64,000 nt of DNA from Variovorax paradoxus NBRC 15149 (GTDB taxonomy: Bacteria > Pseudomonadota > Gammaproteobacteria > Burkholderiales > Burkholderiaceae_C): assembly GCF_001591365.1 (NCBI RefSeq), contig NZ_BCUT01000001.1, positions 1,116,001 through 1,180,000 on the forward strand. Reading direction: 5' to 3'. The notes beneath the pieces were generated by a model. That model worked only from the letters and a program-made list of their open reading frames with translations, was not told the origin of the DNA and did not search any database. Every line of letters starts with the position of its first letter. The first letter of the stretch is position 1. Positions 1 through 64,000 of this stretch are shown in pieces. A program made the position numbers and the translations under genes.

Positions 1-372
1 CGCCTGCGTCACCGCCACGAAGGACCAGGCATTGAGGTTCATCATGCGGTCCCAGCTTGCCCGCGAGAGCGCATGCGTGGCCTCGCCCATCTCGAAGCCG
101 CCGGCAATGTGGACCAGCGCGTCGATGCGGCCGAAGGCCTTGAGCGCCTGGCTCGCGAGCTCGGTCATGTCGGCCGCCGAGGTCACGTCGCCCGCCAGCA
201 GCAGGTGCTGCGAATTGTCCAGGCCCGGAAAGACCTCGGCCAGGCGGTCCGCCCGGTGGTCGACCAGCGCCAGGCGCGCGCCCTGCTCGAGAAAATGCTG
301 GACCACCGCACGGCCCAGCGCGCCCGCGGCCCCGGTGATCACAACATGGGACATGGTGGTGGTATCTGTCAT
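1..372 (-). CDS. SDR-family oxidoreductase, 3' end cut off by the window edge
   Basis: N-terminal 124 codons of a short-chain dehydrogenase/reductase. A Rossmann TGxxGxxG nucleotide motif (TGAAGALG) lies at residues 13-20, an acidic residue follows beta-2 (D-H-R, suggesting NAD preference), and there is an HIAGG stretch in place of NNAG. The active-site Tyr/Lys lies beyond the edge. I chose the ATG at 372 because AGGAG sits 7-8 bases upstream; an in-frame ATG at 354 is possible. The substrate cannot be told. It is divergent from the tRNA-Lys gene. Confidence 0.85.
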   Translation of the reverse strand, partial: MTDTTTMSHVVITGAAGALGRAVVQHFLEQGARLALVDHRADRLAEVFPGLDNSQHLLLAGDVTSAADMTELASQALKAFGRIDALVHIAGGFEMGEATHALSRASWDRMMNLNAWSFVAVTQA

Positions 373-445
373 GGAAGATCTCCTGATGGAAGGACCGCAG
401 CCCCGTCGATGATGACGAATCCTAACCCCGCCGCACACAAAATCG

Positions 446-473
446 TTGAGCCCCGGAATTTTTACGCTATACT
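446..473 (+). promoter_or_regulatory. sigma-70 promoter of tRNA-Lys
   Basis: A -35 box TTGAGC (446-451), a 16-base spacer and a -10 box TATACT (468-473) lie about 38 bases before the tRNA. The leader also holds a perfect 12-base palindrome (CAAAACGTTTTG, 494-505) whose role is unknown. Confidence 0.6.
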
Positions 474-510
474 TGCGGTCTTGCCAAAAAACGCAAAACG
501 TTTTGTGCAA

Positions 511-586
511 GGGCTCTTAGCTCAGTTGGTAGAGCAGCGGACTCTTAATCCGTAGGTCGAGTGTTCGAGTCACTCAGGGCCCACCA
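511..586 (+). tRNA. tRNA-Lys (anticodon CTT)
   Basis: A 76-base cloverleaf with encoded CCA. The acceptor GGGCTCT pairs with AGGGCCC (one G-T). The D stem is GCTC/GAGC with an AGTTGGTA loop. The anticodon stem is GCGGA/TCCGT around the loop CTCTTAA, giving anticodon CTT. The T arm is GAGTG/CACTC with TTCGAGT. The discriminator is A583 and CCA is 584-586. It reads AAG codons, the dominant Lys codon in this GC-rich genome. Confidence 0.96.
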
Positions 587-601
587 CCAACACTAGGAAC
601 T

Positions 602-652
602 GCGCGGTTTCCGCGCTATTTCTTCAGGAGCATTGTTCCGCAATTGCAGAAC
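602..652. other. hairpin and 18-base palindrome downstream of tRNA-Lys
   Basis: A perfect 6-bp hairpin GCGCGG-TTT-CCGCGC (602-616) follows the tRNA and leads into a weak T-rich stretch, so it may help end the tRNA transcript. After it comes GTTCCGCAATTGCAGAAC (635-652), palindromic at 16 of 18 positions, with GTTCCG repeated at 655-660. It could be a regulator or recombinase site. No function is established by the sequence. Confidence 0.4.
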
Positions 653-670
653 GTGTTCCGAAAAACAGAG

Positions 671-707
671 AAGCCTCCCGCTGAAAAGCTGGGAGGTTTT
701 TTCTTTT
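671..707 (+). terminator. rho-independent terminator after tRNA-Lys
   Basis: A stem of CCTCCC and GGGAGG with inner AGC/GCT pairing is followed by a run of T (TTTTTTCTTTT). It ends the tRNA transcription unit before the HigBA pair. The rest of 587-838 holds no gene. Confidence 0.8.
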
Positions 708-814
708 GTAGCCCTCCATTCCGATGCCCCTCTGCACGTTGATCGCCAATAGATCACGGCGCATTTCCACAGGCTGGCGGCGCGGGCGATGACCCTTCGA
801 GAGCTTACCGGTTC

Positions 815-825
815 CCGTTAAACGG
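815..825. promoter_or_regulatory. candidate HigA operator upstream of higB
   Basis: A perfect inverted repeat CCGTT-A-AACGG lies 13 bases before the higB start and abuts a TATAAAAT stretch that could be the -10 element. Type II antitoxins of the HigA/XRE family bind such palindromes over their own promoter; that this site is used is inferred from position. Confidence 0.45.
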
Positions 826-838
826 TATAAAATGGCCT

Positions 839-1108
839 ATGGCGATTCAGTCCTTCTCTTGCCCCGATACCGAAGAACTTTTCACCACGGGCAAGAAAGC
901 TCGCTTCGCCAATATCCGGGACGTGGCGACCCGCAAGCTGACCCAGTTGGACGCTGCGCCGACGGTGGTTTTCATGAAGATGCCACCAGGCAACGACCTG
1001 AAGTTCTACGACGGTGCCTGGCACGTCAGGATCAACCAGCAATGGCGGCTGATCTTCAAATGGGGCGAAGCGGGCCCGTACGACGTAAGGATTGATGACC
1101 CGCACTGA
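839..1108 (+). CDS. higB: HigB-type toxin (RelE superfamily mRNA interferase)
   Basis: An 89-residue protein of the HigB/RelE fold. Members cleave mRNA at the ribosome and are neutralised by the antitoxin encoded next door. Typical family blocks are visible: KKARF..I..VATRKL near the N-terminus and the C-terminal WHVRINQQWRLIFKW.G..YDVRIDDPH. The arginines and the terminal His fit the RelE-like active site. The toxin-first order and the gap of 41 bases to the antitoxin are usual for higBA. An ATG at 832 opens another frame and is not used. Confidence 0.9.
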   Translation: MAIQSFSCPDTEELFTTGKKARFANIRDVATRKLTQLDAAPTVVFMKMPPGNDLKFYDGAWHVRINQQWRLIFKWGEAGPYDVRIDDPH

Positions 1109-1149
1109 CCGGCCAGTCTGCCGAAACCGCACCTTGAAAGGGCAACCCG

Positions 1150-1485
1150 ATGTTTAAGAATGGAATGCGCCCGGTTCATCCCGGCGAAGTCCTCCGCGAG
1201 GACTACCTCAAGCCCCTTGGCATGACTGCCAACGCGTTGGCAAAGGCGCTGCACGTGCCTGCGTCCCGCATCAATGACATCGTGCTCGAACGCCGTGGCA
1301 TTTCGCCAGACACTGCGCTGCGCCTGACTCGCTACTTTGGCGGTGAAGAGGCCGACGCGGTGGGTTGGATCAACATGCAAGCGACCTACGATTTCAAGGT
1401 TGCACAGAAAGCGGTAGCGAAGGCGATCGCCAAAGAGGTGCAGCCACGCGCTGCTGATGATGACCGCTTTGCCTTCGCGGCCTGA
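1150..1485 (+). CDS. higA: HigA antitoxin (XRE-family DNA-binding protein)
   Basis: A 111-residue antitoxin of the HigA type. The N-terminus MRPVHPGEVLRED is the family hallmark. The helix-turn-helix follows (about residues 25-60, with LAKALHVPASRINDIVLERRGIS) and a C-terminal helix would wrap the toxin. It should bind HigB and repress the pair at the palindrome upstream of higB. A second in-frame ATG (1165, MRPVHPG) is an alternative start. The 276 bases after it (1486-1761) show no gene. Confidence 0.9.
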   Translation: MFKNGMRPVHPGEVLREDYLKPLGMTANALAKALHVPASRINDIVLERRGISPDTALRLTRYFGGEEADAVGWINMQATYDFKVAQKAVAKAIAKEVQPRAADDDRFAFAA

Positions 1486-1761
1486 GGCGGTTTCTCAACT
1501 TAGCCTACCTACCGCGCAAGCGTGCAGCACCTACGATTAGTCACCAATCGAAGGCGCTCGAAAGCCTCTTCGTCCGCCCGCTGTTCAGTCGACGGCCATC
1601 GCCCGAAGCGCCTTCCGCTTGAACTCGTAGCCGCGGCCTGGTGCCCGTCCGCGCTCACAGACATGTTCGCTGCGCTGCCGGTTGGCCGCCTTCCTGGAAC
1701 GTGCCAACAGCCGCCTATTCTGTCTCCGGTCATCCATCCACCCGAGTCAGAAGGTAATCAA

Positions 1762-2202
1762 ATGAACGATGCGACGAATGCTGTCACCGTGAAAATCCGC
1801 TGGGCGGACGTGGACGCCTACGGCCACCTGCGCCACAGCGCCTACGCCGATTGGGCCACCTTTGCCCGCTCCGAATGGTTCGAGAGCGCGGGGCTGGATC
1901 CGCAAGTCTTCGCCCAGGAAGGTGTGGCGCCCATCACCCTGGAGGAGACCACCAGCTTCCTGAAGGAGGTCCGCCTTGGCGACATCCTGACGCTGTCGAT
2001 GCTGGCCGCAGCCGAAACCGCCGATGGTTCACGCTTCGTGCACACCGTTGCGTTCCAACGCAAGTCCCTGCCCGTAGCCAGATACCGCATGACCGGTGCC
2101 TGGTTCAACCTGCGTGAACGCAAGATTGTTCCGCCCACCGCGGCCATCGCGGCCTGCGTTACGGGCTTGCTGCGCAGCGACAACTTCGCGACCTTGGGTT
2201 GA
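1762..2202 (+). CDS. acyl-CoA thioesterase, hotdog fold (4HBT-like)
   Basis: A 146-residue single hotdog domain. The entry motif RWADVDAYGHLRHSAYADW (residues 13-31) matches the 4-hydroxybenzoyl-CoA thioesterase/YbgC signature D-x-D-x-x-G-H-V, with Asp16 or Asp18 as the likely catalytic acid; the usual Asn-Asn after it is Arg-His here. The ATG at 1762 is preceded by AAGG; the same frame is open for 80 codons upstream but that part has no protein-like character. The substrate is unknown. Confidence 0.75.
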   Translation: MNDATNAVTVKIRWADVDAYGHLRHSAYADWATFARSEWFESAGLDPQVFAQEGVAPITLEETTSFLKEVRLGDILTLSMLAAAETADGSRFVHTVAFQRKSLPVARYRMTGAWFNLRERKIVPPTAAIAACVTGLLRSDNFATLG

Positions 2203-2231
2203 CGCGCAGGCCGCGCAAGTCCGCGGCATGC

Positions 2232-2633
2232 CTACGGTGCACATTCCTCGACAAACCGCACCAGCACATCCCGCCTTTCCCTCACTTCCGCCAGCAGGTA
2301 CTGCCGCGCATGTTCCTGGGCCAGTTCGTTCGACAGAAACCAGGCCTCGCGCGCGGGGTTTCCGTGCGGGGGCGGCGCGCCCCATGCTGCGGCGCCGTTG
2401 CCTAGAAAGGCCTCCGTCACGGGCAGGCGCCCATCGGTGCGGCCCAGGTCCGACAGCGGGTTGCGCGGGCCGCCAAGTTCGATGCGGACGTGCACGGTGT
2501 CTTCTTCCACCGCGATGGAAGCCCCGAGGCCGCCATGTTGCTGCACCTGCCAGAGCTGGGCGGCGCTGGCATGGCGCACCCAGCTTTCCAATGCCCGCGC
2601 GAGGCTTTCGATGATGGCTTGCTTGTTGTCCAT
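2232..2633 (-). CDS. hypothetical protein
   Basis: A 133-residue soluble protein that I do not recognise. It starts MDNKQAIIESLARALESWVRHA and is acidic, with alternating hydrophobic strands (IAVEEDTVHVRIELGG) and a C-terminal helix (AQEHARQYLLAEVRERRDVLVRFVEEC). It has no signal peptide, membrane segment or repeat. GAGTGAGTG precedes the start. It is convergent with the thioesterase gene. Coding is supported by its normal composition and by the lack of a better frame. Confidence 0.6.
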   Translation of the reverse strand: MDNKQAIIESLARALESWVRHASAAQLWQVQQHGGLGASIAVEEDTVHVRIELGGPRNPLSDLGRTDGRLPVTEAFLGNGAAAWGAPPPHGNPAREAWFLSNELAQEHARQYLLAEVRERRDVLVRFVEECAP

Positions 2634-2775
2634 GCGGCACTCACTCCTTCGTGTTCGTATCGATGCCTTGCAGCACTGCTACCACTCGCCGACCTCGCGC
2701 ACGCGCTGGTCGAGGTCGGGATATTCAAGGCTCCGGTCCGTTGGCGCAAGCGGAAGCGCCAGTGCACCCTGCCAG

Positions 2776-2952
2776 CCCCTCCCCATCGGCGACAACCTGG
2801 CGCGGCAGATCGAACAGCACTGCGAGGTGGAGCCGGGCTGGCTCGACAAGGAAGACCGTCCCTCCGAAGTGCCCGATGCGGCGGAAGAGCGCTTCATCGC
2901 AGCCGCGCGCGAGGCCTGGCGGCAGGCCAACGCCAAAGAGCCGCCGCCCTGA
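2776..2952 (+). pseudogene. C-terminal remnant of an XRE/phage-repressor-like regulator
   Basis: About 58 codons in one frame read IGDNLARQIEQ...PGWLDKED...RFIAAAREAWRQANAKEPPP and stop at 2950-2952. The block LARQIEQ-x-PGWLD is typical of the segment just after the helix-turn-helix in phage-type repressors, where it reads ARKIE-x-GWMD. No helix-turn-helix and no credible start precede it, so only the tail of the gene survives. It lies within 2.4 kb of a tRNA and next to higBA, which fits old mobile DNA. The identification rests on a short motif. Confidence 0.5.
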
Positions 2953-2958
2953 TGCGCT

Positions 2959-3417
2959 TCAGGCGAGCGAGGGCGCGCTGCGCAGGATGGCCGTGCGCAG
3001 GTCTGGCGGAATTTCCACGGAGCGATGGCTCTCGAGCGAGGTGGTCACGAGCACCTGCTTGACCTGCATGCGCAGCTCGCCACTGGCGGGGTCGAAGCAG
3101 CGCAGCGCGAGCGTCATGGAACGCGAGCCCAGCCGCTCCACCGCAAGGCCCAGCATGACTTGATCGCCCATGCGGCTCACGGCGCGGAAGTCGGCCTCGA
3201 GCCGCACCGTCGGCAGGCCGATGCGCCGCTTCGCGATGAGCGCGTGGTAGTCAACGCCGAGCCCTTCGCTCACCCAGTCTTCCACCAGGCCGTTGAGCAT
3301 GACGAAGTACTGCGGATAGAAGACGATGCCCGCGGGGTCGCAATCGGAAAAGCGGATCATCCGCGCGCGCTGGAACTCGGCCTGGGGCGCCTCGGGTTCG
3401 CCAGTGCTGGCCGCCAT
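2959..3417 (-). CDS. acyl-CoA thioesterase (4HBT family)
   Basis: A 152-residue hotdog thioesterase. The motif RFSDCDPAGIVFYPQYF (residues 22-38) is the classic 4-hydroxybenzoyl-CoA thioesterase signature with Asp27 as catalytic residue. The start ATG at 3417 shares its A with the stop of the upstream marR gene (TGATG), so translation is coupled. As the last gene of the SDR-marR-thioesterase operon it may release CoA from pathway intermediates or from a dead-end aryl-acyl-CoA. This is inferred from position only. Confidence 0.85.
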   Translation of the reverse strand: MAASTGEPEAPQAEFQRARMIRFSDCDPAGIVFYPQYFVMLNGLVEDWVSEGLGVDYHALIAKRRIGLPTVRLEADFRAVSRMGDQVMLGLAVERLGSRSMTLALRCFDPASGELRMQVKQVLVTTSLESHRSVEIPPDLRTAILRSAPSLA

Positions 3418-3944
3418 CAGCCCTCCTCGCCCGCAGGCTCGCTGCGCATCACGTGCACGCGCAACTGGCCGAGCTGGGCGTGCATCTGCCTGACGGTCTT
3501 CATGTCGAGGCCCGAGAACATCTCGAGGATCCATTGCTCGTGTTCCTTGGCCATGGCCTCGAAACTCGCGCGGCCCTTGGGCGTGAGGCTCACGATCCAC
3601 GAGCGGCGGTCGTCGGGGCTGTGGGCGCGCGCCACCAGGCCGTCGCGCTCGAGTTCGTCGGTCAGGCCCGTGACGTTGCCGCCCGTCACCATCAGGTAGC
3701 GCGACAGCACGCGCATCTTCAGGCCCTCTTCATAGCGGTAGAGCTGGGCCATGTAGTCGAAGCGCGCCAGCGAGATGCCGAAGCGCTCGCGCAGCCGGCG
3801 CCGGATCTCGGCCTCGATCTGCGTGGTGCTGGCGAGCATGCGCAGCCACAGCCTGAGCATGGCGTGGTCTTCGCGGCCGGCGCGGGCCTCGTGGCCGAGC
3901 TCCTCGGCGTCGCTGAGCGCGGCATGCGAGGCGTCGTTGCGCAT
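3417..3944 (-). CDS. MarR-family transcriptional regulator
   Basis: A 175-residue winged-helix protein. The recognition helix is around residues 84-100 (LMVTGGNVTGLTDELERDGLV) and the wing contains HSPDDRRSWIVSLTPKG, the MarR signature. The N-terminus is about 25 residues longer than usual. It is joined to the upstream SDR by a TGATG overlap and to the downstream thioesterase by another. It probably represses its own operon through the palindrome at 4733-4745 and would be released by an aromatic acid or its CoA ester. Variovorax iad loci are reported to carry more than one MarR protein, and this is the second one here. Confidence 0.9.
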   Translation of the reverse strand: MRNDASHAALSDAEELGHEARAGREDHAMLRLWLRMLASTTQIEAEIRRRLRERFGISLARFDYMAQLYRYEEGLKMRVLSRYLMVTGGNVTGLTDELERDGLVARAHSPDDRRSWIVSLTPKGRASFEAMAKEHEQWILEMFSGLDMKTVRQMHAQLGQLRVHVMRSEPAGEEG

Positions 3945-4720
3945 CACATCACCTCCCCGCCCGACACCGAGACCGACTGCCCGGTGACGGACGCGGCGCC
4001 CTCCCCGCAGAGCCAGCGCACCGCGTCGGCCACTTCGGCGGGCTGCACGATGCGCCGCTGCGGATTGGCGCTGGAGAACTCGGCCAGCGCATCGGCTTCG
4101 CTGCGGCCGGTCTTGCCCACCACGTTGGCAACGCTCGCGCGCAGGATGTCGGTGTCGGTGTAGCCGGGGCACACCGCGTTCACCGTGACGCCCTTGCGTG
4201 CCACCTCGAGCGCGAGCGAGCGCGTGAGCCCGACCACGCCATGCTTGGCCGCCGCATAGGCCGCGACGTAGGCATAGCCCTTCTGGCCCGCGGTGCTGGC
4301 GATGTTGACGATGCGGCCCCAGCCGGCTTCGAGCATGTCGGGCAGCGCGGCCTGCGTGCACAGGAACGTGCCGGTGAGGTTCACCGACAGCATGCGCTGC
4401 CAGAGCTCGGCCGAGGTCTTGAGAAAAGGCGCGCTCTCGGCCGCGCCCGCGTTGTTGACGAGGATGGCGAGCGGCCCGCGCTCGGCACGCGCCAGCGCGA
4501 AGGCCGACTGCACGGCCTGGGCGTCGGCCACGTCCGCTGCGGCCACGCCGTGGCCCTGGCCCGCGAGCGTCGCGGCCACGCGCCGGAGTGAATCGAGGTC
4601 GCGTCCCAGCAGCGTGAGCGTTGCGCCCTCGGCAGCCAGGGTGCGGGCGATCTCGGCGCCGATGCCGCGCGCGGCGCCGGTGACGAGGGCATGGCGGCCG
4701 GTCAGTGAATTTGCGTGCAT
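3944..4720 (-). CDS. SDR-family oxidoreductase
   Basis: A 258-residue classical short-chain dehydrogenase. TGAARGIG at residues 14-21 binds the cofactor, NNAG is at 89-92, and the catalytic Ser142, Tyr155 and Lys159 are all present. Resembles 3-oxoacyl-ACP or 3-hydroxyacyl-CoA dehydrogenases. It is the first gene of a three-gene unit with marR and a thioesterase, behind a palindromic operator. Substrate unknown; the setting suggests an aryl-acyl-CoA or hydroxylated indolic compound. Confidence 0.88.
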
Positions 4721-4732
4721 ACCTGAATGATT

Positions 4733-4745
4733 TAGTTCTGAACTA
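4733..4745. promoter_or_regulatory. palindromic operator, likely MarR site
   Basis: TAGTTC-T-GAACTA is a perfect 6+6 inverted repeat with one central base, 13 bases before the SDR start and in an A+T-rich patch that contrasts with its surroundings. On the minus strand TAAAAT (4746-4751) sits directly beside it and could be a -10 box. The size and position fit a MarR dimer site that would control SDR-marR-thioesterase. Confidence 0.6.
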
Positions 4746-4772
4746 TTTTAGCGTGTGCGGCGCATCGCCTGT

Positions 4773-5534
4773 TCAGCGCATGAAGCGGCCGCCGTTGAGG
4801 TCCAGCGTGGCGCCCGTCATGAAGGCCGCCGCGGGCGAAGCGAGGTAGACCACGGCGGCCGCCACCTCTTCGGCCTCGCCGAAGCGGCCGAGCGGAATGG
4901 CGGCCTTCAGCGCCTGCTGCCACACCGGATCCAGCGCATCGAGCGCGGGGCTGCGAACCGCTGCCGGCGCCAGTGCATTCACCGTGACGCCCTGCGGTGC
5001 GAGTTCCTGCGCGAAGCTGCGCGTCAGTGCCAGCAGCGCCGCCTTGCTGGCCGCATAGTGCACGCCGGTTGCGGCGCTGGGCTGCTGGCCCGCCAGCGAC
5101 GCCAGGTTGACGATGCGCCCGGAACCGCGCTCGCGCATGTGCCGTCCGGCAATGCGGCAGCCGAAGAAGCTGCCGCGCAGGTTGACGGCCAGCACGTCGT
5201 CCCACTCGTCGGGCGTGATGTCCCAGGGCGAGGTGAACGGCGTGCGCGCGGCGTTGTTGACCAGCAGGTCGATGGCGCCGAAGCGGGCCACGGCCGCCTC
5301 GAAGCAGCGTACGAACGCCGGCTCGCTGCGCACGTCGAGTTCCATGGCGACGCAGTCGGCGCCCGCGGCGCGCAGGCCCGCGGCCGCCAATTCGGCGCTG
5401 CCTGCGTCGACATCGGCAAGCACCACGCGCGCACCCGATTCGGCCAATCCGCGCGCAATGGCGGCACCCAGGCCCTGCCCCGCGCCGGTCACGAATGCGG
5501 CCTGGCCGGCAAGCGGTGGCGGCGTGGAACTCAT
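4773..5534 (-). CDS. SDR-family oxidoreductase
   Basis: A 253-residue classical SDR: TGAGQGLG at 16-23, Asp41 after beta-2 (NAD preference), NNAA at 93-96, and the catalytic set Ser146, Tyr160, Lys164. The ATG at 5534 overlaps the stop of the upstream CoA ligase by ATGA. It is the last gene of the ligase-transporter transcription unit and may act on a CoA-activated intermediate. The same frame stays open far upstream inside the ligase gene; that part is not protein-like. Confidence 0.87.
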   Translation of the reverse strand: MSSTPPPLAGQAAFVTGAGQGLGAAIARGLAESGARVVLADVDAGSAELAAAGLRAAGADCVAMELDVRSEPAFVRCFEAAVARFGAIDLLVNNAARTPFTSPWDITPDEWDDVLAVNLRGSFFGCRIAGRHMRERGSGRIVNLASLAGQQPSAATGVHYAASKAALLALTRSFAQELAPQGVTVNALAPAAVRSPALDALDPVWQQALKAAIPLGRFGEAEEVAAAVVYLASPAAAFMTGATLDLNGGRFMR

Positions 5535-7138
5535 GCGGTCCTTGCCGGGGGACGAACGGCAGCGGGCCGTCCGTCCCAGGTCTGTTCGCTGACACCGCGC
5601 TCGCGCAGCTTGAACTTCTGCACCTTGCCGTTCTCGGTGCGCGGCAGGTCGGCCAGCACGTCGATGTAGCGCGGCACCGCGAAGTACGGCAGGCGGCTCT
5701 CGCAGAAGCGCGCCAGTTCGGCCGGGTCGATGCGCTGGCCTTCGCGCGGCACCAGCGCGGCCATCACCTCGTCCTCGGCCAGTTCGGATTGCACCGGGTA
5801 CACGGCGCAGGAGGCCACGCCGGGGTGGCTCAGCAGCACCTGCTCGACTTCGAAGGACGAGATGTTCTCGCCGCGCCTGCGTATCGCGTCCTTGATGCGG
5901 TCGACAAAGCGAAAGGCGCCATCGGCATCGCGCACCACGCGGTCGCCGGTATGGAACCAGAGGTTGCGCCAGGCCTCGACCGTCTTCTCGGGCATGTTGA
6001 AGTAGCCGCTCGCAAAGGCGTGGGGTTCGTCCGCGCGCAGCAGCAATTCGCCGGGTTCGCCTGCGGGCAGCTCCACATCGCCCTCGTCGGCCACGCGCGC
6101 CTGAAAGCCGGGGCGCAGCCAGCCCATGACGCCGCCGCGCGGCGAATCCGGCGCGGTGGCAATCGCGAAGTTGGTCTCGGTCGATCCATAGCCTTCGAGC
6201 AGCGCCACGCCGGTGCGCGCCCTGAAGGCCTGCCCGGCCGCCGAGGGCACGCCCGGCCCGAGCCCGATGCGCACGCGGTGATCGCGCTCGCCTTCGCCCT
6301 CGGGCTGGGCCAGCAGGATCGGCACCATCGCGCCCAGCAGGTAGACCACGGTCGCCCCATTGGCGCGCATCGACGGCCAGAAGCCCGAGGCCGAGAAGCG
6401 CGATTCGAACACCACCTCGGCGCCGGTCAGCGCGGCCTGCGCAAAGGTGTTGAGCGCGTTGATGTGGAACAGCGGCAGCGTGGTGCACAGCACGTCGTCG
6501 CGGCCGACGCCGAGCACTTCGGCGCTGTTCACGCCCCACCAGAAATACTGCGCATGCGGACAGACCACACCCTTGGCCGGGCCGGTGGTGCCCGAGGTGT
6601 AGAGGATGGCGAGCGGATCGCCAGGCTGCACCGCGGCCGGTGCGATGGCCTGTGCGCCTTGCGGGTAGCTGGAGGCGCGAACGCCCGCAGGCGGCGTCCA
6701 TGAAGCAGGCGCCTCGCCGACGATCCAGAGTTCGCGCAGTGCCGTGCGCCCCAGGTCGGCCGTCGCCAGCCGCTCGAGAAAGCCCGCCTCGATCACCAGC
6801 AGCTTCGCCTCGCTGTTGGCAAGGAAGTATTCGATCTGCGGCCCCATCGACGCAGTGTTGACCGGCACCACCGAGGCGCCTAGCCAGCCGGCACCCAGAA
6901 AGGTCTCGAGAAACTCGATGCGGTTGCCGCACATCACGGCGATGCGGTCGCCGCGTACCACGCCGGCCTCGGCCAGCGCGCCGGCGCGCACCGCAGCCGC
7001 CTCGGCCGCGTCGCCATGCGTCCACTGCCGGCCCGCGATCCGCAGCAGCGGGCGCCCGGCGAAGCGTTCCGACTGCCGCTGCAGCATCGCGGGCAGCGTG
7101 CGCTGGCCCGGCGGCAGCGCGCGCGCTTCACTCGTCAT
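5531..7138 (-). CDS. AMP-dependent acyl-CoA synthetase/ligase
   Basis: A 535-residue ANL-superfamily ligase. P-loop [11 protein letters not shown] is at residues 180-190, followed by an EGYGSTET motif, the WFHTGD hinge region, and a C-terminal [10 protein letters not shown] stretch carrying the catalytic Lys. It activates a carboxylic acid to its CoA thioester via an adenylate. It overlaps livF by 11 bases. I chose the ATG at 7138 because GGAGG lies 8 bases before it; an ATG at 7156 is also in frame. Its place between the transporter and an SDR suggests an imported aromatic or aryl-acetic acid as substrate. Confidence 0.88.
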
Positions 7139-7859
7139 CGTGCGTGCCTCCGCCAAGGTAGGTGGCCTGCACGCGCGGGTCGCTGGCCAGTTCGCCCGAT
7201 GCGCCCGACAGTGCGATCTCGCCGGTTTCCAGCACGTAGCCGTGGTCCGAGGTCTCGAGCGCGGCGCGCGCGTTCTGCTCCACCAGCAGGATCGAGACGC
7301 CGTCTTCGCGCAGCTTGCGCACGATGGAAAGAATGTCGCGCACGATCAGCGGCGCGAGGCCGAGGCTGGGCTCGTCGAGCATCAGCAGGCGCGGCGCGGA
7401 CATCAGGGCGCGGCCCACCGCGAGCATCTGCCGCTCGCCGCCCGAGAGCGTGTCGGCGCGCTGCGCGCGGCGCTCGGCCAGGCGCGGAAAGCGGTCGTAC
7501 ACCGACTGCAGCCGCTTCTTCATGGCGTCGCCGCGCAGCCGCTTGGCATAGGCGCCGAGCTGCAGGTTGTCGAGCACGGTGAGTTCGCCGAACAGCTCGC
7601 GCTTCTCGGGCACCAGGCACAGGCCGCGCTCCACGCGCGCCTCCACGTCGAGGCCCTGCAGGTCTTCGCCCTCGAAGCGGAGCGTGCCCTTGCAGGGCAG
7701 CAGCCCCATCGCCGCCGCGAGCAGCGTGGTCTTGCCCGCGCCGTTGGGCCCGATCACCGAGATGATCTGCCCCGGCTGCAGGTCGAGCGACACGCCGCGC
7801 ACTGCCTCCACCTGCCCGTAGGACACATGCAGGTCGCCGATCTCCAGCATCGCGGTCAT
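7128..7859 (-). CDS. livF: branched-chain-type ABC transporter ATPase LivF
   Basis: A 243-residue ABC ATPase of the LivF group: Walker [10 protein letters not shown] at 37-45, signature LSGGERQ, Walker B with [10 protein letters not shown], then LVEQN. It energises uptake with LivH and the LivM-LivG fusion encoded directly upstream; starts and stops overlap by ATGA. The family mostly serves branched-chain amino acids, but members in aromatic catabolic clusters import aromatic acids, which fits this setting. Confidence 0.9.
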
Positions 7860-9643
7860 ACCACGCTCCCAAGATAAGCCGCCTGCACGCGCTCGTCGGC
7901 GCGCACCGCCGACGGCACGCCCTCCACGAGCTTGGAGCCGAAGTTCATCACCACCAGACGGTCCACCAGTTTCATCACGAAGTCCATGTCGTGCTCGACG
8001 ATGAGGATGGTCACACCCTCCTCGCGCAGCTTGCGCAGCAGGTCGCCGAGCGCCATCTTTTCCTTGCGGCGCAGGCCCGCCGCGGGCTCATCGAGCACCA
8101 GCAGCACCGGGTCGGCGGCCAGCGCACGTGCGATTTCCAGGATGCGCTGAGTGCCCAGTGGCAGGCTGCCCGCGAGCTCGTGCGCGCGGTCGCCCAGGCC
8201 GATGCGGTCGAGCTGGCGCTGCGCCTCCTGCAGGATCTGCATCTCTTCCTTGCGGTCCAGCCGCAGGCCCGCCTTCAGGATGCCCGAGCGCGTGCGCGAA
8301 TGCGCGCCCAGCGCCACGTTGTCCAAGAGGCTCATGTGCGGCCTGAGCTTCACGTGCTGGAAGGTGCGCGCCAAGCCCAGCCGCGCCACCTGCCGCTGCG
8401 GCATGCCGGCGATGTCGTGGTCGAGAAAGCGCACCTGGCCCGCGCTCATCGGCAGCGTGCAGGTCAGCAGGTTGAACATGGTCGACTTGCCCGCGCCGTT
8501 GGGCCCGATCAGGCCCACGATCTCGCCCGCGTTCACTTCGAAGCTCACGTCGTTGACCGCCACCAGTCCGCCAAAGCGCTTGACCACGCCTTTCACCGAC
8601 AGCACCTGCGTGCCGCGCGCGGGCAGCTGACGGTGCGGCAGCGGATCGACCGCGGGCGCCTCGTGGCGCGAGGCAGCTTGCGTGCCGGCGCGGCGGCGCG
8701 TCCAGCGCCGCAGCAGGCCCATGAGGCCGCCGCGCGCGAAGTGCAGCAGCAGGATGAAGAGCGTCGCAAAGGCCACGGCCTCCAGCTGGCCCGCGCGCTG
8801 CGTGAGCATCGGCAGCACGTCCTGCAGGCCGTTCTTGAGCACCAGCACCAGCGCGGCGCCTACCAGCGCGCCGGCCAGCTGCCCGAGCCCGCCGGCCACC
8901 GCCATCAGCAGGTACTCGATGCTCGCGCGCACGTCGAAGGGCGACGGGCTCACGAAGCGGTTCATGTGCGCATAGAGCCAGCCCGCCAGCCCCGCGAAGA
9001 GCGCGGCCGTGACGAACAGCGTGAGCCGCACGCGGTAGGCGTCGGCCCCCACGCTCGCGAGCAGCGTGGCACCGCCGCGCAGTCCGCGGATCGCGCGCCC
9101 CGGCCGCGACTGCAGCAGGTTGTGGCTGAACAGGCAGGCCAGCCCGACCAGCACCCAGATCAGGTAGTACATCGACCGCGGATCGGCCAGCGACCAGCCC
9201 GCGATGCGTAGCGCCGGAATGTTCGACAGGCCCGTGTGGCGCCCGAGCGCATCGACATTGCCGAACAGCATCGCGATCGACAGGCCCCAGGCGATCGTGC
9301 TGAGCGGCAGGAAGTGCCCGCCCAGCCGCAGCGTGAGCATGCCGATGGCCAGCGCCGACAGGCCCGTGAGCAGCAGCGCGAACAAGAGGCCGATCCATGG
9401 CGACAGGCCCTGCGTGGTGGTGAGCCAGGCCGTGGCGTAGGCCGCGATGCCTACGAAGGCCGCCTGCCCGAACGAGGTCGCGCCGCCCACGCCGGTGAGC
9501 AGCACCAGCCCGAGCGCCACCAGCGCGCCGATGCCGATGTCGTTGAGCAGCGAGACCGTGAAGCTGCCCGCCACCGCCGGCACCAGGGCCAGCACGGCGA
9601 CCACCGCCGCGATCCATGCCGTGCGTTTGGAATTCGCGTTCAT
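7856..9643 (-). CDS. fused ABC permease-ATPase (LivM-LivG)
   Basis: A 595-residue fusion of two parts that are more often separate. Residues 1-310 form a LivM-like permease with about eight to ten membrane segments. A linker rich in Arg, Ala and Pro (about 311-345) leads to a LivG-type ATPase with Walker [10 protein letters not shown] at 380-388, a degenerate signature LPLGTQ, Walker [13 protein letters not shown] and LIVEHD. It overlaps livF and livH by ATGA on both sides. Such fusions are known in the family. Confidence 0.9.
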
Positions 9644-10695
9644 TGGTCCACCTCGTCTTCTTCCTCTTCGGCATGGGCCGCCATGAACGACCTGAGCATC
9701 AGCACCGGGATCAGCAGGCTGAACACGATCACGTCCTTCAGCGCCCCGCTCCAGAACGAGGCGAAGCTTTCCACCACGCCCACGGCGAGCGCGCCCACGG
9801 CCGTCATCGGGTAGCTCACGAGCCCACCGATGATCGCGGCCACGAAGGCCTTCAGGCCGATGATGAAGCCCGAGTCGTAGTACATGGTGGTCACCGGCGC
9901 GATCAGCACGCCGATGAGCCCGGCCAGCAGCGAGGCGCAGCCATAGGCCAGCAGCGCCGTGCGCACCGGCCGGATGCCGACCAGCCGCGCGCCCACGCGG
10001 TTGACGGCCGTGGCGCGCAGCGCCTTGCCCGCCACCGTGCGCTCGAACACCAGGAAGAAGAGGCCGCTCAGCACGATGGCCGCCCCCACCATCAGCACCA
10101 CCTGGCCGCTGACCGTGAAGCCGTCGCCCAGCGTGAACACCGCGCTGGTGAGCGGCGTGGTGCGCGAGCCTTCAGGGCCGAAGAACAGGAGCCCCAGGCC
10201 CGACAGCAGGAAGTGCAGCGCCAGCGAGACGATCAGCAGCACCAGCACCGAGGCATCCGCGATCGGCTGGAACACCACCCGCGCGAGCAGCGGCGCAATG
10301 GGCACCACCAGCAGCACGGCCACGGCAATGTGCACCGCCACCGGCACGCCGGGCCGAGCCGCCAGCCAGGCCAGCACACACGGAATCGCAGGCAGCACGC
10401 CCCACATCAGCAACGCCTTGGGAATGCGCGCGGCCTCGCCGCGCCGCAGCAGGCTGCCGATTTCCGTTGCCAGCGCGAGCGCCGCAAGCACGGCGACCAT
10501 GCCGATGGTCGGCGGTACACGGCCGGTCTCGAAGGCCGCAAGCGACAGCGCCGCGAAGGCCGCGATGTCGCCGAACGGCACGAAGACCACCCGCGTGACG
10601 GAAAAGATCAGCACCAGCCCGAGCCCGGCCAGCAGATAGACGGCACCGTTGGCCAGGCCATCGGTGACGAGAATCAGCGCCACGTCCCATGTCAT
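9640..10695 (-). CDS. livH: branched-chain-type ABC transporter permease LivH
   Basis: A 351-residue membrane protein with about eight hydrophobic segments, starting DVALILVTDGLANGAVYLLAGLGL as in LivH proteins. The family EAA-like loop is in the cytoplasmic region, and the tail is strongly acidic (EEEEDEVDQ). At 351 residues it is longer than typical LivH (about 300) because of an extra stretch near residues 60-135. It pairs with the LivM half of the next gene, whose start it overlaps by ATGA. Confidence 0.88.
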   Translation of the reverse strand: MTWDVALILVTDGLANGAVYLLAGLGLVLIFSVTRVVFVPFGDIAAFAALSLAAFETGRVPPTIGMVAVLAALALATEIGSLLRRGEAARIPKALLMWGVLPAIPCVLAWLAARPGVPVAVHIAVAVLLVVPIAPLLARVVFQPIADASVLVLLIVSLALHFLLSGLGLLFFGPEGSRTTPLTSAVFTLGDGFTVSGQVVLMVGAAIVLSGLFFLVFERTVAGKALRATAVNRVGARLVGIRPVRTALLAYGCASLLAGLIGVLIAPVTTMYYDSGFIIGLKAFVAAIIGGLVSYPMTAVGALAVGVVESFASFWSGALKDVIVFSLLIPVLMLRSFMAAHAEEEEDEVDQ

Positions 10696-10738
10696 GGAAA
10701 AGCCCCTCGCAATATCGTTGTTGTTGGAATGAAATGGT

Positions 10739-11902
10739 TCAAGGTGCGAGCTTCCACTGGCCGTTGTCGAGCTTGACGATCACGCGGGCGCGTTCGTCCA
10801 CGCCGTAGAGGCTGCCGGGCTTGAAACTGTAGACGCCGTGCGTGCCCACCACTTCCTTGGTGCTGAAGATGGCATCGCGCAGCGCGACGCGGAACTCGGC
10901 CGTGCCCGGCTCCGCCTTCTTCATGGCGCGCGAAGCGGCATCGGCAAACACCAGCCAGCCGTCGAAGGAATAGGCCGAGAAGGCATCGCTGGTGGGCGCG
11001 TTGTTGACCTTCTGGAACACCGCGCGGAAATCGGTCGCGATCTTCTTGGTCGGATGGCTGTCGGGCAGCTGCTCGGCCACGATCACCGGGCCGGTGGGCA
11101 TCAGCGCGTTCTGGCCCGCGGCACCGACCACGCGCACGAAGTCGGGGTTGATCAGCCCGTGCTGGCCGTACACGCCGCCCTTGTAGCCGCGCTCCTGCAG
11201 CGCAAGGAAGGGCAGCGCGCCCGGCGTGCCGGCGCCGCCGGTCATTACCGCGTCGGGCCGAAGCGCCACGATCTTCAGCACCTGCCCGGTCACCGAGGCA
11301 TCGGCGCGCGCATAGCGCTCGTTGCTCACCACCTTGATGCCGGCCTCGGGCGCGGCCTTCATCAGCGCGTTGTAGACCAGGTCGCCCCAGGCATCGGTGA
11401 AGCCGATGTAGCCCACGGTCTTGACGTTGTTGCGCTTCATGCGCTCGACCACCGCATCGATCATCAGCTGCGTGGGCTGCGCCACCGTCATGACCCAGGG
11501 GTTCTCGGCCGCATCGAGCAGGATGGGCGTGAGGCCGATCATCGGCACCTTGGCTTCCTTGCCGACCTGCGCCATGGCAATGGCGGCCGGCACGCCCGAG
11601 GTGCCCATCAGCACATCGACCTTGTCCTCCTCGATCAGCTTGCGTGCATTGCGCCCGGCCGTGGTGGGGTCGGAGCCGTCGTCCAGCACGATGAGCTGCA
11701 CCTTGCGGCCGTTGACTTCCGGCTTGTAGGCCAGCGCGGCCTGCATGCCCTTGGCATAGGGCACGCCCAGCGAGGAGTTGGGCCCCGACAACGACACGCT
11801 CAGGCCGACCTTGAGGTCGGCCGCCAGCACGCTCGCAACACCACAGGCGGTCAGCGCCGCGGCGATGGCACCGCGCGTCAAGGTCAGCATCAGGCTCTTC
11901 AT
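10739..11902 (-). CDS. ABC transporter substrate-binding protein (Peripla_BP_6), copy 1
   Basis: A 387-residue periplasmic binding protein with an N-terminal signal (AALTACGVASVLAADLKVG). Cleavage after VLA is likely; LTAC also resembles a lipobox. The mature part has the ligand-binding fold of LivJ-type proteins (GLSVSLSGPNSSLG...GRKVQLIVLDDGSDPTTAGRNARKL). It is closely related to the copies at 13757-14902 and 15236-16402. It probably captures an aromatic acid for the Liv system directly downstream. Confidence 0.9.
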   Translation of the reverse strand: MKSLMLTLTRGAIAAALTACGVASVLAADLKVGLSVSLSGPNSSLGVPYAKGMQAALAYKPEVNGRKVQLIVLDDGSDPTTAGRNARKLIEEDKVDVLMGTSGVPAAIAMAQVGKEAKVPMIGLTPILLDAAENPWVMTVAQPTQLMIDAVVERMKRNNVKTVGYIGFTDAWGDLVYNALMKAAPEAGIKVVSNERYARADASVTGQVLKIVALRPDAVMTGGAGTPGALPFLALQERGYKGGVYGQHGLINPDFVRVVGAAGQNALMPTGPVIVAEQLPDSHPTKKIATDFRAVFQKVNNAPTSDAFSAYSFDGWLVFADAASRAMKKAEPGTAEFRVALRDAIFSTKEVVGTHGVYSFKPGSLYGVDERARVIVKLDNGQWKLAP

Positions 11903-11945
11903 GTCGTAGCTCCGGTGAGATGGATGGAGAAAAGGAACGGAAAAC

Positions 11946-12413
11946 TCAGATGAACAGCTGGATCGCGGGCAAGGCGCGCGCGGCGTTGAGCAGGTCGATG
12001 CGCTTCTCGCGGATGGCCCAGCCCGTGGGCGTGCGCACGAGGTGGTGGCGGGCGGTGCCGGTCAGCAGGATCTGCGATTCGCCGCGCGCTTCGACGTAGA
12101 GGAAAGGCGTGCGCAGGCGGACCGCGCCGCTCGCTTCTTCCTCGATGCGCGAAGGCTGCAGCACATGCTGGCTGTGGCTCGCGGGATGCTGCGAATGGGC
12201 GCGCGGGTTCTTCAGGCGATCCACACGCAACTGCAGCAGCAGCCGGTCTTCGTAGGCAAGGGAGTTGTGCGAGAACGGATCGGCCTGCGCGGCGCCGAGC
12301 AGCGGTATCCAGTAGTGGCCGTCCTCGGTGAAGAGCGCCAGCCAGTCGTCGAAGCGCCGCTCGTCGAGCAAGGCGGCCTCATGCGCCACGAAATCGCGCG
12401 GATCGTCGTTCAT
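11946..12413 (-). CDS. Rieske aromatic oxygenase, beta subunit (second pair)
   Basis: A 155-residue small subunit with the SnoaL/NTF2-like fold of ring-hydroxylating dioxygenases (LLDERRFDDWLALFTEDGHYWIPL). It has no metal site and holds the alpha3-beta3 hexamer together. It overlaps the alpha gene by ATGA. It resembles the beta subunit at 22211-22699; both end in AVQLFI or AIQLFI, so the two pairs are likely duplicates. Confidence 0.9.
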   Translation of the reverse strand: MNDDPRDFVAHEAALLDERRFDDWLALFTEDGHYWIPLLGAAQADPFSHNSLAYEDRLLLQLRVDRLKNPRAHSQHPASHSQHVLQPSRIEEEASGAVRLRTPFLYVEARGESQILLTGTARHHLVRTPTGWAIREKRIDLLNAARALPAIQLFI

Positions 12414-13735
12414 GCCGCGGCCTCCATGCCCGCCACCATCGACTTCGCCCAGGCGCGGAACTGGTTGCGCATGAGCAGTTCGTTGGTGCCGTTGGTGGTG
12501 AGGGTCGATTGCGCGAGTTCAGCCGCGTCGTAATTGCGGTGCAGGCTCACCCATTCGTTGCCGCCCGCGCGCAGGCCCTGCTGGATGCTCTCGAACAGGT
12601 GCACGTCGTCATGCGCGACCACCGACATCGGCGAGAACACGAGCCGGTTGTAGTTCATCGCGCGTTCGAACAGCAGTTCGGGCGCGCCTGCCGCGCGGAA
12701 ACTCCAGGCTTCAATGAGCGTGCGGTCCGCGGCCAGCGGGCGGATCACGCGGATGGCCTGCGGCGAGCCCTTGACCGACAGGCTCGGATAGAAGACCGAG
12801 TTCTGCGGCGAGCGCTGCAGGATCTCGGCCGCGTGCTCCTCGCCATGGGCGGCGCGCATCGCAGCTTCGTACTCGGGCAGCTGGGCGTAGTTGGAGTGGA
12901 TGCTGAAGTTCACGCCCAGCACGCTGTGGCCATTGGCGAACACCCGCCCGCCCATCTTGTCGAAGAATTCGTAGCCGGATCCGAAGGGCAGGATCTGCTC
13001 CATTGCCATCGGCTTGGGGTCAGAAGGGGCATGGCCTTCCCACAGCGCCTCGGCCGCCTTGGTGGCCGACTCGTGCGTCGACATCGGATGCACCGTGTCG
13101 TTGATGTTCTCGAGATACATCTTCCAGTTGCAGTGGACGATGTTGCGCAGCACGCCGCCGCCCACCGTGAGCCGGCCCTCGGGCGAGCGGTCGACCATGT
13201 TGTCGATGGCGCCGAGCACCTCACCGAAGTAGTCTTCGAACGAGGGGCCGCTGTCCGCGAGCCGCACGAAGACGAAGTCGCGGTAGACCTTCACGTGCTT
13301 CACCACCGAGAGCCCCCGGCCCGACTCGCAGGCCTTGAGCTGCGTGCCCTCGTAGCCGTTCTTCAGCGGCACACCGAGCGGTGCGCCGTCGAGCTTGTAG
13401 GTCCAGGCGTGATACGGGCAGCGAAAGAAGCGGCCGGTGTTGCCGCATTCGTCGGTCACGAGCTGCGTGCCCTTGTGGGCGCAGCGGTTGTACATGACGT
13501 GCACCGCGCCGTCGGGCTGGCGCACCATGAGCAGCGGCCGGCCCGCAATGTCCTGCGCCACGAAGTCGCCCGGCTCCGGCACCTGGCTCGCGTGACCGAG
13601 ATAGACCCAGGTGTTCGCGAACAGGTGCTCCTGTTCGAGCGCGAAGATCTCCTCGCTCAGGTACAGGTCGCGGTGCACGCGGTCGTTCTGCACGAGCGCG
13701 GCGATGCGGTCCGGATGATGGCGGTAGCTGGTCAT
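12410..13735 (-). CDS. Rieske aromatic oxygenase, alpha subunit (second pair)
   Basis: A 441-residue catalytic subunit. The Rieske [2Fe-2S] ligands are Cys85, His87, Cys106 and His109 (CAHKG and CPYHAW). The mononuclear iron site is Asp213-x2-His216-x4-His221 (NDTVHPMSTHE), with Asp376 or Asp377 as likely third ligand. It is closely similar along its whole length to the alpha subunit at 22699-24012. No reductase gene is adjacent, so it probably uses the one at 24032-25024. The substrate is likely IAA or a downstream indolic or aryl acid. Confidence 0.9.
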   Translation of the reverse strand: MTSYRHHPDRIAALVQNDRVHRDLYLSEEIFALEQEHLFANTWVYLGHASQVPEPGDFVAQDIAGRPLLMVRQPDGAVHVMYNRCAHKGTQLVTDECGNTGRFFRCPYHAWTYKLDGAPLGVPLKNGYEGTQLKACESGRGLSVVKHVKVYRDFVFVRLADSGPSFEDYFGEVLGAIDNMVDRSPEGRLTVGGGVLRNIVHCNWKMYLENINDTVHPMSTHESATKAAEALWEGHAPSDPKPMAMEQILPFGSGYEFFDKMGGRVFANGHSVLGVNFSIHSNYAQLPEYEAAMRAAHGEEHAAEILQRSPQNSVFYPSLSVKGSPQAIRVIRPLAADRTLIEAWSFRAAGAPELLFERAMNYNRLVFSPMSVVAHDDVHLFESIQQGLRAGGNEWVSLHRNYDAAELAQSTLTTNGTNELLMRNQFRAWAKSMVAGMEAAA

Positions 13736-13756
13736 CGGCGGGCGCTCAGGTTTCTT

Positions 13757-14902
13757 TCAGGGGACCAGCTTCCACTGGCCCTTGTTCATCTGCACGATCA
13801 CCACGCCGCGCTGGTCGGAGCCATAGCGGTCGTCGGGCTTGAAGGTGTAGATGCCGTGCGTGCCCACCAGCTCGCGGGTGGCCACGATGGCGTCGCGCAG
13901 TGCGCTGCGGTACTGCGGAGTGCCCGGTTCGCCCTTGGTGCGCGAGGCGGCATCGGCCAGCAGCAGGTAGGCGTCGTAGGTGTAGGACGAGAAGGCATCG
14001 GTCGGCACCGCGCCGTTGACCTTCTGGTAGGCGCTGCGAAAGCCCATCGACACTTTCTTGATCGGGTTGCTGTCGGGCAACTGGTCGGCCACCAGCACGG
14101 GGCCGCTGGGCACCTGCAGGCCTTCGATGGAAGCGCCGCCCACGCGCACGAAGTCGGCGTTGATGAGGCCATGCGTGCCGTAGATCTTTCCCTTGTAGCC
14201 GCGCTCGGCCAGCGCGAGGTAGGGCAGCGCGCCGGGCGTGCCCGAGTTGCCGGCAAACACCGCATCGGGCCGCTGCGCGACGATCTTGAGCACCTGCCCG
14301 GCCACCGACGAATCGCTGCGCGCATAGCGCTCGTTCGCCACCACCTTGATGCCGGCCTTATCGGCGCTCTTCACGAGCGAGTCGTAGGCCAGGTCGCCCA
14401 GCGCGTCGGAGAAACCGATGAAGGCCACGGTCTTCACGCCGGACTTCTGCATGCGCTCGACCACGCCCGCGACCATGAGCTGGAATGGCTGCGACACGGT
14501 CACGGTCCACGCGCCTTCGGGGCCGGGGATGGTGACGGGCGTGGGCGAGATCAGCGGCGTGTTGAGTTCGCGCGCCACGGACGCAATGGCCATCGCGCCC
14601 GGCACGCCCGAGGTTCCGATCAGCACGTCGACCTTGTCTTCCACCACGAGCTTGCGCGCGTTGCGCCCGGCGGTGGTGGGGTCGGAGGCATCGTCGAGCA
14701 CGATCAGCTGGACCTTGCGGCCGCCGATCTCGGGATGCTCGGCAATGGCGGCCCGAATGCCCTTCTCGTACGGTACGCCCAGTGCAGCGACCGGGCCCGA
14801 GAGCGAGCTGATGAAACCGATCTTCAGGTCGGCCGCCATGGCTTGCGCGGTCGCGAGTGCTGCTGCGGTGAGTGCCAGGATTCGGGTCAGGTTCTGTTTC
14901 AT
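13757..14902 (-). CDS. ABC transporter substrate-binding protein, copy 2
   Basis: A 381-residue secreted binding protein with a clear signal peptide (cleavage after AMA, before ADLKIG). It shares most blocks with copies 1 and 3, such as SSLSGPVAALGVPYEKG and DDASDPTTAGRNARKL, and the tail NKGQWKLVP. It lies between the Rieske pair and a repeat-filled intergenic region. Probably an alternative receptor for the same Liv permease with different ligand preference. Confidence 0.9.
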   Translation of the reverse strand: MKQNLTRILALTAAALATAQAMAADLKIGFISSLSGPVAALGVPYEKGIRAAIAEHPEIGGRKVQLIVLDDASDPTTAGRNARKLVVEDKVDVLIGTSGVPGAMAIASVARELNTPLISPTPVTIPGPEGAWTVTVSQPFQLMVAGVVERMQKSGVKTVAFIGFSDALGDLAYDSLVKSADKAGIKVVANERYARSDSSVAGQVLKIVAQRPDAVFAGNSGTPGALPYLALAERGYKGKIYGTHGLINADFVRVGGASIEGLQVPSGPVLVADQLPDSNPIKKVSMGFRSAYQKVNGAVPTDAFSSYTYDAYLLLADAASRTKGEPGTPQYRSALRDAIVATRELVGTHGIYTFKPDDRYGSDQRGVVIVQMNKGQWKLVP

Positions 14903-14943
14903 TGTTGGTGCTCCAAGGTTGTTTTGCGCTGCTGTTCAGGGCG

Positions 14944-15155
14944 TGTGCACAGGCCACCGGGTACTCCCCTCCGCGAATGTCCTCCGCCTTCGGCTCCTCC
15001 TTGATTTCGCTGCGGGGAGCACCCGATGCCCTGTGCACGAGGACACGCTCTGGATGCACAGCTGATCAACGACCCCTCCGCACAACGCTCCCGTCGATGG
15101 GGTGCCTTGCGCAGCGAAATCAAGGAGGAGGCCGAAGGCCGGGGGACATTCGCGG
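14944..15155. repeat. compound inverted repeat filling the gap between two binding-protein genes
   Basis: The 333-base gap 14903-15235 has no gene. It holds nested repeats. About 25 bases at 14945-14969 (GTGCACAGGCCACCGGGTAC onward) recur inverted at 15014-15038 (GGGGAGCACCCGATGCCCTG onward). The 44 bases between them (14971-15014, with CCTTCGGCTCCTCC and TTGATTTCGCTGCG) recur inverted at 15110-15155. This is a multi-copy intergenic repeat type, folded into large hairpins. It may modulate mRNA stability or mark a recombination point. Confidence 0.7.
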
Positions 15156-15235
15156 AGCAAGGTACCCCGTCGGCGGGAGCGCGCCCCGAATGACCCGCAC
15201 CCGCACCGCGACGATCAAAAAAGCAAGCCGTCATA

Positions 15236-16402
15236 TCAAGGAACCAGCTTCCACTGCCCCTTCTCCAGCTTCACGACAACACGCGACCGTTCATCGGAGC
15301 CATAGCGGTCCGTCGGCTTGAAGTTGTAGACCGAGTGCGTGCCCACCAGCTCCTTGGTGCTCACGATGGCGTCGCGCAGCGCCAGGCGGAACTGCGGCGT
15401 GCCGGGCTCGGCCTTGGTGGCGAGTGCGCGCTGGGCCGCATCGAGGTACAGCAGCCAGGCATCGAAGGTGTAGGCCGAGAAGGCATCGGTCGGCGGTGCG
15501 CCGTTGGCCTTCTGGTAGGCCGCGCGGAATTCCATCGACACCTTGCGGATCGGGTTCTCGCTCGGCAGCTGCTCGGCCACGATCACGGGGCCGGTCGGCG
15601 CCAGCAGCCCTTCGACCGAGGCGCCGCCCACACGCACGAAGTCGGGGTTGATCAGTGCGTGCATGCCGTAGATCTGGCCCTTGTAGCCGCGCTCCGCGAG
15701 CGCCAGGTAAGGCAGTGCGCCCGGCGTGCCCGAGGTGCCGGTGATCACCGCGTCAGGACGCAGCGCCACGATCTTGAGCACCTGGCCGGTCACCGACGAA
15801 TCCGCGCGCGCATAGCGCTCGTTCGAGACGATCTTGATGCCTGCGGGCTCCGCGCTCTTTTGCAGCGCGTCGTAGACCAGGTCGCCCCAGGCGTCGGAAA
15901 AGCCGATGTAGCCGACCGTCTTCACCCCCGACTTCTTCATGCGCTCGACCACCGCGCTCACCATCAGCGGCGCGGGCTGCGGCAGCGTGACCATCCAGGC
16001 GCCCTCCTCGCCCGGCAGGTTGGCGTTGGCGATCGAGATCAGCGGCGTCTTCGTCTCGCGCGCCACGCCGGCAATGGCCAGCGCACCGGGCGAGCCTGCG
16101 GTGCCGATGATGACGTCGACCTTGTCCTCATCGATCATCTTGCGGGCATTGCGCGCGGCGGTGGACGGATCGGATGCATCGTCGAGCTGCACCAGCTGGA
16201 TCTTGCGGCCGCCGACATCCGCCTTGTAGGCGAGCGCGGCCTTCATGCCCTTCTCGTAGGGAATGCCGAGCGACGACACTGGTCCCGACAGCGACGTGAT
16301 GAAGCCGACCTTGAGATCGGCGGCCCACGCGCCCGCGGCGCTCAGGGCGCCAAAGGCCGCGGCAATGCCCGCGATGGCACGGAATCGGTTCAGGACTTTC
16401 AT
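15236..16402 (-). CDS. ABC transporter substrate-binding protein, copy 3
   Basis: A 388-residue secreted binding protein of the same LivJ-like family (signal peptide ending GAWA, then ADLKVGFITSLSGPVSSLG). It is nearest to copy 2 by eye. It is the first of the three copies in the direction of transcription, following SDR 16456-17178 after 53 bases. Three receptors for one permease suggest a widened ligand range (IAA and related indolic or aromatic acids). Confidence 0.9.
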   Translation of the reverse strand: MKVLNRFRAIAGIAAAFGALSAAGAWAADLKVGFITSLSGPVSSLGIPYEKGMKAALAYKADVGGRKIQLVQLDDASDPSTAARNARKMIDEDKVDVIIGTAGSPGALAIAGVARETKTPLISIANANLPGEEGAWMVTLPQPAPLMVSAVVERMKKSGVKTVGYIGFSDAWGDLVYDALQKSAEPAGIKIVSNERYARADSSVTGQVLKIVALRPDAVITGTSGTPGALPYLALAERGYKGQIYGMHALINPDFVRVGGASVEGLLAPTGPVIVAEQLPSENPIRKVSMEFRAAYQKANGAPPTDAFSAYTFDAWLLYLDAAQRALATKAEPGTPQFRLALRDAIVSTKELVGTHSVYNFKPTDRYGSDERSRVVVKLEKGQWKLVP

Positions 16403-16455
16403 GGCGATGCTCCAGAGGTGATGTTTTTGAACGGAACGAGTGAACGCGGTGATGA

Positions 16456-17178
16456 CTAGAGAGCAAGGCTGCCGACGCTGGTGCCGCCGCAGACGTAGAG
16501 CACTTGGCCCGTGATGAAGCTGCTGTCCGGGTCGGCGAAGAAACGCACGGCGCGTGCCACATCGGCCGATTCGCCAAGGCGCTTGACGGGCACGGAGGCG
16601 GCGAGTGCGCGTTCCTTCTCGCTGCCGGCCTCGACCACGTCGTAGAACATGTCGGTGCGGATCGGGCCCGGCGCCACCACGTTCACGGTGATGCCGTCCG
16701 CAGCGAGTTCGAGCGCCCAGGTGCGCGCCATGCCCAGCATGCCGGCCTTGGTCGCGGAGTAGCTGGTGCGCGTGGCCAGGCCGAGCGCGGCGCGCGACGA
16801 CAGCAGCACCACGCGGCCGAAGCGCTGCGCACGCATCGCAGGCAATGCGCCCTGCACCAGCTGGATCGCACAGCCCAGGTGCAGGTCGACCAGCGCATCG
16901 AGGTCGTCGAGCTTCACTTCGGGCAGCAAGGCCGCGCGGATCACGCCGGCGTTGTGGACGATGGTGGTCGGCGCAAAGCGATCGACCAGTTCGCGCACCG
17001 CCTCGCCGGTGGCGGCGCGGTCGCTCAGGTCGACCTCGATGCTGTGCAGCTTCGGGTGGTCGATGCCGGACTTGCGGCGTGCGAGCGAGATCACTTCGTA
17101 GCCCTGCGCGAGCAGGTCTTCGCAGATGGCCTTGCCAATGCCGGCGCTGCCGCCGGTGACTGCAGCTACCTTGTTCAT
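16456..17178 (-). CDS. SDR-family oxidoreductase
   Basis: A 240-residue classical SDR with TGGSAGIG (residues 8-15), HNAG in place of NNAG, a Ser-rich SSRA segment and the YSATK catalytic Tyr/Lys. It lies between the cyclase-family gene and binding protein copy 3. It could interconvert dioxindole/isatin-like alcohol-ketone pairs or a hydroxyacyl-CoA; this is inference from the cluster. Confidence 0.86.
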   Translation of the reverse strand: MNKVAAVTGGSAGIGKAICEDLLAQGYEVISLARRKSGIDHPKLHSIEVDLSDRAATGEAVRELVDRFAPTTIVHNAGVIRAALLPEVKLDDLDALVDLHLGCAIQLVQGALPAMRAQRFGRVVLLSSRAALGLATRTSYSATKAGMLGMARTWALELAADGITVNVVAPGPIRTDMFYDVVEAGSEKERALAASVPVKRLGESADVARAVRFFADPDSSFITGQVLYVCGGTSVGSLAL

Positions 17179-17199
17179 GCGCGCTCTCCCCGTGTTGCT

Positions 17200-17296
17200 C
17201 CCTCTCCCGCTTGCGGGAGAGGGTTGGGGTGAGGGTGACCCCTGAGGCCTTCGCAGGCCCCCTCATTCCCCGCCTTCTCCCGCGAGCGGGAGAAGG
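17200..17296. repeat. two REP-like palindromes in the SDR/cyclase gap
   Basis: CCCTCTCCCGC and GCGGGAGAGGG (17200-17223), followed by TTGGGGTGAGGG, is the widespread proteobacterial REP-type element. A second palindrome CCTTCTCCCGC/GCGGGAGAAGG is at 17273-17296. A third hairpin, GAGGCCTTCGCAGGCCCCCTC, lies between. Together they occupy the 145 bases between the two genes and may fold in the mRNA to limit 3'-to-5' decay. Confidence 0.8.
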
Positions 17297-17323
17297 AGCC
17301 AAAGCCAATGCGGGAACGGCGAG

Positions 17324-18139
17324 TCATAGCGGGGCTCCCACCAGCGCCAGCACACGCAGCGGACTCCCGCTGCCCTTCTCGATCTTGAGCGGCGGGCAGA
17401 TCAGCACCGCGCCCGAGGGCGGCAGCAGGTCGAGGTTGCTCAGGCACTGCAGCCCGTAGCGGCCCGCGCCGTGCATGTAGTAGTGGCACGGATACGGCGG
17501 ACGCAGGTGGTAGCCCTGCCCGGCATCGGTGCCGATGGCTTCCGAGCCGAAGCCCAGCACGTCGCGCTGCTCGACCAAAAAACGCACGGCCTCGGTGCTC
17601 GGGCCGGGCGTGTGCTGGCCTGTTTCGTCGAAGTTCTGGTAGGCCTCGGGGTCGCTGCGCTTGGACCAATCGGTGCGCATCAACACCCATGCGCCCTTCG
17701 GAATGCGGCCATGCGCCGCCTCGTAGCGCTCGATGTCGGCCACGCTCAGCAGGTAGTCGTCGTTCGCCTGCACGTCGGCCGAGCAATCGATCACGCAGGC
17801 CGGCGCCACGAAGTTCTGCACCGGAATTGTGTCGACCGAATTGTTCGGCAGGTCGCGGCCCGAGATCCAGTGGATCGGTGCGTCGAAGTGCGTGCCCGTG
17901 TGCTCGCCGCAGGAAAAATTGTTCCAGTACCAGCCCGGGCCGCGCTCGTCGTACTTCGACACTTCCTCGATGCGGAAGGGCCAGCACTGGCCCATCTCGG
18001 GCGGCAAGGCGATCTGCGGGAACTCGGGCGTGAGCGTCTGCGTGAGGTCGATCACGCGGATGCGGCCGCTGGCCATCGCGGTCACGAGGCCGCCGAGGAT
18101 TTCGGCGGCGGACATCAGTTCGGTGGTGGTTGTGGTCAT
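17324..18139 (-). CDS. cyclase-family metal-dependent hydrolase (isatin hydrolase/kynurenine formamidase-like)
   Basis: A 271-residue cyclase-family (PF04199-type) protein. The metal-binding signature H-x-G-T-H-x-D-x-P-x-H is at residues 80-90 (HTGTHFDAPIH), followed by W91. Known members open amide rings or cleave formamides with Mn or Zn: isatin hydrolase, arylformamidase. Inside an IAA cluster, hydrolysis of isatin to isatinate is the attractive role, but it could act on another lactam. I chose the ATG at 18139 because the upstream frame encodes nothing family-like and overlaps the preceding gene. It is distinct from the kynB at 63287. Confidence 0.85.
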   Translation of the reverse strand: MTTTTTELMSAAEILGGLVTAMASGRIRVIDLTQTLTPEFPQIALPPEMGQCWPFRIEEVSKYDERGPGWYWNNFSCGEHTGTHFDAPIHWISGRDLPNNSVDTIPVQNFVAPACVIDCSADVQANDDYLLSVADIERYEAAHGRIPKGAWVLMRTDWSKRSDPEAYQNFDETGQHTPGPSTEAVRFLVEQRDVLGFGSEAIGTDAGQGYHLRPPYPCHYYMHGAGRYGLQCLSNLDLLPPSGAVLICPPLKIEKGSGSPLRVLALVGAPL

Positions 18140-18155
18140 CGTGTGGCTCCTGTTC

Positions 18156-19409
18156 TCAGCCGCCTGCCGCGAGCTCGCGTTCGAGCACCTTGGGGTTGTC
18201 GCGCCAGCGCTCCAGCCACTCCTGCGCCACGTCGCCCGGATACACGTCCTCGACACCGTCGCGCAGCGCCTTGACGATGGCATTGGCCAGCGCGGTGGGC
18301 GCGAGCTTCGGCGGCGGTGTGTGCTGGTTCCACTCGTCGTCGATGGGGCCGGGAAACACGTTGATCACGCGGATGCCGGCGGGCCGCATCTCGGCGCGCA
18401 GGCACTGCGCAAGCGAATGCGCGGCCGCCTTCGAGGCGCTGAAGGTGCCGTGCGGCGGGAAGTTGCTGAGCGCGTAGATCGACAGCAGGTTGACCCAGGC
18501 CGTGGCGCCCGTCGCGCCGTCGGCCGAGCGGCCCTTGAGCGCGGGGCCGAACTCCTGCGCAAGGCGCAGCAGGCCGAAGTAGTTGATGTCCATCTCGGCC
18601 TTGGCCACGTCGGTGCCGCGGCGCGCGCCGATGCCGAAAGTGCGGTGGACCTCGGCGTTGTTGATCACGATGTCGACCTTGCCGCCGATGGAGCCCGCGA
18701 GCTCGGTCACCTGCCGGCCGTTGGTCAGGTCCAGCGGCACCAGCGTGACCTGAGGCAGCGCCGAGATGTCGTCCAGCCCCTCGCCCATCTTCTTCCACGG
18801 CTCGGCGTGGCCGACCCAGACGATGTCGGCGCCGGCCTTCACCAGCGCGCGCACGATGGCCTGGCCGACCTCGGTCTTGCCGTCGGTCACCAGTACCTTG
18901 CGGAACTTGGGGTCGCTGGTCATTTCACGCAGCATCTTGTCGTCGGCCATGTGGGGACTCCCTTCAAACGGAAAACCAATGAGGACGGCCTGGCCCGCGC
19001 GGTCGAGCCGGGCGCCCACGCGCACTCTTTGCGGCGCATCGCCGACCTCGCCATGCAGGTGGACCATGAGCGTCGGGCCGGCATCCAGGTGCACCAGGCC
19101 CAGCCGCCAGGGCAGCCTCTCGCGGAAGAACAGGTCGTTGCTGTGGTGCAGCGTGGTGCTGCCGAGCAGTTCGCCCTCGCCGCTCTGCGCACGCCAGCGC
19201 AGAGCAGCCGAGAGGCACTTGTGGCAGACCTCGCGCGGTGGGTACTGCACCGTGCCGCATCGGTCGCAGGTCTGCAGCTCGAAGCGGCCTTCGGCCGCGG
19301 CCGCCGTGAGGCCGAGCGCCACGCGGCCGCGCGCGCCGGGCGGCAGGTTCATCTGCCGGGTGCGCAGCACCGGGTTCTTGCGCGGGGGGCGCATCAGGGG
19401 CATCGTCAT
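18156..19409 (-). CDS. fusion: OB-fold/zinc-ribbon (DUF35) domain + SDR domain
   Basis: One uninterrupted 417-codon frame. Residues 1-150 are a DUF35-type acyl-CoA-associated protein: rubredoxin-like zinc ribbon Cys48, Cys51, Cys62, Cys65 (CDRC...CHKC) and an OB fold. Residues 154-417 are SDR-like but lack the usual TGxxxGxG (VTDGKTEVG instead) and have Phe323 where the catalytic Tyr should be (TFSASK), with Ser310 and Lys327 kept. An internal ATG at 18950 has AAGGGAG upstream, so a separate SDR product could also be made. The start overlaps the thiolase-like gene by ATGA, as expected of a DUF35 partner. Confidence 0.8.
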   Translation of the reverse strand: MTMPLMRPPRKNPVLRTRQMNLPPGARGRVALGLTAAAAEGRFELQTCDRCGTVQYPPREVCHKCLSAALRWRAQSGEGELLGSTTLHHSNDLFFRERLPWRLGLVHLDAGPTLMVHLHGEVGDAPQRVRVGARLDRAGQAVLIGFPFEGSPHMADDKMLREMTSDPKFRKVLVTDGKTEVGQAIVRALVKAGADIVWVGHAEPWKKMGEGLDDISALPQVTLVPLDLTNGRQVTELAGSIGGKVDIVINNAEVHRTFGIGARRGTDVAKAEMDINYFGLLRLAQEFGPALKGRSADGATGATAWVNLLSIYALSNFPPHGTFSASKAAAHSLAQCLRAEMRPAGIRVINVFPGPIDDEWNQHTPPPKLAPTALANAIVKALRDGVEDVYPGDVAQEWLERWRDNPKVLERELAAGG

Positions 19410-20578
19410 GCGGGTCTCCCGAGAATGACGGCGCCCGTACAGAGGCAGCGGTCGTAGGTCACCATGCCGAAGCCGGCGACGAGGCCCAGCTGCGCGTCGG
19501 GCACCGCCCGAGGGCCGGCCTGGCCGGTCAACTGGCGGATCGCCTCGACCATGCCAAGAAAGCCGCCCGCCGCGCCGGCCTGCCCGCCCGAGAGCTGCCC
19601 GCCGCTCGTGTTGTTCGGAAAGCTGCCGTCGAAGGTCATCGTGTTGGCCTGCACGAAGGCCGCGCCCTCGCCCTTCTCGCAGAAGCCCAGGTCCTCGAAC
19701 TGCATCATCACGATGACCGGATAGTCGTCGTAGGTCTGCACGAAGTCGAGCGCGGCGGGCTGCACGCCGGCCTGCGCATACAGATCGTCGCGGTCCATGC
19801 GCCAGCCGCCCTGCACCATCACCGGATCGTCGGCATAGGCGTTGTGGCGCTCGATGGCGCCGCGGATCACCACATGCGCAAGACCGAGGTCGCGTGCACG
19901 CTCCTCGCTCATCACGAGGAAGGCGTCGGCGCCCGCGCAGGGCATCACGCAGTCGAACAGGTGGATCGGGTCCGAGATGGGCCGCGCGGCCATGTATTCG
20001 TCGAGCGTGAGCGGCTTCTTGAACATCGCGTTCGGATTGCCGAGCGCATTGGTGCGCTGGTCCACGCAGATGCGGCCGAAGTCCTCGCGCCGAGCGCCGT
20101 AGCTGCGCATGTAGTTGGCCGTGATGAACGCGAAGATCGAGTTGGGTCCGCCCGAACCGTAGGGATAGCTCGCATCGCGTGCGAAGTTGCTGAAGCTGCC
20201 CAGCGTCTGGCGGAAGGAGTCGACATGGTTGGTGTCGGCCCCCACGCAGGCCACGATGTCGGCATCGCCCGCCTGCACGGCGCGCGCCGCGCGGCGCAGG
20301 CACATCACGCCCGAGGCGCCGCCCGTGGGCACATGGTCGAGCCAGCGCGGCGAAAGGCCCAGGTGCTGCGTGACGCCCACGGCCGTGTCGGGCGCGAGCG
20401 AGAAGCTGCTGAGGCACAGGCCGTCGATCTGTTCCTTGGCCACGCCGCTGGCTTCGACCAGCGCCTCGATGGCCTGCCCGATGAACCAGTGCGCGGTGCG
20501 CGTGGAGTAGCGCACATAGGGCACGGTGATGGGCACGGCCACCGCGACGCCTTCGTAGGAGAGTCGTCGTTTCGTCAT
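19406..20578 (-). CDS. thiolase-like (SCP-x type) protein lacking the nucleophilic Cys, probable retro-aldolase
   Basis: A 390-residue thiolase-fold protein of the lipid-transfer/SCP-x group. At the position of the thiolase nucleophile, C-A-S-G, it reads G-A-S-G (Gly87), so ordinary thiolysis is unlikely. Other family blocks remain (NHVDSFRQTLGSFSNFA, EDLGFCEKGEGAAFV, NTSGGQLSGGQ, GFGMVTYDRCLCTGA). Steroid-degrading Ltp2 has this fold, also lacks the Cys, requires a DUF35 partner and cleaves a beta-hydroxyacyl-CoA; the next gene supplies a DUF35 domain. I infer a retro-aldol cleavage releasing acetyl-CoA. It overlaps both neighbours by ATGA. Confidence 0.85.
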   Translation of the reverse strand: MTKRRLSYEGVAVAVPITVPYVRYSTRTAHWFIGQAIEALVEASGVAKEQIDGLCLSSFSLAPDTAVGVTQHLGLSPRWLDHVPTGGASGVMCLRRAARAVQAGDADIVACVGADTNHVDSFRQTLGSFSNFARDASYPYGSGGPNSIFAFITANYMRSYGARREDFGRICVDQRTNALGNPNAMFKKPLTLDEYMAARPISDPIHLFDCVMPCAGADAFLVMSEERARDLGLAHVVIRGAIERHNAYADDPVMVQGGWRMDRDDLYAQAGVQPAALDFVQTYDDYPVIVMMQFEDLGFCEKGEGAAFVQANTMTFDGSFPNNTSGGQLSGGQAGAAGGFLGMVEAIRQLTGQAGPRAVPDAQLGLVAGFGMVTYDRCLCTGAVILGRPA

Positions 20579-22203
20579 GCCTGCCTCTTCTTCATGGAGC
20601 GCGTGTCGATGCAATGGCCCTGGCCCGGCAGCGACTGCGCCATCTCGCGCAGCTGGCCGCGCTGGATCTTCTGCGACGGCGTGAGCGGCAATGCGTCGAC
20701 GAAGGCGACATAGCCCGGCGCCTTGTAGTAGGCCAGCTGCGCAAGCGCATGCTCGACGATGCTGGCGGCGATCTGCTCGCGCTGCGTGGCATCGGCGACC
20801 TCCTCGCGCATCACGATGCAGGCCAGCACCTCGTCGCCGCGCACCGCATCGGGCGTGGCAGCCACGGCCGAGGCCTTCACCGCCGGGTGCTGGTTGAGCA
20901 CGCTCTCCACCTCGACGGCCGAGATGTTCTCGCCGCTGCGGCGAATCACGTTCTTCTTGCGGTCGACGAAGAAGAAGTTGCCTTCGGCATCGCGGCGCAC
21001 GAGGTCGCCGGTGTGGAACCAGCCATCGGCCCAGGCTTCGCGCGTGGCTTCGTCGTCCTTCAGGTAGCGGGAGAAGAAGTAGCGCTTCGGGTCGTCGCCG
21101 GCCGAGCGCACCAGCAACTCGCCCGGGGCATCGGTGCCAACGTCGCTGCCGTCCTCGCCCACCAGGCGGATCTCGACGAAGTCTTCCTGCCGCCCGAAGC
21201 AGCTCGTGCCCACGAGCCGCGGCTCTTGGTTGGCCATAATGCAGGCGGCCGCGCCGGTCTCGGTCATGGCCCAGGCCTCGACCAGCGGAAAGCCGAAGCG
21301 CTCTTCGAAAGGTGCGTGGTTCTTGCGGTCCACGCCGGCGCCGAAGCCCCAGCGGATCGCATGGTCGCGGTCGGCCGCCGATGCCGGTGCGGAAAGCAGC
21401 ATCGCGGGCATCACGCCCAGGTAGTGGGCGATGGTCGCGCCGCTTTCGCGTGCGCTCGCGAGCCAGCTCTTCGGATGGAAGCGGTCGAGCTGCACCAGGC
21501 AGCCGCCCGCGACCAGCACCACCATGGTGGAGAAGGCCATCGCGTTCATGTGGTTGAGCGGCAGCGGCGTGATGACGCGCTCGGCGTCGCGCCGGATGCT
21601 GCAGACGCCGTCGAGCGCGGCATACCACTCGCCGGCACGCAGGAAGTAGGCGTTGCTCAGGATGCAGCCCTTGGGGCGGCCGGTGGTGCCGGAGGTGTAG
21701 AGCAGGCCGCATTCGGTGTCGATGCCGACAGGCTCATGCGCCCGCGGTGCGGCCGTCTTCGCGCTCGGCACCGCATCGTTGGGGCCCATGGTCTCGAAGG
21801 CCACACCGGCCTGTGCAGCCGCCGCGTGCAGGTCGGCAGCGCGCTCGGGCAGCGTCACGGCCAGGCCGATTTCGCTGTGGCCGATCAGGTAGGCCAGTTC
21901 GGCCGAGCGCATCTCGGCATTGATCGGCACCACGCTCGCGCCCAGCGCATTGAGCGCGAACCAATGGAAGAGAAACGCGGGCCGGTTCTCCAGCAGCAAG
22001 CCGACGCGGTGGCCGTGCCCATAGCCGGCTTGCGCATAGGCCGCGCGCAGGCGCTCGACCTCGGCCACGGCCTCGCCCCAGCGAGTGGCGCCGGCCGCAA
22101 TGCCGTAGGCGGCCGCGGTCACCGATTCAGTGAACAAAAGCTCAGCCTCCGGCGTGCGCTCGGCAGTCGCTGCGAAAACTTGATGGACGGTGGCGTGTTG
22201 CAT
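20575..22203 (-). CDS. AMP-dependent CoA ligase of the indole-acid cluster
   Basis: A 542-residue ANL ligase: P-loop YTSGTTGRPKG at 169-179, AWAMTETG, GWFHTGD, a RRSGENIS hinge and a C-terminal SQKIQRG with the catalytic Lys. It lies between the IadE-like subunit (7-base gap) and the thiolase-like protein (ATGA overlap), so it most likely activates the product of the dioxygenase to a CoA thioester. It differs clearly from the ligase at 5531-7138, so each may serve one of the two oxygenase sets. Confidence 0.88.
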   Translation of the reverse strand: MQHATVHQVFAATAERTPEAELLFTESVTAAAYGIAAGATRWGEAVAEVERLRAAYAQAGYGHGHRVGLLLENRPAFLFHWFALNALGASVVPINAEMRSAELAYLIGHSEIGLAVTLPERAADLHAAAAQAGVAFETMGPNDAVPSAKTAAPRAHEPVGIDTECGLLYTSGTTGRPKGCILSNAYFLRAGEWYAALDGVCSIRRDAERVITPLPLNHMNAMAFSTMVVLVAGGCLVQLDRFHPKSWLASARESGATIAHYLGVMPAMLLSAPASAADRDHAIRWGFGAGVDRKNHAPFEERFGFPLVEAWAMTETGAAACIMANQEPRLVGTSCFGRQEDFVEIRLVGEDGSDVGTDAPGELLVRSAGDDPKRYFFSRYLKDDEATREAWADGWFHTGDLVRRDAEGNFFFVDRKKNVIRRSGENISAVEVESVLNQHPAVKASAVAATPDAVRGDEVLACIVMREEVADATQREQIAASIVEHALAQLAYYKAPGYVAFVDALPLTPSQKIQRGQLREMAQSLPGQGHCIDTRSMKKRQA

Positions 22204-22210
22204 CGCGTCC

Positions 22211-22699
22211 CTAGATGAAAAGCTGCACGGCCGGCAGCGCCGCGTCGCAGTTGAGCAGGTTCACGCGCTTGAGCGTCATGCGCAGCGCACCGTCCCGCAC
22301 GGTGAGGTGATGGAAGAAGGTGCCGACATAGAACTGCAGTTCGTCGCCCTGCGACTCGGTGTAGTGGAATCCGGTGCGCAGCACGAAGCGATTGCCCTCG
22401 GCGTCGAACTGCTCGACCACCGGCACCTGCAGCAGGTGATGGCAGCGGCTCGGCGGCTGCTGCGAAAACGCGCGCGGGCTCTTGAGCCGCTCGATGCGCA
22501 GTTCGCGCAGCAGCTTGTCCTCGTAGAGGTGCGAGGTGTGGTTGAGGCCGTCTTCCTGGTCGGGCACCAGCGGCACCCAGTAGAAGGCATCGTCGGTGAA
22601 GAGTGCGTTCCACTCCTCGTAGCGGCGGGTGTCGAGCAGGTGCGCTTCGTTCACGACGAAGTCGATCAGGTCCTGGCGGGTGACTTCGGTGCCGGCCAT
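22211..22699 (-). CDS. iadE: Rieske aromatic oxygenase beta subunit, IadE-like
   Basis: A 162-residue small subunit of a ring-hydroxylating dioxygenase (LLDTRRYEEWNALFTDDAFYWVPL, typical NTF2-like fold). It starts inside the stop of the alpha gene (TGATG). The order reductase-alpha-beta, followed by a CoA ligase, matches iadC-iadD-iadE of the reported Variovorax auxin-degradation locus; the symbol rests on that context, recalled rather than checked by alignment. Confidence 0.85.
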   Translation of the reverse strand: MAGTEVTRQDLIDFVVNEAHLLDTRRYEEWNALFTDDAFYWVPLVPDQEDGLNHTSHLYEDKLLRELRIERLKSPRAFSQQPPSRCHHLLQVPVVEQFDAEGNRFVLRTGFHYTESQGDELQFYVGTFFHHLTVRDGALRMTLKRVNLLNCDAALPAVQLFI

Positions 22700-24012
22700 C
22701 ACATCGTCTCCGTCATGCGCTGCACCCACGCGCGGTACTGGTTGCGCATCGGCAGCTCGTTGGTGCCGCCGGTGGTGATCTCCCCACCCTTCAGCTCCGA
22801 CGGGTCGTAGTTGCGATGCAGGCTCACCCACTCGTTGCCGCTCGCATGCAGGCCGGCCTGCATGCCTCGGTAGGCCTGCAGGTCGTCGTGCCCCACCACC
22901 GAGAACGGCGAGTTGATGAGCCGGTTGTACATGGTGGTGCGCTGCAGCAGCTCGGGCGGTGCACCCTTCAGGCGGAAGGTCCAGCTCTCGATCAGCGTCC
23001 TGTCGGCCGAGATCGGCTTGACCACGCGGATCGCCTGGATCGCGCCCTTGATCGTGAGGTTCGGGTAATACACCGTGTTGTGCCGTGCCATGCCGAGGAT
23101 CTGCGCGGTCTTTGCCTCGCCGTAGCGCGCCTTCATGGCGTCGTCGTAGGCCGGGATCGCCTTGTACTTGCTGTGGATGCTGAAGTGCACGCCCGTGAAG
23201 CTGTGGCCGTTGTCGTAGGTGCGGATGCCCATGTCCTCGAAGAACTTGTAGTCGGACATGAAGGGCGCGAACTGCTCCACCGCCATGGGCTTGGGTTCGT
23301 CTTCGGGCTTGTCGGCCCACATGCGCTTGGCGGTGCCGGCCGACGACTCGTGCGCCACCATCGGGTGCATGGTGTCGTTGAGGTTCTCGACGAACATCTT
23401 CCAGTTGCACTGGTGCATGAAGCGCAGGCAGCCGCCGGCGATTTCCAGTTCGCCCTCGGGCGAACGGTCGGCCATGTTGTCGATGGAGCTCAGCGAATCG
23501 CCGAAGTAGTCATCGAAGTCGGGCCCCGCATCGCTGATCTTCACGAAGATGAAGCCGCGGTGGCTGCGCACATACCTGAGCGTGGTCAGGCCCTTGGCCG
23601 ATTCGCACTCGTGCAGCGCGGTGTTCTCGTAGCCGGTCTTGAGCGGAATGGCCAGCAGCGAACCGTCGGTCTTGAAGGTCCAGGCGTGGTAGGGGCAGCG
23701 GAAGAACTTGCCGGTGTTGCCGCAAGGCCCGTTCACCAGCCGCGAGCCCTTGTGGGCGCAGCGGTTCATCATCGCGCGCACGCTGCCGTCAGAGTGGCGC
23801 GCGACGATCAGCGGGCGGCCGGCGATCTCGTTGCTGATCCAGTCGCCGGGCTTGGGCAGCTGGCTCTCGTGGCCGACGTAGTTCCAGGTGTTGGCGAAGA
23901 AGTGTTCCTGCTCCAGCTCGAACAGCTCCTGGCTGGTGTACAGGTCGCGGTGCACGCGGTCGTCCTGGACCAGCGCGCGGATCGCATCGGGGTTGTCTCG
24001 GTACGAGGTCAT
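22699..24012 (-). CDS. iadD: Rieske aromatic oxygenase alpha subunit, IadD-like (IAA dioxygenase)
   Basis: A 437-residue catalytic subunit. The Rieske cluster ligands are Cys85, His87, Cys106 and His109; the mononuclear iron motif is Asp213-x2-His216-x4-His221 (NDTMHPMVAHE). With IadE and reductase IadC it is expected to start IAA breakdown by oxidising the indole ring towards dioxindole-3-acetate. The frame is open 26 codons further, but MTSYRDNPDAI at 24012 matches the start of the paralogue at 13735 (MTSYRHHPDRI). A paralogous pair lies at 11946-13735. Confidence 0.87.
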   Translation of the reverse strand: MTSYRDNPDAIRALVQDDRVHRDLYTSQELFELEQEHFFANTWNYVGHESQLPKPGDWISNEIAGRPLIVARHSDGSVRAMMNRCAHKGSRLVNGPCGNTGKFFRCPYHAWTFKTDGSLLAIPLKTGYENTALHECESAKGLTTLRYVRSHRGFIFVKISDAGPDFDDYFGDSLSSIDNMADRSPEGELEIAGGCLRFMHQCNWKMFVENLNDTMHPMVAHESSAGTAKRMWADKPEDEPKPMAVEQFAPFMSDYKFFEDMGIRTYDNGHSFTGVHFSIHSKYKAIPAYDDAMKARYGEAKTAQILGMARHNTVYYPNLTIKGAIQAIRVVKPISADRTLIESWTFRLKGAPPELLQRTTMYNRLINSPFSVVGHDDLQAYRGMQAGLHASGNEWVSLHRNYDPSELKGGEITTGGTNELPMRNQYRAWVQRMTETM

Positions 24013-24031
24013 GGTTCTCGTGGCTCCTCTT

Positions 24032-25024
24032 TCAGATGTCGAGCACCAGGCGCGCACCCTTGGCGCGCGAGATGCAGATCTGCATGACATTGCCTTGCGC
24101 CTTCTCGCGCGCGGTCAGCACGTAGTCGCGGTGATCGATCTCGCCTTCGAGCACGGGCACGGCGCACACGCCGCATTCGCCGCGCTTGCAGTCGAACATC
24201 GGGTCGCAGCCGTGCTCGATCAGGCAGTCGAGGATGCTCTGGCCGGCCGGCACGGTGAAGCGCTGGCCCGATTGGGCAAGCTCCACCTCGAAGGGCTGGT
24301 CGCCTTCTTCCGCGACCGGCTCGGTGAACAGCTCGAAGTGCACGCGGTCGTGCTCCCAGCCACGCGCCTGGGTGCGGGCCAGCACGGCGTCGAGCATGAC
24401 CTTGGGGCCGCAGACGTAGAGGCGGTCGCCGGCGGGCACGCCGTCGAGCAGCGCGTCGATGTCGAGCGGCGCGCCGGCTTCGGCGTCGGCATGCACGCGC
24501 AGGTCGTCGCCGAGCAGCGCCTGCAGCTCGGGCAGGAAGGCCATCAGCTCGCGGCTGCGGCCGGCATAGTGCATGCGCACCGGGGCACCCTCGGCGCGGC
24601 GGCGTGCGGCCATGGTGGCAAGCGGCGTGACGCCGATGCCGCCCGCCACCAGCACCGAGCCGCCGGGGCCGGTGTGCAGCGGAAAGTCGTTCTTCGGTGC
24701 CTCGATGGCGAGCGTGTCGCCCTCGTTCAGTCCTTCGTGCATGAAGCGCGAGCCGCCGCGGCCCTCGGCCTCCTTGCGCACGGCAATCACGTATTCCGTC
24801 GGCGCATTGGTGGCGTTGCGCGCCGTCGCAAAGTTGATCAGCGAATAGTGGCGCCAGTCGGTCCTGCCGTCCGGCAGCGAGACCTGCACGCGGATGTGCG
24901 CGCCGGCCGCAAAGCCGGGCAGCGCGCGGCCGTCTTCGGCGCAGAGGCGCAGCATGCGAATCAGCGGATTGAGCTGGCGCGCTTCGGCAACGCGAAGCTG
25001 GAGCGTGGCGGTGGGAGCGGTCAT
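24032..25024 (-). CDS. iadC: Rieske oxygenase reductase (FAD, NADH, plant-type [2Fe-2S]), IadC-like
   Basis: A 330-residue one-chain electron donor of the phthalate dioxygenase reductase/vanillate demethylase type. The order is a flavin domain (RHYSL at 58-62), an NAD domain (GGIGVTP at 128-134, CGP at 205-207) and a C-terminal plant-type ferredoxin with Cys279, Cys284, Cys287 and Cys317. It passes electrons from NADH to the Rieske cluster of the oxygenases. It is the only reductase in the cluster, so both alpha/beta pairs probably share it. Confidence 0.88.
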   Translation of the reverse strand: MTAPTATLQLRVAEARQLNPLIRMLRLCAEDGRALPGFAAGAHIRVQVSLPDGRTDWRHYSLINFATARNATNAPTEYVIAVRKEAEGRGGSRFMHEGLNEGDTLAIEAPKNDFPLHTGPGGSVLVAGGIGVTPLATMAARRRAEGAPVRMHYAGRSRELMAFLPELQALLGDDLRVHADAEAGAPLDIDALLDGVPAGDRLYVCGPKVMLDAVLARTQARGWEHDRVHFELFTEPVAEEGDQPFEVELAQSGQRFTVPAGQSILDCLIEHGCDPMFDCKRGECGVCAVPVLEGEIDHRDYVLTAREKAQGNVMQICISRAKGARLVLDI

Positions 25025-25042
25025 CGTGCGTCCGTTGTCTCT

Positions 25043-26551
25043 TCAGGCCAATGCGTGCTGCGCCAGCGCAGCCTGCAGCTTGTGGCCGTGTTCGTCGGCA
25101 AGCGCCGCATCGCGCAGCTCGCGCAGCGTGGCTGGGGCCAGCGCCGCACCGGCGCGTTCGACCGCGCGCATCACGGTGTCGTAGTTGCGGATGCCGCGCT
25201 CGTGCGTGTCGCTGTAGCCCTTGACCAGGCGCTGGCACTGCGCGAGCTCGACGGCCAGTTCGGGGTTGCGCTTCGCGGTGGCGGCGATGCGCTGCAGCCA
25301 TTCCTCGATGCGGCGGTTTTCCTCCGCGTAGCGCATCGTCGAGCGGCGCCAGCGCTTCATGGCCGCGACGGTGCGCAGCATCAGGTAGCCGCGCAGCGAA
25401 CTGGTCTGGATCACGCGGCCGTGCTGCGTGAAGCGCTCGACGATCCTCTTCGGCAGCGTGGAATTCATGAGCCAGCGGCCGATGCCGCCCGGCAGCGTCT
25501 CGCAGATTTCCTGCAGGCGCGGATGCATGTATTCGTTGATGGCAAGCACCTGGCCGGGCTGCACGCGCGCTTCGCCGCGCACGCGCTCGAAGCGGGTGGC
25601 ACGGGTCTTGAGCGCAGCCACGCGGGCCGTGTCTTCGTACGACATCCAGAGCGCCAGATGGCGCGCAGTCTCGCGCAGCAGCCGCTGGTCGCCATCGACC
25701 GGCAGCGCCGCCACGGCAGCCATGCGGTCGAGATACAGGCTGGCATAGGCCGCGTCCTGGTAGTCGATCAGGCGGCGCACGCCTTCGAGCAGCAGGCCGT
25801 GCGCCGCAGCAGGAAATTCGCGCTGCACACGCTCGACCAAGGCACGCACGGCCGGATGGCGCGGCTGCGGCGTTGGCATGGCCGCTGCCGCTTCCGGCGG
25901 CGCCTCGCCGTCGTCGCCGCCCTGCGCACGCGCAAATGCTGCACCAAAGGCCTTGAGGCTGGGCTTCACGCCGACGCCGCCGCGCTCGATGGTGGCCTCG
26001 AACTGCGCGCGGCTGAACGGCAGCACGCCCGAGCCCGCCAGCGCGCCGAACAGCACGGCGCTGATCACGCTGCCCGAAGCTTCGGCCGCCTGCGCCATGT
26101 CGAAGCGGATGAAGCGCTTGGCGGCCCGCGCGGTGTGCGCGAGCAACTGCGCGCTGTCGACGCGGCCGTCGCCGAGCGCGCTCTTCTCGGCAATGGAGAA
26201 CACGCGGTGCGTGGATGCGATCAGCGTGGTGCGGTCGCTGGTGACGAGCCCGCGCTGCACCGCGCGTCCCGCCTCCATGAGTTCCGAAGCCAGCACCACG
26301 TCGACATCGCCCGGCAGCGGCATCAGCGCGAGCACGGGGCGGCCGCCATCCGCCTCGGCCTGCGCATTGGGATACAGCTCGACGTAGTAAATGGTGGCGC
26401 CGGTGCGCTGCGCCACGCCGGGCACCGAGGTGGTCTGCGCGACGTAGCCGTTGGCCTCGCCCATGTCGACGATCCAGTCGGCCAGCACGCCGCCGCCCTC
26501 GCCGCCCATGGCAAGGATCGCGATCTTGATCGGTTGCGCCTTGTTCGTCAT
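25043..26551 (-). CDS. indolepyruvate oxidoreductase beta-subunit family protein
   Basis: A 502-residue protein. Residues 1-190 are the gamma-type domain of 2-oxoacid oxidoreductases (ILAMGGEGGGVLADWIVD, SVPGVAQRTGATIYYVE). The remaining 300 residues are a helical extension found in a subgroup of such proteins. With the alpha subunit it would turn indole-3-pyruvate, or another aryl-pyruvate, into the acyl-CoA, passing electrons to an iron-sulfur acceptor. The start at 26551 follows TGAAGCG; an in-frame ATG at 26566 overlaps the upstream stop and is possible. Confidence 0.85.
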   Translation of the reverse strand: MTNKAQPIKIAILAMGGEGGGVLADWIVDMGEANGYVAQTTSVPGVAQRTGATIYYVELYPNAQAEADGGRPVLALMPLPGDVDVVLASELMEAGRAVQRGLVTSDRTTLIASTHRVFSIAEKSALGDGRVDSAQLLAHTARAAKRFIRFDMAQAAEASGSVISAVLFGALAGSGVLPFSRAQFEATIERGGVGVKPSLKAFGAAFARAQGGDDGEAPPEAAAAMPTPQPRHPAVRALVERVQREFPAAAHGLLLEGVRRLIDYQDAAYASLYLDRMAAVAALPVDGDQRLLRETARHLALWMSYEDTARVAALKTRATRFERVRGEARVQPGQVLAINEYMHPRLQEICETLPGGIGRWLMNSTLPKRIVERFTQHGRVIQTSSLRGYLMLRTVAAMKRWRRSTMRYAEENRRIEEWLQRIAATAKRNPELAVELAQCQRLVKGYSDTHERGIRNYDTVMRAVERAGAALAPATLRELRDAALADEHGHKLQAALAQHALA

Positions 26552-26555
26552 CGCT

Positions 26556-28748
26556 TCAGAAGGCATAGGTTTCGCGGCGGCGCGCTTCGCCGCGCTGCAG
26601 CCAGCCGATAATGGCGGCGCGCAGGCGCTCGCGCAGCAGGTCCCAGCGGCTCGGGTTGCTCACGATCTGCGCCTTGTAGAAGGAGGGGCACAGCACCGCC
26701 GCATGCGAGACCTCGCCGCACACGCCGCAGCCCACGCAGCTGTCGAGCACGGTGGCCACCGGATCGGTGCGCAGCGGATCGGGGTTGGGCTTGATCGAGA
26801 GCGAGGGGCAGCCCGACAGGCGGATGCACGAGTGGTCGCCCGTGCAGGTGTCGGAATCGACGCCGAACTTCTCGCGCACCATGCGCTTGCCGTCGGCGAT
26901 GGCCTTGCGCACCAGCGGCTTCTCGCGGCGCTGCTTGTTGAGCATGCATTCCGACTGCGCGATCAGCACCTTGGGGCCCTTCTTCGACGTGGTGAGCGCT
27001 TCTTTCAGCGCGTCGCGCATGCCGGCGACGTCATAGGTGCGGCGCAGCGTCTTAACCCATTCCACGCCCACCCCGCGCACCGCGCGCTCGATCTCGTGGC
27101 CGGTGCTGCGCGTCTTGTTGACGGCGTTCGACGAGAGGATGTCCTGCCCGCCCGTGGCCGAGGTGTAGTTGTTGTCGACGACGATGGTGAGGTTGTCGCT
27201 CTTGTTGAACACCGCGTTGGCCACGCCGCTGGTCAGTCCGTTGTGCCAGAAGCCGCCGTCGCCCATCATCGAGATCGCGCGCTTGCCTGCCGGCGCATTG
27301 AGCGCCGCCGCGCCGGCACCGCCCAGGCCGTAGCCCATGGTGGTGTTGCCGATGTTGAAGGGCGGCAGGATCGAGAACAGGTGGCAGCCGATGTCGGCGC
27401 TCACGTGGTGCGGACCCAGCTCGCGCTCGACCAGCTTCATCGCGCTGAAGATGGGCCGCTCGGGGCAGCCGGTGCAAAAGCCCGGCGGGCGCGCATGCAC
27501 GACCTCGGCGAGCGCGGTGGACGGCTGCGCCGGCTCCGGCGCGGCATCGACGCCGATGGCCGCCACTTCCTTGAGCGGAATCACCTTGCGCACCGGCGCA
27601 GGCACCGGCAGCGGCGCGAGGCGCCCGTAGCGCTCGCAGAAGCTGCGCGCGCCCTTCAGCAGTTCGGATGCGGTGTACTCGCCGGCCACGGGCAGCATGT
27701 CCTTGCCATGCAGCGCGGTGGCCGAGCCGGCCTGCCGCAGGATGGTCGCGAGGTTCTGTTCGACGAAGTTGGGCTGGCCCTCCTCCACGATCAGCACCGC
27801 GCGCTTGCCTTCGCAGAAGCGGATCACCTCGCTCTCGATGACCGGGTAGGCCACGTTCATCACATAGAGCGGCACCTGCGTGTTGCCGTACACGTCGGCC
27901 AGGCCGAGCCGCTCGAGCGCGCGCAGCAGCGTGTTGTAGCTGCCGCCCTGCACGATGATGCCGATGTCGTCGGCGTCTTCGGAGAAGAACTCGTTGAGCT
28001 GGCGCTCCTCGATGAAGCGCACGGCCGCGGGCCAGCGGTCCCGCACCTTCTCCTGCTCGTGCACGAAGCTCGCGGGCGGCAGCACGATGCGGCCGACGTC
28101 GCGCTGCGGATTTTCGAGCGCGTCCTTCAGCGTGAACTTCGCGCGCTTGTTGTCGCCGGCAATGAAGTGGCCGTGCACATGGCAGGCGCGGATGCGCAGC
28201 TGCAGCATCACGGGCGTGTTGCTGGCCTCCGAAAGATCGAAGCCCTGCTTCACCGCATCGACGATGCTCGGCAGGTTGGGCCGCGGATCGAGCAGCCAGA
28301 TCTGCGACTTCATCGCGAAGGCATGGCTGCGCTCCTGCATGATCGAGGAGCCCTCGCCGTAGTCCTCGCCCACGATGATCAGCGCGCCGCCGGTCACGCC
28401 GCCCGAAGCCAGGTTGGCCAGCGCGTCCGAGGCCACGTTGGTACCCACGGTAGCCTTGAAGGTGACGGCGCCGCGCAACGGGTAGTTGACGGAAGCGGCC
28501 AGCGTGGCGGCCGCGGTGGCTTCGCTCGCGCTGTTCTCGAAGCGGATGCCCTGCTCGGCGAGGATGTCCTGCGCATCGGCCAGCACATCCATCAGGTGCG
28601 AGATGGGTGCCCCCTGGTAGCCCGCCACATAGGAAACTCCCGATTCGAGCAAAGCCTTGGTGACCGCCAGAATGCCTTCACCGCGAAACACATCTCCGCC
28701 AGAAAGCCGCAGCTTCTTGACTTCTTCGACGAACGAACGCTCAGCCAT
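26556..28748 (-). CDS. indolepyruvate oxidoreductase alpha-subunit family protein
   Basis: A 730-residue thiamine-diphosphate enzyme of the IorA type. The order is a pyrimidine-binding domain (GYQGAPISHL, ASEATAAATLAASVN), a central domain, a TPP domain (MGDGGFWHNG) and a C-terminal ferredoxin-like part with CTGDHSC, SGCPSL and CVGCGVCGE...LCPSF for [4Fe-4S] clusters. AAGGA precedes the ATG at 28748; the longer frame to 28835 runs into the control region. It is the first gene of the long minus-strand unit, divergent from marR. It could make indoleacetyl-CoA from indolepyruvate, or act on a late aryl-oxoacid. Confidence 0.87.
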   Translation of the reverse strand: MAERSFVEEVKKLRLSGGDVFRGEGILAVTKALLESGVSYVAGYQGAPISHLMDVLADAQDILAEQGIRFENSASEATAAATLAASVNYPLRGAVTFKATVGTNVASDALANLASGGVTGGALIIVGEDYGEGSSIMQERSHAFAMKSQIWLLDPRPNLPSIVDAVKQGFDLSEASNTPVMLQLRIRACHVHGHFIAGDNKRAKFTLKDALENPQRDVGRIVLPPASFVHEQEKVRDRWPAAVRFIEERQLNEFFSEDADDIGIIVQGGSYNTLLRALERLGLADVYGNTQVPLYVMNVAYPVIESEVIRFCEGKRAVLIVEEGQPNFVEQNLATILRQAGSATALHGKDMLPVAGEYTASELLKGARSFCERYGRLAPLPVPAPVRKVIPLKEVAAIGVDAAPEPAQPSTALAEVVHARPPGFCTGCPERPIFSAMKLVERELGPHHVSADIGCHLFSILPPFNIGNTTMGYGLGGAGAAALNAPAGKRAISMMGDGGFWHNGLTSGVANAVFNKSDNLTIVVDNNYTSATGGQDILSSNAVNKTRSTGHEIERAVRGVGVEWVKTLRRTYDVAGMRDALKEALTTSKKGPKVLIAQSECMLNKQRREKPLVRKAIADGKRMVREKFGVDSDTCTGDHSCIRLSGCPSLSIKPNPDPLRTDPVATVLDSCVGCGVCGEVSHAAVLCPSFYKAQIVSNPSRWDLLRERLRAAIIGWLQRGEARRRETYAF

Positions 28749-28805
28749 GTCGGTCCTTGTTCTCTCTCGTGGGACGGTGCGTGCAAGCTGCCGCACCGTG
28801 CTTTC

Positions 28806-28843
28806 TATAATGTTGACAAATGAATGTATCCACAATCATGAAT
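28806..28843. promoter_or_regulatory. divergent control region between iorA-like gene and marR
   Basis: The 159-base gap 28749-28907 contains an A+T-rich core. On the minus strand TTGTGG (28835-28830), 17 bases, then CATTAT (28812-28807) would drive the iad-type unit. On the plus strand TATAAT (28806-28811) and TTGACA (28813-28818) occur. Two direct repeats, ACAA-ATGAAT (28816-28825) and ACAATC-ATGAAT (28832-28843), with the ATGAAT parts 18 bases apart, overlap these elements and are candidate MarR contacts. Confidence 0.5.
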
Positions 28844-28907
28844 TACCCTAGACATGCAAGCAGCGTGCCCGCGGCTGGTTCGAGGCGCTTGGCCGTGAGG
28901 TGCCTCC

Positions 28908-29384
28908 ATGGCCGAGCAACCTCCTGAAACACATCGCTTCGTCGACGACTACTTGCCGGCGCTGCTGGCGCAGGCCAGCCAGCTGATCTCCTCGGAGTTC
29001 CACGAGGTGGCGCGGCAGCACGGCTTCTCGGTGTCGGAGTGGCGCGTGATGGCCTCGCTCGCGGGCAGCGAGCCGATCAGCATCGGCCAGCTCGCGCAGG
29101 TGACGGTGACCAAGCAGCCGACCGTCACGCGGCTGCTCGACCGCATGGAGGCACGCGGACAGGTCGAGCGGCTGCCCCACGAGAGTGATCGCCGCATCAC
29201 GCTGGTGCGCATCACGCGCAAGGGCCTGAAGGCGGTGGAGCACCTCATGGAGCTCGCGCGCGAGCATGAGCGGCGCGTGCTCGAACCCTTCGGCCTGCGG
29301 CGCGCCGAGGAACTGAAGCAGACGCTGCGGCAGATGATCGACCTGCACGTGCATGTGCCGGTCGAGGAGCCGGAAGAAGACTGA
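28908..29384 (+). CDS. MarR-family regulator divergent from the indole-acid cluster
   Basis: A 158-residue winged-helix MarR protein: ISIGQLAQVTVTKQPTVTRLLDRMEARGQVERL is the helix-turn-helix (about residues 56-90) and HESDRRITLVRITRKG the wing. GAGG precedes the start. It is transcribed away from the large catabolic unit across a shared control region, the usual layout for a repressor of an aromatic-acid pathway. In Variovorax a MarR protein beside the iad genes is reported to respond to IAA, and this is its positional counterpart. Confidence 0.9.
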   Translation: MAEQPPETHRFVDDYLPALLAQASQLISSEFHEVARQHGFSVSEWRVMASLAGSEPISIGQLAQVTVTKQPTVTRLLDRMEARGQVERLPHESDRRITLVRITRKGLKAVEHLMELAREHERRVLEPFGLRRAEELKQTLRQMIDLHVHVPVEEPEED

Positions 29385-29414
29385 AGCGCCCCGCCCCTTG
29401 CGTACGGGGGGCGG

Positions 29415-30293
29415 CTAAGGCACCAGCACCGCGCGGCCGCGATGGCCGCGCTGCGCGATCCATTCGAGCGCGACGGCGGCATCGGCCAGCGCGAAGCTGC
29501 GCACCTCCAGATGCAGGCGGCCGTCGGCCAGCCGCGCGAGCAGTTCGGGCGCCGCGGCACGGCCGGCGGCTTCGCGCCGGAACATGTTGAGCGGCAGCAG
29601 CGCCACGTCGCGCTGCAGGAAGTGCGCAATGTCCAGCTGCAGCGTCGGGCCCGCGGTGTAGCCGATGAGCACGGCGCGCCCGCCGGGCCGCACGGCCGGC
29701 AAGGCCGCCGAAAGAACGCCGCCGCCGACCGTGTCGATCAACAGGTCCGCACTCGCAGGCGGCGCGGCCGCGGCGTCCGGATCGACCGCGCGCACGGTGC
29801 AGCCAAGCTCGCGCGCCAGCTGCACGGCGAGCGAGCCCACGGCGCCGCTCGCACCCGTGACCAGCACCTGCTCGCCGGCCTGCAGCTTCGCGACTTCATG
29901 CAGCGCCACCCATGCCGACGTGGTGGGCGAGAAGAACGCGGCGCCCACCGCCATCGGGAGCGCGTCGGGCAGCAGGCCCAGCGCCTCGTCGGGTGCATCG
30001 ATCTGCTCGCACCAGGTGCCGTCGAACAGCGTGCCCAGCCCGCTGCCGCGCAGCCACACGCGCGCTCCGGTGGCAAAGCGCCCGCTGGCCACGACGATGC
30101 CCGCGGCCTCCACGCCCGGCGTGTAGGGCAGCGGCGGATGGCGCAGGAAGCTGCCGCGCCACACAGTGCGGTCGATGTGGCCGACGGTGGCGGCCTGCAT
30201 GCGAACGATGGTGCGGCCGGCCTGTGGCACCGGGTCGGGCAGGTCTTCGAGCACCGGCACCGCGTCGAAGCCATGGATGCGGATGGCTTTCAT
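29415..30293 (-). CDS. zinc-independent alcohol dehydrogenase/quinone oxidoreductase-like protein (MDR)
   Basis: A 292-residue medium-chain dehydrogenase/reductase. It has an N-terminal GroES-like domain (VGHIDRTVWRG, YTPGVEAAGIV) and a Rossmann domain with VTGASGAVGS. It is shorter than usual for the family (about 320-340). Structural and catalytic zinc ligands are absent, as in quinone oxidoreductases. It is the last gene of the operon begun by the opine-dehydrogenase-like gene; start overlaps the hydrolase stop by ATGA. Confidence 0.82.
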   Translation of the reverse strand: MKAIRIHGFDAVPVLEDLPDPVPQAGRTIVRMQAATVGHIDRTVWRGSFLRHPPLPYTPGVEAAGIVVASGRFATGARVWLRGSGLGTLFDGTWCEQIDAPDEALGLLPDALPMAVGAAFFSPTTSAWVALHEVAKLQAGEQVLVTGASGAVGSLAVQLARELGCTVRAVDPDAAAAPPASADLLIDTVGGGVLSAALPAVRPGGRAVLIGYTAGPTLQLDIAHFLQRDVALLPLNMFRREAAGRAAAPELLARLADGRLHLEVRSFALADAAVALEWIAQRGHRGRAVLVP

Positions 30294-31093
30294 GGGGGCA
30301 GCGCCGAAAGAAAGCCGAGCACCGCCTGCGCGAAGGCCTCGGGCATCTGGTCGGGCAAGGGGACCATGCCGCCTTCGATGTCGACGATGCGGGCCTGCGG
30401 CAGGTGGTGCAGCAGCTCCTCTGCATGCGGCGCAGCAAAGGGATCGGCGGTGGCGCGGATGATCAGCGCGGGCTGCGTCACGCGGCCGATGCGCTCTTCC
30501 ATGCGGTAGGACGCGACGGCCCGGTGGCCCTCCTCCACGCGATGGCCGACCTTCAATGCATCGCGCACGAAGGCCTCGAGCAGATCGGGGCGGCCTTCAG
30601 GATAGAAGTCCTGGCGCCGCTGCCAGAGTGCCGCCAGGTGGCTGCCGTCTTCACTGGGCGCCACTTCGTCGATGGGCGGCCGCTCGGCCCTTGCGATGCG
30701 AAAGGCTTCGCCGGTGTATGGCGTGGACGACAGCACGAGGCTGCGCACACGGCCCGGAAACGCCGCCGCCAGCTCGACCGCAATGACGCCGCCCGTGTGG
30801 TGCCCCACCACGTTGGCCTGCGCAATGCCCAGTGCGTCGAGCAGTTCGCCCGCCACGCGCGCCCACTGCGCAATGCTCGCGGGCACGCCGCCGTCCGCCG
30901 AATCGCCGAAACCCGCGGTGTCCATGGCAACGGCGCGGTACCGCGCGCCGATCAGCGGCAGCACCTCGCGGTATTCGGCCCAGCTGCGCGGCGACTGGTG
31001 CAGCAGCAGCACGGCCGGTGCGCTCGCATCGCCGCACGCCGCGTAGTGCACCTGCCCCACCGACAGGTCGGCAAAGGCGCGGCGGATGGTCAT
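30290..31093 (-). CDS. alpha/beta-hydrolase-fold protein with His at the nucleophile position
   Basis: A 267-residue alpha/beta-hydrolase fold protein (LLLHQSPRSWAEYREVLP, AMDTAGFGDS). The nucleophile elbow reads G97-H-H-T-G101 instead of G-x-S-x-G, so the usual Ser is replaced by His99. It may be a non-classical member such as a C-C hydrolase, lyase or cofactor-free enzyme. It is ATGA-coupled on both sides within the four-gene operon 29415-33160. Confidence 0.8.
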   Translation of the reverse strand: MTIRRAFADLSVGQVHYAACGDASAPAVLLLHQSPRSWAEYREVLPLIGARYRAVAMDTAGFGDSADGGVPASIAQWARVAGELLDALGIAQANVVGHHTGGVIAVELAAAFPGRVRSLVLSSTPYTGEAFRIARAERPPIDEVAPSEDGSHLAALWQRRQDFYPEGRPDLLEAFVRDALKVGHRVEEGHRAVASYRMEERIGRVTQPALIIRATADPFAAPHAEELLHHLPQARIVDIEGGMVPLPDQMPEAFAQAVLGFLSALPP

Positions 31094-32097
31094 GAGAGCG
31101 TCTCGCCGGCCGGCGCGCGCCACAGGCCCGCATGCTTCAACTCGCCGAGCGTGCGCGACAGCACGTCGCGCCGGTAGGTGGCGATGTCGCGGCCCTGGTA
31201 GTCGTAGAAGCCGCTGCCGCTCTTGAGGCCCAGCCGCCCTTCCTCCACCATGCGATCGACGATGGCCGGCGCGGTGTAGCGCCCCATGTCGATCGAGGCC
31301 GACATCTCGCGGCTCGCGTGGTGCAGGATGTCGCAGCCGCCGAAGTCGATGAACTCGACCACGCCGAGCGCGGCAAAGCGCAGGCCAAGGCCGTAGCGCG
31401 TGGCCTTGTCGATTTCCTCGGCGGTGGCGGCGCCCTCCTCGATCATGCGGGCCGCCTCGTTCATCACCAGCGCCTGCAGGCGCGGCACGATGTAGCCGGG
31501 CGACGCGCCGCAGACCACGGGCAGCTTGCCGATGGCCTCCATCAGCGCCTTGGTGCGCGCAAGCACGGCGGCATCGGTGCCGGGATGGCAGCTGAGCTCC
31601 ACCACGGGAATCACATAGGCCGGGTTGAGCCAGTGCATGTTCAGGAAGCGCCCGGGCAGCCGCACCAGCGCCGCGAGCTGCGTCACGAGGATGCTGCTGG
31701 TGGTGGACGTGAGGATGGCGTCGTCCCTGCAATGGCGGTTGAGCTGCTCGAAGGCCTCGCGCTTGGCCTCCATGGTTTCGGGCACGCCCTCGAACACCAG
31801 CTCGGCGGCGGCCAGCGCTTGCGGCGCATCGGCGGCGCTCACGAAATTCACCCGGCCGGCAATCGGCTGGACCTGCGCCGCGTCGATCACGCCGAGCTGC
31901 GCCAGGCCTGCAAGGCTGGCTTCGATCTCGGCCTTCGCTTCGGCCTGCAGCCGCTGCCAGGCCTCGTCGCTGCGCTGGCGCAGGTCGACCAGCGAGATGC
32001 GGTGGCCTGCATAGGCAAAGGCGATCGCGATGCCGCGCCCCATGCGGCCCGCGCCAACGGCCGCGAAGCGGGGCGGCGACGCGCGTTCATTCGCCAT
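31090..32097 (-). CDS. 3-hydroxyacyl-CoA dehydrogenase family protein
   Basis: A 335-residue NAD-dependent dehydrogenase. Dinucleotide motif GAGRMGRG is at 15-22; the catalytic-His region reads FLNMHWLNPAYVIPVVEL and is followed by a helical C-terminal domain (SGSGFYDY). It converts 3-hydroxyacyl-CoA to 3-oxoacyl-CoA or acts on a related beta-hydroxyacid. It overlaps the upstream opine-dehydrogenase-like gene by 11 bases, so the two dehydrogenases are co-made. Confidence 0.88.
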   Translation of the reverse strand: MANERASPPRFAAVGAGRMGRGIAIAFAYAGHRISLVDLRQRSDEAWQRLQAEAKAEIEASLAGLAQLGVIDAAQVQPIAGRVNFVSAADAPQALAAAELVFEGVPETMEAKREAFEQLNRHCRDDAILTSTTSSILVTQLAALVRLPGRFLNMHWLNPAYVIPVVELSCHPGTDAAVLARTKALMEAIGKLPVVCGASPGYIVPRLQALVMNEAARMIEEGAATAEEIDKATRYGLGLRFAALGVVEFIDFGGCDILHHASREMSASIDMGRYTAPAIVDRMVEEGRLGLKSGSGFYDYQGRDIATYRRDVLSRTLGELKHAGLWRAPAGETLS

Positions 32098-33160
32098 CGT
32101 GCAGCCTCTCTTCGAGCTGCGCCGCGCTCAGATCGGCCAGGCCCAGGCTTTCGAAAGTGCGCGAGCCGCGCCGCAGGTCGCGGCCGAGAAAGCCGCCGAC
32201 GATCGCCAGCAGGCCGTGCGCGATGGGCGCGTCCACCCCCGCATGGCGCGCGGCCGAGGCCAGGAAGGCGAGGCCGAGCTCGGTGTCCTCGGTGATGTAG
32301 CGGTGCGTGTGCAGGTCGATGTTCTCGCGCCAGTCGCCCGACTTGACGAGCTGCTTGTGCGCGTCGCCGTACATCCACTGGTCGTTGTTGTAGTGGTCGG
32401 CCAGCGGATAGTGCGGCGCGCGCTGCCCGAAGGCTTCGCGCACGGCCATGCGCTCCTGGTCGAGCCGGTCGGTCACGTCGCGCACGGCCCGCTGCGTGCC
32501 TTCGTTGTGGATGTCCCAGCGCTCGAAGTGCTGCAGCGGCGCGGCGTTCATCACCATCAGCGGCGGGTGGATGACCGGGCCGGCGTTCATGAGCGCACCC
32601 GAGAGCGCATTGCCGCAGCCATGCACCGCCGGGTAGGCGCGGCGGATCAGCTCGATGGCCTCGGCCTCCTTGCGCGCCGGGTAGACGCCGGTCGGCAGGC
32701 GGATGGCTCGGATCGTGACGTTCACCTCGCGCTCGCCATGCTTGCGCGCGAGGTACGGCAAGGTGCCGGTCTCGGCCCAGGCCACGTCGGCGCGGCTGCC
32801 GGCCTCTTTCACCGTCCTGGCCATCACATAGCTGCCGAAGGTGCCCGGCGGCAAAAAGACGACCTGGCCGTCGGCCAGGTGCGGCGCCATGGCCAGCGCG
32901 ATGTCGTGCTGGGCGATGGCGGGCGTGGGAATGACGATGAGCTCGGCGCCCCGGAGCGCCGCGGCGATGTCGGCGGTGGCCAATGCCAGCGGCACCTCCC
33001 GCGCGCCATCGGCGTCCTTCAGCGTGATGGCGCCGGCCTGCACCACCGGCTCCAGCGCAGCTGCATCGCGGCGCCACAGGCGCACCTCATGGCCGGCTTC
33101 GGACAGGTCCGCGGCGGCCGCATAGGCGCCGTGGCCACCACCAAGAATCGCAATTTTCAT
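32087..33160 (-). CDS. NAD/NADP octopine/nopaline dehydrogenase family protein
   Basis: A 357-residue protein with an N-terminal Rossmann domain (ILGGGHGAYAAA, residues 5-16) and a C-terminal opine-dehydrogenase-type domain (HPPLMVMNA, LADHYNNDQWMYGDAH). Opine dehydrogenases link an amino acid and a 2-oxoacid by reductive amination, or run in reverse to break down opines. It heads an operon with a 3-hydroxyacyl-CoA dehydrogenase, a hydrolase and an MDR. The upstream ATG at 33223 would extend it into the promoter and is less likely. Substrate unknown. Confidence 0.85.
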   Translation of the reverse strand: MKIAILGGGHGAYAAAADLSEAGHEVRLWRRDAAALEPVVQAGAITLKDADGAREVPLALATADIAAALRGAELIVIPTPAIAQHDIALAMAPHLADGQVVFLPPGTFGSYVMARTVKEAGSRADVAWAETGTLPYLARKHGEREVNVTIRAIRLPTGVYPARKEAEAIELIRRAYPAVHGCGNALSGALMNAGPVIHPPLMVMNAAPLQHFERWDIHNEGTQRAVRDVTDRLDQERMAVREAFGQRAPHYPLADHYNNDQWMYGDAHKQLVKSGDWRENIDLHTHRYITEDTELGLAFLASAARHAGVDAPIAHGLLAIVGGFLGRDLRRGSRTFESLGLADLSAAQLEERLHDGE

Positions 33161-33232
33161 GTTCGGACTTTGAAAGGCAGACGTCGATGAACCGGCAGCC
33201 GCGGTACGGACCGGGGGAAGCAATGCCTTATT

Positions 33233-33261
33233 ACATTACTTTTCATCAGTTCATATGTCAA
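33233..33261 (-). promoter_or_regulatory. promoter of the opine-dehydrogenase operon
   Basis: On the minus strand a perfect -35 TTGACA (33261-33256), 17 bases and TAATGT (33238-33233) lie about 70 bases before the 33160 start in an A+T-rich patch. The -10 match is modest. Confidence 0.5.
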
Positions 33262-33300
33262 TCAAGTTTCGCGCCTGTGGCCCCCGCGGAAACCCGCAAT

Positions 33301-33340
33301 GAAAAAGCCCGCGCTTCTTGCGAAGCGCGGGCTTTCTTTT
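33301..33340 (-). terminator. bidirectional terminator after the RNA helicase gene
   Basis: A stem AAGCCCGCGCTTC/GAAGCGCGGGCTT with a 4-base loop is flanked by A-rich and T-rich tracts. On the minus strand it is followed by TTTTTC and ends the helicase transcript 36 bases after the stop. Confidence 0.88.
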
Positions 33341-33375
33341 GGGGCGAGGCGGCCGGAAGGCCGCTCAGGAATGGA

Positions 33376-35298
<1,923 letters not shown>

Positions 35299-35531
35299 GT
35301 GAATATCAATCTCAAACGCGAGCGCTGCCGTAGGCGGCGCCCCGTTGGTGGTTAAAAACATCAACCATCCAACGACATTCAACTTCTGGCTTTCGCCGGA
35401 GGCTGCGGCCCTTTTTGATCAGCGGATGCGATCGGGCGCGGTGTGCAAGATAGGGAGATGCAAGAGACGCTGACCGGAAAATCCTCCAGATCAGCGAAGC
35501 CATCGATTATGGCACGACTCGGGGTTTTTAC

Positions 35532-36128
35532 CTAATCCGTCAATTTGAGAAAGGTTTCCCTGTAATGCGCGAGCTCCTCGATGGACTCGTGCACGTCGGC
35601 CAGCGCAGTGTGCGCCTGCTGCTTCTTGAAGGCGCTGTAGGCGGAGGGCTTCCAGCGCTTGGCCAGCTCCTTCAGGGTGCTGACATCGAGGTTGCGGTAG
35701 TGGAAGTACGCCTCCAGCTTGGGCATGAACTTGACCAGGAAGCGCCGGTCCTGCCCGATGGTGTTGCCGCACATGGGCGAACCGCTCCTGGGAACATAGC
35801 GGGCCACGAATTCCAGCAGCTGCTGCTCGGCCGCGGCTTCGTCCAGCGTCGAGGCCTTCACCTTGTCGATCAGGCCGCTGCGCCCGTGCGTGCCCTTGTT
35901 CCAGGCGTCCATGGCGTCGAGCACCGCGTCGCTCTGGTGGATGACCAGCACGGGGCCGTCGATGCGGGGCGTGAGGTCGGGGCCGGTGACGACCACGGCA
36001 ATCTCGAGCAGGCGCTCCTTCTCGGGGTCGAGGCCGCTCATTTCGCAGTCGAGCCAGACCAGGTTCTGGTCGCTTTTCTTGAGGACAGGGAGGGTTGCGA
36101 CGGTCGTGGGGTCAAGGGATTCGGGCAT
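35532..36128 (-). CDS. orn: oligoribonuclease
   Basis: A 198-residue DEDDh 3'-5' exoribonuclease that degrades di- and short oligonucleotides at the end of mRNA decay. Asp27 and Glu29 ([10 protein letters not shown]) start the active site; the [14 protein letters not shown] block near the C-terminus gives the His and last Asp. The ATG at 36128 gives the usual family length; the in-frame ATG at 36188 would overlap the divergent protease start. Confidence 0.95.
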
Positions 36129-36186
36129 GGCAGGATTGTCGTCGAAGGCCTGCGCCGGCCGGACCCGAGGGCTAAACTCGCCCGTC

Positions 36187-37452
36187 ATGTCCTATTCGCT
36201 CATCTTCACCACTGCCTTCGCCGTTGCACTGGTCGCGGGCCTGCTCGTGAAGTTCTGGCTCGCCTCGCGGCAGGTGCGCCACGTGGCGCGGCACCGCGGC
36301 GCGGTGCCGGCAGCTTTCGAACACACCATCAGCCTCGCCGCCCACCAGAAGGCGGCCGACTACACCATTGCCAAGGCGCGCTTCGGCCTCGTCGAAATGG
36401 CCTGGAGCACCGCGCTGCTGCTGGGCTGGACGCTGCTGGGCGGGCTCGACGCGCTCAATCGGCTGCTGCTGGCCTGGCTCGGCGGCGGCATGGTGCAGCA
36501 GTTGGCGCTGCTGGCGGCCTTTGCGGCCATTGGCGGCCTGCTCGAGCTGCCCTTCACGCTCTGGCAGACCTTCAGGCTCGAGGAGCGCTTCGGCTTCAAC
36601 AAGATGACCTTGCGCCTCTGGCTGGCCGACACGCTCAAGTCGACGGCGCTCGGCGCCGCGATCGGCCTGCCGATTGCGGCGCTGATCCTGTGGCTCATGG
36701 GCGCGGCCGGCGCCACCTGGTGGCTCTGGGCCTGGGCCGTGTGGATGGGGTTCAACCTGCTGGGGATGCTGGTGTACCCCACCTTCATTGCGCCGCTGTT
36801 CAACAAGTTCAAGCCGCTCGACGATCCCACGCTCAAGGAACGCGTCACGGCGCTGATGAAGCGCTGCGGCTTTGCCGCCAAGGGCCTGTTCGTGATGGAC
36901 GGCAGCACCCGCAGCGCGCATGCCAATGCCTACTTCACCGGCTTTGGCGCGAGCAAGCGCGTGGTGTTCTACGACACGCTGCTGCGCCAGCTCGACGCGG
37001 CCGAAGTCGAGGCCGTGCTCGCGCACGAGCTCGGCCACTTCAAGCACCGCCACATCGTGAAGCGGCTCGTCGCGATGTTCGCGCTGAGCCTGGCGGGCTT
37101 CGCACTGCTGGGCTGGGTGTCGACCCAGGCCTGGTTCTACACGGGGCTCGGCGTGCAGCCCAACATGGCGGCAACGGCGCCCAACGACGCACTCGCGCTG
37201 CTGCTCTTCATGCTCGCGGTGCCGGTGTTCGGCTTCTTCGTCGCGCCGCTGCCCGCACGCCTGTCGCGCAAGCACGAGTTCGAGGCCGATGCCTATGCGG
37301 TGGCGCAAACCAGCGGCGCCGACCTGTCGGCCGCACTGCTCAAGCTCTACCAGGACAACGCGTCGACGCTCACGCCCGACCCGGTGTTCGTCAAGTTCTA
37401 CTATTCCCACCCCCCGGCCTCCGAGCGCCTTGCGCGCATGACGGCGGCCTGA
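36187..37452 (+). CDS. M48 family metallopeptidase (Ste24/CAAX protease-like)
   Basis: A 421-residue membrane protease with about six or seven hydrophobic segments. The zinc site is HELGH at 280-284, with the third ligand in [12 protein letters not shown]. The order membrane-protease-membrane resembles Ste24. Such proteins cut membrane or misfolded substrates. Divergent from orn and followed within 30 bases by the pterin dehydratase gene. Confidence 0.92.
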
Positions 37453-37480
37453 AGAAGACATTTGCCGGAAAGCCCAGACC

Positions 37481-37828
37481 ATGAGCAGCATGTTCAAGCC
37501 CAAAGACTGGAAAAACATTCCCCGCAAGGCACTGAGCGCCACCGAAATCGTCTCCGGCCTCGCCAAGCTCGACGGCTGGAAGCTCGACGGCGACGGTGCC
37601 CATGTGGCCATCGAGAAGACCTTCAGCTTCGCCAACTACTTCGAGACCATCGCATTCGTGAACGCGCTGGCTTTCATCGCCCACACGCAAGACCATCATC
37701 CGGACCTGTCGGTGCACTACAACCGCTGCGTGGTGCGCTTCAACACGCACGACGTGGGCGGGCTCTCGAGCACCGACTTCGAATGCGCGCGCCAGGCGAA
37801 TGCGCTGGTCACCAGCCCGGCGCCGTGA
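37481..37828 (+). CDS. phhB: pterin-4a-carbinolamine dehydratase
   Basis: A 115-residue protein with the PCD signature HTQDHHPDLSVHYNRCVVRFNTHDVGGLSSTDFECA. It dehydrates 4a-hydroxytetrahydrobiopterin, so recycling the cofactor of phenylalanine hydroxylase. No phenylalanine hydroxylase gene is in the window. It sits between the protease and rsgA in one plus-strand run. Confidence 0.92.
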   Translation: MSSMFKPKDWKNIPRKALSATEIVSGLAKLDGWKLDGDGAHVAIEKTFSFANYFETIAFVNALAFIAHTQDHHPDLSVHYNRCVVRFNTHDVGGLSSTDFECARQANALVTSPAP

Positions 37829-37843
37829 TGAGGAAACCCGCCG

Positions 37844-38793
37844 TTGGCTAAGCCGGGCCGCACTCCCGCCAAGGGGGCCGGCACCTCCGCGCGCATTCTT
37901 CACGACGGCCTGGTCATCGCGAGCCACGGCCGCCATTGCCTGGTCGAAACGCCTGCGGGCGAGCGCCTGATCTGCCATCCGCGCGGCAAGAAGAGCCAGG
38001 CCGTGGTCGGCGACCGCGTGCGCTGGCAGGCCAGCGAAGACGAAGGCACCATCGAGGAAGTCGTGCCGCGGCGCAACCTCTTCTACCGCCAGGACGAAAT
38101 CCGCACCAAGTCGTTCGCTGCCAATCTCGACCACGTGCTGATCCTGATCGCGGCCGAGCCGGAGTTCTCGGAGCATCAACTCGCGCGAGCGCTCATTGCC
38201 GCCGAAGCCGAACGCATCACGCCGATCATCGCGCTCAACAAGAGCGATCTGGCCGAGCCCTTCGAGCGCGCATGGAACAAGCTCGCGCCCTACCGCCGCA
38301 TGCACCATGGCGTGCTGCCGCTCTCGCTCAAGGCGTCGGGCGAAGCCGACTACGCATCGCTCATGAAGCTGCTGGCTGGCAAGAGCACGCTGGTGCTGGG
38401 CCCCTCGGGCGCCGGCAAGAGCACGCTGATCAACCTGCTGGTGCCCGGTGCCACCGCATTGACCGGCGAGATCTCGCAGGCGCTGAATTCGGGCAAGCAC
38501 ACCACCACCAGCACCACCTGGTACTGGGTCGACGAGGCGCGCACCACCAGCCTGATCGATTCGCCGGGCTTCCAGGAATTCGGCCTCAACCACATCGCGC
38601 CGATGCAGCTCGCGGGCCTGATGCCCGACATTGCCGAGCATGCGAACGACTGCAAGTTCTACAACTGCACCCATCTGCACGAGCCGGGCTGCGGCGTGAT
38701 CGCGAACGTGGACACGCCCGGCAAGCCGGGGCCGATCAGCGCCACGCGCTACAGGATCTACGGCGAACTCTTCGCCGAGCTCAGCCAGTCGCG

Positions 38794-38800
<7 letters not shown>
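37844..38800 (+). CDS. rsgA: ribosome small-subunit-dependent GTPase A
   Basis: A 318-residue circularly permuted GTPase that helps mature the 30S subunit. An OB fold comes first, then G4 NKSDL, G1 [10 protein letters not shown]3 DSPG, and a C-terminal zinc knuckle [14 protein letters not shown]. The start is TTG at 37844, 15 bases after the phhB stop, with AGGA before it; no ATG is available in frame. It converges on hisC with a 7-base overlap of the 3' ends. Confidence 0.94.
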
Positions 38801-39882
<1,082 letters not shown>

Positions 39883-39895
39883 GATTTTCTGCCGC

Positions 39896-40897
39896 TCAGC
39901 CGAGCAGGCGGGCCAGCGTGAGCAGGGCCAGCAGCACCATCCACATCACCACCGAGCGCCACACCAGGCCCACCACGCTGCGCAGGTGGCCGGGCTCGGG
40001 CTCGCGGCCCGGCGTGCTGCCGCTGTCGAGCCGGCGGCCATCGGCCATCGAATCGCCGGCCTGCGCGCGCGGGAGCGGATCGGTGACGGGAATCGGACTC
40101 AGCGCGCCGCCGCCCAGGCGCACGTTGACCGCGCCCGAGGTCGCCGCGAGGATCACGCCGTCGTTCTCGCTCGGAAAGCGCCGCGCGTCATTGCGCCAGC
40201 AGTCGATCGCCTCTTCGAAGCTGCCGACCACGGCAAAGCCCAGTGCGGTGATGCGCGCGGGCAGCCAGTCGATCGCATGCCAGGCGCTCTCCGCGGCCCG
40301 CTGCACCGAGACGCTCGAGGGCTGCACCGCCGCACCATTCTTGTGGTGCCAGTAGCGCGAGACGAACTCGCTCATGCGGTAGAACACCGCGCCGGCCGGC
40401 CCCAGGCCCAGGGCGGCGAGCACCGAGAACCAGGCCAGCACGCCGAACACATGGCGGTGCGCCGCGATCACCGAATGCTCGATCACGTGACGGACGATTT
40501 CGCTGCGCGGCAGTTCGGCCGCGTCCACGCCCTGCCAGTGCGCCAGCAGCGAGCGCGCGAGCGGCTCGTCGCCTTCGTCGAGCGCGTCGCGGATGTCCGT
40601 GAAGTGGTGGCTGAACTGTCGGAAACCGAGCGTGACGTAGAGCACCGCAACGCTCCAGAGCACCGCGAACGGCAGCCCCAGCGTGAACACCAGCAGCAGG
40701 TGGATGCCCAGCGTCATCAGCGTGGGCACGAGCACCGCAAGGCCCCATGCAACCCATCCGTGGTGCGGCTTGCCGGCGTCGAAATTGCGGCTGGTCCAGC
40801 GCGTCCAGGCCAGCACGCCGCCGTACACCGGGTTGTGGGAGGCAAGCGGCCTCACCTGCTCGATCAGCAACGCACACAGGATGGCAAAGAAGCTCAT
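39896..40897 (-). CDS. CobD/CbiB family membrane protein
   Basis: A 333-residue membrane protein with four or five hydrophobic segments and the CbiB-like blocks [16 protein letters not shown] and [29 protein letters not shown]. CbiB proteins attach aminopropanol in cobalamin synthesis; no other cobalamin genes are near. It is also distantly like AmpE. Stands between a CoA pyrophosphatase and hisC on the same strand. Confidence 0.82.
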
Positions 40898-40945
40898 CCT
40901 TCGATGATAGCGAGGGCGCCTGCACAGGCGCGGCACGGGCCGAGA

Positions 40946-41665
40946 TCAGGCGCTGAGGAAGCGATAGAGATTGCGCAGCATGCCCGCGGTCGCACCCCAG
41001 ACGAAGCGCTCTTCGCTGCCGTCCTGGTAGGGCATCGAATACCACTCGCGGCGGGTGCCGTCGGGCGCGGGCACCGTGTGGCGGCGGTGGTTGGCCGGGT
41101 CCATGAGCCAGGCCAGCGGCACCTCGAAGGCCAGCGCCACTTCGTAGGGATTGATGGTGAGTTCGAACTCCGGCTTCACCAGCGCGACCACCGGCGTCAC
41201 GATGAACGAGGTGACGGTGGTGTAGGTCGGAAGGCTTCCAAGCACTTCGATGTACTGGGCCGAGAGCCCCACTTCTTCCCAGGCCTCGCGCAGCGCGGCC
41301 GCCGCGATGTTGGCGTCCTCGGGGTCGACGCGCCCGCCCGGGAACGCCACCTGCCCCGAATGGTTGGACAAATGCGCCGTGCGCTCGGTCAGCAGCACGG
41401 TGGCGCCTTGCGGGCGCTGCACGATGGGCACCAGCACGGCCGCCTGCGCCGGGGCGCGGTCGGTCAGGCGCGGCTCGCGCCGCAATTCGGGCGTCCATTC
41501 GGGCGGCGTGGCAAATCGCCTGCGCAGGGCCTCGGTGGTCAATTGCGCGGGCGCCACCGCGGGCAGGCCGTCGGGGCCGCCGACCACAGGCGCCTCGCGC
41601 GGGTCGAACGGCAGCAGCGTGGGCGGCACCACGGCATTGACGGGTTCGACGGGCGCGAGTTGCAT
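40946..41665 (-). CDS. NUDIX hydrolase, CoA pyrophosphatase type
   Basis: A 239-residue protein with a full Nudix box (GGRVDPEDANIAAAALREAWEEVGL) preceded by the CoA-specific stretch LLTERTAHLSNHSGQVAFPGG. It splits CoA or its derivatives into phosphopantetheine and 3',5'-ADP. I chose MQLAPVEP at 41665; the frame continues 37 codons upstream into the terminator region. About 60 N-terminal residues are an unstructured extension. Confidence 0.9.
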   Translation of the reverse strand: MQLAPVEPVNAVVPPTLLPFDPREAPVVGGPDGLPAVAPAQLTTEALRRRFATPPEWTPELRREPRLTDRAPAQAAVLVPIVQRPQGATVLLTERTAHLSNHSGQVAFPGGRVDPEDANIAAAALREAWEEVGLSAQYIEVLGSLPTYTTVTSFIVTPVVALVKPEFELTINPYEVALAFEVPLAWLMDPANHRRHTVPAPDGTRREWYSMPYQDGSEERFVWGATAGMLRNLYRFLSA

Positions 41666-41777
41666 GGGGGCGGTGGAGTGGGTCAAGTGAGAGAGTTTCA
41701 GTGAAGGAGTAGAGCGTAAAAAAGCCGCGCTGTCTGGCCGCGCCTTCTTTTTGCAAGAAGCGTGCACGGCGCACAAC

Positions 41778-41808
41778 GCAAAAAGCCGCCAGAGCGGCGG
41801 CTTTTTGC
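41778..41808 (-). terminator. terminator of the rpsP-rimM-trmD-rplS operon
   Basis: A perfect 13-bp inverted repeat (GCAAAAAGCCGCC, 5-base loop AGAGC, GGCGGCTTTTTGC) lies 17 bases after the rplS stop. It is symmetrical with A and T runs on both sides, so it works in either direction. Confidence 0.93.
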
Positions 41809-41824
41809 ACGGCAGGAAGGCGGC

Positions 41825-42208
41825 TTACTTGGCGGCCGACGCTGCTTGCGACTTGCCCGGCAGCTTTTCCTTGATGCGTGCCGAACGGCCGCTGCGCTCG
41901 CGCAGGTAGTACAGCTTGGCGCGGCGGACATCGCCACGGCGCTTGACTTCGATGCCGGCGATCAGCGGGCTGTAGGTCTGGAACGTACGCTCCACGCCTT
42001 CGCCGCTGGAGATCTTGCGCACCGTGAAGCCGCTGTTGAGGCCACGATTGCGCTTGGCGATCACGACGCCTTCGTAGGCCTGCACGCGCTTGCGGGTGCC
42101 TTCGACGACGCTCACGCTGACGATGACCGTGTCACCGGGCATGAAATCGGGGATCTTCTTGCCGAGGCGGGCGATTTCTTCCTGCTCGAGGGTTTCGATG
42201 AGGTTCAT
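41825..42208 (-). CDS. rplS: 50S ribosomal protein L19
   Basis: A 127-residue L19: [33 protein letters not shown] and [35 protein letters not shown] are family signatures. AGGAA stands 6 bases before the ATG at 42208. It is the last gene of the conserved rpsP operon. Confidence 0.98.
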
Positions 42209-42300
42209 GATTTCCTGATATTCGATCGTGCTCGCGCTACACAAAAGGCGCCTTCGGTTTCAAGCCAGGCGCGGCCGGGCAGAGGATCGGGGAACCGAAG

Positions 42301-42306
42301 ATTATA
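42301..42306 (-). promoter_or_regulatory. -10 box of a possible internal rplS promoter
   Basis: A perfect TATAAT on the minus strand overlaps the trmD stop codon (CTA-TAA-T). It would give rplS its own transcript and a leader of about 85 bases. No good -35 is seen. Confidence 0.4.
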
Positions 42307-43048
42307 GCTTTTTTTTCAGGACCGCCTCATCGGCCTTGCTCAGGCGGCCGGCGGCGCGTGCGGCGGCAATCAGGTCGGGCCGCCGGGCGGCCGTGATGGC
42401 CAGGCGCTGGTCGCGGCGCCAGCGCTCGATCTGCACGTGGTGCCCCGACAGCAGCGGCGCCGGCACGCCCTGCCCGTTCCATTGCTCCGGCCGGGTGTAG
42501 TGCGGGCAATCGAGCAGGCCGTCGAGCGAGGGATTGAAGCTGTCCTGCACATGGCTGGCCTCGTCGCCCAGCACGCCGGGCTGCAGCCGCGCCACGGCAT
42601 CGAGCAGCGCCATGGCCGCGATCTCGCCGCCCGAGAGAACGAAGTCGCCGAGGCTGACCTGGTGCGTCACCCGCGTGTCGATGAAGCGCTGGTCGATGCC
42701 TTCGTAGCGCCCGCAGACCAGCACCGCGCCCTCGCTGGCCGACCAGCGCTCGACCGCTTCGTGGCGCAAAGTCTCGCCAATGGGCGAGAACAGCACGACC
42801 GGCGCCTGCGAGCCGCGCGCGGCCAGCGCCGCGTCGAGGCAGGCCGACAGCGGCTCGGCCATCATCACCATGCCGGGGCCGCCGCCAAAGGGCCGGTCGT
42901 CCACGCGCTTGTAGTTGCCCTGCGCGAAATCGCGCGGGTTCCAGAGCACGACCTCGACCTGCTTCGACTCGTAGGCGCGGCGCGTCACGCCGCTGGCCAT
43001 GAAGGGCGCGAACAGTTCGGGAAAGAGCGTGAGGACGTCGAAGCGCAT
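42302..43048 (-). CDS. trmD: tRNA (guanine-N1)-methyltransferase
   Basis: A 248-residue SPOUT methyltransferase that makes m1G37 in tRNAs. The trefoil-knot SAM site is visible as [16 protein letters not shown] and [24 protein letters not shown] lies near residue 60. Starts at the [13 protein letters not shown] block. Seventeen-base spacing from rimM in the standard rpsP-rimM-trmD-rplS order. Confidence 0.98.
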
Positions 43049-43064
43049 GCGCGCGAGCCCGCAA

Positions 43065-43619
43065 TCAGAAATCGGGCTGCCAGTCGACCGTGATGAGGCG
43101 GCCGGCGAGGTCGACCTTGTCGACGAAGACCGAGACGAAGGGCACCATGCGTTCGATGGCCTTGCCGTCTTCCTCGGCCGCGAGCACCAGCGTGGTCTGC
43201 GGGCCAGTGGCGAGCAATTCGCGCACCGTGCCGAGCGCCACGCCTTCGCGGTTGACCACCGCAAGGCCGATCAGGTCGACCCAGTAGTACTCGTCGTCGC
43301 CGGCCGTGGGAAAGCTCGAGCGCGGCACGAACACGCGCGCGCCGCGGAGCGCCTCGGCCGCGTTGCGGTCAGGCACGTCCTCGGAGGAGGCGACGATGCA
43401 GTCGGAATGTTCCTTGGCTTCGCGGATCGCGAGCCGGAAAGCCGCGGTTGCCGAGGCTCCGGGAGCCTGCAGGAACCAGCGCTTGGAAGAAAAAAGCGCC
43501 TCGGGCTGGGCGCTGTGGGGCAGGACCTTGAACCAGCCCTTGATGCCCCATGCATCGGCGATGCGTCCTACCTCGATCGCATCCGCCGGCAATTCGGCGG
43601 CTTCGAGTGCGGGCAGCAT
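43065..43619 (-). CDS. rimM: ribosome maturation factor RimM
   Basis: A 184-residue two-domain protein ([17 protein letters not shown] at the N-terminus; PRC-barrel [16 protein letters not shown] and the end [12 protein letters not shown]). It binds S19 and helps 30S head assembly. It is the second gene of the rpsP operon. Confidence 0.97.
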
Positions 43620-43635
43620 CGGCGTGCCGGGCAGC

Positions 43636-43899
43636 TTAGGCAGCTGCCTTGGGGGCTGCGGCTGCGGCTTGCTTGATCAGGCGCAGGACCGTGGGCGAAG
43701 CTTGTGCGCCAACGCTCTTCCAGTAGGCCAGGCGGTCCTGGGCAATACGGATGCTTTCTTCGTTTTCCTTGGCGGTCGGGTTGTAGAAACCCAGGCGCTC
43801 GATGAAACGGCCATCGCGGCGAACGCGCTTGTCCGACACGACGATGTTGAAGAACGGACGGCCTTTGGAGCCGCCGCGGGAAAGTCGAATGACGACCAT
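43636..43899 (-). CDS. rpsP: 30S ribosomal protein S16
   Basis: An 87-residue S16: [21 protein letters not shown] and [17 protein letters not shown] are unmistakable. The C-terminus is Ala-rich ([12 protein letters not shown]). It is the first gene of the operon, behind a strong -10 box at 44021-44026. Confidence 0.98.
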
Positions 43900-44020
43900 G
43901 ATTTATCCTTGGGTGGTGCAGCAAGCCCGTTTTTTTGACAAGAGGCCCGCTCACAGTGTTCTTTCAACGTCGAGACACGCGACATGGCCACCCGGCCAGC
44001 GACACGCTGAAAAGCCTGCG

Positions 44021-44049
44021 ATTATAGCCCGACCTGCGTTTTCTCCGAA
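44021..44049 (-). promoter_or_regulatory. promoter of the rpsP operon
   Basis: On the minus strand a perfect -10 TATAAT (44026-44021) has a weak -35 TTCGGA (44049-44044) 17 bases upstream. The leader to the rpsP start is about 115 bases. Confidence 0.65.
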
Positions 44050-44083
44050 TTTCCGCGCCCGCCGCATTCCGTTTGCCACCTGC

Positions 44084-44608
44084 ATGACCCTCACCATCCG
44101 CCCCAGCCGCGACCAAGACATCGCGGCCATCACGGCCATCTACGCCCACCACGTGCTGACCGGCACCGGCACCTTCGAGACCGAAGCTCCCTCTGCCGCC
44201 GACATGGCCGCGCGGCGCGCCGACGTGCTCGGCAAGAACCTGCCCTACCTCGTGGCCGAAGAAGATGGCGAAGTGTTGGGTTTTGCCTACTGCAACTGGT
44301 TCAAGCCGCGCCCGGCCTACCGCTTTTCGGCCGAAGACTCGATCTACATGTCCGAAGCCGCACGCGGCAAGGGCCTGGGCGCCCAGCTGCTGGCCGCCCT
44401 CTCGCAGGCCGCCGAAGCGGTGGGCGTGCGCAAGCTGATCGCCGTCATCGGCGATTCGGCCAATGCCGGCTCGGTCGGCGTGCACCGCAGCCAGGGCTTC
44501 ACGCACGTGGGCGTGCTCAAGGACTGCGGCTGGAAGTTCGGCCAATGGCGCGACGTGGTCCTGATGGAAAAGGTGCTCGGCGAAGGCAGCACCACCCAAC
44601 CCGAATGA
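44084..44608 (+). CDS. GNAT N-acetyltransferase (phosphinothricin acetyltransferase-like)
   Basis: A 174-residue GNAT of the Pat/YncA group: IRPSRDQDIAAITAIYAHHVLTGTGTFE, the acetyl-CoA loop ARGKGLGAQLL and HRSQGFTHVGVLKDCGWKFGQW. Members acetylate methionine sulfone/sulfoximine or phosphinothricin. Divergent from rpsP; ends in an ATGA overlap with the next gene. Confidence 0.9.
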   Translation: MTLTIRPSRDQDIAAITAIYAHHVLTGTGTFETEAPSAADMAARRADVLGKNLPYLVAEEDGEVLGFAYCNWFKPRPAYRFSAEDSIYMSEAARGKGLGAQLLAALSQAAEAVGVRKLIAVIGDSANAGSVGVHRSQGFTHVGVLKDCGWKFGQWRDVVLMEKVLGEGSTTQPE

Positions 44609-45051
44609 AAAACAAGACCATTGCCGCCTGGCTCTCCTTCCTGGGCGGCCCGCTGGGCCTGCACCGGTTCTACCTGCGCGGCATCGGCGACTGGCTCGGC
44701 TGGCTGCTGCCCATTCCCACGGCGCTCGGCCTGTACGGCATCGAGCGCGCGCGCATGTACGGCCTGGACGACGGCTGGAGCTGGGTGCTGATTCCGCTCC
44801 TGGGCTTCACCATCGCGGGATGCGCGCTGACGGCCATCGTCTACGGCCTCATGGCGCCCGAGAAGTGGAACGCCCGCTTCAACGGCAGCGCACCTTCGGA
44901 CGCCGCGCCGGGCCGCACCAACTGGGCCACGATCGGCGCCGTGGTGCTGGCGCTCCTGTTCGGCACCACGGTGCTGATGGCCAGCATCGTGTTCAGCTTC
45001 CAGCGCTACTTCGAACACCAGGTCGAAGAGGGCCGGAAGATCTCGCAATAG
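44605..45051 (+). CDS. small membrane protein (TM2/NINE-like)
   Basis: A 148-residue protein. The start KNKTIAAWLSFLGGPLGLHRFYLRG resembles the TM2 domain pattern (Gly-rich, H-R-F-Y). Three hydrophobic segments follow (about 34-40, 60-82 and 110-130). Function unknown. Translationally coupled to the GNAT gene. Confidence 0.75.
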   Translation: MKNKTIAAWLSFLGGPLGLHRFYLRGIGDWLGWLLPIPTALGLYGIERARMYGLDDGWSWVLIPLLGFTIAGCALTAIVYGLMAPEKWNARFNGSAPSDAAPGRTNWATIGAVVLALLFGTTVLMASIVFSFQRYFEHQVEEGRKISQ

Positions 45052-45075
45052 CCGGCCGCAGCGCGCGCCGGAAAC

Positions 45076-46086
45076 TCAGAAGATCTGCAGGCTGATCCAG
45101 TAGGCGATGGCGGCCACGAAGGCCGACGCGGGGATCGTGAAGATCCAGGCCCAGACGATGTTGCCCGCCACGCCCCAGCGCACCGCGCTCGCGCGCTGCG
45201 CGGAACCCACACCGACGATGGCGCCGGTGATGGTGTGGGTGGTCGACACCGGAATGCCCAGCGCGGTGGCCAGGAACAGCGTGAGCGCGCCGCCCGTTTC
45301 CGCGCAGAAGCCGCCCACGGGCTTGAGCTTGGTGATCTTCTGGCCCATGGTCTTCACGATGCGCCAGCCGCCGAACATGGTGCCCAGCGCAATCGCGGCG
45401 TAGCAGCTCACGATGGTCCAGGTCGGCGGGCTCGCGTCGGTGGCCGAGGCGTAGCCGGTGGCGATCAGCAGCATCCAGATGATGCCGATGGTCTTCTGCG
45501 CGTCGTTGCCGCCGTGGCCCAGGCTGTAGGCCCCGGCGGACACCAGCTGCAGCCGCCGGAACCAGCGGTCGATGCGCGAGGGCGTGGCGCGCCGGAAGCC
45601 CCAGGCCACCAGCACCATCATCATCGAGCCCAGCACGAAGCCGAGGAAGGGCGAAACGAAGATGAAGGCCACGGTCTTCCAGATGCCCGACGCCACCAGG
45701 CCGCCGGTACCGGTCTTGGCGATCACGGCGCCCACGATGCCGCCGATCAGCGCGTGCGACGAGCTGCTCGGAATGCCGTAGTACCAGGTCACGAGGTTCC
45801 AGCTGATGGCGCCCACGAGCGCGCCGAAGACCACGTGCACATCGACCACGCCCGGCTGGGCGATGCCCTTGCCGACCGTTGCCGCCACGCTCAGGTGGAA
45901 GATGAAGATCGCGACCAGGTTGAAGAAGGCCGCGAACAGCACGGCGTGGCCCGGCTTGAGCACGCCGGTCGACACCACGGTGGCGATCGAGTTCGCCGCA
46001 TCGTGGAAGCCGTTCATGAAGTCGAACAGGATCGCCAGCGCGACCAGCACCATCACCACCCAGAGGGCGACCTGAACCGTTGCCAT
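45076..46086 (-). CDS. low-affinity inorganic phosphate transporter (PiT)
   Basis: A 336-residue membrane transporter with about nine or ten segments and both inverted PiT signatures: DFMNGFHDAANSIATVV near the N-terminus and SLGHGGNDAQKTIGII in the middle. It imports phosphate (as metal phosphate) with the proton gradient. The DUF47 partner gene lies 13 bases upstream, as usual for this pair. Confidence 0.94.
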   Translation of the reverse strand: MATVQVALWVVMVLVALAILFDFMNGFHDAANSIATVVSTGVLKPGHAVLFAAFFNLVAIFIFHLSVAATVGKGIAQPGVVDVHVVFGALVGAISWNLVTWYYGIPSSSSHALIGGIVGAVIAKTGTGGLVASGIWKTVAFIFVSPFLGFVLGSMMMVLVAWGFRRATPSRIDRWFRRLQLVSAGAYSLGHGGNDAQKTIGIIWMLLIATGYASATDASPPTWTIVSCYAAIALGTMFGGWRIVKTMGQKITKLKPVGGFCAETGGALTLFLATALGIPVSTTHTITGAIVGVGSAQRASAVRWGVAGNIVWAWIFTIPASAFVAAIAYWISLQIF

Positions 46087-46099
46087 CGATGCTTACCGC

Positions 46100-46744
46100 T
46101 CAGGAATTCTCGAGGACGATGCCCTCGATGACGTTGGCCACGTCCTCGCACTTGTCGGTGATCGTCTCGAGCAATTCGTAGATTGCCTTGAGCTTGATCA
46201 CCTCGCGCACGTCGGGCTCCTCGCGGAACAGCTTGCTCATGGCACTGCGCATCACGCGGTCGGCGTCCGATTCGAGGCGGTCGATTTCCTCGCAGGTCTT
46301 GAGCGTGGCCTCGGCCACCGCCGGGTCGGCGATCTTGCCGAGGAACTTGACGGCGTCCTTCAGGCGGTCGCAGCACTTCACGCTCAGCGCCGTGAGGCGC
46401 ACGATCTCGTCGGTCATGTGGCGCACGTCGTACAGCGCCATGGTCTCGGCCGAGTCCTGGATCAGGTCGGCCACGTCGTCCATCGTATTGATGAGCTTGT
46501 GGATCTGCTCGCGGTCGATCGGCGTGATGAAGGTCTTGTGGATCAGCCGGTTGACGTCATGCGTGACGCGGTCGGCCGCACGCTCGGCATTGTCGACGTC
46601 GCGGTTGTACTGCTCGCGCAGGTGCACGTCGCTGTAATTGGCCACGAGTTGCTCGAACGCCCGCGCCGCTTCGACGATGCGCTCGGCGTGCTGGTTGAAC
46701 ATCTCGAAAAAATTCCCCTCGCGGGGCAGCAGCTTGCCGAACAT
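46100..46744 (-). CDS. DUF47 family PhoU-like regulator of the phosphate transporter
   Basis: A 214-residue all-helical protein with PhoU-like repeats (NAERAADRVTHDVNRLIHKTFITPIDREQIHKL; ETITDKCEDVANVIEGIVLENS). DUF47 proteins accompany PiT transporters and are thought to gate them. Metal-binding Glu/Asp/His motifs are in each repeat. It is the first gene of the pair. Confidence 0.93.
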   Translation of the reverse strand: MFGKLLPREGNFFEMFNQHAERIVEAARAFEQLVANYSDVHLREQYNRDVDNAERAADRVTHDVNRLIHKTFITPIDREQIHKLINTMDDVADLIQDSAETMALYDVRHMTDEIVRLTALSVKCCDRLKDAVKFLGKIADPAVAEATLKTCEEIDRLESDADRVMRSAMSKLFREEPDVREVIKLKAIYELLETITDKCEDVANVIEGIVLENS

Positions 46745-46860
46745 GGCGCTCTCCTGGGTTCGCCGCTGCCACAAATGCGTGACAACGTCATGAAAAACCG
46801 CGCAAGTGTAATGGGCGGCGCAAAGCCGCCCGGCCGGCGGGGTTCGCCGCCCCTGGCCGC

Positions 46861-47511
46861 TCAGTCGCGAATCCGCTCGATGACCTGCGAGGAAACGCGG
46901 GCAAGCGCCGCGCGCGGCACCTTGTCGGGCGCGATCTCGGCAAGCGGCTTCAGCACGAAGGCGCGGTCGCGCATGCGCGGGTGGGGCAAGGCCAGCGCGG
47001 GCGTGTCCTTGATCGCGTTGCCGTGCATCAGCAGGTCGAGGTCGAGCGTGCGCGGCGCATTGGGAAAGGGCCGCTCGCGGCCGGCCTGCTCCTCCAGCAG
47101 GTGCAGCTCGGCCAGGAAGGCCTCGGCCGTGAGCCCGGTCCGCACGGCCACCACGGCGTTGATGAAATCGGGCCCGGCCGCATCGACCGGCGCGCTGCGG
47201 TAGAGCGACGAGCGCGCCGTCACCACGGTGCGCTCGATGGTGCCGATGGCGTCCATGGCCGCCGTCACGGCGGCCCGGGCGTCGCCGAGGTTGGCGCCGA
47301 TGGCGACGAAGGCCTGCACGGTCGGATAGTCCTCGCGCGTGCGGCGAGGGGGCGCACCGGCGGACCCGGCCTTGCCCGCGGGCCGGCTGGGCGCGCGCCG
47401 CGCGGGCGCCGGTCCGCTGCTCTTCGGCTTCGGCGAAGGGCCGCCGCGCGATGGCGGCCGTCCCTGGCCGCCGCCGCTCTTGCCGTCCTTCGGCCGGTTC
47501 GGTGCGCTCAT
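46861..47511 (-). CDS. folK: 2-amino-4-hydroxy-6-hydroxymethyldihydropteridine diphosphokinase
   Basis: A 216-residue HPPK of folate synthesis. The enzyme begins around residue 66 (FVAIGANLGD) and contains RSAPVD..GPDFINAVV, RPFPNAPRTLDLDLLMHG and LPHPRMRDRAFVLKPL. About 60 residues of Pro/Arg/Gly/Lys-rich low-complexity sequence precede it, an unusual extension. It overlaps pcnB by ATGA. Confidence 0.94.
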   Translation of the reverse strand: MSAPNRPKDGKSGGGQGRPPSRGGPSPKPKSSGPAPARRAPSRPAGKAGSAGAPPRRTREDYPTVQAFVAIGANLGDARAAVTAAMDAIGTIERTVVTARSSLYRSAPVDAAGPDFINAVVAVRTGLTAEAFLAELHLLEEQAGRERPFPNAPRTLDLDLLMHGNAIKDTPALALPHPRMRDRAFVLKPLAEIAPDKVPRAALARVSSQVIERIRD

Positions 47512-49148
47512 TCGGCTGCGGCGCTCCCGCCGCCCTCGCCGCCGCCATCACCACCACCGCCGGTGCGCGGCTTGCGGCGGCGCCGGCGCTTGCGCGGCGC
47601 GGCCGGCTCGCCATCGGGCGGCACGGCGCCGGCCTCGACCTCGACTTCCTCGGCCTCGTCGCCCTGACGGGTGTCGGCCTCGGGCTGGCGCTGGCGCGGC
47701 GCCGGTTCGCCGCGGGAGGGCTTGGGCGCGACCGGGTCGCGCGTTCGCACGCGCTGGCGGGTCTTCTGCTCGTCGCGCACCTGCTCCAGCAGGTCTTGCT
47801 GGCGCACGTCGTCGGCGGTGCTGAACTCCTGCCACCACTCGGCGATGGCCTCGCTGACCTCGCCCACGTCGGCGCGCAGCCGCATGAAGTCGAAGGCGGC
47901 GCGGAACCGCGCCTGGTCGACCAGGCTGTAGGGCGTGGAGCCGGTGCGCTTGTCGAAGCGCGGCTGCATCATCCAGATCTCGCGCATGTCGGCGGCGAGC
48001 TTGCCGCGGCCCGACACATCGCCGATGCGGGCATTGAACACGTCGTCGATCGCGTCCTGCAGCGCCGGGAATGGCGGCTGCGGGCGCTGGCCGTGCCGGC
48101 CCTCGACGCGCTGGGCCCAGCCGTCGCGCACGTCGGCCCACAGCACGCAGGCCAGAAGGAAGCTCGGCGCCACGGGCTTGCCTTCGCCGACGCGGCGGTC
48201 GGTGTCCTGCAGCGCCGCCTTCACGAAGGGCTGGTCGGCCCGCTCCACCACCACGTCGAGCAGCGGATAGATGCCCTTGGCGAGGCCCAGCTTGCGCAGT
48301 TGCTCGACCGTGGCAATGGCATGGCCGGTCTGCAGCAGCTTGAGCATTTCGTCGAACAGGCGGCTCTGCGGCACGTCGGCCAGCAGCTTGCTCGACTCGA
48401 CCAGCGGCGCGGCCGTCTTGGCTTCCATCTTGAAGCCCAGCGCCGCGAGCTTGGCCGAGAAGCGGATCGCGCGGATGATGCGCACCGGGTCTTCGCGGTA
48501 GCGCGTGGCCGGGTCGCCGATCATGCGCAGCGTGAGCTTCTGGGCGTCGCGGATGCCGTTGTGGTAGTCGACCACGACCTGGTTGGCGGGGTCGTAGTAC
48601 ATGGCGTTCACGGTGAAGTCGCGGCGCGCCGCGTCTTCCTCCTGCGGGCCCCAGACGTTGTCGCGCAGCACGCGGCCGCTGGCGTCCACCGCATGCTTCA
48701 TGCTCGCGAGCTCGCCCTTGCTGGTGCGCTCGTTGCCGGCCACCTGCTCGGCGGCGGCGTTGTCCATGTAGGCGCGGAAGGTCGAGACCTCGATCACCTC
48801 GTGCTCGCGGCCGCGGCCGTACACCACGTGCACGATGCGAAAGCGCCGCCCGATGATGAAGGCACGCCGGAAGAGCGACTTGACCTGCTCGGGCGTGGCG
48901 TTGGTGGCCACGTCGAAGTCCTTGGGGCGCAGCCCCAGCAGCAGGTCGCGCACCGCGCCGCCCACCACGTAGGCCTCGTAGCCGGCCTGCTGGAGCGTGG
49001 TGACGACGTTCCTGGCACGTTCGTCGACCAGGGCTGGATCGATCTTGTGAACCTCTGCCGGCACCTCCTGGCGCTTGCCGAAGCGGCTCTTGCCCTGTGC
49101 GCCGCCGGCCGATTTGCCGAGCAGCTTGTCGATGAATTTCTTGATCAT
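47508..49148 (-). CDS. pcnB: polynucleotide adenylyltransferase (poly(A) polymerase I)
   Basis: A 546-residue class II nucleotidyltransferase. GG at 63-64 (VVGGAVRDLLLG) and Asp77/Asp79 (DFDVATNA) form the active site, followed by RRDFTVNAMYYDP and an RNA-binding region. The last 90 residues are low-complexity, with a basic RKRRRRRKPR block and a Gly tail. It adds poly(A) tails that mark RNAs for decay. folK follows by ATGA and hda precedes it by 19 bases. Confidence 0.95.
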   Translation of the reverse strand: MIKKFIDKLLGKSAGGAQGKSRFGKRQEVPAEVHKIDPALVDERARNVVTTLQQAGYEAYVVGGAVRDLLLGLRPKDFDVATNATPEQVKSLFRRAFIIGRRFRIVHVVYGRGREHEVIEVSTFRAYMDNAAAEQVAGNERTSKGELASMKHAVDASGRVLRDNVWGPQEEDAARRDFTVNAMYYDPANQVVVDYHNGIRDAQKLTLRMIGDPATRYREDPVRIIRAIRFSAKLAALGFKMEAKTAAPLVESSKLLADVPQSRLFDEMLKLLQTGHAIATVEQLRKLGLAKGIYPLLDVVVERADQPFVKAALQDTDRRVGEGKPVAPSFLLACVLWADVRDGWAQRVEGRHGQRPQPPFPALQDAIDDVFNARIGDVSGRGKLAADMREIWMMQPRFDKRTGSTPYSLVDQARFRAAFDFMRLRADVGEVSEAIAEWWQEFSTADDVRQQDLLEQVRDEQKTRQRVRTRDPVAPKPSRGEPAPRQRQPEADTRQGDEAEEVEVEAGAVPPDGEPAAPRKRRRRRKPRTGGGGDGGGEGGGSAAAE

Positions 49149-49167
49149 TGTTGGTTGAAGCTCTTCT

Positions 49168-49854
49168 CTATTCGTTTTCGAGCATGGATCGGATCAGCGG
49201 GATCGTGATCGCGCGCTGTGTCTGAAGGGCATAGCCGTCGAGCTGCGTGAGCAGCTCCATCAGGCTGCCCAGGTCGCGGCTGAAGCGGTGCAGCATGTAG
49301 TCGAGCACCTCGTCCGACAGCATGACGCCGCGCGTGTCGGCGGCCTGGCGCAGCACCGCGCGGCGTTCGCTTTCGCTCAGCACCTGCAGGTGGAACACAT
49401 GGCCCCAGCCCAGCCGGGTGCGAAGGTCCTCGCGCAGCGGCAGGTCGGCCGGCGGCAGCGCGCCCGCGGCCACCACGCCGCGCTGCAGCGTCTGCGCGTT
49501 GACGAACCAGTTGAAGGCCGCGTGCTGCTGCACGGCGGTGTAGAGGTGCACGTCGTCGAGCAGCACGGCACCCCAGCGCTCGTCGAATTCGGGCGGCTCC
49601 AGCACGCCGGCATGCAGCCAGCCCACGCTCGCGCCCTGCTCGCGCAGCGCCACACGCACCGATTCGAGCAGATGGGTCTTGCCGCTGCCGCCTTCGCCCC
49701 AAAGATAGGTGGGCACGGGAGAGTGGGGCACGGCGCTGCCGGCGCCGCCCACCCACAGTTGCAGGTGCCGCAGCGCCGCCTCGTTCGGGCCGGCAAAAAA
49801 AGCGTCGAAGCTGGGGCCCGTCGCAATGCCGATATCGAGCGCGAGCTGTTTCAT
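49168..49854 (-). CDS. hda: DnaA regulatory inactivator Hda
   Basis: A 228-residue AAA+ protein like DnaA domain III. QLALDIG at residues 3-9 is the clamp-binding motif; P-loop WGEGGSGKTHL starts at 52, then LLDDVHLY, and a C-terminal arginine-rich lid. With the loaded clamp it stimulates ATP hydrolysis by DnaA. I chose ATG 49854 (MKQLALD); 49869 is in frame. Divergent from purM. Confidence 0.92.
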   Translation of the reverse strand: MKQLALDIGIATGPSFDAFFAGPNEAALRHLQLWVGGAGSAVPHSPVPTYLWGEGGSGKTHLLESVRVALREQGASVGWLHAGVLEPPEFDERWGAVLLDDVHLYTAVQQHAAFNWFVNAQTLQRGVVAAGALPPADLPLREDLRTRLGWGHVFHLQVLSESERRAVLRQAADTRGVMLSDEVLDYMLHRFSRDLGSLMELLTQLDGYALQTQRAITIPLIRSMLENE

Positions 49855-49973
49855 CCCGGGAAGGTTCATGGAGGGGGCCCGGAGGGCCCTTAAAATCGTG
49901 AGGAATTCTATCGGCCCGGCCGCTTCGGTCGCCGGCGCCTCCACCTTCCCGCCCTTCTCGACACCGTCCGACC

Positions 49974-51014
49974 ATGACTTCCCCCACGCCCACCCCGCTC
50001 AGCTACAAGGATGCAGGTGTCGATATCGATGCCGGCGACGCACTGGTCGACCGCATCAAGCCGCTCGCCAAGAAGACCCTGCGCGAAGGCGTGCTGGCCG
50101 GCATCGGCGGCTTTGGCGCGCTGTTCGAGGTGCCCAAGCGCTACAAGGAGCCGGTGCTGGTGAGCGGCACCGACGGCGTGGGCACCAAGCTCAAGCTGGC
50201 CTTCGAATGGAACATGCACGACACGGTCGGCATCGACCTGGTGGCCATGAGCGTCAACGACGTGCTGGTGCAGGGCGCCGAACCCCTCTTCTTCCTTGAC
50301 TATTTCGCCTGCGGCAAGCTCGAGGTGGACACGGCCGCGGCCGTGATCGGCGGCATCGCCCGCGGCTGCGAGATTTCCGGCTGCGCGCTGATCGGCGGCG
50401 AAACCGCCGAAATGCCCGGCATGTACCCGGCCGGCGAGTACGACCTGGCGGGCTTCGCGGTCGGCGCGGTCGAAAAGTCGAAGATCCTCACGGGCCAGAA
50501 CGTGAAGCCCGGCGACGTGGTGCTGGGCCTGGCCTCGGCCGGCGTGCATTCCAATGGCTTCAGCCTGGTGCGCAAGGTGATCGAACGCGCCGGGGCCGAC
50601 CTGCCCGCCACGCTCGACGGCAAGCCGTTCCGCGAAGCCGTGATGGAACCCACCCACCTCTACGTGAAGCCGGTGCTCGAGGCGCTGGCCAGGCACCCGA
50701 TCAAGGCGCTGGCCCACATCACGGGCGGCGGCCTGCTCGAGAACATTCCGCGCGTGCTGCCCGAAGGCACGGCCGCCCACCTCAGGAAGGGCAGCTGGCC
50801 GCAGACCGAACTCTTCGCCTGGCTGCAGAAGGTGGCCGGCATCGACGACATCGAGATGAACCGCACCTTCAACAACGGCATCGGCATGGTGGTGGTGATC
50901 GACGCGGCCGAGGCCGCAGCCTGCGCTGCCACGCTGCGCACGGCCGGCGAATCGGTGTTCGAGATCGGCACCATCGCCGAGCGCGGCACGGGCGCCGCCG
51001 TCGTGGTTGGCTGA
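49974..51014 (+). CDS. purM: phosphoribosylformylglycinamidine cyclo-ligase
   Basis: A 346-residue AIR synthetase of purine synthesis. [46 protein letters not shown] and [16 protein letters not shown] are family blocks. It uses ATP to close the imidazole ring of FGAM. Opposite hda, with GGGCCC-GGA-GGGCCC in the shared gap. Confidence 0.98.
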
Positions 51015-51056
51015 TTTCCTCGCTCCGAGGCTCGCCAGCGCAGCACCCGGACCCTG

Positions 51057-52121
51057 ATGGCCAAGCCCTCCCTCGCCACTTTCGAAACCAAGCCCCAGCC
51101 CGCCTCGCGCAACGTGGTGCTGGCCAGCTACCTGCTGATGCCGGCCGCGCTGCTGCTGGTGATGTGGCAGCACCTGCTGCCCGGCCTGCTGTGCGTGTGC
51201 ATCGGCTTCCTGGCCACCCGCTGGTTCACGCGGCTGATCGTCGGCGGCCTGGCGCGGCTGAAGCTGCCGTTCGAACGTGCCGACGTGCCGGCCCGGGTGC
51301 TGGCCGTCACGCTGGTGCTGCTGGCGCCCATCGCGCTGATCTCCCTGGGCCTGTCGCAGGCGCGCGAGTACATCCTCGACGCGCCCGACCAGTACCGCGA
51401 GCTGCTCGACTACACGGCGCGCACGGTGCTCGAACTGCGGCTCAAGCTCCCACCCGAAATTGCGGTCTACCTGCCCGAAGGCGCGGCCGAAGTGCAGCGC
51501 GTGGTGGCCAACTACCTGCGCGCGCAGGCCGGTTCGCTGGCGCTGGCCGAACGGGCATGGCTCGGCGGCCTGCTGTTTGCCTACGTGGGGCTCATCGTGG
51601 GCGGGCTGGCGGCCATTGCGCCTTCGCCGCTGCAGCGCCGGCCGCTCGCCGCGCAGCTGCACCGGCGCATCGCGATCTTCGGCGAGGCCTTCGGCCAGAT
51701 CGTGGCCGCGCAGTTCTGGATCGCGGCCTTCAACACGCTGCTGACCGCCATCTTCCTGCTGTTCCTGATGCCGCTCTGGGGCCCTCACCTGCCCTACACG
51801 CCGGCCCTGATCACGCTGACCTTCGTGGCGGGCCTGGTGCCCATCGTCGGCAACCTGGTCTGCAACTCGGTGATCACGCTGGTGGCGCTGTCGGTGTCGC
51901 CCGTGACGGCGCTGGCCTGCCTGGCGTTCCTGATCATCATCCACAAGGCCGAATACGTGATCAACGCCAAGGTGGTCGGCAGCCGCACGCAGATGCGGGT
52001 GTGGGAACTGCTGGCAGTGATGTTCGTGGCCGAGGCGGTGTTCGGCCCGGCCGGGCTGGTGGCGGCGCCGCTTTTCTATGCGTACCTCAAGAAAGAGCTG
52101 CAGGCCGCAGGCCTGGTTTAG
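51057..52121 (+). CDS. AI-2E family transporter (PerM-like membrane protein)
   Basis: A 354-residue membrane protein with about eight segments, a soluble middle part and the family-typical ITLTFVAGLVPIVGNLVCNSVITLVAL. The family name is historical; members are permease-like exporters, and the sequence does not indicate autoinducer transport. It follows purM by 42 bases. Confidence 0.85.
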   Translation: MAKPSLATFETKPQPASRNVVLASYLLMPAALLLVMWQHLLPGLLCVCIGFLATRWFTRLIVGGLARLKLPFERADVPARVLAVTLVLLAPIALISLGLSQAREYILDAPDQYRELLDYTARTVLELRLKLPPEIAVYLPEGAAEVQRVVANYLRAQAGSLALAERAWLGGLLFAYVGLIVGGLAAIAPSPLQRRPLAAQLHRRIAIFGEAFGQIVAAQFWIAAFNTLLTAIFLLFLMPLWGPHLPYTPALITLTFVAGLVPIVGNLVCNSVITLVALSVSPVTALACLAFLIIIHKAEYVINAKVVGSRTQMRVWELLAVMFVAEAVFGPAGLVAAPLFYAYLKKELQAAGLV

Positions 52122-52229
52122 CCCTGATGTCCTGATTTGATCGGTTCTGGTCCGCTTCGGCGCGGACCATGCGCTGGCGGCGCAGAAGAATAGGCGGCAT
52201 CATCCACTTCGCCCTTTCGAGCCCACGCC

Positions 52230-52814
52230 ATGAAATCCTGTCTGATTGTGATCGACGCGCAGGAATCGTTTCGCCAGCGCGCCTACTGGTCCGAACACGT
52301 CGCGCAGCCCTATTTCGCCGCCCAGAACGCGCTGATCGAGGGCTGCCTGGCCGCCGGCCTTCCGATCGTGCGCATCTTCCACGTCGACGGTCCCGCCACT
52401 GCGAGCCATCCTTTCGCGGTCGAATCGGGCCTGGTGCGGCCGATCGAAGGCCTGGCGGCTTTCGAGGCGGCGGCCACCTTCACCAAGCACCGCCACAGCG
52501 CGCTGGTCAACAGCGGGCTCGACATCTGGCTCACGCAGCAGGGCATCGGCCGGCTGATCGTGAGCGGCATCCGCACCGAGCAATGCTGCGAAACCACCGC
52601 GCGCCACGCCTCGGACCTGGGCTGGGAGGTCGACTACGTGACCGAGGCCACGCTGACCTTCGACATGCCGCAGCCCGACGGCCAATCGCTTGCCGCGGCC
52701 GACATCAAGGCGCGCACGGCGGCCGTGCTGGACGGCCGGTTCGCCACCGTCTGCAGCGTGGCGCAGGCACTGCAACGCGCCGGAATCGAAACCGGCGAAA
52801 GCGTGGCCGCATGA
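52230..52814 (+). CDS. isochorismatase-family cysteine hydrolase
   Basis: A 194-residue cysteine hydrolase. The catalytic triad is visible: Asp9 (VIDAQ), Lys86 (FTKHRHSAL) and Cys119 (RTEQCCETTARHA), with the cis-peptide VSGIRTE before it. Such enzymes cleave amides such as N-carbamoyl or nicotinamide-like substrates. ATGA-coupled to a DJ-1-like gene and then a GlxA-type regulator that probably controls all three. Confidence 0.88.
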   Translation: MKSCLIVIDAQESFRQRAYWSEHVAQPYFAAQNALIEGCLAAGLPIVRIFHVDGPATASHPFAVESGLVRPIEGLAAFEAAATFTKHRHSALVNSGLDIWLTQQGIGRLIVSGIRTEQCCETTARHASDLGWEVDYVTEATLTFDMPQPDGQSLAAADIKARTAAVLDGRFATVCSVAQALQRAGIETGESVAA

Positions 52815-53443
52815 CCTTGCGTGTTCGAATCCTCGCCTACGACGGCGTCGAGGCCCTCGACTTCGCGGGGCCGTTCGAGGTGTTCACCACCGCAAGCCGC
52901 GTGAGCCAGCGCATGAATCCCGGCGCGCCGGCGCCTTTCGAGGTTGCCTCGGTGGCGCTGGGCGCCAACGAGCCGGTGCAGGCGCGCGCCGGCCTGCGCC
53001 TGCTGGCCGACCACGACCTGGCCGCGAATCCAATGGCCGACCTGCTGGTCGTGCCCGGCGGCGTGGTCGATGCCCCGATGGCAAGCCCCGCCACGCTGCG
53101 CTGGATCGCCGATTGCGCGGCCGGCGCGCAGCTGGTCGCCTCGGTCTGCACCGGCGTCTTCCTGCTCGCCAAAAGCGGCGTGGCCGTGCGCGAAGCCGTG
53201 ACCACCCATTGGGAAGACATCGCGGACTTGCGCGAGCAGTTCCCCTTGCTCGACGTGCGCGAAAACGAGCGCTGGGTCGACAGCGGCCGCATCGTCAGCT
53301 CCGCGGGCATCAGCGCGGGCATCGACATGAGCCTGTACCTGGTCGAACGCCTGGCCGGCCACCCGCTGGCCGAGCGCACCGCGCGCCAGATGGACTACGC
53401 ATGGATCTCCAGCAGCAGCAGCAGCAAAAGCCCATCCGCGTAG
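52811..53443 (+). CDS. DJ-1/PfpI-family protein
   Basis: A 210-residue class I glutamine amidotransferase-like protein. The nucleophile elbow Cys113 is in VASVCTGVFLLA. It resembles isonitrile hydratase/InhA-type and ThiJ-like members. It ends in a short Ser run (SSSSSSKSPSA) encoded by the same CAG/AGC tract that gives the poly-Gln start of the next gene; the two frames overlap by 43 bases. Confidence 0.87.
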   Translation: MTLRVRILAYDGVEALDFAGPFEVFTTASRVSQRMNPGAPAPFEVASVALGANEPVQARAGLRLLADHDLAANPMADLLVVPGGVVDAPMASPATLRWIADCAAGAQLVASVCTGVFLLAKSGVAVREAVTTHWEDIADLREQFPLLDVRENERWVDSGRIVSSAGISAGIDMSLYLVERLAGHPLAERTARQMDYAWISSSSSSKSPSA

Positions 53444-54402
53444 TGTTCGTGCTGCTGCCGGGCAGCCTGGTGCTCGACTGGGCCGGCCCGGCCGAGGCGC
53501 TGCGCATCGCGAACCAGCGGCTGCGTGCGGCGGGCCAGCCCGAGCGCTTCGAGATCGAATTCGCCAGCCCGCGGCCCACGTCGATCGGGTCGGTCGGCGT
53601 GGCACTCGCCAACCTCTCGCCCTTGCCGGCGCAATGGCATGGCCCGGCCTGGGTCGTGCTGGTCGGACTGCCCGGAGACACCATCCCGATCGACAACGCC
53701 GAGACGCAGGAGCTGCTGCACTGGCTGCGCGGCCAGCGCTTCGAACGCGGCCGGCTCGAACTGGTCACGGTCTGCGCCGGTGCACTGCTGGCCGCGCATG
53801 CCGGCGCGCTTTCGGGCCGCCGTGCGACCACGCACCACCATCACCTGGACGAACTGCGCGCAGTGGAGCCGCGCTGCGAGGTGGTCGCCAACCGCGTGTT
53901 CGTGATCGATCCGCCGGTGTACAGCAGCGCGGGCGTCACCACCGGCATCGACCTGGTGCTGCACCGCATTGCCGACCTGTGCGGCGAAGCGCTGGCCGCC
54001 CAGGTGGCGCAGACGATGGTGGTGGCGCAGCGGCGCGGCCCGCACGATCCGGAGCTGTCGCCCTTCCTGGCCCACCGCAACCACCTGCATGCCGCGCTGC
54101 ATCGCGTGCAGGACGCCGTCAGCGAGCAGCCGCAGGCCGACTGGAGCGTGCCGCGGATGGCCGAAGTGGCGCATACCTCGGCGCGGCACCTGACGCGGCT
54201 GTTCGTCGAGCACGCGGGCGTGGCGCCGCTGGCCTACCTGCGCCGGCTGCGGCTGGCGGCCGCGCAGCTGGCGCTGGCCTCGGGCGCGAGCGTGACGCGG
54301 GCGGCGGAAATCTCGGGCTTCGGCTCTGACACGCAGCTGCGGCGCGCCTGGCACCAGTTCGGATTGCCTGGCTCGCCTTCGGCCTCGGCATCGAAGGCGT
54401 AG
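53401..54402 (+). CDS. GlxA-type AraC-family transcriptional regulator
   Basis: A 333-residue regulator: N-terminal DJ-1/PfpI-like sensor domain (Cys125 in VTVCAGALLAA) and C-terminal AraC helix-turn-helix pair (from about residue 235; MAEVAHTSARHLTRLFVEHAGVAPLAYLRRLRL). ATG at 53401 gives MDLQ6KPIRV; it lies inside the end of the DJ-1 gene. Probably regulates the adjacent hydrolase/DJ-1 genes. Confidence 0.88.
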   Translation: MDLQQQQQQKPIRVVFVLLPGSLVLDWAGPAEALRIANQRLRAAGQPERFEIEFASPRPTSIGSVGVALANLSPLPAQWHGPAWVVLVGLPGDTIPIDNAETQELLHWLRGQRFERGRLELVTVCAGALLAAHAGALSGRRATTHHHHLDELRAVEPRCEVVANRVFVIDPPVYSSAGVTTGIDLVLHRIADLCGEALAAQVAQTMVVAQRRGPHDPELSPFLAHRNHLHAALHRVQDAVSEQPQADWSVPRMAEVAHTSARHLTRLFVEHAGVAPLAYLRRLRLAAAQLALASGASVTRAAEISGFGSDTQLRRAWHQFGLPGSPSASASKA

Positions 54403-54428
54403 CAGCTCTGCCGGCCCCGCGAGGAGTT

Positions 54429-55742
54429 TCAGCCCTGCACAGCCGCGCAGGCCCGCGCACGCGCCAGCAGCAGGGTCCGCTCGCGCGTGTTGCGCGTGAG
54501 CGAGGCGGCGCGGTCGAATTCCTTTTGCGCCTCGGCGCGGCGGCCGAGCTTCAAGAGCAGGTCGCCGCGCACCGCCGGCAGCAGGTGGTAGGCCTGCAAG
54601 GCCGGCTCGCCCACGAGCGCATCCACCACCTCGAGCCCCGCGGCCGGCCCGAAGGCCATCGACAGCGCCACCGCGCGGTTCAATTCGACGATGGGCGACG
54701 GCGACAGCTCGGCCAGCGCGTCATAGAGCGCGGCGATGCGCGGCCAATCGGTTTCTTCGGCCGTGCGCGCACGGCCATGGCAGGAGGCAATGGCCGCCTG
54801 CAGCGCATACGGGCCGAAGGCACCGCCGAGCGCCTCGGCACGCGCCAGTGCCGCCAGGCCGCGGCGGATCAGCATGTGGTCCCAGCGTGCGCGATTCTGC
54901 TCGAGCAGCAGCACCGGCTCGCCCGAGGCGCCCACGCGCGCGGCCGTGCGCGAGGCCTGGATTTCCATCAGCGCCACCAGGCCATGCACTTCCGAGGCAT
55001 CGGGCATGAGCTCGGCCACGATGCGGCCCAGGCGCATGGCTTCCTCGCACAGCGCGGGACGCATCCAGTCGTCGCCGGCCGTGGCCGAGTAGCCTTCGTT
55101 GAAGATCAGGTAGAGCACCTCGAGCACCGAGGCGAGCCGCGCCTGGAGCTCATGCCGGCGCGGCACCTCGAAGGGCACGCGCGCTTCGAGCAGCGTGCGC
55201 TTGGCCCGCACGATGCGCTGCGCCACGGTGGCTTCGGGCACGAGAAAGGCGCGCGCAATTTCGTCGGTGCCGAGGCCGCCCATCAGGCGCAGCGTGAGCG
55301 CCACGCGCGCCTCGGTCGAAAGCACCGGGTGGCAGGCGGTGAAGACCAGCCGCAGCAGGTCGTCGCCGATGTCGTCGTCGATGGCCGCATCGACGGCTTC
55401 GGCGAAATCGGCCTGGGCCATCTCGTGCTGCGCATCGAGCTCGCGGCCGATCTCGGGCGCCTTGTGCTCGGCCAGCTGCCGATGCCGCAGCCGGTCGAGC
55501 GCGCGGCGCTTGGCCACGGCCGTGAGCCAGGCGGCGGGGTTGTCGGGCGCGCCTTTTTCGGGCCATTGCTCGAGGGCCGACACCAGCGCGTCCTGCGCCA
55601 GTTCCTCGGCCAGGCCCACGTCGCGCACCATGCGCGCGACGGTGGCGATGATCTTCGCGGATTCGATGCGCCACACCGCCTCGATGCTGCGGTGGACGGC
55701 GGCCTCGCCACCTCCGCCGCCGCGGCCCTCGGAAGCACCCAT
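54429..55742 (-). CDS. ECF sigma factor with long C-terminal extension (ECF42/SigJ-like, DUF6596)
   Basis: A 437-residue sigma factor. Region 2 is about residues 20-85 (AKIIATVARMVRDVGLAEELAQDALVSALEQWP), region 4 about 130-185 (LTLRLMGGLGTDEIARAFLVPEATVAQRIVRAKR). About 250 residues of TPR-like DUF6596 sequence follow. This architecture, next to YciI/DGPF proteins, is the mark of group ECF42, which uses no anti-sigma factor. It is the third gene of a three-gene unit behind the candidate promoter at 56686-56712. Confidence 0.9.
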   Translation of the reverse strand: MGASEGRGGGGGEAAVHRSIEAVWRIESAKIIATVARMVRDVGLAEELAQDALVSALEQWPEKGAPDNPAAWLTAVAKRRALDRLRHRQLAEHKAPEIGRELDAQHEMAQADFAEAVDAAIDDDIGDDLLRLVFTACHPVLSTEARVALTLRLMGGLGTDEIARAFLVPEATVAQRIVRAKRTLLEARVPFEVPRRHELQARLASVLEVLYLIFNEGYSATAGDDWMRPALCEEAMRLGRIVAELMPDASEVHGLVALMEIQASRTAARVGASGEPVLLLEQNRARWDHMLIRRGLAALARAEALGGAFGPYALQAAIASCHGRARTAEETDWPRIAALYDALAELSPSPIVELNRAVALSMAFGPAAGLEVVDALVGEPALQAYHLLPAVRGDLLLKLGRRAEAQKEFDRAASLTRNTRERTLLLARARACAAVQG

Positions 55743-55745
55743 GGC

Positions 55746-56165
55746 TCAGGTCTTCTTGACCGCCTGCATCGACGCGAATTCGGAGGTCAGCGCCTGCACG
55801 TCGGGCGGGAAGTCGGCAATTTCCTGGATCTGGCGGACCTCGATGACCTCGTTCTCGCTGCCGGGGCAGCGCGTGGCCCATTCGATGGCGTCGGCGCGCG
55901 AGGGCACGTCGATGATCCAGTAGCCGCCGAGCACCTCCTTGGCCTCGGCAAAGGGGCCGTCGACCACCTTGGGCTTGCGGCCCGGAAAGCTCACGCGCGC
56001 GCCCATCGAGGGCGGATGCAGGCCGTCGCAGCTGATCAGCACGCCGGCCTTCTGCATCGACTCGTTGTAGGCCATCATGGCCGCCACCGCATCGACGTCG
56101 TCGGGAATGGTGCCGGGCGCGGCGCTTTCGTAGCCGTGGGGAATCATCAGCAGCATGAATCGCAT
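55746..56165 (-). CDS. YciI-like (DGPF domain) protein
   Basis: A 139-residue YciI-fold protein with the DGPF motif at 69-72 (VVDGPFAEAKEVLGGYWIIDV). Function is unproven; such proteins are co-conserved with ECF42 sigma factors. Ends 3 bases before the sigma gene. Confidence 0.9.
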   Translation of the reverse strand: MRFMLLMIPHGYESAAPGTIPDDVDAVAAMMAYNESMQKAGVLISCDGLHPPSMGARVSFPGRKPKVVDGPFAEAKEVLGGYWIIDVPSRADAIEWATRCPGSENEVIEVRQIQEIADFPPDVQALTSEFASMQAVKKT

Positions 56166-56194
56166 GGCGGTCTCCTTCGGTGCGGCGCTGCCGT

Positions 56195-56623
56195 TCAGCG
56201 GCCGGCCTTGGCCCGGGCCTCGGATTCGGCGCGCAGGCGCTCTTCCTGCGCCAGCAGCTCGGGCGTCATCGAGTCGCCGAAATCGGAGGCTTCGAACACC
56301 TGGCGGATCTCGATCTCGCCCTCCTGGAACGGGCTGCGCTTGATCCACTCGATGGCTTCCTCCTTCGACTTGACCTGCAGCAGCCAGAAGCCCGCGAGCA
56401 ATTCCTTCGTCTCGGCGAAAGGACCGTCGATCACGGTGCGCTTGAGGCCTTCGCAGCGCACGCGTGCGCCCCTGGATGACGGGTGCAGCCCTTCGCCCGC
56501 GAGCAGCACGCCGGCCTTGACCAGCTCCTCGTTGAACTTGCCCATGGCGGTGAGCACTTCGGTGCTCGGCATCACGCCGGCTTCGGAATCCTTGTTGGCC
56601 TTGACCAGAACCATGAATCGCAT
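56195..56623 (-). CDS. YciI-like (DGPF domain) protein, second copy
   Basis: A 142-residue paralogue of the next gene with DGPF at 66-69 (VIDGPFAETKELLAGFWLLQV). The start at 56623 follows CAGGAGAAACGAC. The frame runs 35 codons further upstream through the promoter and is not used. First gene of the YciI-YciI-sigma unit. Confidence 0.9.
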   Translation of the reverse strand: MRFMVLVKANKDSEAGVMPSTEVLTAMGKFNEELVKAGVLLAGEGLHPSSRGARVRCEGLKRTVIDGPFAETKELLAGFWLLQVKSKEEAIEWIKRSPFQEGEIEIRQVFEASDFGDSMTPELLAQEERLRAESEARAKAGR

Positions 56624-56685
56624 GTCGTTTCTCCTGAAGGTTGATGAAATCGGGAGGCACTGAAACCGCGCGCTCCTGTTCACAC

Positions 56686-56712
56686 GTCGCACGAGCGCAA
56701 GCCCGATCGACA
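56686..56712 (-). promoter_or_regulatory. candidate ECF42-type promoter
   Basis: On the minus strand TGTCGA (56712-56707), 17 bases and CGAC (56689-56686) stand 63 bases before the first YciI gene. As I recall it, the motif described for ECF42 promoters is TGTCGA at -35 and CG(A/T)C at -10. It implies autoregulation of the YciI-YciI-sigma unit. Confidence 0.55.
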
Positions 56713-56752
56713 CGCCTGCCTCGATCAATTTGTAATTTTATGTATCAGAGCT

Positions 56753-57181
56753 TCAGGGCAGGTAGCCGCAGAAGCGCAGCACATGCCCGTCGGGCTCGCG
56801 GATGGCGAATTCGCGCAGGCCCCAGGGCTGCGAGACGGGCGGCTCGATCACCGTGACGCCGCGCTTCGCATAGGCCGCGTGCAGGCCGTCGATGTCCTTG
56901 CCCACGTGGATCACGATCTCGCCGCGCCAGGGCGGCGCCCCGCGGGTGTTGCACTGCCACAGCCGCAGGTAGACCGGGTCGCCGTAGCTGCGGTCGCCCT
57001 TCTTGACCCGTGCATAGCTCGGCGGTTCGCCGGCGATGAAGTCGATCTCGAAGCCCAGCACGTCGCGGAACCAGCGCGCGGCGCGCGCGGCGTCGGACAC
57101 CGGCAGCACCGGCTGCACGCCGTGGAATTCATGCAGGGTGCCGAGATCGGGGGCGTCGGCCACGCCGGTGCTGGCGGCCAT
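56753..57181 (-). CDS. VOC-family (glyoxalase/bleomycin-resistance-like) protein
   Basis: A 142-residue protein with two beta-alpha-beta-beta-beta modules (VQPVLPVSDAARAARWFRDVLGFEIDF; GVTVIEPPVSQPWGLREFAIREPDGHVLRFCGYL). The C-terminal ending is typical of bleomycin-resistance-like VOC proteins. Metal ligands would be His20 and a late Glu. It starts inside the SirB1 stop (TGATG). Confidence 0.87.
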   Translation of the reverse strand: MAASTGVADAPDLGTLHEFHGVQPVLPVSDAARAARWFRDVLGFEIDFIAGEPPSYARVKKGDRSYGDPVYLRLWQCNTRGAPPWRGEIVIHVGKDIDGLHAAYAKRGVTVIEPPVSQPWGLREFAIREPDGHVLRFCGYLP

Positions 57182-58032
57182 CAGTCGGATTCGCGCCGCA
57201 GCGCCGCGACGCGCTCTGCAATGACATCGACGTCGAGCGCGTCTTCCGCATGCGCGAGGTAGGTTTCCAGGTCGCGCACGGCGGCTGCGGTGTTGCCCTG
57301 CTCGGCATGCGCGATGCCGCGGTCGCGGTACTCGCCCCAGGCGTTGGGCAGCAGTGCGATCAGGCGGTCCTGCACGGCGATGGCGCGCTGCCAGTCTTCC
57401 TGCGCGCGGTGCACTTCCTTCAGGTTGCGCAGCATGCGCCCGATGATCTCGCGCGAACTGGCGGGCTGCAGGTACAGGCCCAGCGGCACGTCGAAATCGC
57501 CGACCAGCCCGTTGCTGCGCTTGTAGGGTTCGAGCCGCTCGCCGAGTTCTTCGCGCGAGAGCGACTTGCCGGTGAAGGGGTCGATCACCACCTGCCCCTT
57601 CGGCAGCGTGACCTTGAGCATGAAGTGGCCCGGAAAGCCGATGCCGCGCGCCTGCAGGCCCAGCCCCTGCGCAAGCTCCATCCACAGCACCGCGAGCGAA
57701 ATGGGAATGCCGCGGCGCGTGCGCAGCACGGCGTTCAGGTAGCTGTTGTCGGGGTCGTAGTAGTCGTTGACGTTGCCGCCGAAGTTCAGGTCGTTGAAGA
57801 AGAACTGGTTGAGCGCGCGCAGCCGCGCGAGCGGTGCGGCATCGGCCGGCAGCCGGCGCTTCAGGCGCGCGAGCAGTTGGTCGACGTCGCCCAGCACCTG
57901 CTGCACGTCGAGGTCGGGGTATTCGTCCTGTGCGAGGCTGGCGGCCGCCTCCAGCAGCGGAAAGTGCTCGTCGCTCTGCACCAGCGATTCGAAATACGCC
58001 AGGGCCGTGGGAACCTGAAAGCTGAACGTCAT
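57181..58032 (-). CDS. SirB1-family protein (transglutaminase-like plus TPR)
   Basis: A 283-residue protein. A transglutaminase-like region ([64 protein letters not shown]) is followed by a TPR-like C-terminus. The usual catalytic Cys is not evident. SirB1 proteins are widespread and poorly understood. It is coupled to the VOC gene. Confidence 0.87.
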
Positions 58033-58132
58033 GTGTCTTTGTAGAGGAGCATTCGGGGAGCGTCAAGGCGGTGTTTTCAGCTTGCGCAAGCCGAAAAACC
58101 GCCCGTTGGGTAAAGCCGCGCCAGGCGCCCTC

Positions 58133-59686
58133 TTACCGGCGCATGAAACTGCGAAGCCGCACGCCCAGCGCCGTGAGCACCGCGAAATACAGCAGCGCCG
58201 CGCCGGCGATCAGCGCGGCCAGCAGGCCGATGCGCAGCAAGCGCTGCTCGCGCAGGCCGATCCAGTCGAAGTGGCGCGAACCCCAGGCCAGCAGGGCCGC
58301 CAGCACCAGCATGCCCGCCAGCACCTGCAGCGCGAACCTGCCCCAGCCGGGTTCGGGCTTGTAGCTGCCGCGGCGGATCAGGCCGACCAGCAGCCAGATC
58401 GCATTGACCAGCGCGCCGATGGCAATCGTCAGCGTGAGCGCCGCATGCTGCAGCACCGGCACCAGGAAGACATTGAGGACCTGGGTCAGCACCAGCACGC
58501 CCACGGCGATCAGCATGGGCGTGCGCGTGTCCTGCCTGGCGTAGTAGCCGGGCGCGAGCACCTTGATGGCCACCAGCCCGACCAGCCCGACGCCGTAGCC
58601 CATCAGCGCCACGGTGGTGCGCTGCACGTCCTCGCCCTGGTAGGCGCCGTTGTGGAACAGCACGGCCACCAGCGGCTTCGCAAAGAGCAGCAGAGCGACG
58701 GCGCACGGCGCCGACAGCAGCACCACCAGCCGCAGGCCCAGGTCGAGCAGCGACGAGTAGCGCGCATCGTCCTTGGCCGCGCGGGCGCCGGCCAGCTGCG
58801 GCATCAGCACCACGCCCAGCGCCACGCCGAGCATCGCGGTCGGGAATTCCATCAGGCGGTCGGCGTTGCCGATCCAGGTCACGCTGCCGACCGCAAGGTG
58901 CGAGGCGATCTGCGTGTTGATGAGCAGCGAGATCTGCGCCACGCTCACGCCCAGCAGGGCGGGCAGCATCAGCTTCAGCACCTGGCGCGTGGCGGGGTCG
59001 CGCCAGGCGTCGCCCAGCGCCTTGAAACCCGTGCCGATGCGCGGCATGAGGCCCAGCGCGCGCAGCGCCGGAACCTGGATGGCCAGCTGCAGCACGCCGC
59101 CGACCAGCACGCCCACGCACTGGGCATAGATCGGCTCGATGCCGTAGCGGCGGAACAGCGGCGCCCCGACCACGATCGCCAGGATCAGCGCGATGTTGAG
59201 CAGCACCGGCGAGGCGGCCGGCACCGCGAACTTGCGCCAGGTGTTCAGGATGCCGCCCGCCAGCGCCACCAGCGACATGAAGCCGATGTAGGGAAACATC
59301 CAGCGCGTCATGACCACGGCCGCGTCGAAGCCCGCCAGCCCGCTGGCCATGGCCCACACCAGCAGCGGCGCGCCAGCCACGCCGGCCACGCAAACCACCA
59401 CCAGCGCCCAGGTCAGCAGCGTGGCGACGTGGTCGATCAGCGCCTTGGCGCCCTCCTGGCCGGCCTCGGTCTTGCGCGCCGCGAGCACCGGCACGAAGGC
59501 CTGGCTGAAGGCGCCTTCGCCGAAAACCCGCCGGAACAGGTTGGGAATGCGAAAGGCGACGTTGAACGCGTCGGTCAGCGCGCTGACGCCGAACACCGAG
59601 GCAAAAAGCACGTCGCGCACGAGGCCCGTGATCCGCGAAGCGAGCGTCAGCAGGGATACGGTGGAAGCGGATTTGAACAGGGACAC
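58133..59686 (-). CDS. murJ: lipid II flippase MurJ
   Basis: A 517-residue MOP-superfamily membrane protein with about 14 segments: [24 protein letters not shown] at the start, [23 protein letters not shown] and the conserved Arg-rich loop. It moves lipid II across the inner membrane for peptidoglycan synthesis. Start is GTG at 59686; the ATG at 59776 would run through the rpsT promoter and give 30 non-conserved residues. Confidence 0.94.
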
Positions 59687-59740
59687 GGGGCGAGTGTAGG
59701 GCCCGCCAAGCCCCGATTCGGCGAAAAAGGCAACCCGGCC

Positions 59741-59746
59741 TATAAT
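59741..59746 (+). promoter_or_regulatory. -10 box of rpsT
   Basis: A perfect TATAAT 45 bases before the rpsT start, with a weak TTCGGC at 59717-59722 as possible -35 (18-base spacer). Opposite murJ. Confidence 0.6.
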
Positions 59747-59791
59747 GGAGGGCTTTGCTGCATCATCCTCAGACACCTAAGGAACCAAACC

Positions 59792-60106
59792 ATGGCATCC
59801 GCCAAGCCCAAGAAAAAGAACCCGCGCCTCGCCTCCGGCCGTAAGCGCGTCCGCCAGGACACCAAGCTCAACGCTGCGAACACCTCGCTGCGCTCCAAAT
59901 ACCGCACCGCCGTGAAGAATGTCGAAAAGGCCGTCCTGGCCGGCGACAAGACCAAGGCAAGCGAACTCTTCGCGAAGGCCCAGAGCATCGTCGACACCGT
60001 CGCCGACAAGGGCATCTTCCACAAGAACAAGGCTGCTCGCGACAAGAGCCGCCTGTCGGCGAAGGTCAAGGCCCTCGCCCTCGCGCCTGAAAAGGCCGCC
60101 GCCTGA
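59792..60106 (+). CDS. rpsT: 30S ribosomal protein S20
   Basis: A 104-residue Lys/Ala/Arg-rich protein of the S20 type: [34 protein letters not shown] and [35 protein letters not shown] precedes the ATG. Monocistronic, with its own promoter and terminator; it is divergent from murJ, the common arrangement in Burkholderiales. Confidence 0.97.
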
Positions 60107-60123
60107 CACCTGTCAGGCAAGCC

Positions 60124-60145
60124 CGGACCGGAATCCTCCGGTCCG
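60124..60145. repeat. perfect hairpin after rpsT
   Basis: CGGACCGGA-ATCC-TCCGGTCCG, a perfect 9-bp stem 17 bases after the rpsT stop and without a T run. It may protect the short rpsT mRNA or act with the terminator that follows. Confidence 0.5.
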
Positions 60146-60177
60146 CCGTTTGATCGGGGTGCGCTGCAGCAAAGTGT

Positions 60178-60203
60178 AAAAAACCGCCTTCGGGCGGTTT
60201 TTT
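60178..60203 (+). terminator. bidirectional terminator between rpsT and the DUF3579 gene
   Basis: AAAAAACCGCC-TTCG-GGCGGTTTTTT: a perfect 11-bp stem with a stable UUCG tetraloop, flanked by A and T runs. It ends both convergent transcripts. Confidence 0.95.
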
Positions 60204-60244
60204 CATGTCCGATCGCTTCCTTCCTGCCGGAGGAAGCCGCCCGC

Positions 60245-60574
60245 TCAGGCCTTGGGCGGCGCGTCCGGCACGTCGGGCACCAGGCAGGCCTCGGCCACCT
60301 GCAGGTCGTTGTCGCGCGCGAAGTTCACGCAGAAGTCCCAGGCCATGGGCTCGGCGTCGCGCAGTGCGCGGTTCACCACCACGCACTTGACCCCGTTGAT
60401 GGTGGTCGGAATGCACCAGGGCGAATAGCTCAGGTGGCTGCCCGGATAGGCGCCGCCGGGGCGGAAGGAGCACATCACGCCGGCCAGCCGCTCGGCCCAG
60501 TCGCTGGGGCGGAAAGTCCGGCCATCGTGGGTGATGCCCTGGATGAAGATTTCTTTGGCAGTGGGGGAAATCAT
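60245..60574 (-). CDS. DUF3579 family protein
   Basis: A 109-residue protein with the family pattern EIFIQGITHDGRTFRPSDWAERLAGVM and SPWCIPTTINGVKCVVVNRALRD. Function unknown; members are common in betaproteobacteria beside argD/argF. The start at 60574 matches family length. It is divergent from argD. Confidence 0.88.
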   Translation of the reverse strand: MISPTAKEIFIQGITHDGRTFRPSDWAERLAGVMCSFRPGGAYPGSHLSYSPWCIPTTINGVKCVVVNRALRDAEPMAWDFCVNFARDNDLQVAEACLVPDVPDAPPKA

Positions 60575-60734
60575 CGTTGAATGAGGCGCCCGCAGCAGGT
60601 GCTGCGGTGCAACAAGCGATTCTATCCGGGCGCCTTTCGCCTCCCGGGAAGCGGGCATTGCTGTAATGCGGAATCCTCAACGAAGCCGTCAAAGCGCACG
60701 CCTAGAATCCGCGGTTCCCTATCTGGAGAACCGA

Positions 60735-61943
60735 ATGAGCGCTACCGCCCAGCCCACCTCGCCCCACGTCATGAACACCTACGGTCGCCTGCCGATCGCG
60801 CTGTCGCACGGCCAGGGCTGCCGAGTCTGGGACACCGCGGGCAAGGCCTACCTCGACGGCCTCGGCGGCATTGCCGTGAATACGCTGGGCCACAACCACC
60901 CCGAGCTGGTGCCCGCGCTGCAGGACCAGATCAGCAAGCTGATCCACAGCTCCAACTACTACCACGTGCCCGGCCAGGAACAGCTGGCCGCCAAGCTGAC
61001 CGAGCTGTCGGGCCTGACCAACGCCTTCTTCTGCTGCACCGGCCTGGAAGCCAACGAGGCGGCCCTGAAGCTCGCGCGCAAGTTCGGCCATGACAAGGGC
61101 ATCGAGCGGCCCGAGATCGTGGTGTACGAAGCCGCTTTCCACGGCCGCAGCATCGCCACGCTGTCGGCCACCGGCAACCCGAAGGTGCAGGCCGGCTTCG
61201 GCCCGCTGGTCGAGGGCTTCATCCGCGTGCCGCTGAACGACATCGAGGCCCTGAAGAAAGCCACCGAAGGCAACCCCAACGTGGTCGCCGTGTTCTTCGA
61301 GACCATCCAGGGCGAAGGCGGCATCAACCCGATGCGCTGGGAATACCTCAAGCAGGTGCGCGCCCTGTGCGACCAGCGCGACTGGCTCATGATGATCGAC
61401 GAAGTGCAATGCGGCATGGGCCGCACCGGCAAGTGGTTCGCGCACCAGTGGGCCGGCATCAAGCCCGACGTGATGCCGCTGGCCAAGGGCCTGGGCTCGG
61501 GCGTGCCGATCGGCGCCGTGGTGGCCGGCCCCAAGGCCGCCCACATCTTCGGCCCCGGCAACCATGGCACCACCTTCGGCGGCAATCCGCTTGCGATGCG
61601 CGCCGGCATCGAGACCATCCGCATCATGGAAGAGCACAAGCTGCTCGAGAACGCCGCCACCGTGGGCGAGCACCTGAAGGCCGCGCTCGAACGCGAGATC
61701 GGCGGCCTGGCCGGCGTGAGGGAAATCCGCGGCCAGGGCCTGATGCTGGGCATCGAGCTCGACCGGCCCTGCGGCGTCATCCTGAACCGCGCCTGCGACG
61801 CCGGCCTGCTGCTGAGCGTGACGGCCGACAAGGTGATCCGCCTGGTGCCGCCGCTCATCCTGAGCATTGCCGAGGCCGACGAGATCGTCGCGATCCTCGC
61901 GCCCATCGTCAAAACATTCCTGTCGGAGCCCGCAGCGCAATGA
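60735..61943 (+). CDS. argD: acetylornithine transaminase
   Basis: A 402-residue fold-type I PLP enzyme of arginine synthesis. LDGLGGIAVNTLGHNHPELV, CCTGLEANEAALKLAR, FETIQGEGG, IDEVQCGMGRTGK and the PLP Lys251 (PLAKGLGSGVPIGA) are diagnostic. GGAG precedes the ATG. It overlaps argF by ATGA. Confidence 0.95.
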   Translation: MSATAQPTSPHVMNTYGRLPIALSHGQGCRVWDTAGKAYLDGLGGIAVNTLGHNHPELVPALQDQISKLIHSSNYYHVPGQEQLAAKLTELSGLTNAFFCCTGLEANEAALKLARKFGHDKGIERPEIVVYEAAFHGRSIATLSATGNPKVQAGFGPLVEGFIRVPLNDIEALKKATEGNPNVVAVFFETIQGEGGINPMRWEYLKQVRALCDQRDWLMMIDEVQCGMGRTGKWFAHQWAGIKPDVMPLAKGLGSGVPIGAVVAGPKAAHIFGPGNHGTTFGGNPLAMRAGIETIRIMEEHKLLENAATVGEHLKAALEREIGGLAGVREIRGQGLMLGIELDRPCGVILNRACDAGLLLSVTADKVIRLVPPLILSIAEADEIVAILAPIVKTFLSEPAAQ

Positions 61944-62875
61944 CGACCGCCACCACGCCCAACGCCATCCGCCACTACCTGCAGTTCTCGGACTTCACGG
62001 CCGACGAATACGCCTATCTTTTCGATCGCATGGCGATCATCAAGAAGAAGTTCAAGACCTACGAGAAGCACCAGCCCCTGACCGACCGCACGCTGGCCAT
62101 GATCTTCGAGAAGGCCAGCACGCGCACCCGCGTGAGCTTCGAGGCGGGCATGTACCAGCTCGGCGGCAGCGTGGTGCACCTGACCACCGGCGACAGCCAG
62201 CTCGGCCGCGCCGAGCCCATCGAGGACAGCGCCAAGGTCATCAGCCGCATGGTCGACCTGGTGATGATCCGCACCTACGAGCAGACCAAGATCGACACCT
62301 TCGCCGCGCACTCGCGCGTACCTGTCATCAACGGCCTGACCAACGAATTCCACCCCTGCCAGATCCTCGCGGACATCTTCACCTACATCGAGCACCGCGG
62401 CTCCATCCAGGGCAAGACGGTGGCCTGGGTCGGCGACGGCAACAACATGGCCAACACCTGGCTGCAGGCCAGCGAGATCCTCGGCTTCAAGGTGCACGTG
62501 AGCACGCCCAGCGGCTACGAGGTCGACCAGTCGGTGGCGGGCCTGCGCTCGGCCGACAGCTACCAGGTCTTCAAGGACCCGATGGAAGCCTGCCGCGGCG
62601 CCGACCTGGTGACCACCGACGTCTGGACCAGCATGGGCTACGAGTCCGAGAACGAGGCGCGCCGCAAGGCCTTTGCCGACTGGTGCGTCGACGAGGACAT
62701 GATGCGCATCGCCCAGCCCGACTCGCTCTTCATGCACTGCCTGCCGGCTCACCGCGGCGAGGAGGTGCAGGCCGAGGTCATCGACGGTCCGCAGTCGGTG
62801 GTGTGGGACGAGGCCGAGAACCGGCTCCATGCGCAGAAGGCGCTGATGGAGTTTCTGCTGCTGGGGCGGCTCTGA
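61940..62875 (+). CDS. argF: ornithine carbamoyltransferase
   Basis: A 311-residue enzyme that makes citrulline from ornithine and carbamoyl phosphate. STRTR at 60-64 binds carbamoyl phosphate, then HPCQ, and HCLPAHRGEEV binds ornithine. It follows argD by ATGA, so the two arginine genes are coupled. Confidence 0.97.
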   Translation: MTTATTPNAIRHYLQFSDFTADEYAYLFDRMAIIKKKFKTYEKHQPLTDRTLAMIFEKASTRTRVSFEAGMYQLGGSVVHLTTGDSQLGRAEPIEDSAKVISRMVDLVMIRTYEQTKIDTFAAHSRVPVINGLTNEFHPCQILADIFTYIEHRGSIQGKTVAWVGDGNNMANTWLQASEILGFKVHVSTPSGYEVDQSVAGLRSADSYQVFKDPMEACRGADLVTTDVWTSMGYESENEARRKAFADWCVDEDMMRIAQPDSLFMHCLPAHRGEEVQAEVIDGPQSVVWDEAENRLHAQKALMEFLLLGRL

Positions 62876-62899
62876 GCTCCTGACCGAAGGCGCAGCCGC

Positions 62900-63208
62900 G
62901 TGTCCCATTGCCAGCAATGTGGCGCCTGCTGCGCCAGCTACCGCGTCGACTTCAGCATCCATGAACTCGACGACAACGGCGGCAGGGTGCCCTCCGGCCT
63001 TGCGGTCGATGTGAACGGCGCCCTCTGCCGCATGCGCGGCACCGACCACACGCCGCCGCGCTGCGCCGCGCTCACCGGCAAGATCGGCCAGGCCGTGGCC
63101 TGCGGCATCTACGAATGGCGCCCCAACCCCTGCCATGAGCTGCAGGCCGGCAGCGGCGCCTGCGAGCGGGCCCGCGCGCGCCATGGGCTGCCGGGGCTGC
63201 CTTCCTGA
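62900..63208 (+). CDS. YkgJ-family cysteine cluster protein
   Basis: A 102-residue protein with the family CxxCGxCC at the N-terminus (HCQQCGACCASYRVDF) and further Cys in LCRMRG, PPRCAAL, ACGIYEWRPNPCHEL and GACERARARHGL; likely metal or iron-sulfur binding. Start is GTG at 62900. Function unknown; follows argF by 24 bases. Confidence 0.88.
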   Translation: MSHCQQCGACCASYRVDFSIHELDDNGGRVPSGLAVDVNGALCRMRGTDHTPPRCAALTGKIGQAVACGIYEWRPNPCHELQAGSGACERARARHGLPGLPS

Positions 63209-63234
63209 GCCGGTCGATCATCTCGTCACGCCGT

Positions 63235-63254
63235 GTGTTGGAAATAACCGACAC
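63235..63254. promoter_or_regulatory. inverted repeat upstream of kynB
   Basis: GTGTTGG-AAATAA-CCGACAC pairs at 6 of 7 positions around an A+T-rich loop, 32 bases before kynB. In related bacteria kyn operons are controlled by an Lrp-type regulator (KynR); this is a candidate site. Confidence 0.4.
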
Positions 63255-63286
63255 CACGACCCCCCGCCCGGCGCTAACTTTGCGCC

Positions 63287-63940
63287 ATGCGTTCCCTGCA
63301 ACCCCAACTCCGCCTCTGGGACATCTCGCCGCCCGTGCATGAAGGCGCGCCGGTGTTCCCCGGCGACACGCCCTACCAGCAGCGCTGGGCCGCGACCATT
63401 TCGCCCGACTGCCCGGTCAACGTCAGCGAGATCAAGCTTTCACCGCATGTCGGCGCGCATGCCGACGCGCCGCTGCACTACGACGCCGAAGGCCGGGCCA
63501 TCGGCCTCGTCGACCTTGCGCCCTTCCTCGGCCCGTGCCGGGTGATCCACGCCATTGCCAAGGGGCCGCTGATCGAGTGGGAGCACATCGCGCACGCCGT
63601 CACGAGCCAGATGCCGCAGCGCGTGCTCGTGCGCACCTATGCCGCGATGCCCGTCGAGCATTGGGACCCGCAGCTCGCGGCCTATGCGCCCGCCACCGTC
63701 GAGCGGCTCGCGGCCATGGGCGTGAAGCTCATCGGCATCGACACCGCGAGCATCGACCCGGCCGACAGCAAGACGCTGGAAAGCCACCAACGCATCCGCC
63801 GCCTCGACCTGCGCGTGCTCGAGAACCTCGTGCTCGACGACGTGCCTGAAGGCGACTACGAACTCATCGCGCTGCCGCTCAAGCTGGTCAGCGCCGATGC
63901 CTCCCCGGTTCGCGCCGTGCTGCGCGAATTTCCCCGCTGA
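63287..63940 (+). CDS. kynB: arylformamidase (kynurenine formamidase)
   Basis: A 217-residue cyclase-family hydrolase. WDISPPVHEGAPVFPGDTPY at the start and the metal motif H54-x-G-A-H58-x-D60-x-P-x-H64 are typical of bacterial KynB. It hydrolyses N-formylkynurenine to kynurenine in tryptophan breakdown. kynU follows after 11 bases. Confidence 0.95.
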   Translation: MRSLQPQLRLWDISPPVHEGAPVFPGDTPYQQRWAATISPDCPVNVSEIKLSPHVGAHADAPLHYDAEGRAIGLVDLAPFLGPCRVIHAIAKGPLIEWEHIAHAVTSQMPQRVLVRTYAAMPVEHWDPQLAAYAPATVERLAAMGVKLIGIDTASIDPADSKTLESHQRIRRLDLRVLENLVLDDVPEGDYELIALPLKLVSADASPVRAVLREFPR

Positions 63941-63951
63941 AAACCTCCACC

Positions 63952-64000
63952 ATGACAACCCTCGAAGACTGCCGCGCGCTCGACGCGCAAGACCCGCTGC
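63952..64000 (+). CDS. kynU: kynureninase, 5' end only
   Basis: Sixteen codons (MTTLEDCRALDAQDPL) are in the window. The start and the DAQDPL stretch match kynureninase N-termini, and the place after kynB fits the kynB-kynU order. The enzyme cleaves kynurenine to anthranilate and alanine. Confidence 0.8.
   Translation, partial: MTTLEDCRALDAQDPL

Follow-up and report, generated by a model that had tools for sequence, protein, structure and literature searches.

Root bacteria such as Variovorax use the iad pathway to clear auxin and to protect root growth, and the pathway is being engineered into other bacteria (PMC12633357). The iad locus of V. paradoxus CL14 (CL014) has nine genes from C to K2 (PMC9613470, PMC12633357), and IadA and IadB were named as its markers (PMC9613470). 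In a 2025 preprint, IadJ was described as the dehydrogenase producing DOAA, and the central C–C cut of the pathway was assigned from annotation (PMC12633357). Anthranilate fell in V. paradoxus when the genes of the route discussed below were deleted; for iadG and iadH the decrease was significant and C10H9NO4 accumulated (PMC12633357). In addition, isatin and a C8H7NO3 compound were reported in V. paradoxus. IadF–J were tested only for IAA binding and none was found (PMC10374108). The parts of the iad literature searched contain no assay of IadG or IadH as enzymes and do not ascribe retro-aldol or Ltp2/Sal activity to IadG, which does not imply that such a role is absent from print.

The window analyzed here is a stretch of 64,000 nucleotides from V. 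paradoxus NBRC 15149. It was found to contain an iad locus, since the IadA/IadB markers, the Rieske pair and the MarR regulator were all present (Table 1). Its genes have the same set and order as in CL14, judging from the published text, with nine from C to K2 here too, and the names IadG, IadH and IadI were given by gene order relative to the CL14 locus of the preprint. The frames of these three genes were open on translation, and the iadH gene starts inside the stop of the iadG gene (ATGA overlap). IadH shares 97% identity with cluster P0135 of Variovorax. The enzyme assignments proposed below for IadG, IadH and IadI differ from the published ones. It is likely, in our view, that IadG, together with the DUF35 part of IadH, acts as a redox-neutral retro-aldolase converting dioxindole-3-acetyl-CoA (DOAA-CoA) to isatin and acetyl-CoA, after which IadI opens isatin.

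Table 1. Features of the iad locus in the window of V. paradoxus NBRC 15149.
Feature	Position	Strand	Basis or residues
IadG, thiolase-fold protein, 390 aa, predicted DOAA-CoA retro-aldolase	19406..20578	-	Gly86-Gly87 at Cys site, Tyr283-Asp284-Asp285-Tyr286, Gln328, Gln333
IadH, 417-aa single ORF, DUF35 + degenerate SDR, predicted obligate IadG partner	18156..19409	-	domains, motifs, fold
DUF35 part of IadH, residues 36-136	19002..19304	-	zinc ribbon Cys48/51/62/65 + OB fold
SDR part of IadH, residues 171-362	18324..18899	-	TDGKTEVG replacing TGxxxGxG; Phe323 at catalytic Tyr; Ser310 + Lys327 retained
IadI, isatin hydrolase by sequence	17324..18139	-	HTGTHFDAPIH, WYW, GLQC
IadF, AMP-forming CoA ligase, predicted DOAA-CoA maker	20575..22203	-	family; published deletion phenotype (PMC12633357)
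IadJ, SDR	16456..17178	-	TGGSAGIG + YSATK in translation; internal contrast to IadH
IadD, Rieske oxygenase large subunit	22699..24012	-	
IadE, oxygenase small subunit	22211..22699	-	position + similarity to annotated subunit of L007
IadC, reductase	24032..25024	-	
IadA, indolepyruvate-oxidoreductase alpha-like	26556..28835	-	290 bits, under curated cut-off of 651
IadB, indolepyruvate-oxidoreductase beta family	25043..26566	-	
MarR regulator at IadR position	28908..29384	+	

The initial annotation had placed Gly87 of IadG at the site of the nucleophilic Cys, and in the alignment this residue indeed lined up with the Cys nucleophile of two thiolases, 7YVY and BbsB. The GG pair was found at this site in 91 of 92 IadG sequences; in the sole exception (L006) the IadG frame is split across two frames at that very site. 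Where thiolases have HDxF, all 92 sequences contain YDDY, in which the catalytic Tyr (Tyr283) comes first and Asp285 occupies the third position, which is Cys in Sal and His in Ltp2. Gln333, also present in 92/92, stands where thiolases carry the His of GHP; it is located at the second catalytic Tyr344 of Ltp2 and is equivalent to Gln352 of Sal. Ketothiolase function was rejected for IadG, since three catalytic positions (Cys and both His checked) are replaced. The conservation of GG, like that of the metal motif in all 86 IadI sequences, indicates that these motifs are not due to chance, with the counts biased to near kin because the genome loci were the 80 best among at least 587.

The closest match of IadG in both sequence and structure was Sal (9MYR), a DUF35-coupled bile-acid aldolase. 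In the fold comparison, the lead of Sal over the thiolases was no more than about 3 Z units, and Ltp2 (43.3) scored level with two of them, 6ESQ (42.9) and 7YVY (42.6); function does not follow from fold. A 20-row tree that included a single Sal and a single Ltp2, the latter on a long branch, placed Sal, Ltp2 and IadG in a fork with no settled branching order. The motif table and the tree took in four (L002–L005) of the six listed IadG paralogues from the same genome, the two weakest being left out. Judged by its sequence, IadG is neither Sal nor Ltp2, as it has Asp where they have Cys or His; it is a sister class to both. The likeness to Ltp2 noted earlier therefore holds for the Gly site and the DUF35 partner, but not for YDDY in place of YDHF, nor for the Gln which, as in Sal, replaces the second Tyr, and the nearest solved relative is Sal.

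The expected coupling to DUF35 was found in the adjoining gene, in which a family scan identified zf-ChsH2 and OB_ChsH2_C, with the zinc-ribbon Cys4 kept in 91/91 IadH sequences. The initial annotation had omitted that the same ORF continues from DUF35 into a degenerate short-chain-dehydrogenase (SDR) domain, forming one 417-aa fusion protein. The fusion partner of DUF35 was SDR, not MaoC hydratase, in all 33 IadH proteins scanned. The TGxxxGxG cofactor motif was found in none of the 91 IadH sequences and in none of six further genomes, and the catalytic Tyr was absent from 78/91. The NBRC 15149 protein contains Phe323 with Lys327 in place of YxxxK; clusters P0132 and P0135 of Variovorax carry FSASK. 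A view based on 12 sequences, that Tyr and Lys are never both kept, was abandoned, as both occur in 10 of the 91 (0/6 further genomes). With the cofactor motif lost throughout and Tyr and Lys mostly not both present, IadH was rejected as an ordinary active dehydrogenase. The fold listing for IadH contained SDR rows only and speaks for the SDR part, not the DUF35 part; the nearest solved SDR, 5U4S, was crystallised with NADP and has Leu at the Tyr position in the alignment. Cofactor binding by IadH may be conceivable, because 10/91 sequences keep Tyr and Lys, 88/91 keep Ser and 5U4S contains NADP despite its Leu. Presumably the SDR half of IadH has lost its redox function; it is probably a former dehydrogenase that has been retained as a scaffold.

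IadI, the likely CDS of which encodes 271 aa from the predicted start MTTTTTELM, is a PF04199 cyclase. Its HTGTHFDAPIH agrees with the HxGTHxDxPxH motif named in the initial annotation, and the metal motif HxG[T/A]HxDxPxH was present in 86/86 IadI sequences. The same was true of GLQC (GLQC/GLAS being the isatin-hydrolase signature; PMC6117287) and of the WxW/FxW pocket motif. These column-by-column counts covered the metal motif, GLQC and WxW; the catalytic triad Asp-His-His of LaIHA (His79, His207, Asp) lies outside them. All three motifs are shared with isatin hydrolase A (LaIHA, 5NNA/5NNB; RsIHA, 5NMP; PMC6117287), which is 62–64% identical to IadI, and the crystallised Labrenzia LaIHA is 96% identical to the IadI of a C-to-J iad operon. 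The cyclase tree grouped IadI with LaIHA, RsIHA and LaIHB apart from KynB (95/97), with the two outgroup branches saturated (length 10), so that the motifs and identity carry more weight. One cyclase of the same genome (L099) was left out of this tree, having no BLAST match. Kynurenine formamidase was rejected as a function of IadI: TIGR03035 gave 25.8 bits versus a curated cut-off of 223, and 292 for the control KynB (63287–63940). The three signatures support the predicted ring opening, and on sequence grounds IadI likely opens isatin to isatinate.

In the proposed route, IadF would likely make DOAA-CoA. Tyr283 of IadG would deprotonate the tertiary 3-hydroxyl, whose oxygen would be held by the backbone at Gly87, and Asp285, with Gln328 and Gln333, would give a proton back to the acetyl-CoA enolate. 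The proton-return step is only a proposal, as Asp285 replaces a residue that is essential as Cys in Sal, where the A, S and H variants were all dead (PMC12329534). The retro-aldol role suggested for IadG in the initial annotation is supported by the catalytic motif table, the tree, the fold match and the published deletion phenotypes. Isatin as the product agrees with the neighbouring isatin hydrolase-like gene and with the compounds reported in V. paradoxus.

According to the preprint, IadG is a ketothiolase and IadH an alcohol dehydrogenase; the two would take off the acetyl side chain in a 'reductive' step, leaving C8H7NO2, which has the formula of dioxindole, before IadI comes in as a broad amidase (PMC12633357). 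This assignment draws on annotation and metabolite formulas, and C8H7NO2 does accumulate in the iadI deletion. We consider it improbable, since the thiolase residues of IadG and the cofactor motif and, mostly, the Tyr of IadH (FSASK in P0132 and P0135) are replaced, DOAA-CoA would have no beta-keto group and C8H7NO3 matches hydrolysis of isatin, not of dioxindole. The published mutant data fit redox-neutral retro-aldol cleavage better than 'reductive' removal. Because the formula reported for the iadI mutant is that of dioxindole, not isatin (PMC12633357), retro-aldol cleavage would need a side reduction of isatin. It could then be argued that dioxindole is the true intermediate, a reductase converting isatin before or alongside IadI; dioxindole was detected together with isatin, and the peak in the iadI deletion would agree. 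We find this hardly probable, given that IadI belongs with the isatin hydrolases, that G and I are separated by a degenerate SDR domain and that side reduction of an accumulating ketone would explain the peak equally well. It is most improbable that IadG–IadH is an aldolase for another beta-hydroxyacyl-CoA and that DOAA is not the real substrate: four of the retrieved stretches extending past G–H (L015, L016, L062, L065) contain this pair but no IadI match, and whole genomes were found to carry G–H–I while giving no IadD homologue at the cut-offs applied, but the iadG and iadH deletion phenotypes argue against it, as does an IadI match in 85/91 retrieved G loci; of the six loci that lack it, two end early.

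The initial annotation went too far in proposing a full path to isatinate and anthranilate, as no gene in 17324–22203 removes the extra carbon of isatinate. The IadAB oxidoreductase pair is only a candidate for the isatinate consumer. An IadB match (E up to 1e-40) was found on 23/35 plasmids carrying the DUF35–SDR fusion (80% coverage) versus 50/72,556 plasmids overall, and in 8/12 genus groups (Roseibium and Labrenzia merged); the plasmid records are not independent, as 14 of the 23 are from Sulfitobacter. The 12 fusion-bearing plasmids with no IadB match on the plasmid sequence were nine from Roseibium/Labrenzia and one each from Neorhizobium, Agrobacterium and Paroceanicella. The occurrence of IadAB in one run with G–H–I in Castellaniella counts for this role; against it are the 12 plasmids just named, the published complementation that 'fully restored' anthranilate and one genome (G393) with the trio and no IadB match at 1e-80.

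The retro-aldolase assignment would explain the published mutants with no need for a redox cofactor, would free acetyl-CoA and would make IadI an isatin hydrolase. Dioxindole-3-acetate is an auxin catabolite of plants. In Castellaniella caeni, iadABGHI form a contiguous run, after which come a transporter and a separate CoA ligase, and no IadD homologue was found in the genome at the cut-offs applied. We tentatively suggest, though with some doubt, that IadG–IadH represents a third thiolase-fold aldolase class (a Tyr-Asp pair on a retired-dehydrogenase scaffold), that ligase, aldolase and isatin hydrolase form a portable module, and that IadD-less genomes such as that of C. caeni may live on ready-made dioxindole-3-acetate, IadAB there turning isatinate into anthraniloyl-CoA.

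Among the known thiolase-fold systems, benzoylsuccinyl-CoA thiolase BbsAB (7PXP) consists of a thiolase-like subunit and a DUF35 subunit, like IadG–IadH; unlike IadG, BbsB keeps Cys, HDAF and GHP. The steroid aldolase TcLtp2–ChsH2(DUF35) (6OK1) shares with IadG the Gly at the Cys site, the Tyr (in YDHF) and the DUF35 partner, and its substrate hydroxyl is likewise on a ring carbon, C17 (PMC12329534). However, the His of YDHF is Asp in IadG and the second catalytic Tyr344 is Gln333. CtSal–CtShy(DUF35), the bile-acid aldolase of Comamonas testosteroni (9MYR; PMC12329534), has in common with IadG the thiolase fold, the Gly at the Cys site, the Tyr of YDxY, the Gln pair and the DUF35 partner, whereas its Cys304 is Asp in IadG and its DUF35 is fused to a MaoC hydratase (Shy) instead of an SDR. 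In addition, Sal releases an aldehyde (PMC12329534), while IadG is predicted to release a ketone from a tertiary alcohol. IadG would bring a new catalytic pair to a fold whose proven aldolases stem from steroid degradation.

The minus strand of the window was identified by sequence as carrying an iad (indole-3-acetate degradation) locus. The letters were assigned by gene order alone, following the region description in the preprint PMC12633357. The F-G and G-H junctions are ATGA overlaps. Variovorax supplied the closest matches among named proteins, and the best-matching genome locus, from Variovorax beijingensis, has an identical gene order. A second Rieske oxygenase pair (11946–13735), whose large subunit is 58% identical to IadD, lies between solute-binding protein genes at 10739–11902 and 13757–14902.

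Genes of the predicted iad locus and the adjacent regulator
Gene	Position	Strand	Remark
IadA	26556–28835	-	
IadB	25043–26566	-	
IadC	24032–25024	-	
IadD	22699–24012	-	
IadE	22211–22699	-	
IadF	20575–22203	-	
IadG	19406–20578	-	
IadH	18156–19409	-	
IadI	17324–18139	-	
IadJ	16456–17178	-	solute-binding protein genes come next
MarR gene	28908–29384	+	

In Pfam, the thiolase-fold protein IadG matched Thiolase_C_1 (121 bits), and Thiolase_N only below the cut-off. Alignment with solved relatives confirmed that, as the initial annotation had noted, Gly87 occupies the site of the thiolase Cys nucleophile. The thiolases 7YVY and BbsB and the own-genome paralogues L003–L005 contain this Cys, HDAF or HDCF, and GHP, whereas the proven DUF35-coupled aldolases Sal and Ltp2 contain Gly and YDCY or YDHF and lack GHP. 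IadG has Gly87, YDDY and GQA at these positions, which rules out a thiolase. Another paralogue, L002 (G000:C2:703181-704212), carries GG at the Cys site, YDAF and HPG, resembling the uncharacterised 4U4E, and is possibly another thiolase-fold aldolase; two weaker paralogues were left out of the comparison.

In the window and 91 fetched loci, GG was conserved in 91 of 92 IadG sequences, and YDDY, Gln328 and Gln333 in all 92 each. The sole GG exception, L006, has its frame broken exactly at that site; in this Azospirillum thermophilum locus (about 939–2890), IadG is split across two reading frames and absent from the record's gene table. Near relatives dominate these counts, since the loci comprise 11 plasmid loci picked for spread from 38 records, together with the 80 top-ranked among at least 587 genome matches. 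Among the plasmid loci alone, IadG identity was 57–66%. In an even draw across the phylum, the IadH fusion was found in 8 of 398 genomes; six of the eight are from other families (three from one genus), and all six have YDDY and GLQC.

The cyclase-family protein IadI, previously proposed to carry an isatin-hydrolase motif, does so and is, judging from its sequence, an isatin hydrolase. It scored 374 bits against isatin hydrolase A structures and 24 bits against a kynurenine formamidase, with 62% (LaIHA) and 64% (RsIHA) identity over the aligned parts. The metal motif, WxW and GLQC, isatin-hydrolase signatures according to PMC6117287, were each present in 86 of 86 IadI sequences. A kynurenine formamidase was ruled out, as IadI scored 25.8 against a cut-off of 223, which the window's genuine formamidase (63287–63940) passed with 292 bits. 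The latter represents another route toward anthranilate. On a Roseibium aggregatum plasmid with the gene run C-D-E-F-G-H-I-J, IadI is 96% identical to LaIHA over 254 residues. This species was formerly named Labrenzia aggregata. LaIHA was crystallised with isatinate (PMC6117287). Because a near-identical counterpart of this characterised hydrolase adjoins G and H, their product is predicted to be isatin.

PMC12633357 lists the metabolites C10H9NO4 (dioxindole-3-acetate, DOAA), C8H7NO2, C8H7NO3 and C7H7NO; its authors conclude that a ketothiolase acts together with a 'reductive removal'. DOAA offers no thiolysis substrate, because its carbon 3 is a tertiary alcohol, unable to become a beta-ketone. 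Retro-aldol cleavage would give isatin and acetyl-CoA directly, and isatin plus water would give isatinate, which we infer to be the reported C8H7NO3; dioxindole plus water would be C8H9NO3 instead. On this view, C8H7NO2 most probably arises from isatin by a side reduction. For V. paradoxus, PMC9613470 reports isatin, isatinic acid, dioxindole and anthranilic acid. The initially proposed retro-aldol cleavage and ring opening are thus the best-supported reading of the predicted activity; its least certain parts are Asp285 as a catalytic residue and the function of the SDR domain.

The proposed full path to anthranilate was not supported, as F–I do not account for the conversion of isatinate to anthranilate. 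IadAB (25043–28835) is a possible candidate for an isatinate oxidoreductase. Of 35 plasmids encoding the DUF35-SDR fusion, 23 have an IadB match, compared with 50 of the full 72,556; the IadA score was far under the indolepyruvate-oxidoreductase cut-off. In the Shinella locus L011, a thioesterase gene (226–714) lies directly behind an IadB homologue, as would be expected if IadAB made an acyl-CoA product. A related thioesterase (43% identity over 126 residues) is found in the window at 2959–3600.

All 91 fetched loci carry G; the counts for H, I, D and J were 90, 85, 77 and 75, respectively. H is missing from L042, and I from L042 and L074, stretches that end early. Four loci (L015, L016, L062 and L065) contain F, G and H, but the fetched stretch shows no match to the cyclase; their G-H pair may serve another substrate or a different isatin-consuming enzyme. 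At E 1e-40, a search of the Castellaniella caeni genome and of the trio-carrying (G-H-I) plasmids of Shinella, Sagittula, Agrobacterium and Neorhizobium (plasmids only) gave no IadD homologue, and one was found on the plasmid of Azospirillum. At 1e-80, none was found in two of eight whole genomes searched (G266 and G393), and the remaining six had at least one. Such trio genomes may start from ready-made DOAA; of the auxin oxygenases, which also include Iac, the search covered IadD. In Castellaniella (L082, about 4353–18787), the run MarR-IadA-IadB-G-H-I is followed by genes for a solute-binding protein, permeases and ATPases and by a CoA ligase that shares 69% identity with the second ligase of the window (5531–7156). 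In L013 and L014, loci without oxygenase genes, an aspartate/glutamate racemase family gene (11118–11891 and 11066–11884, respectively) directly follows the isatin-hydrolase gene.

The nine-gene region C-D-E-F-G-H-I-J-K2, as described in PMC12633357, has a CoA ligase, genes annotated as thiolase, alcohol dehydrogenase and formamidase, and a dehydrogenase in positions matching those of the window.
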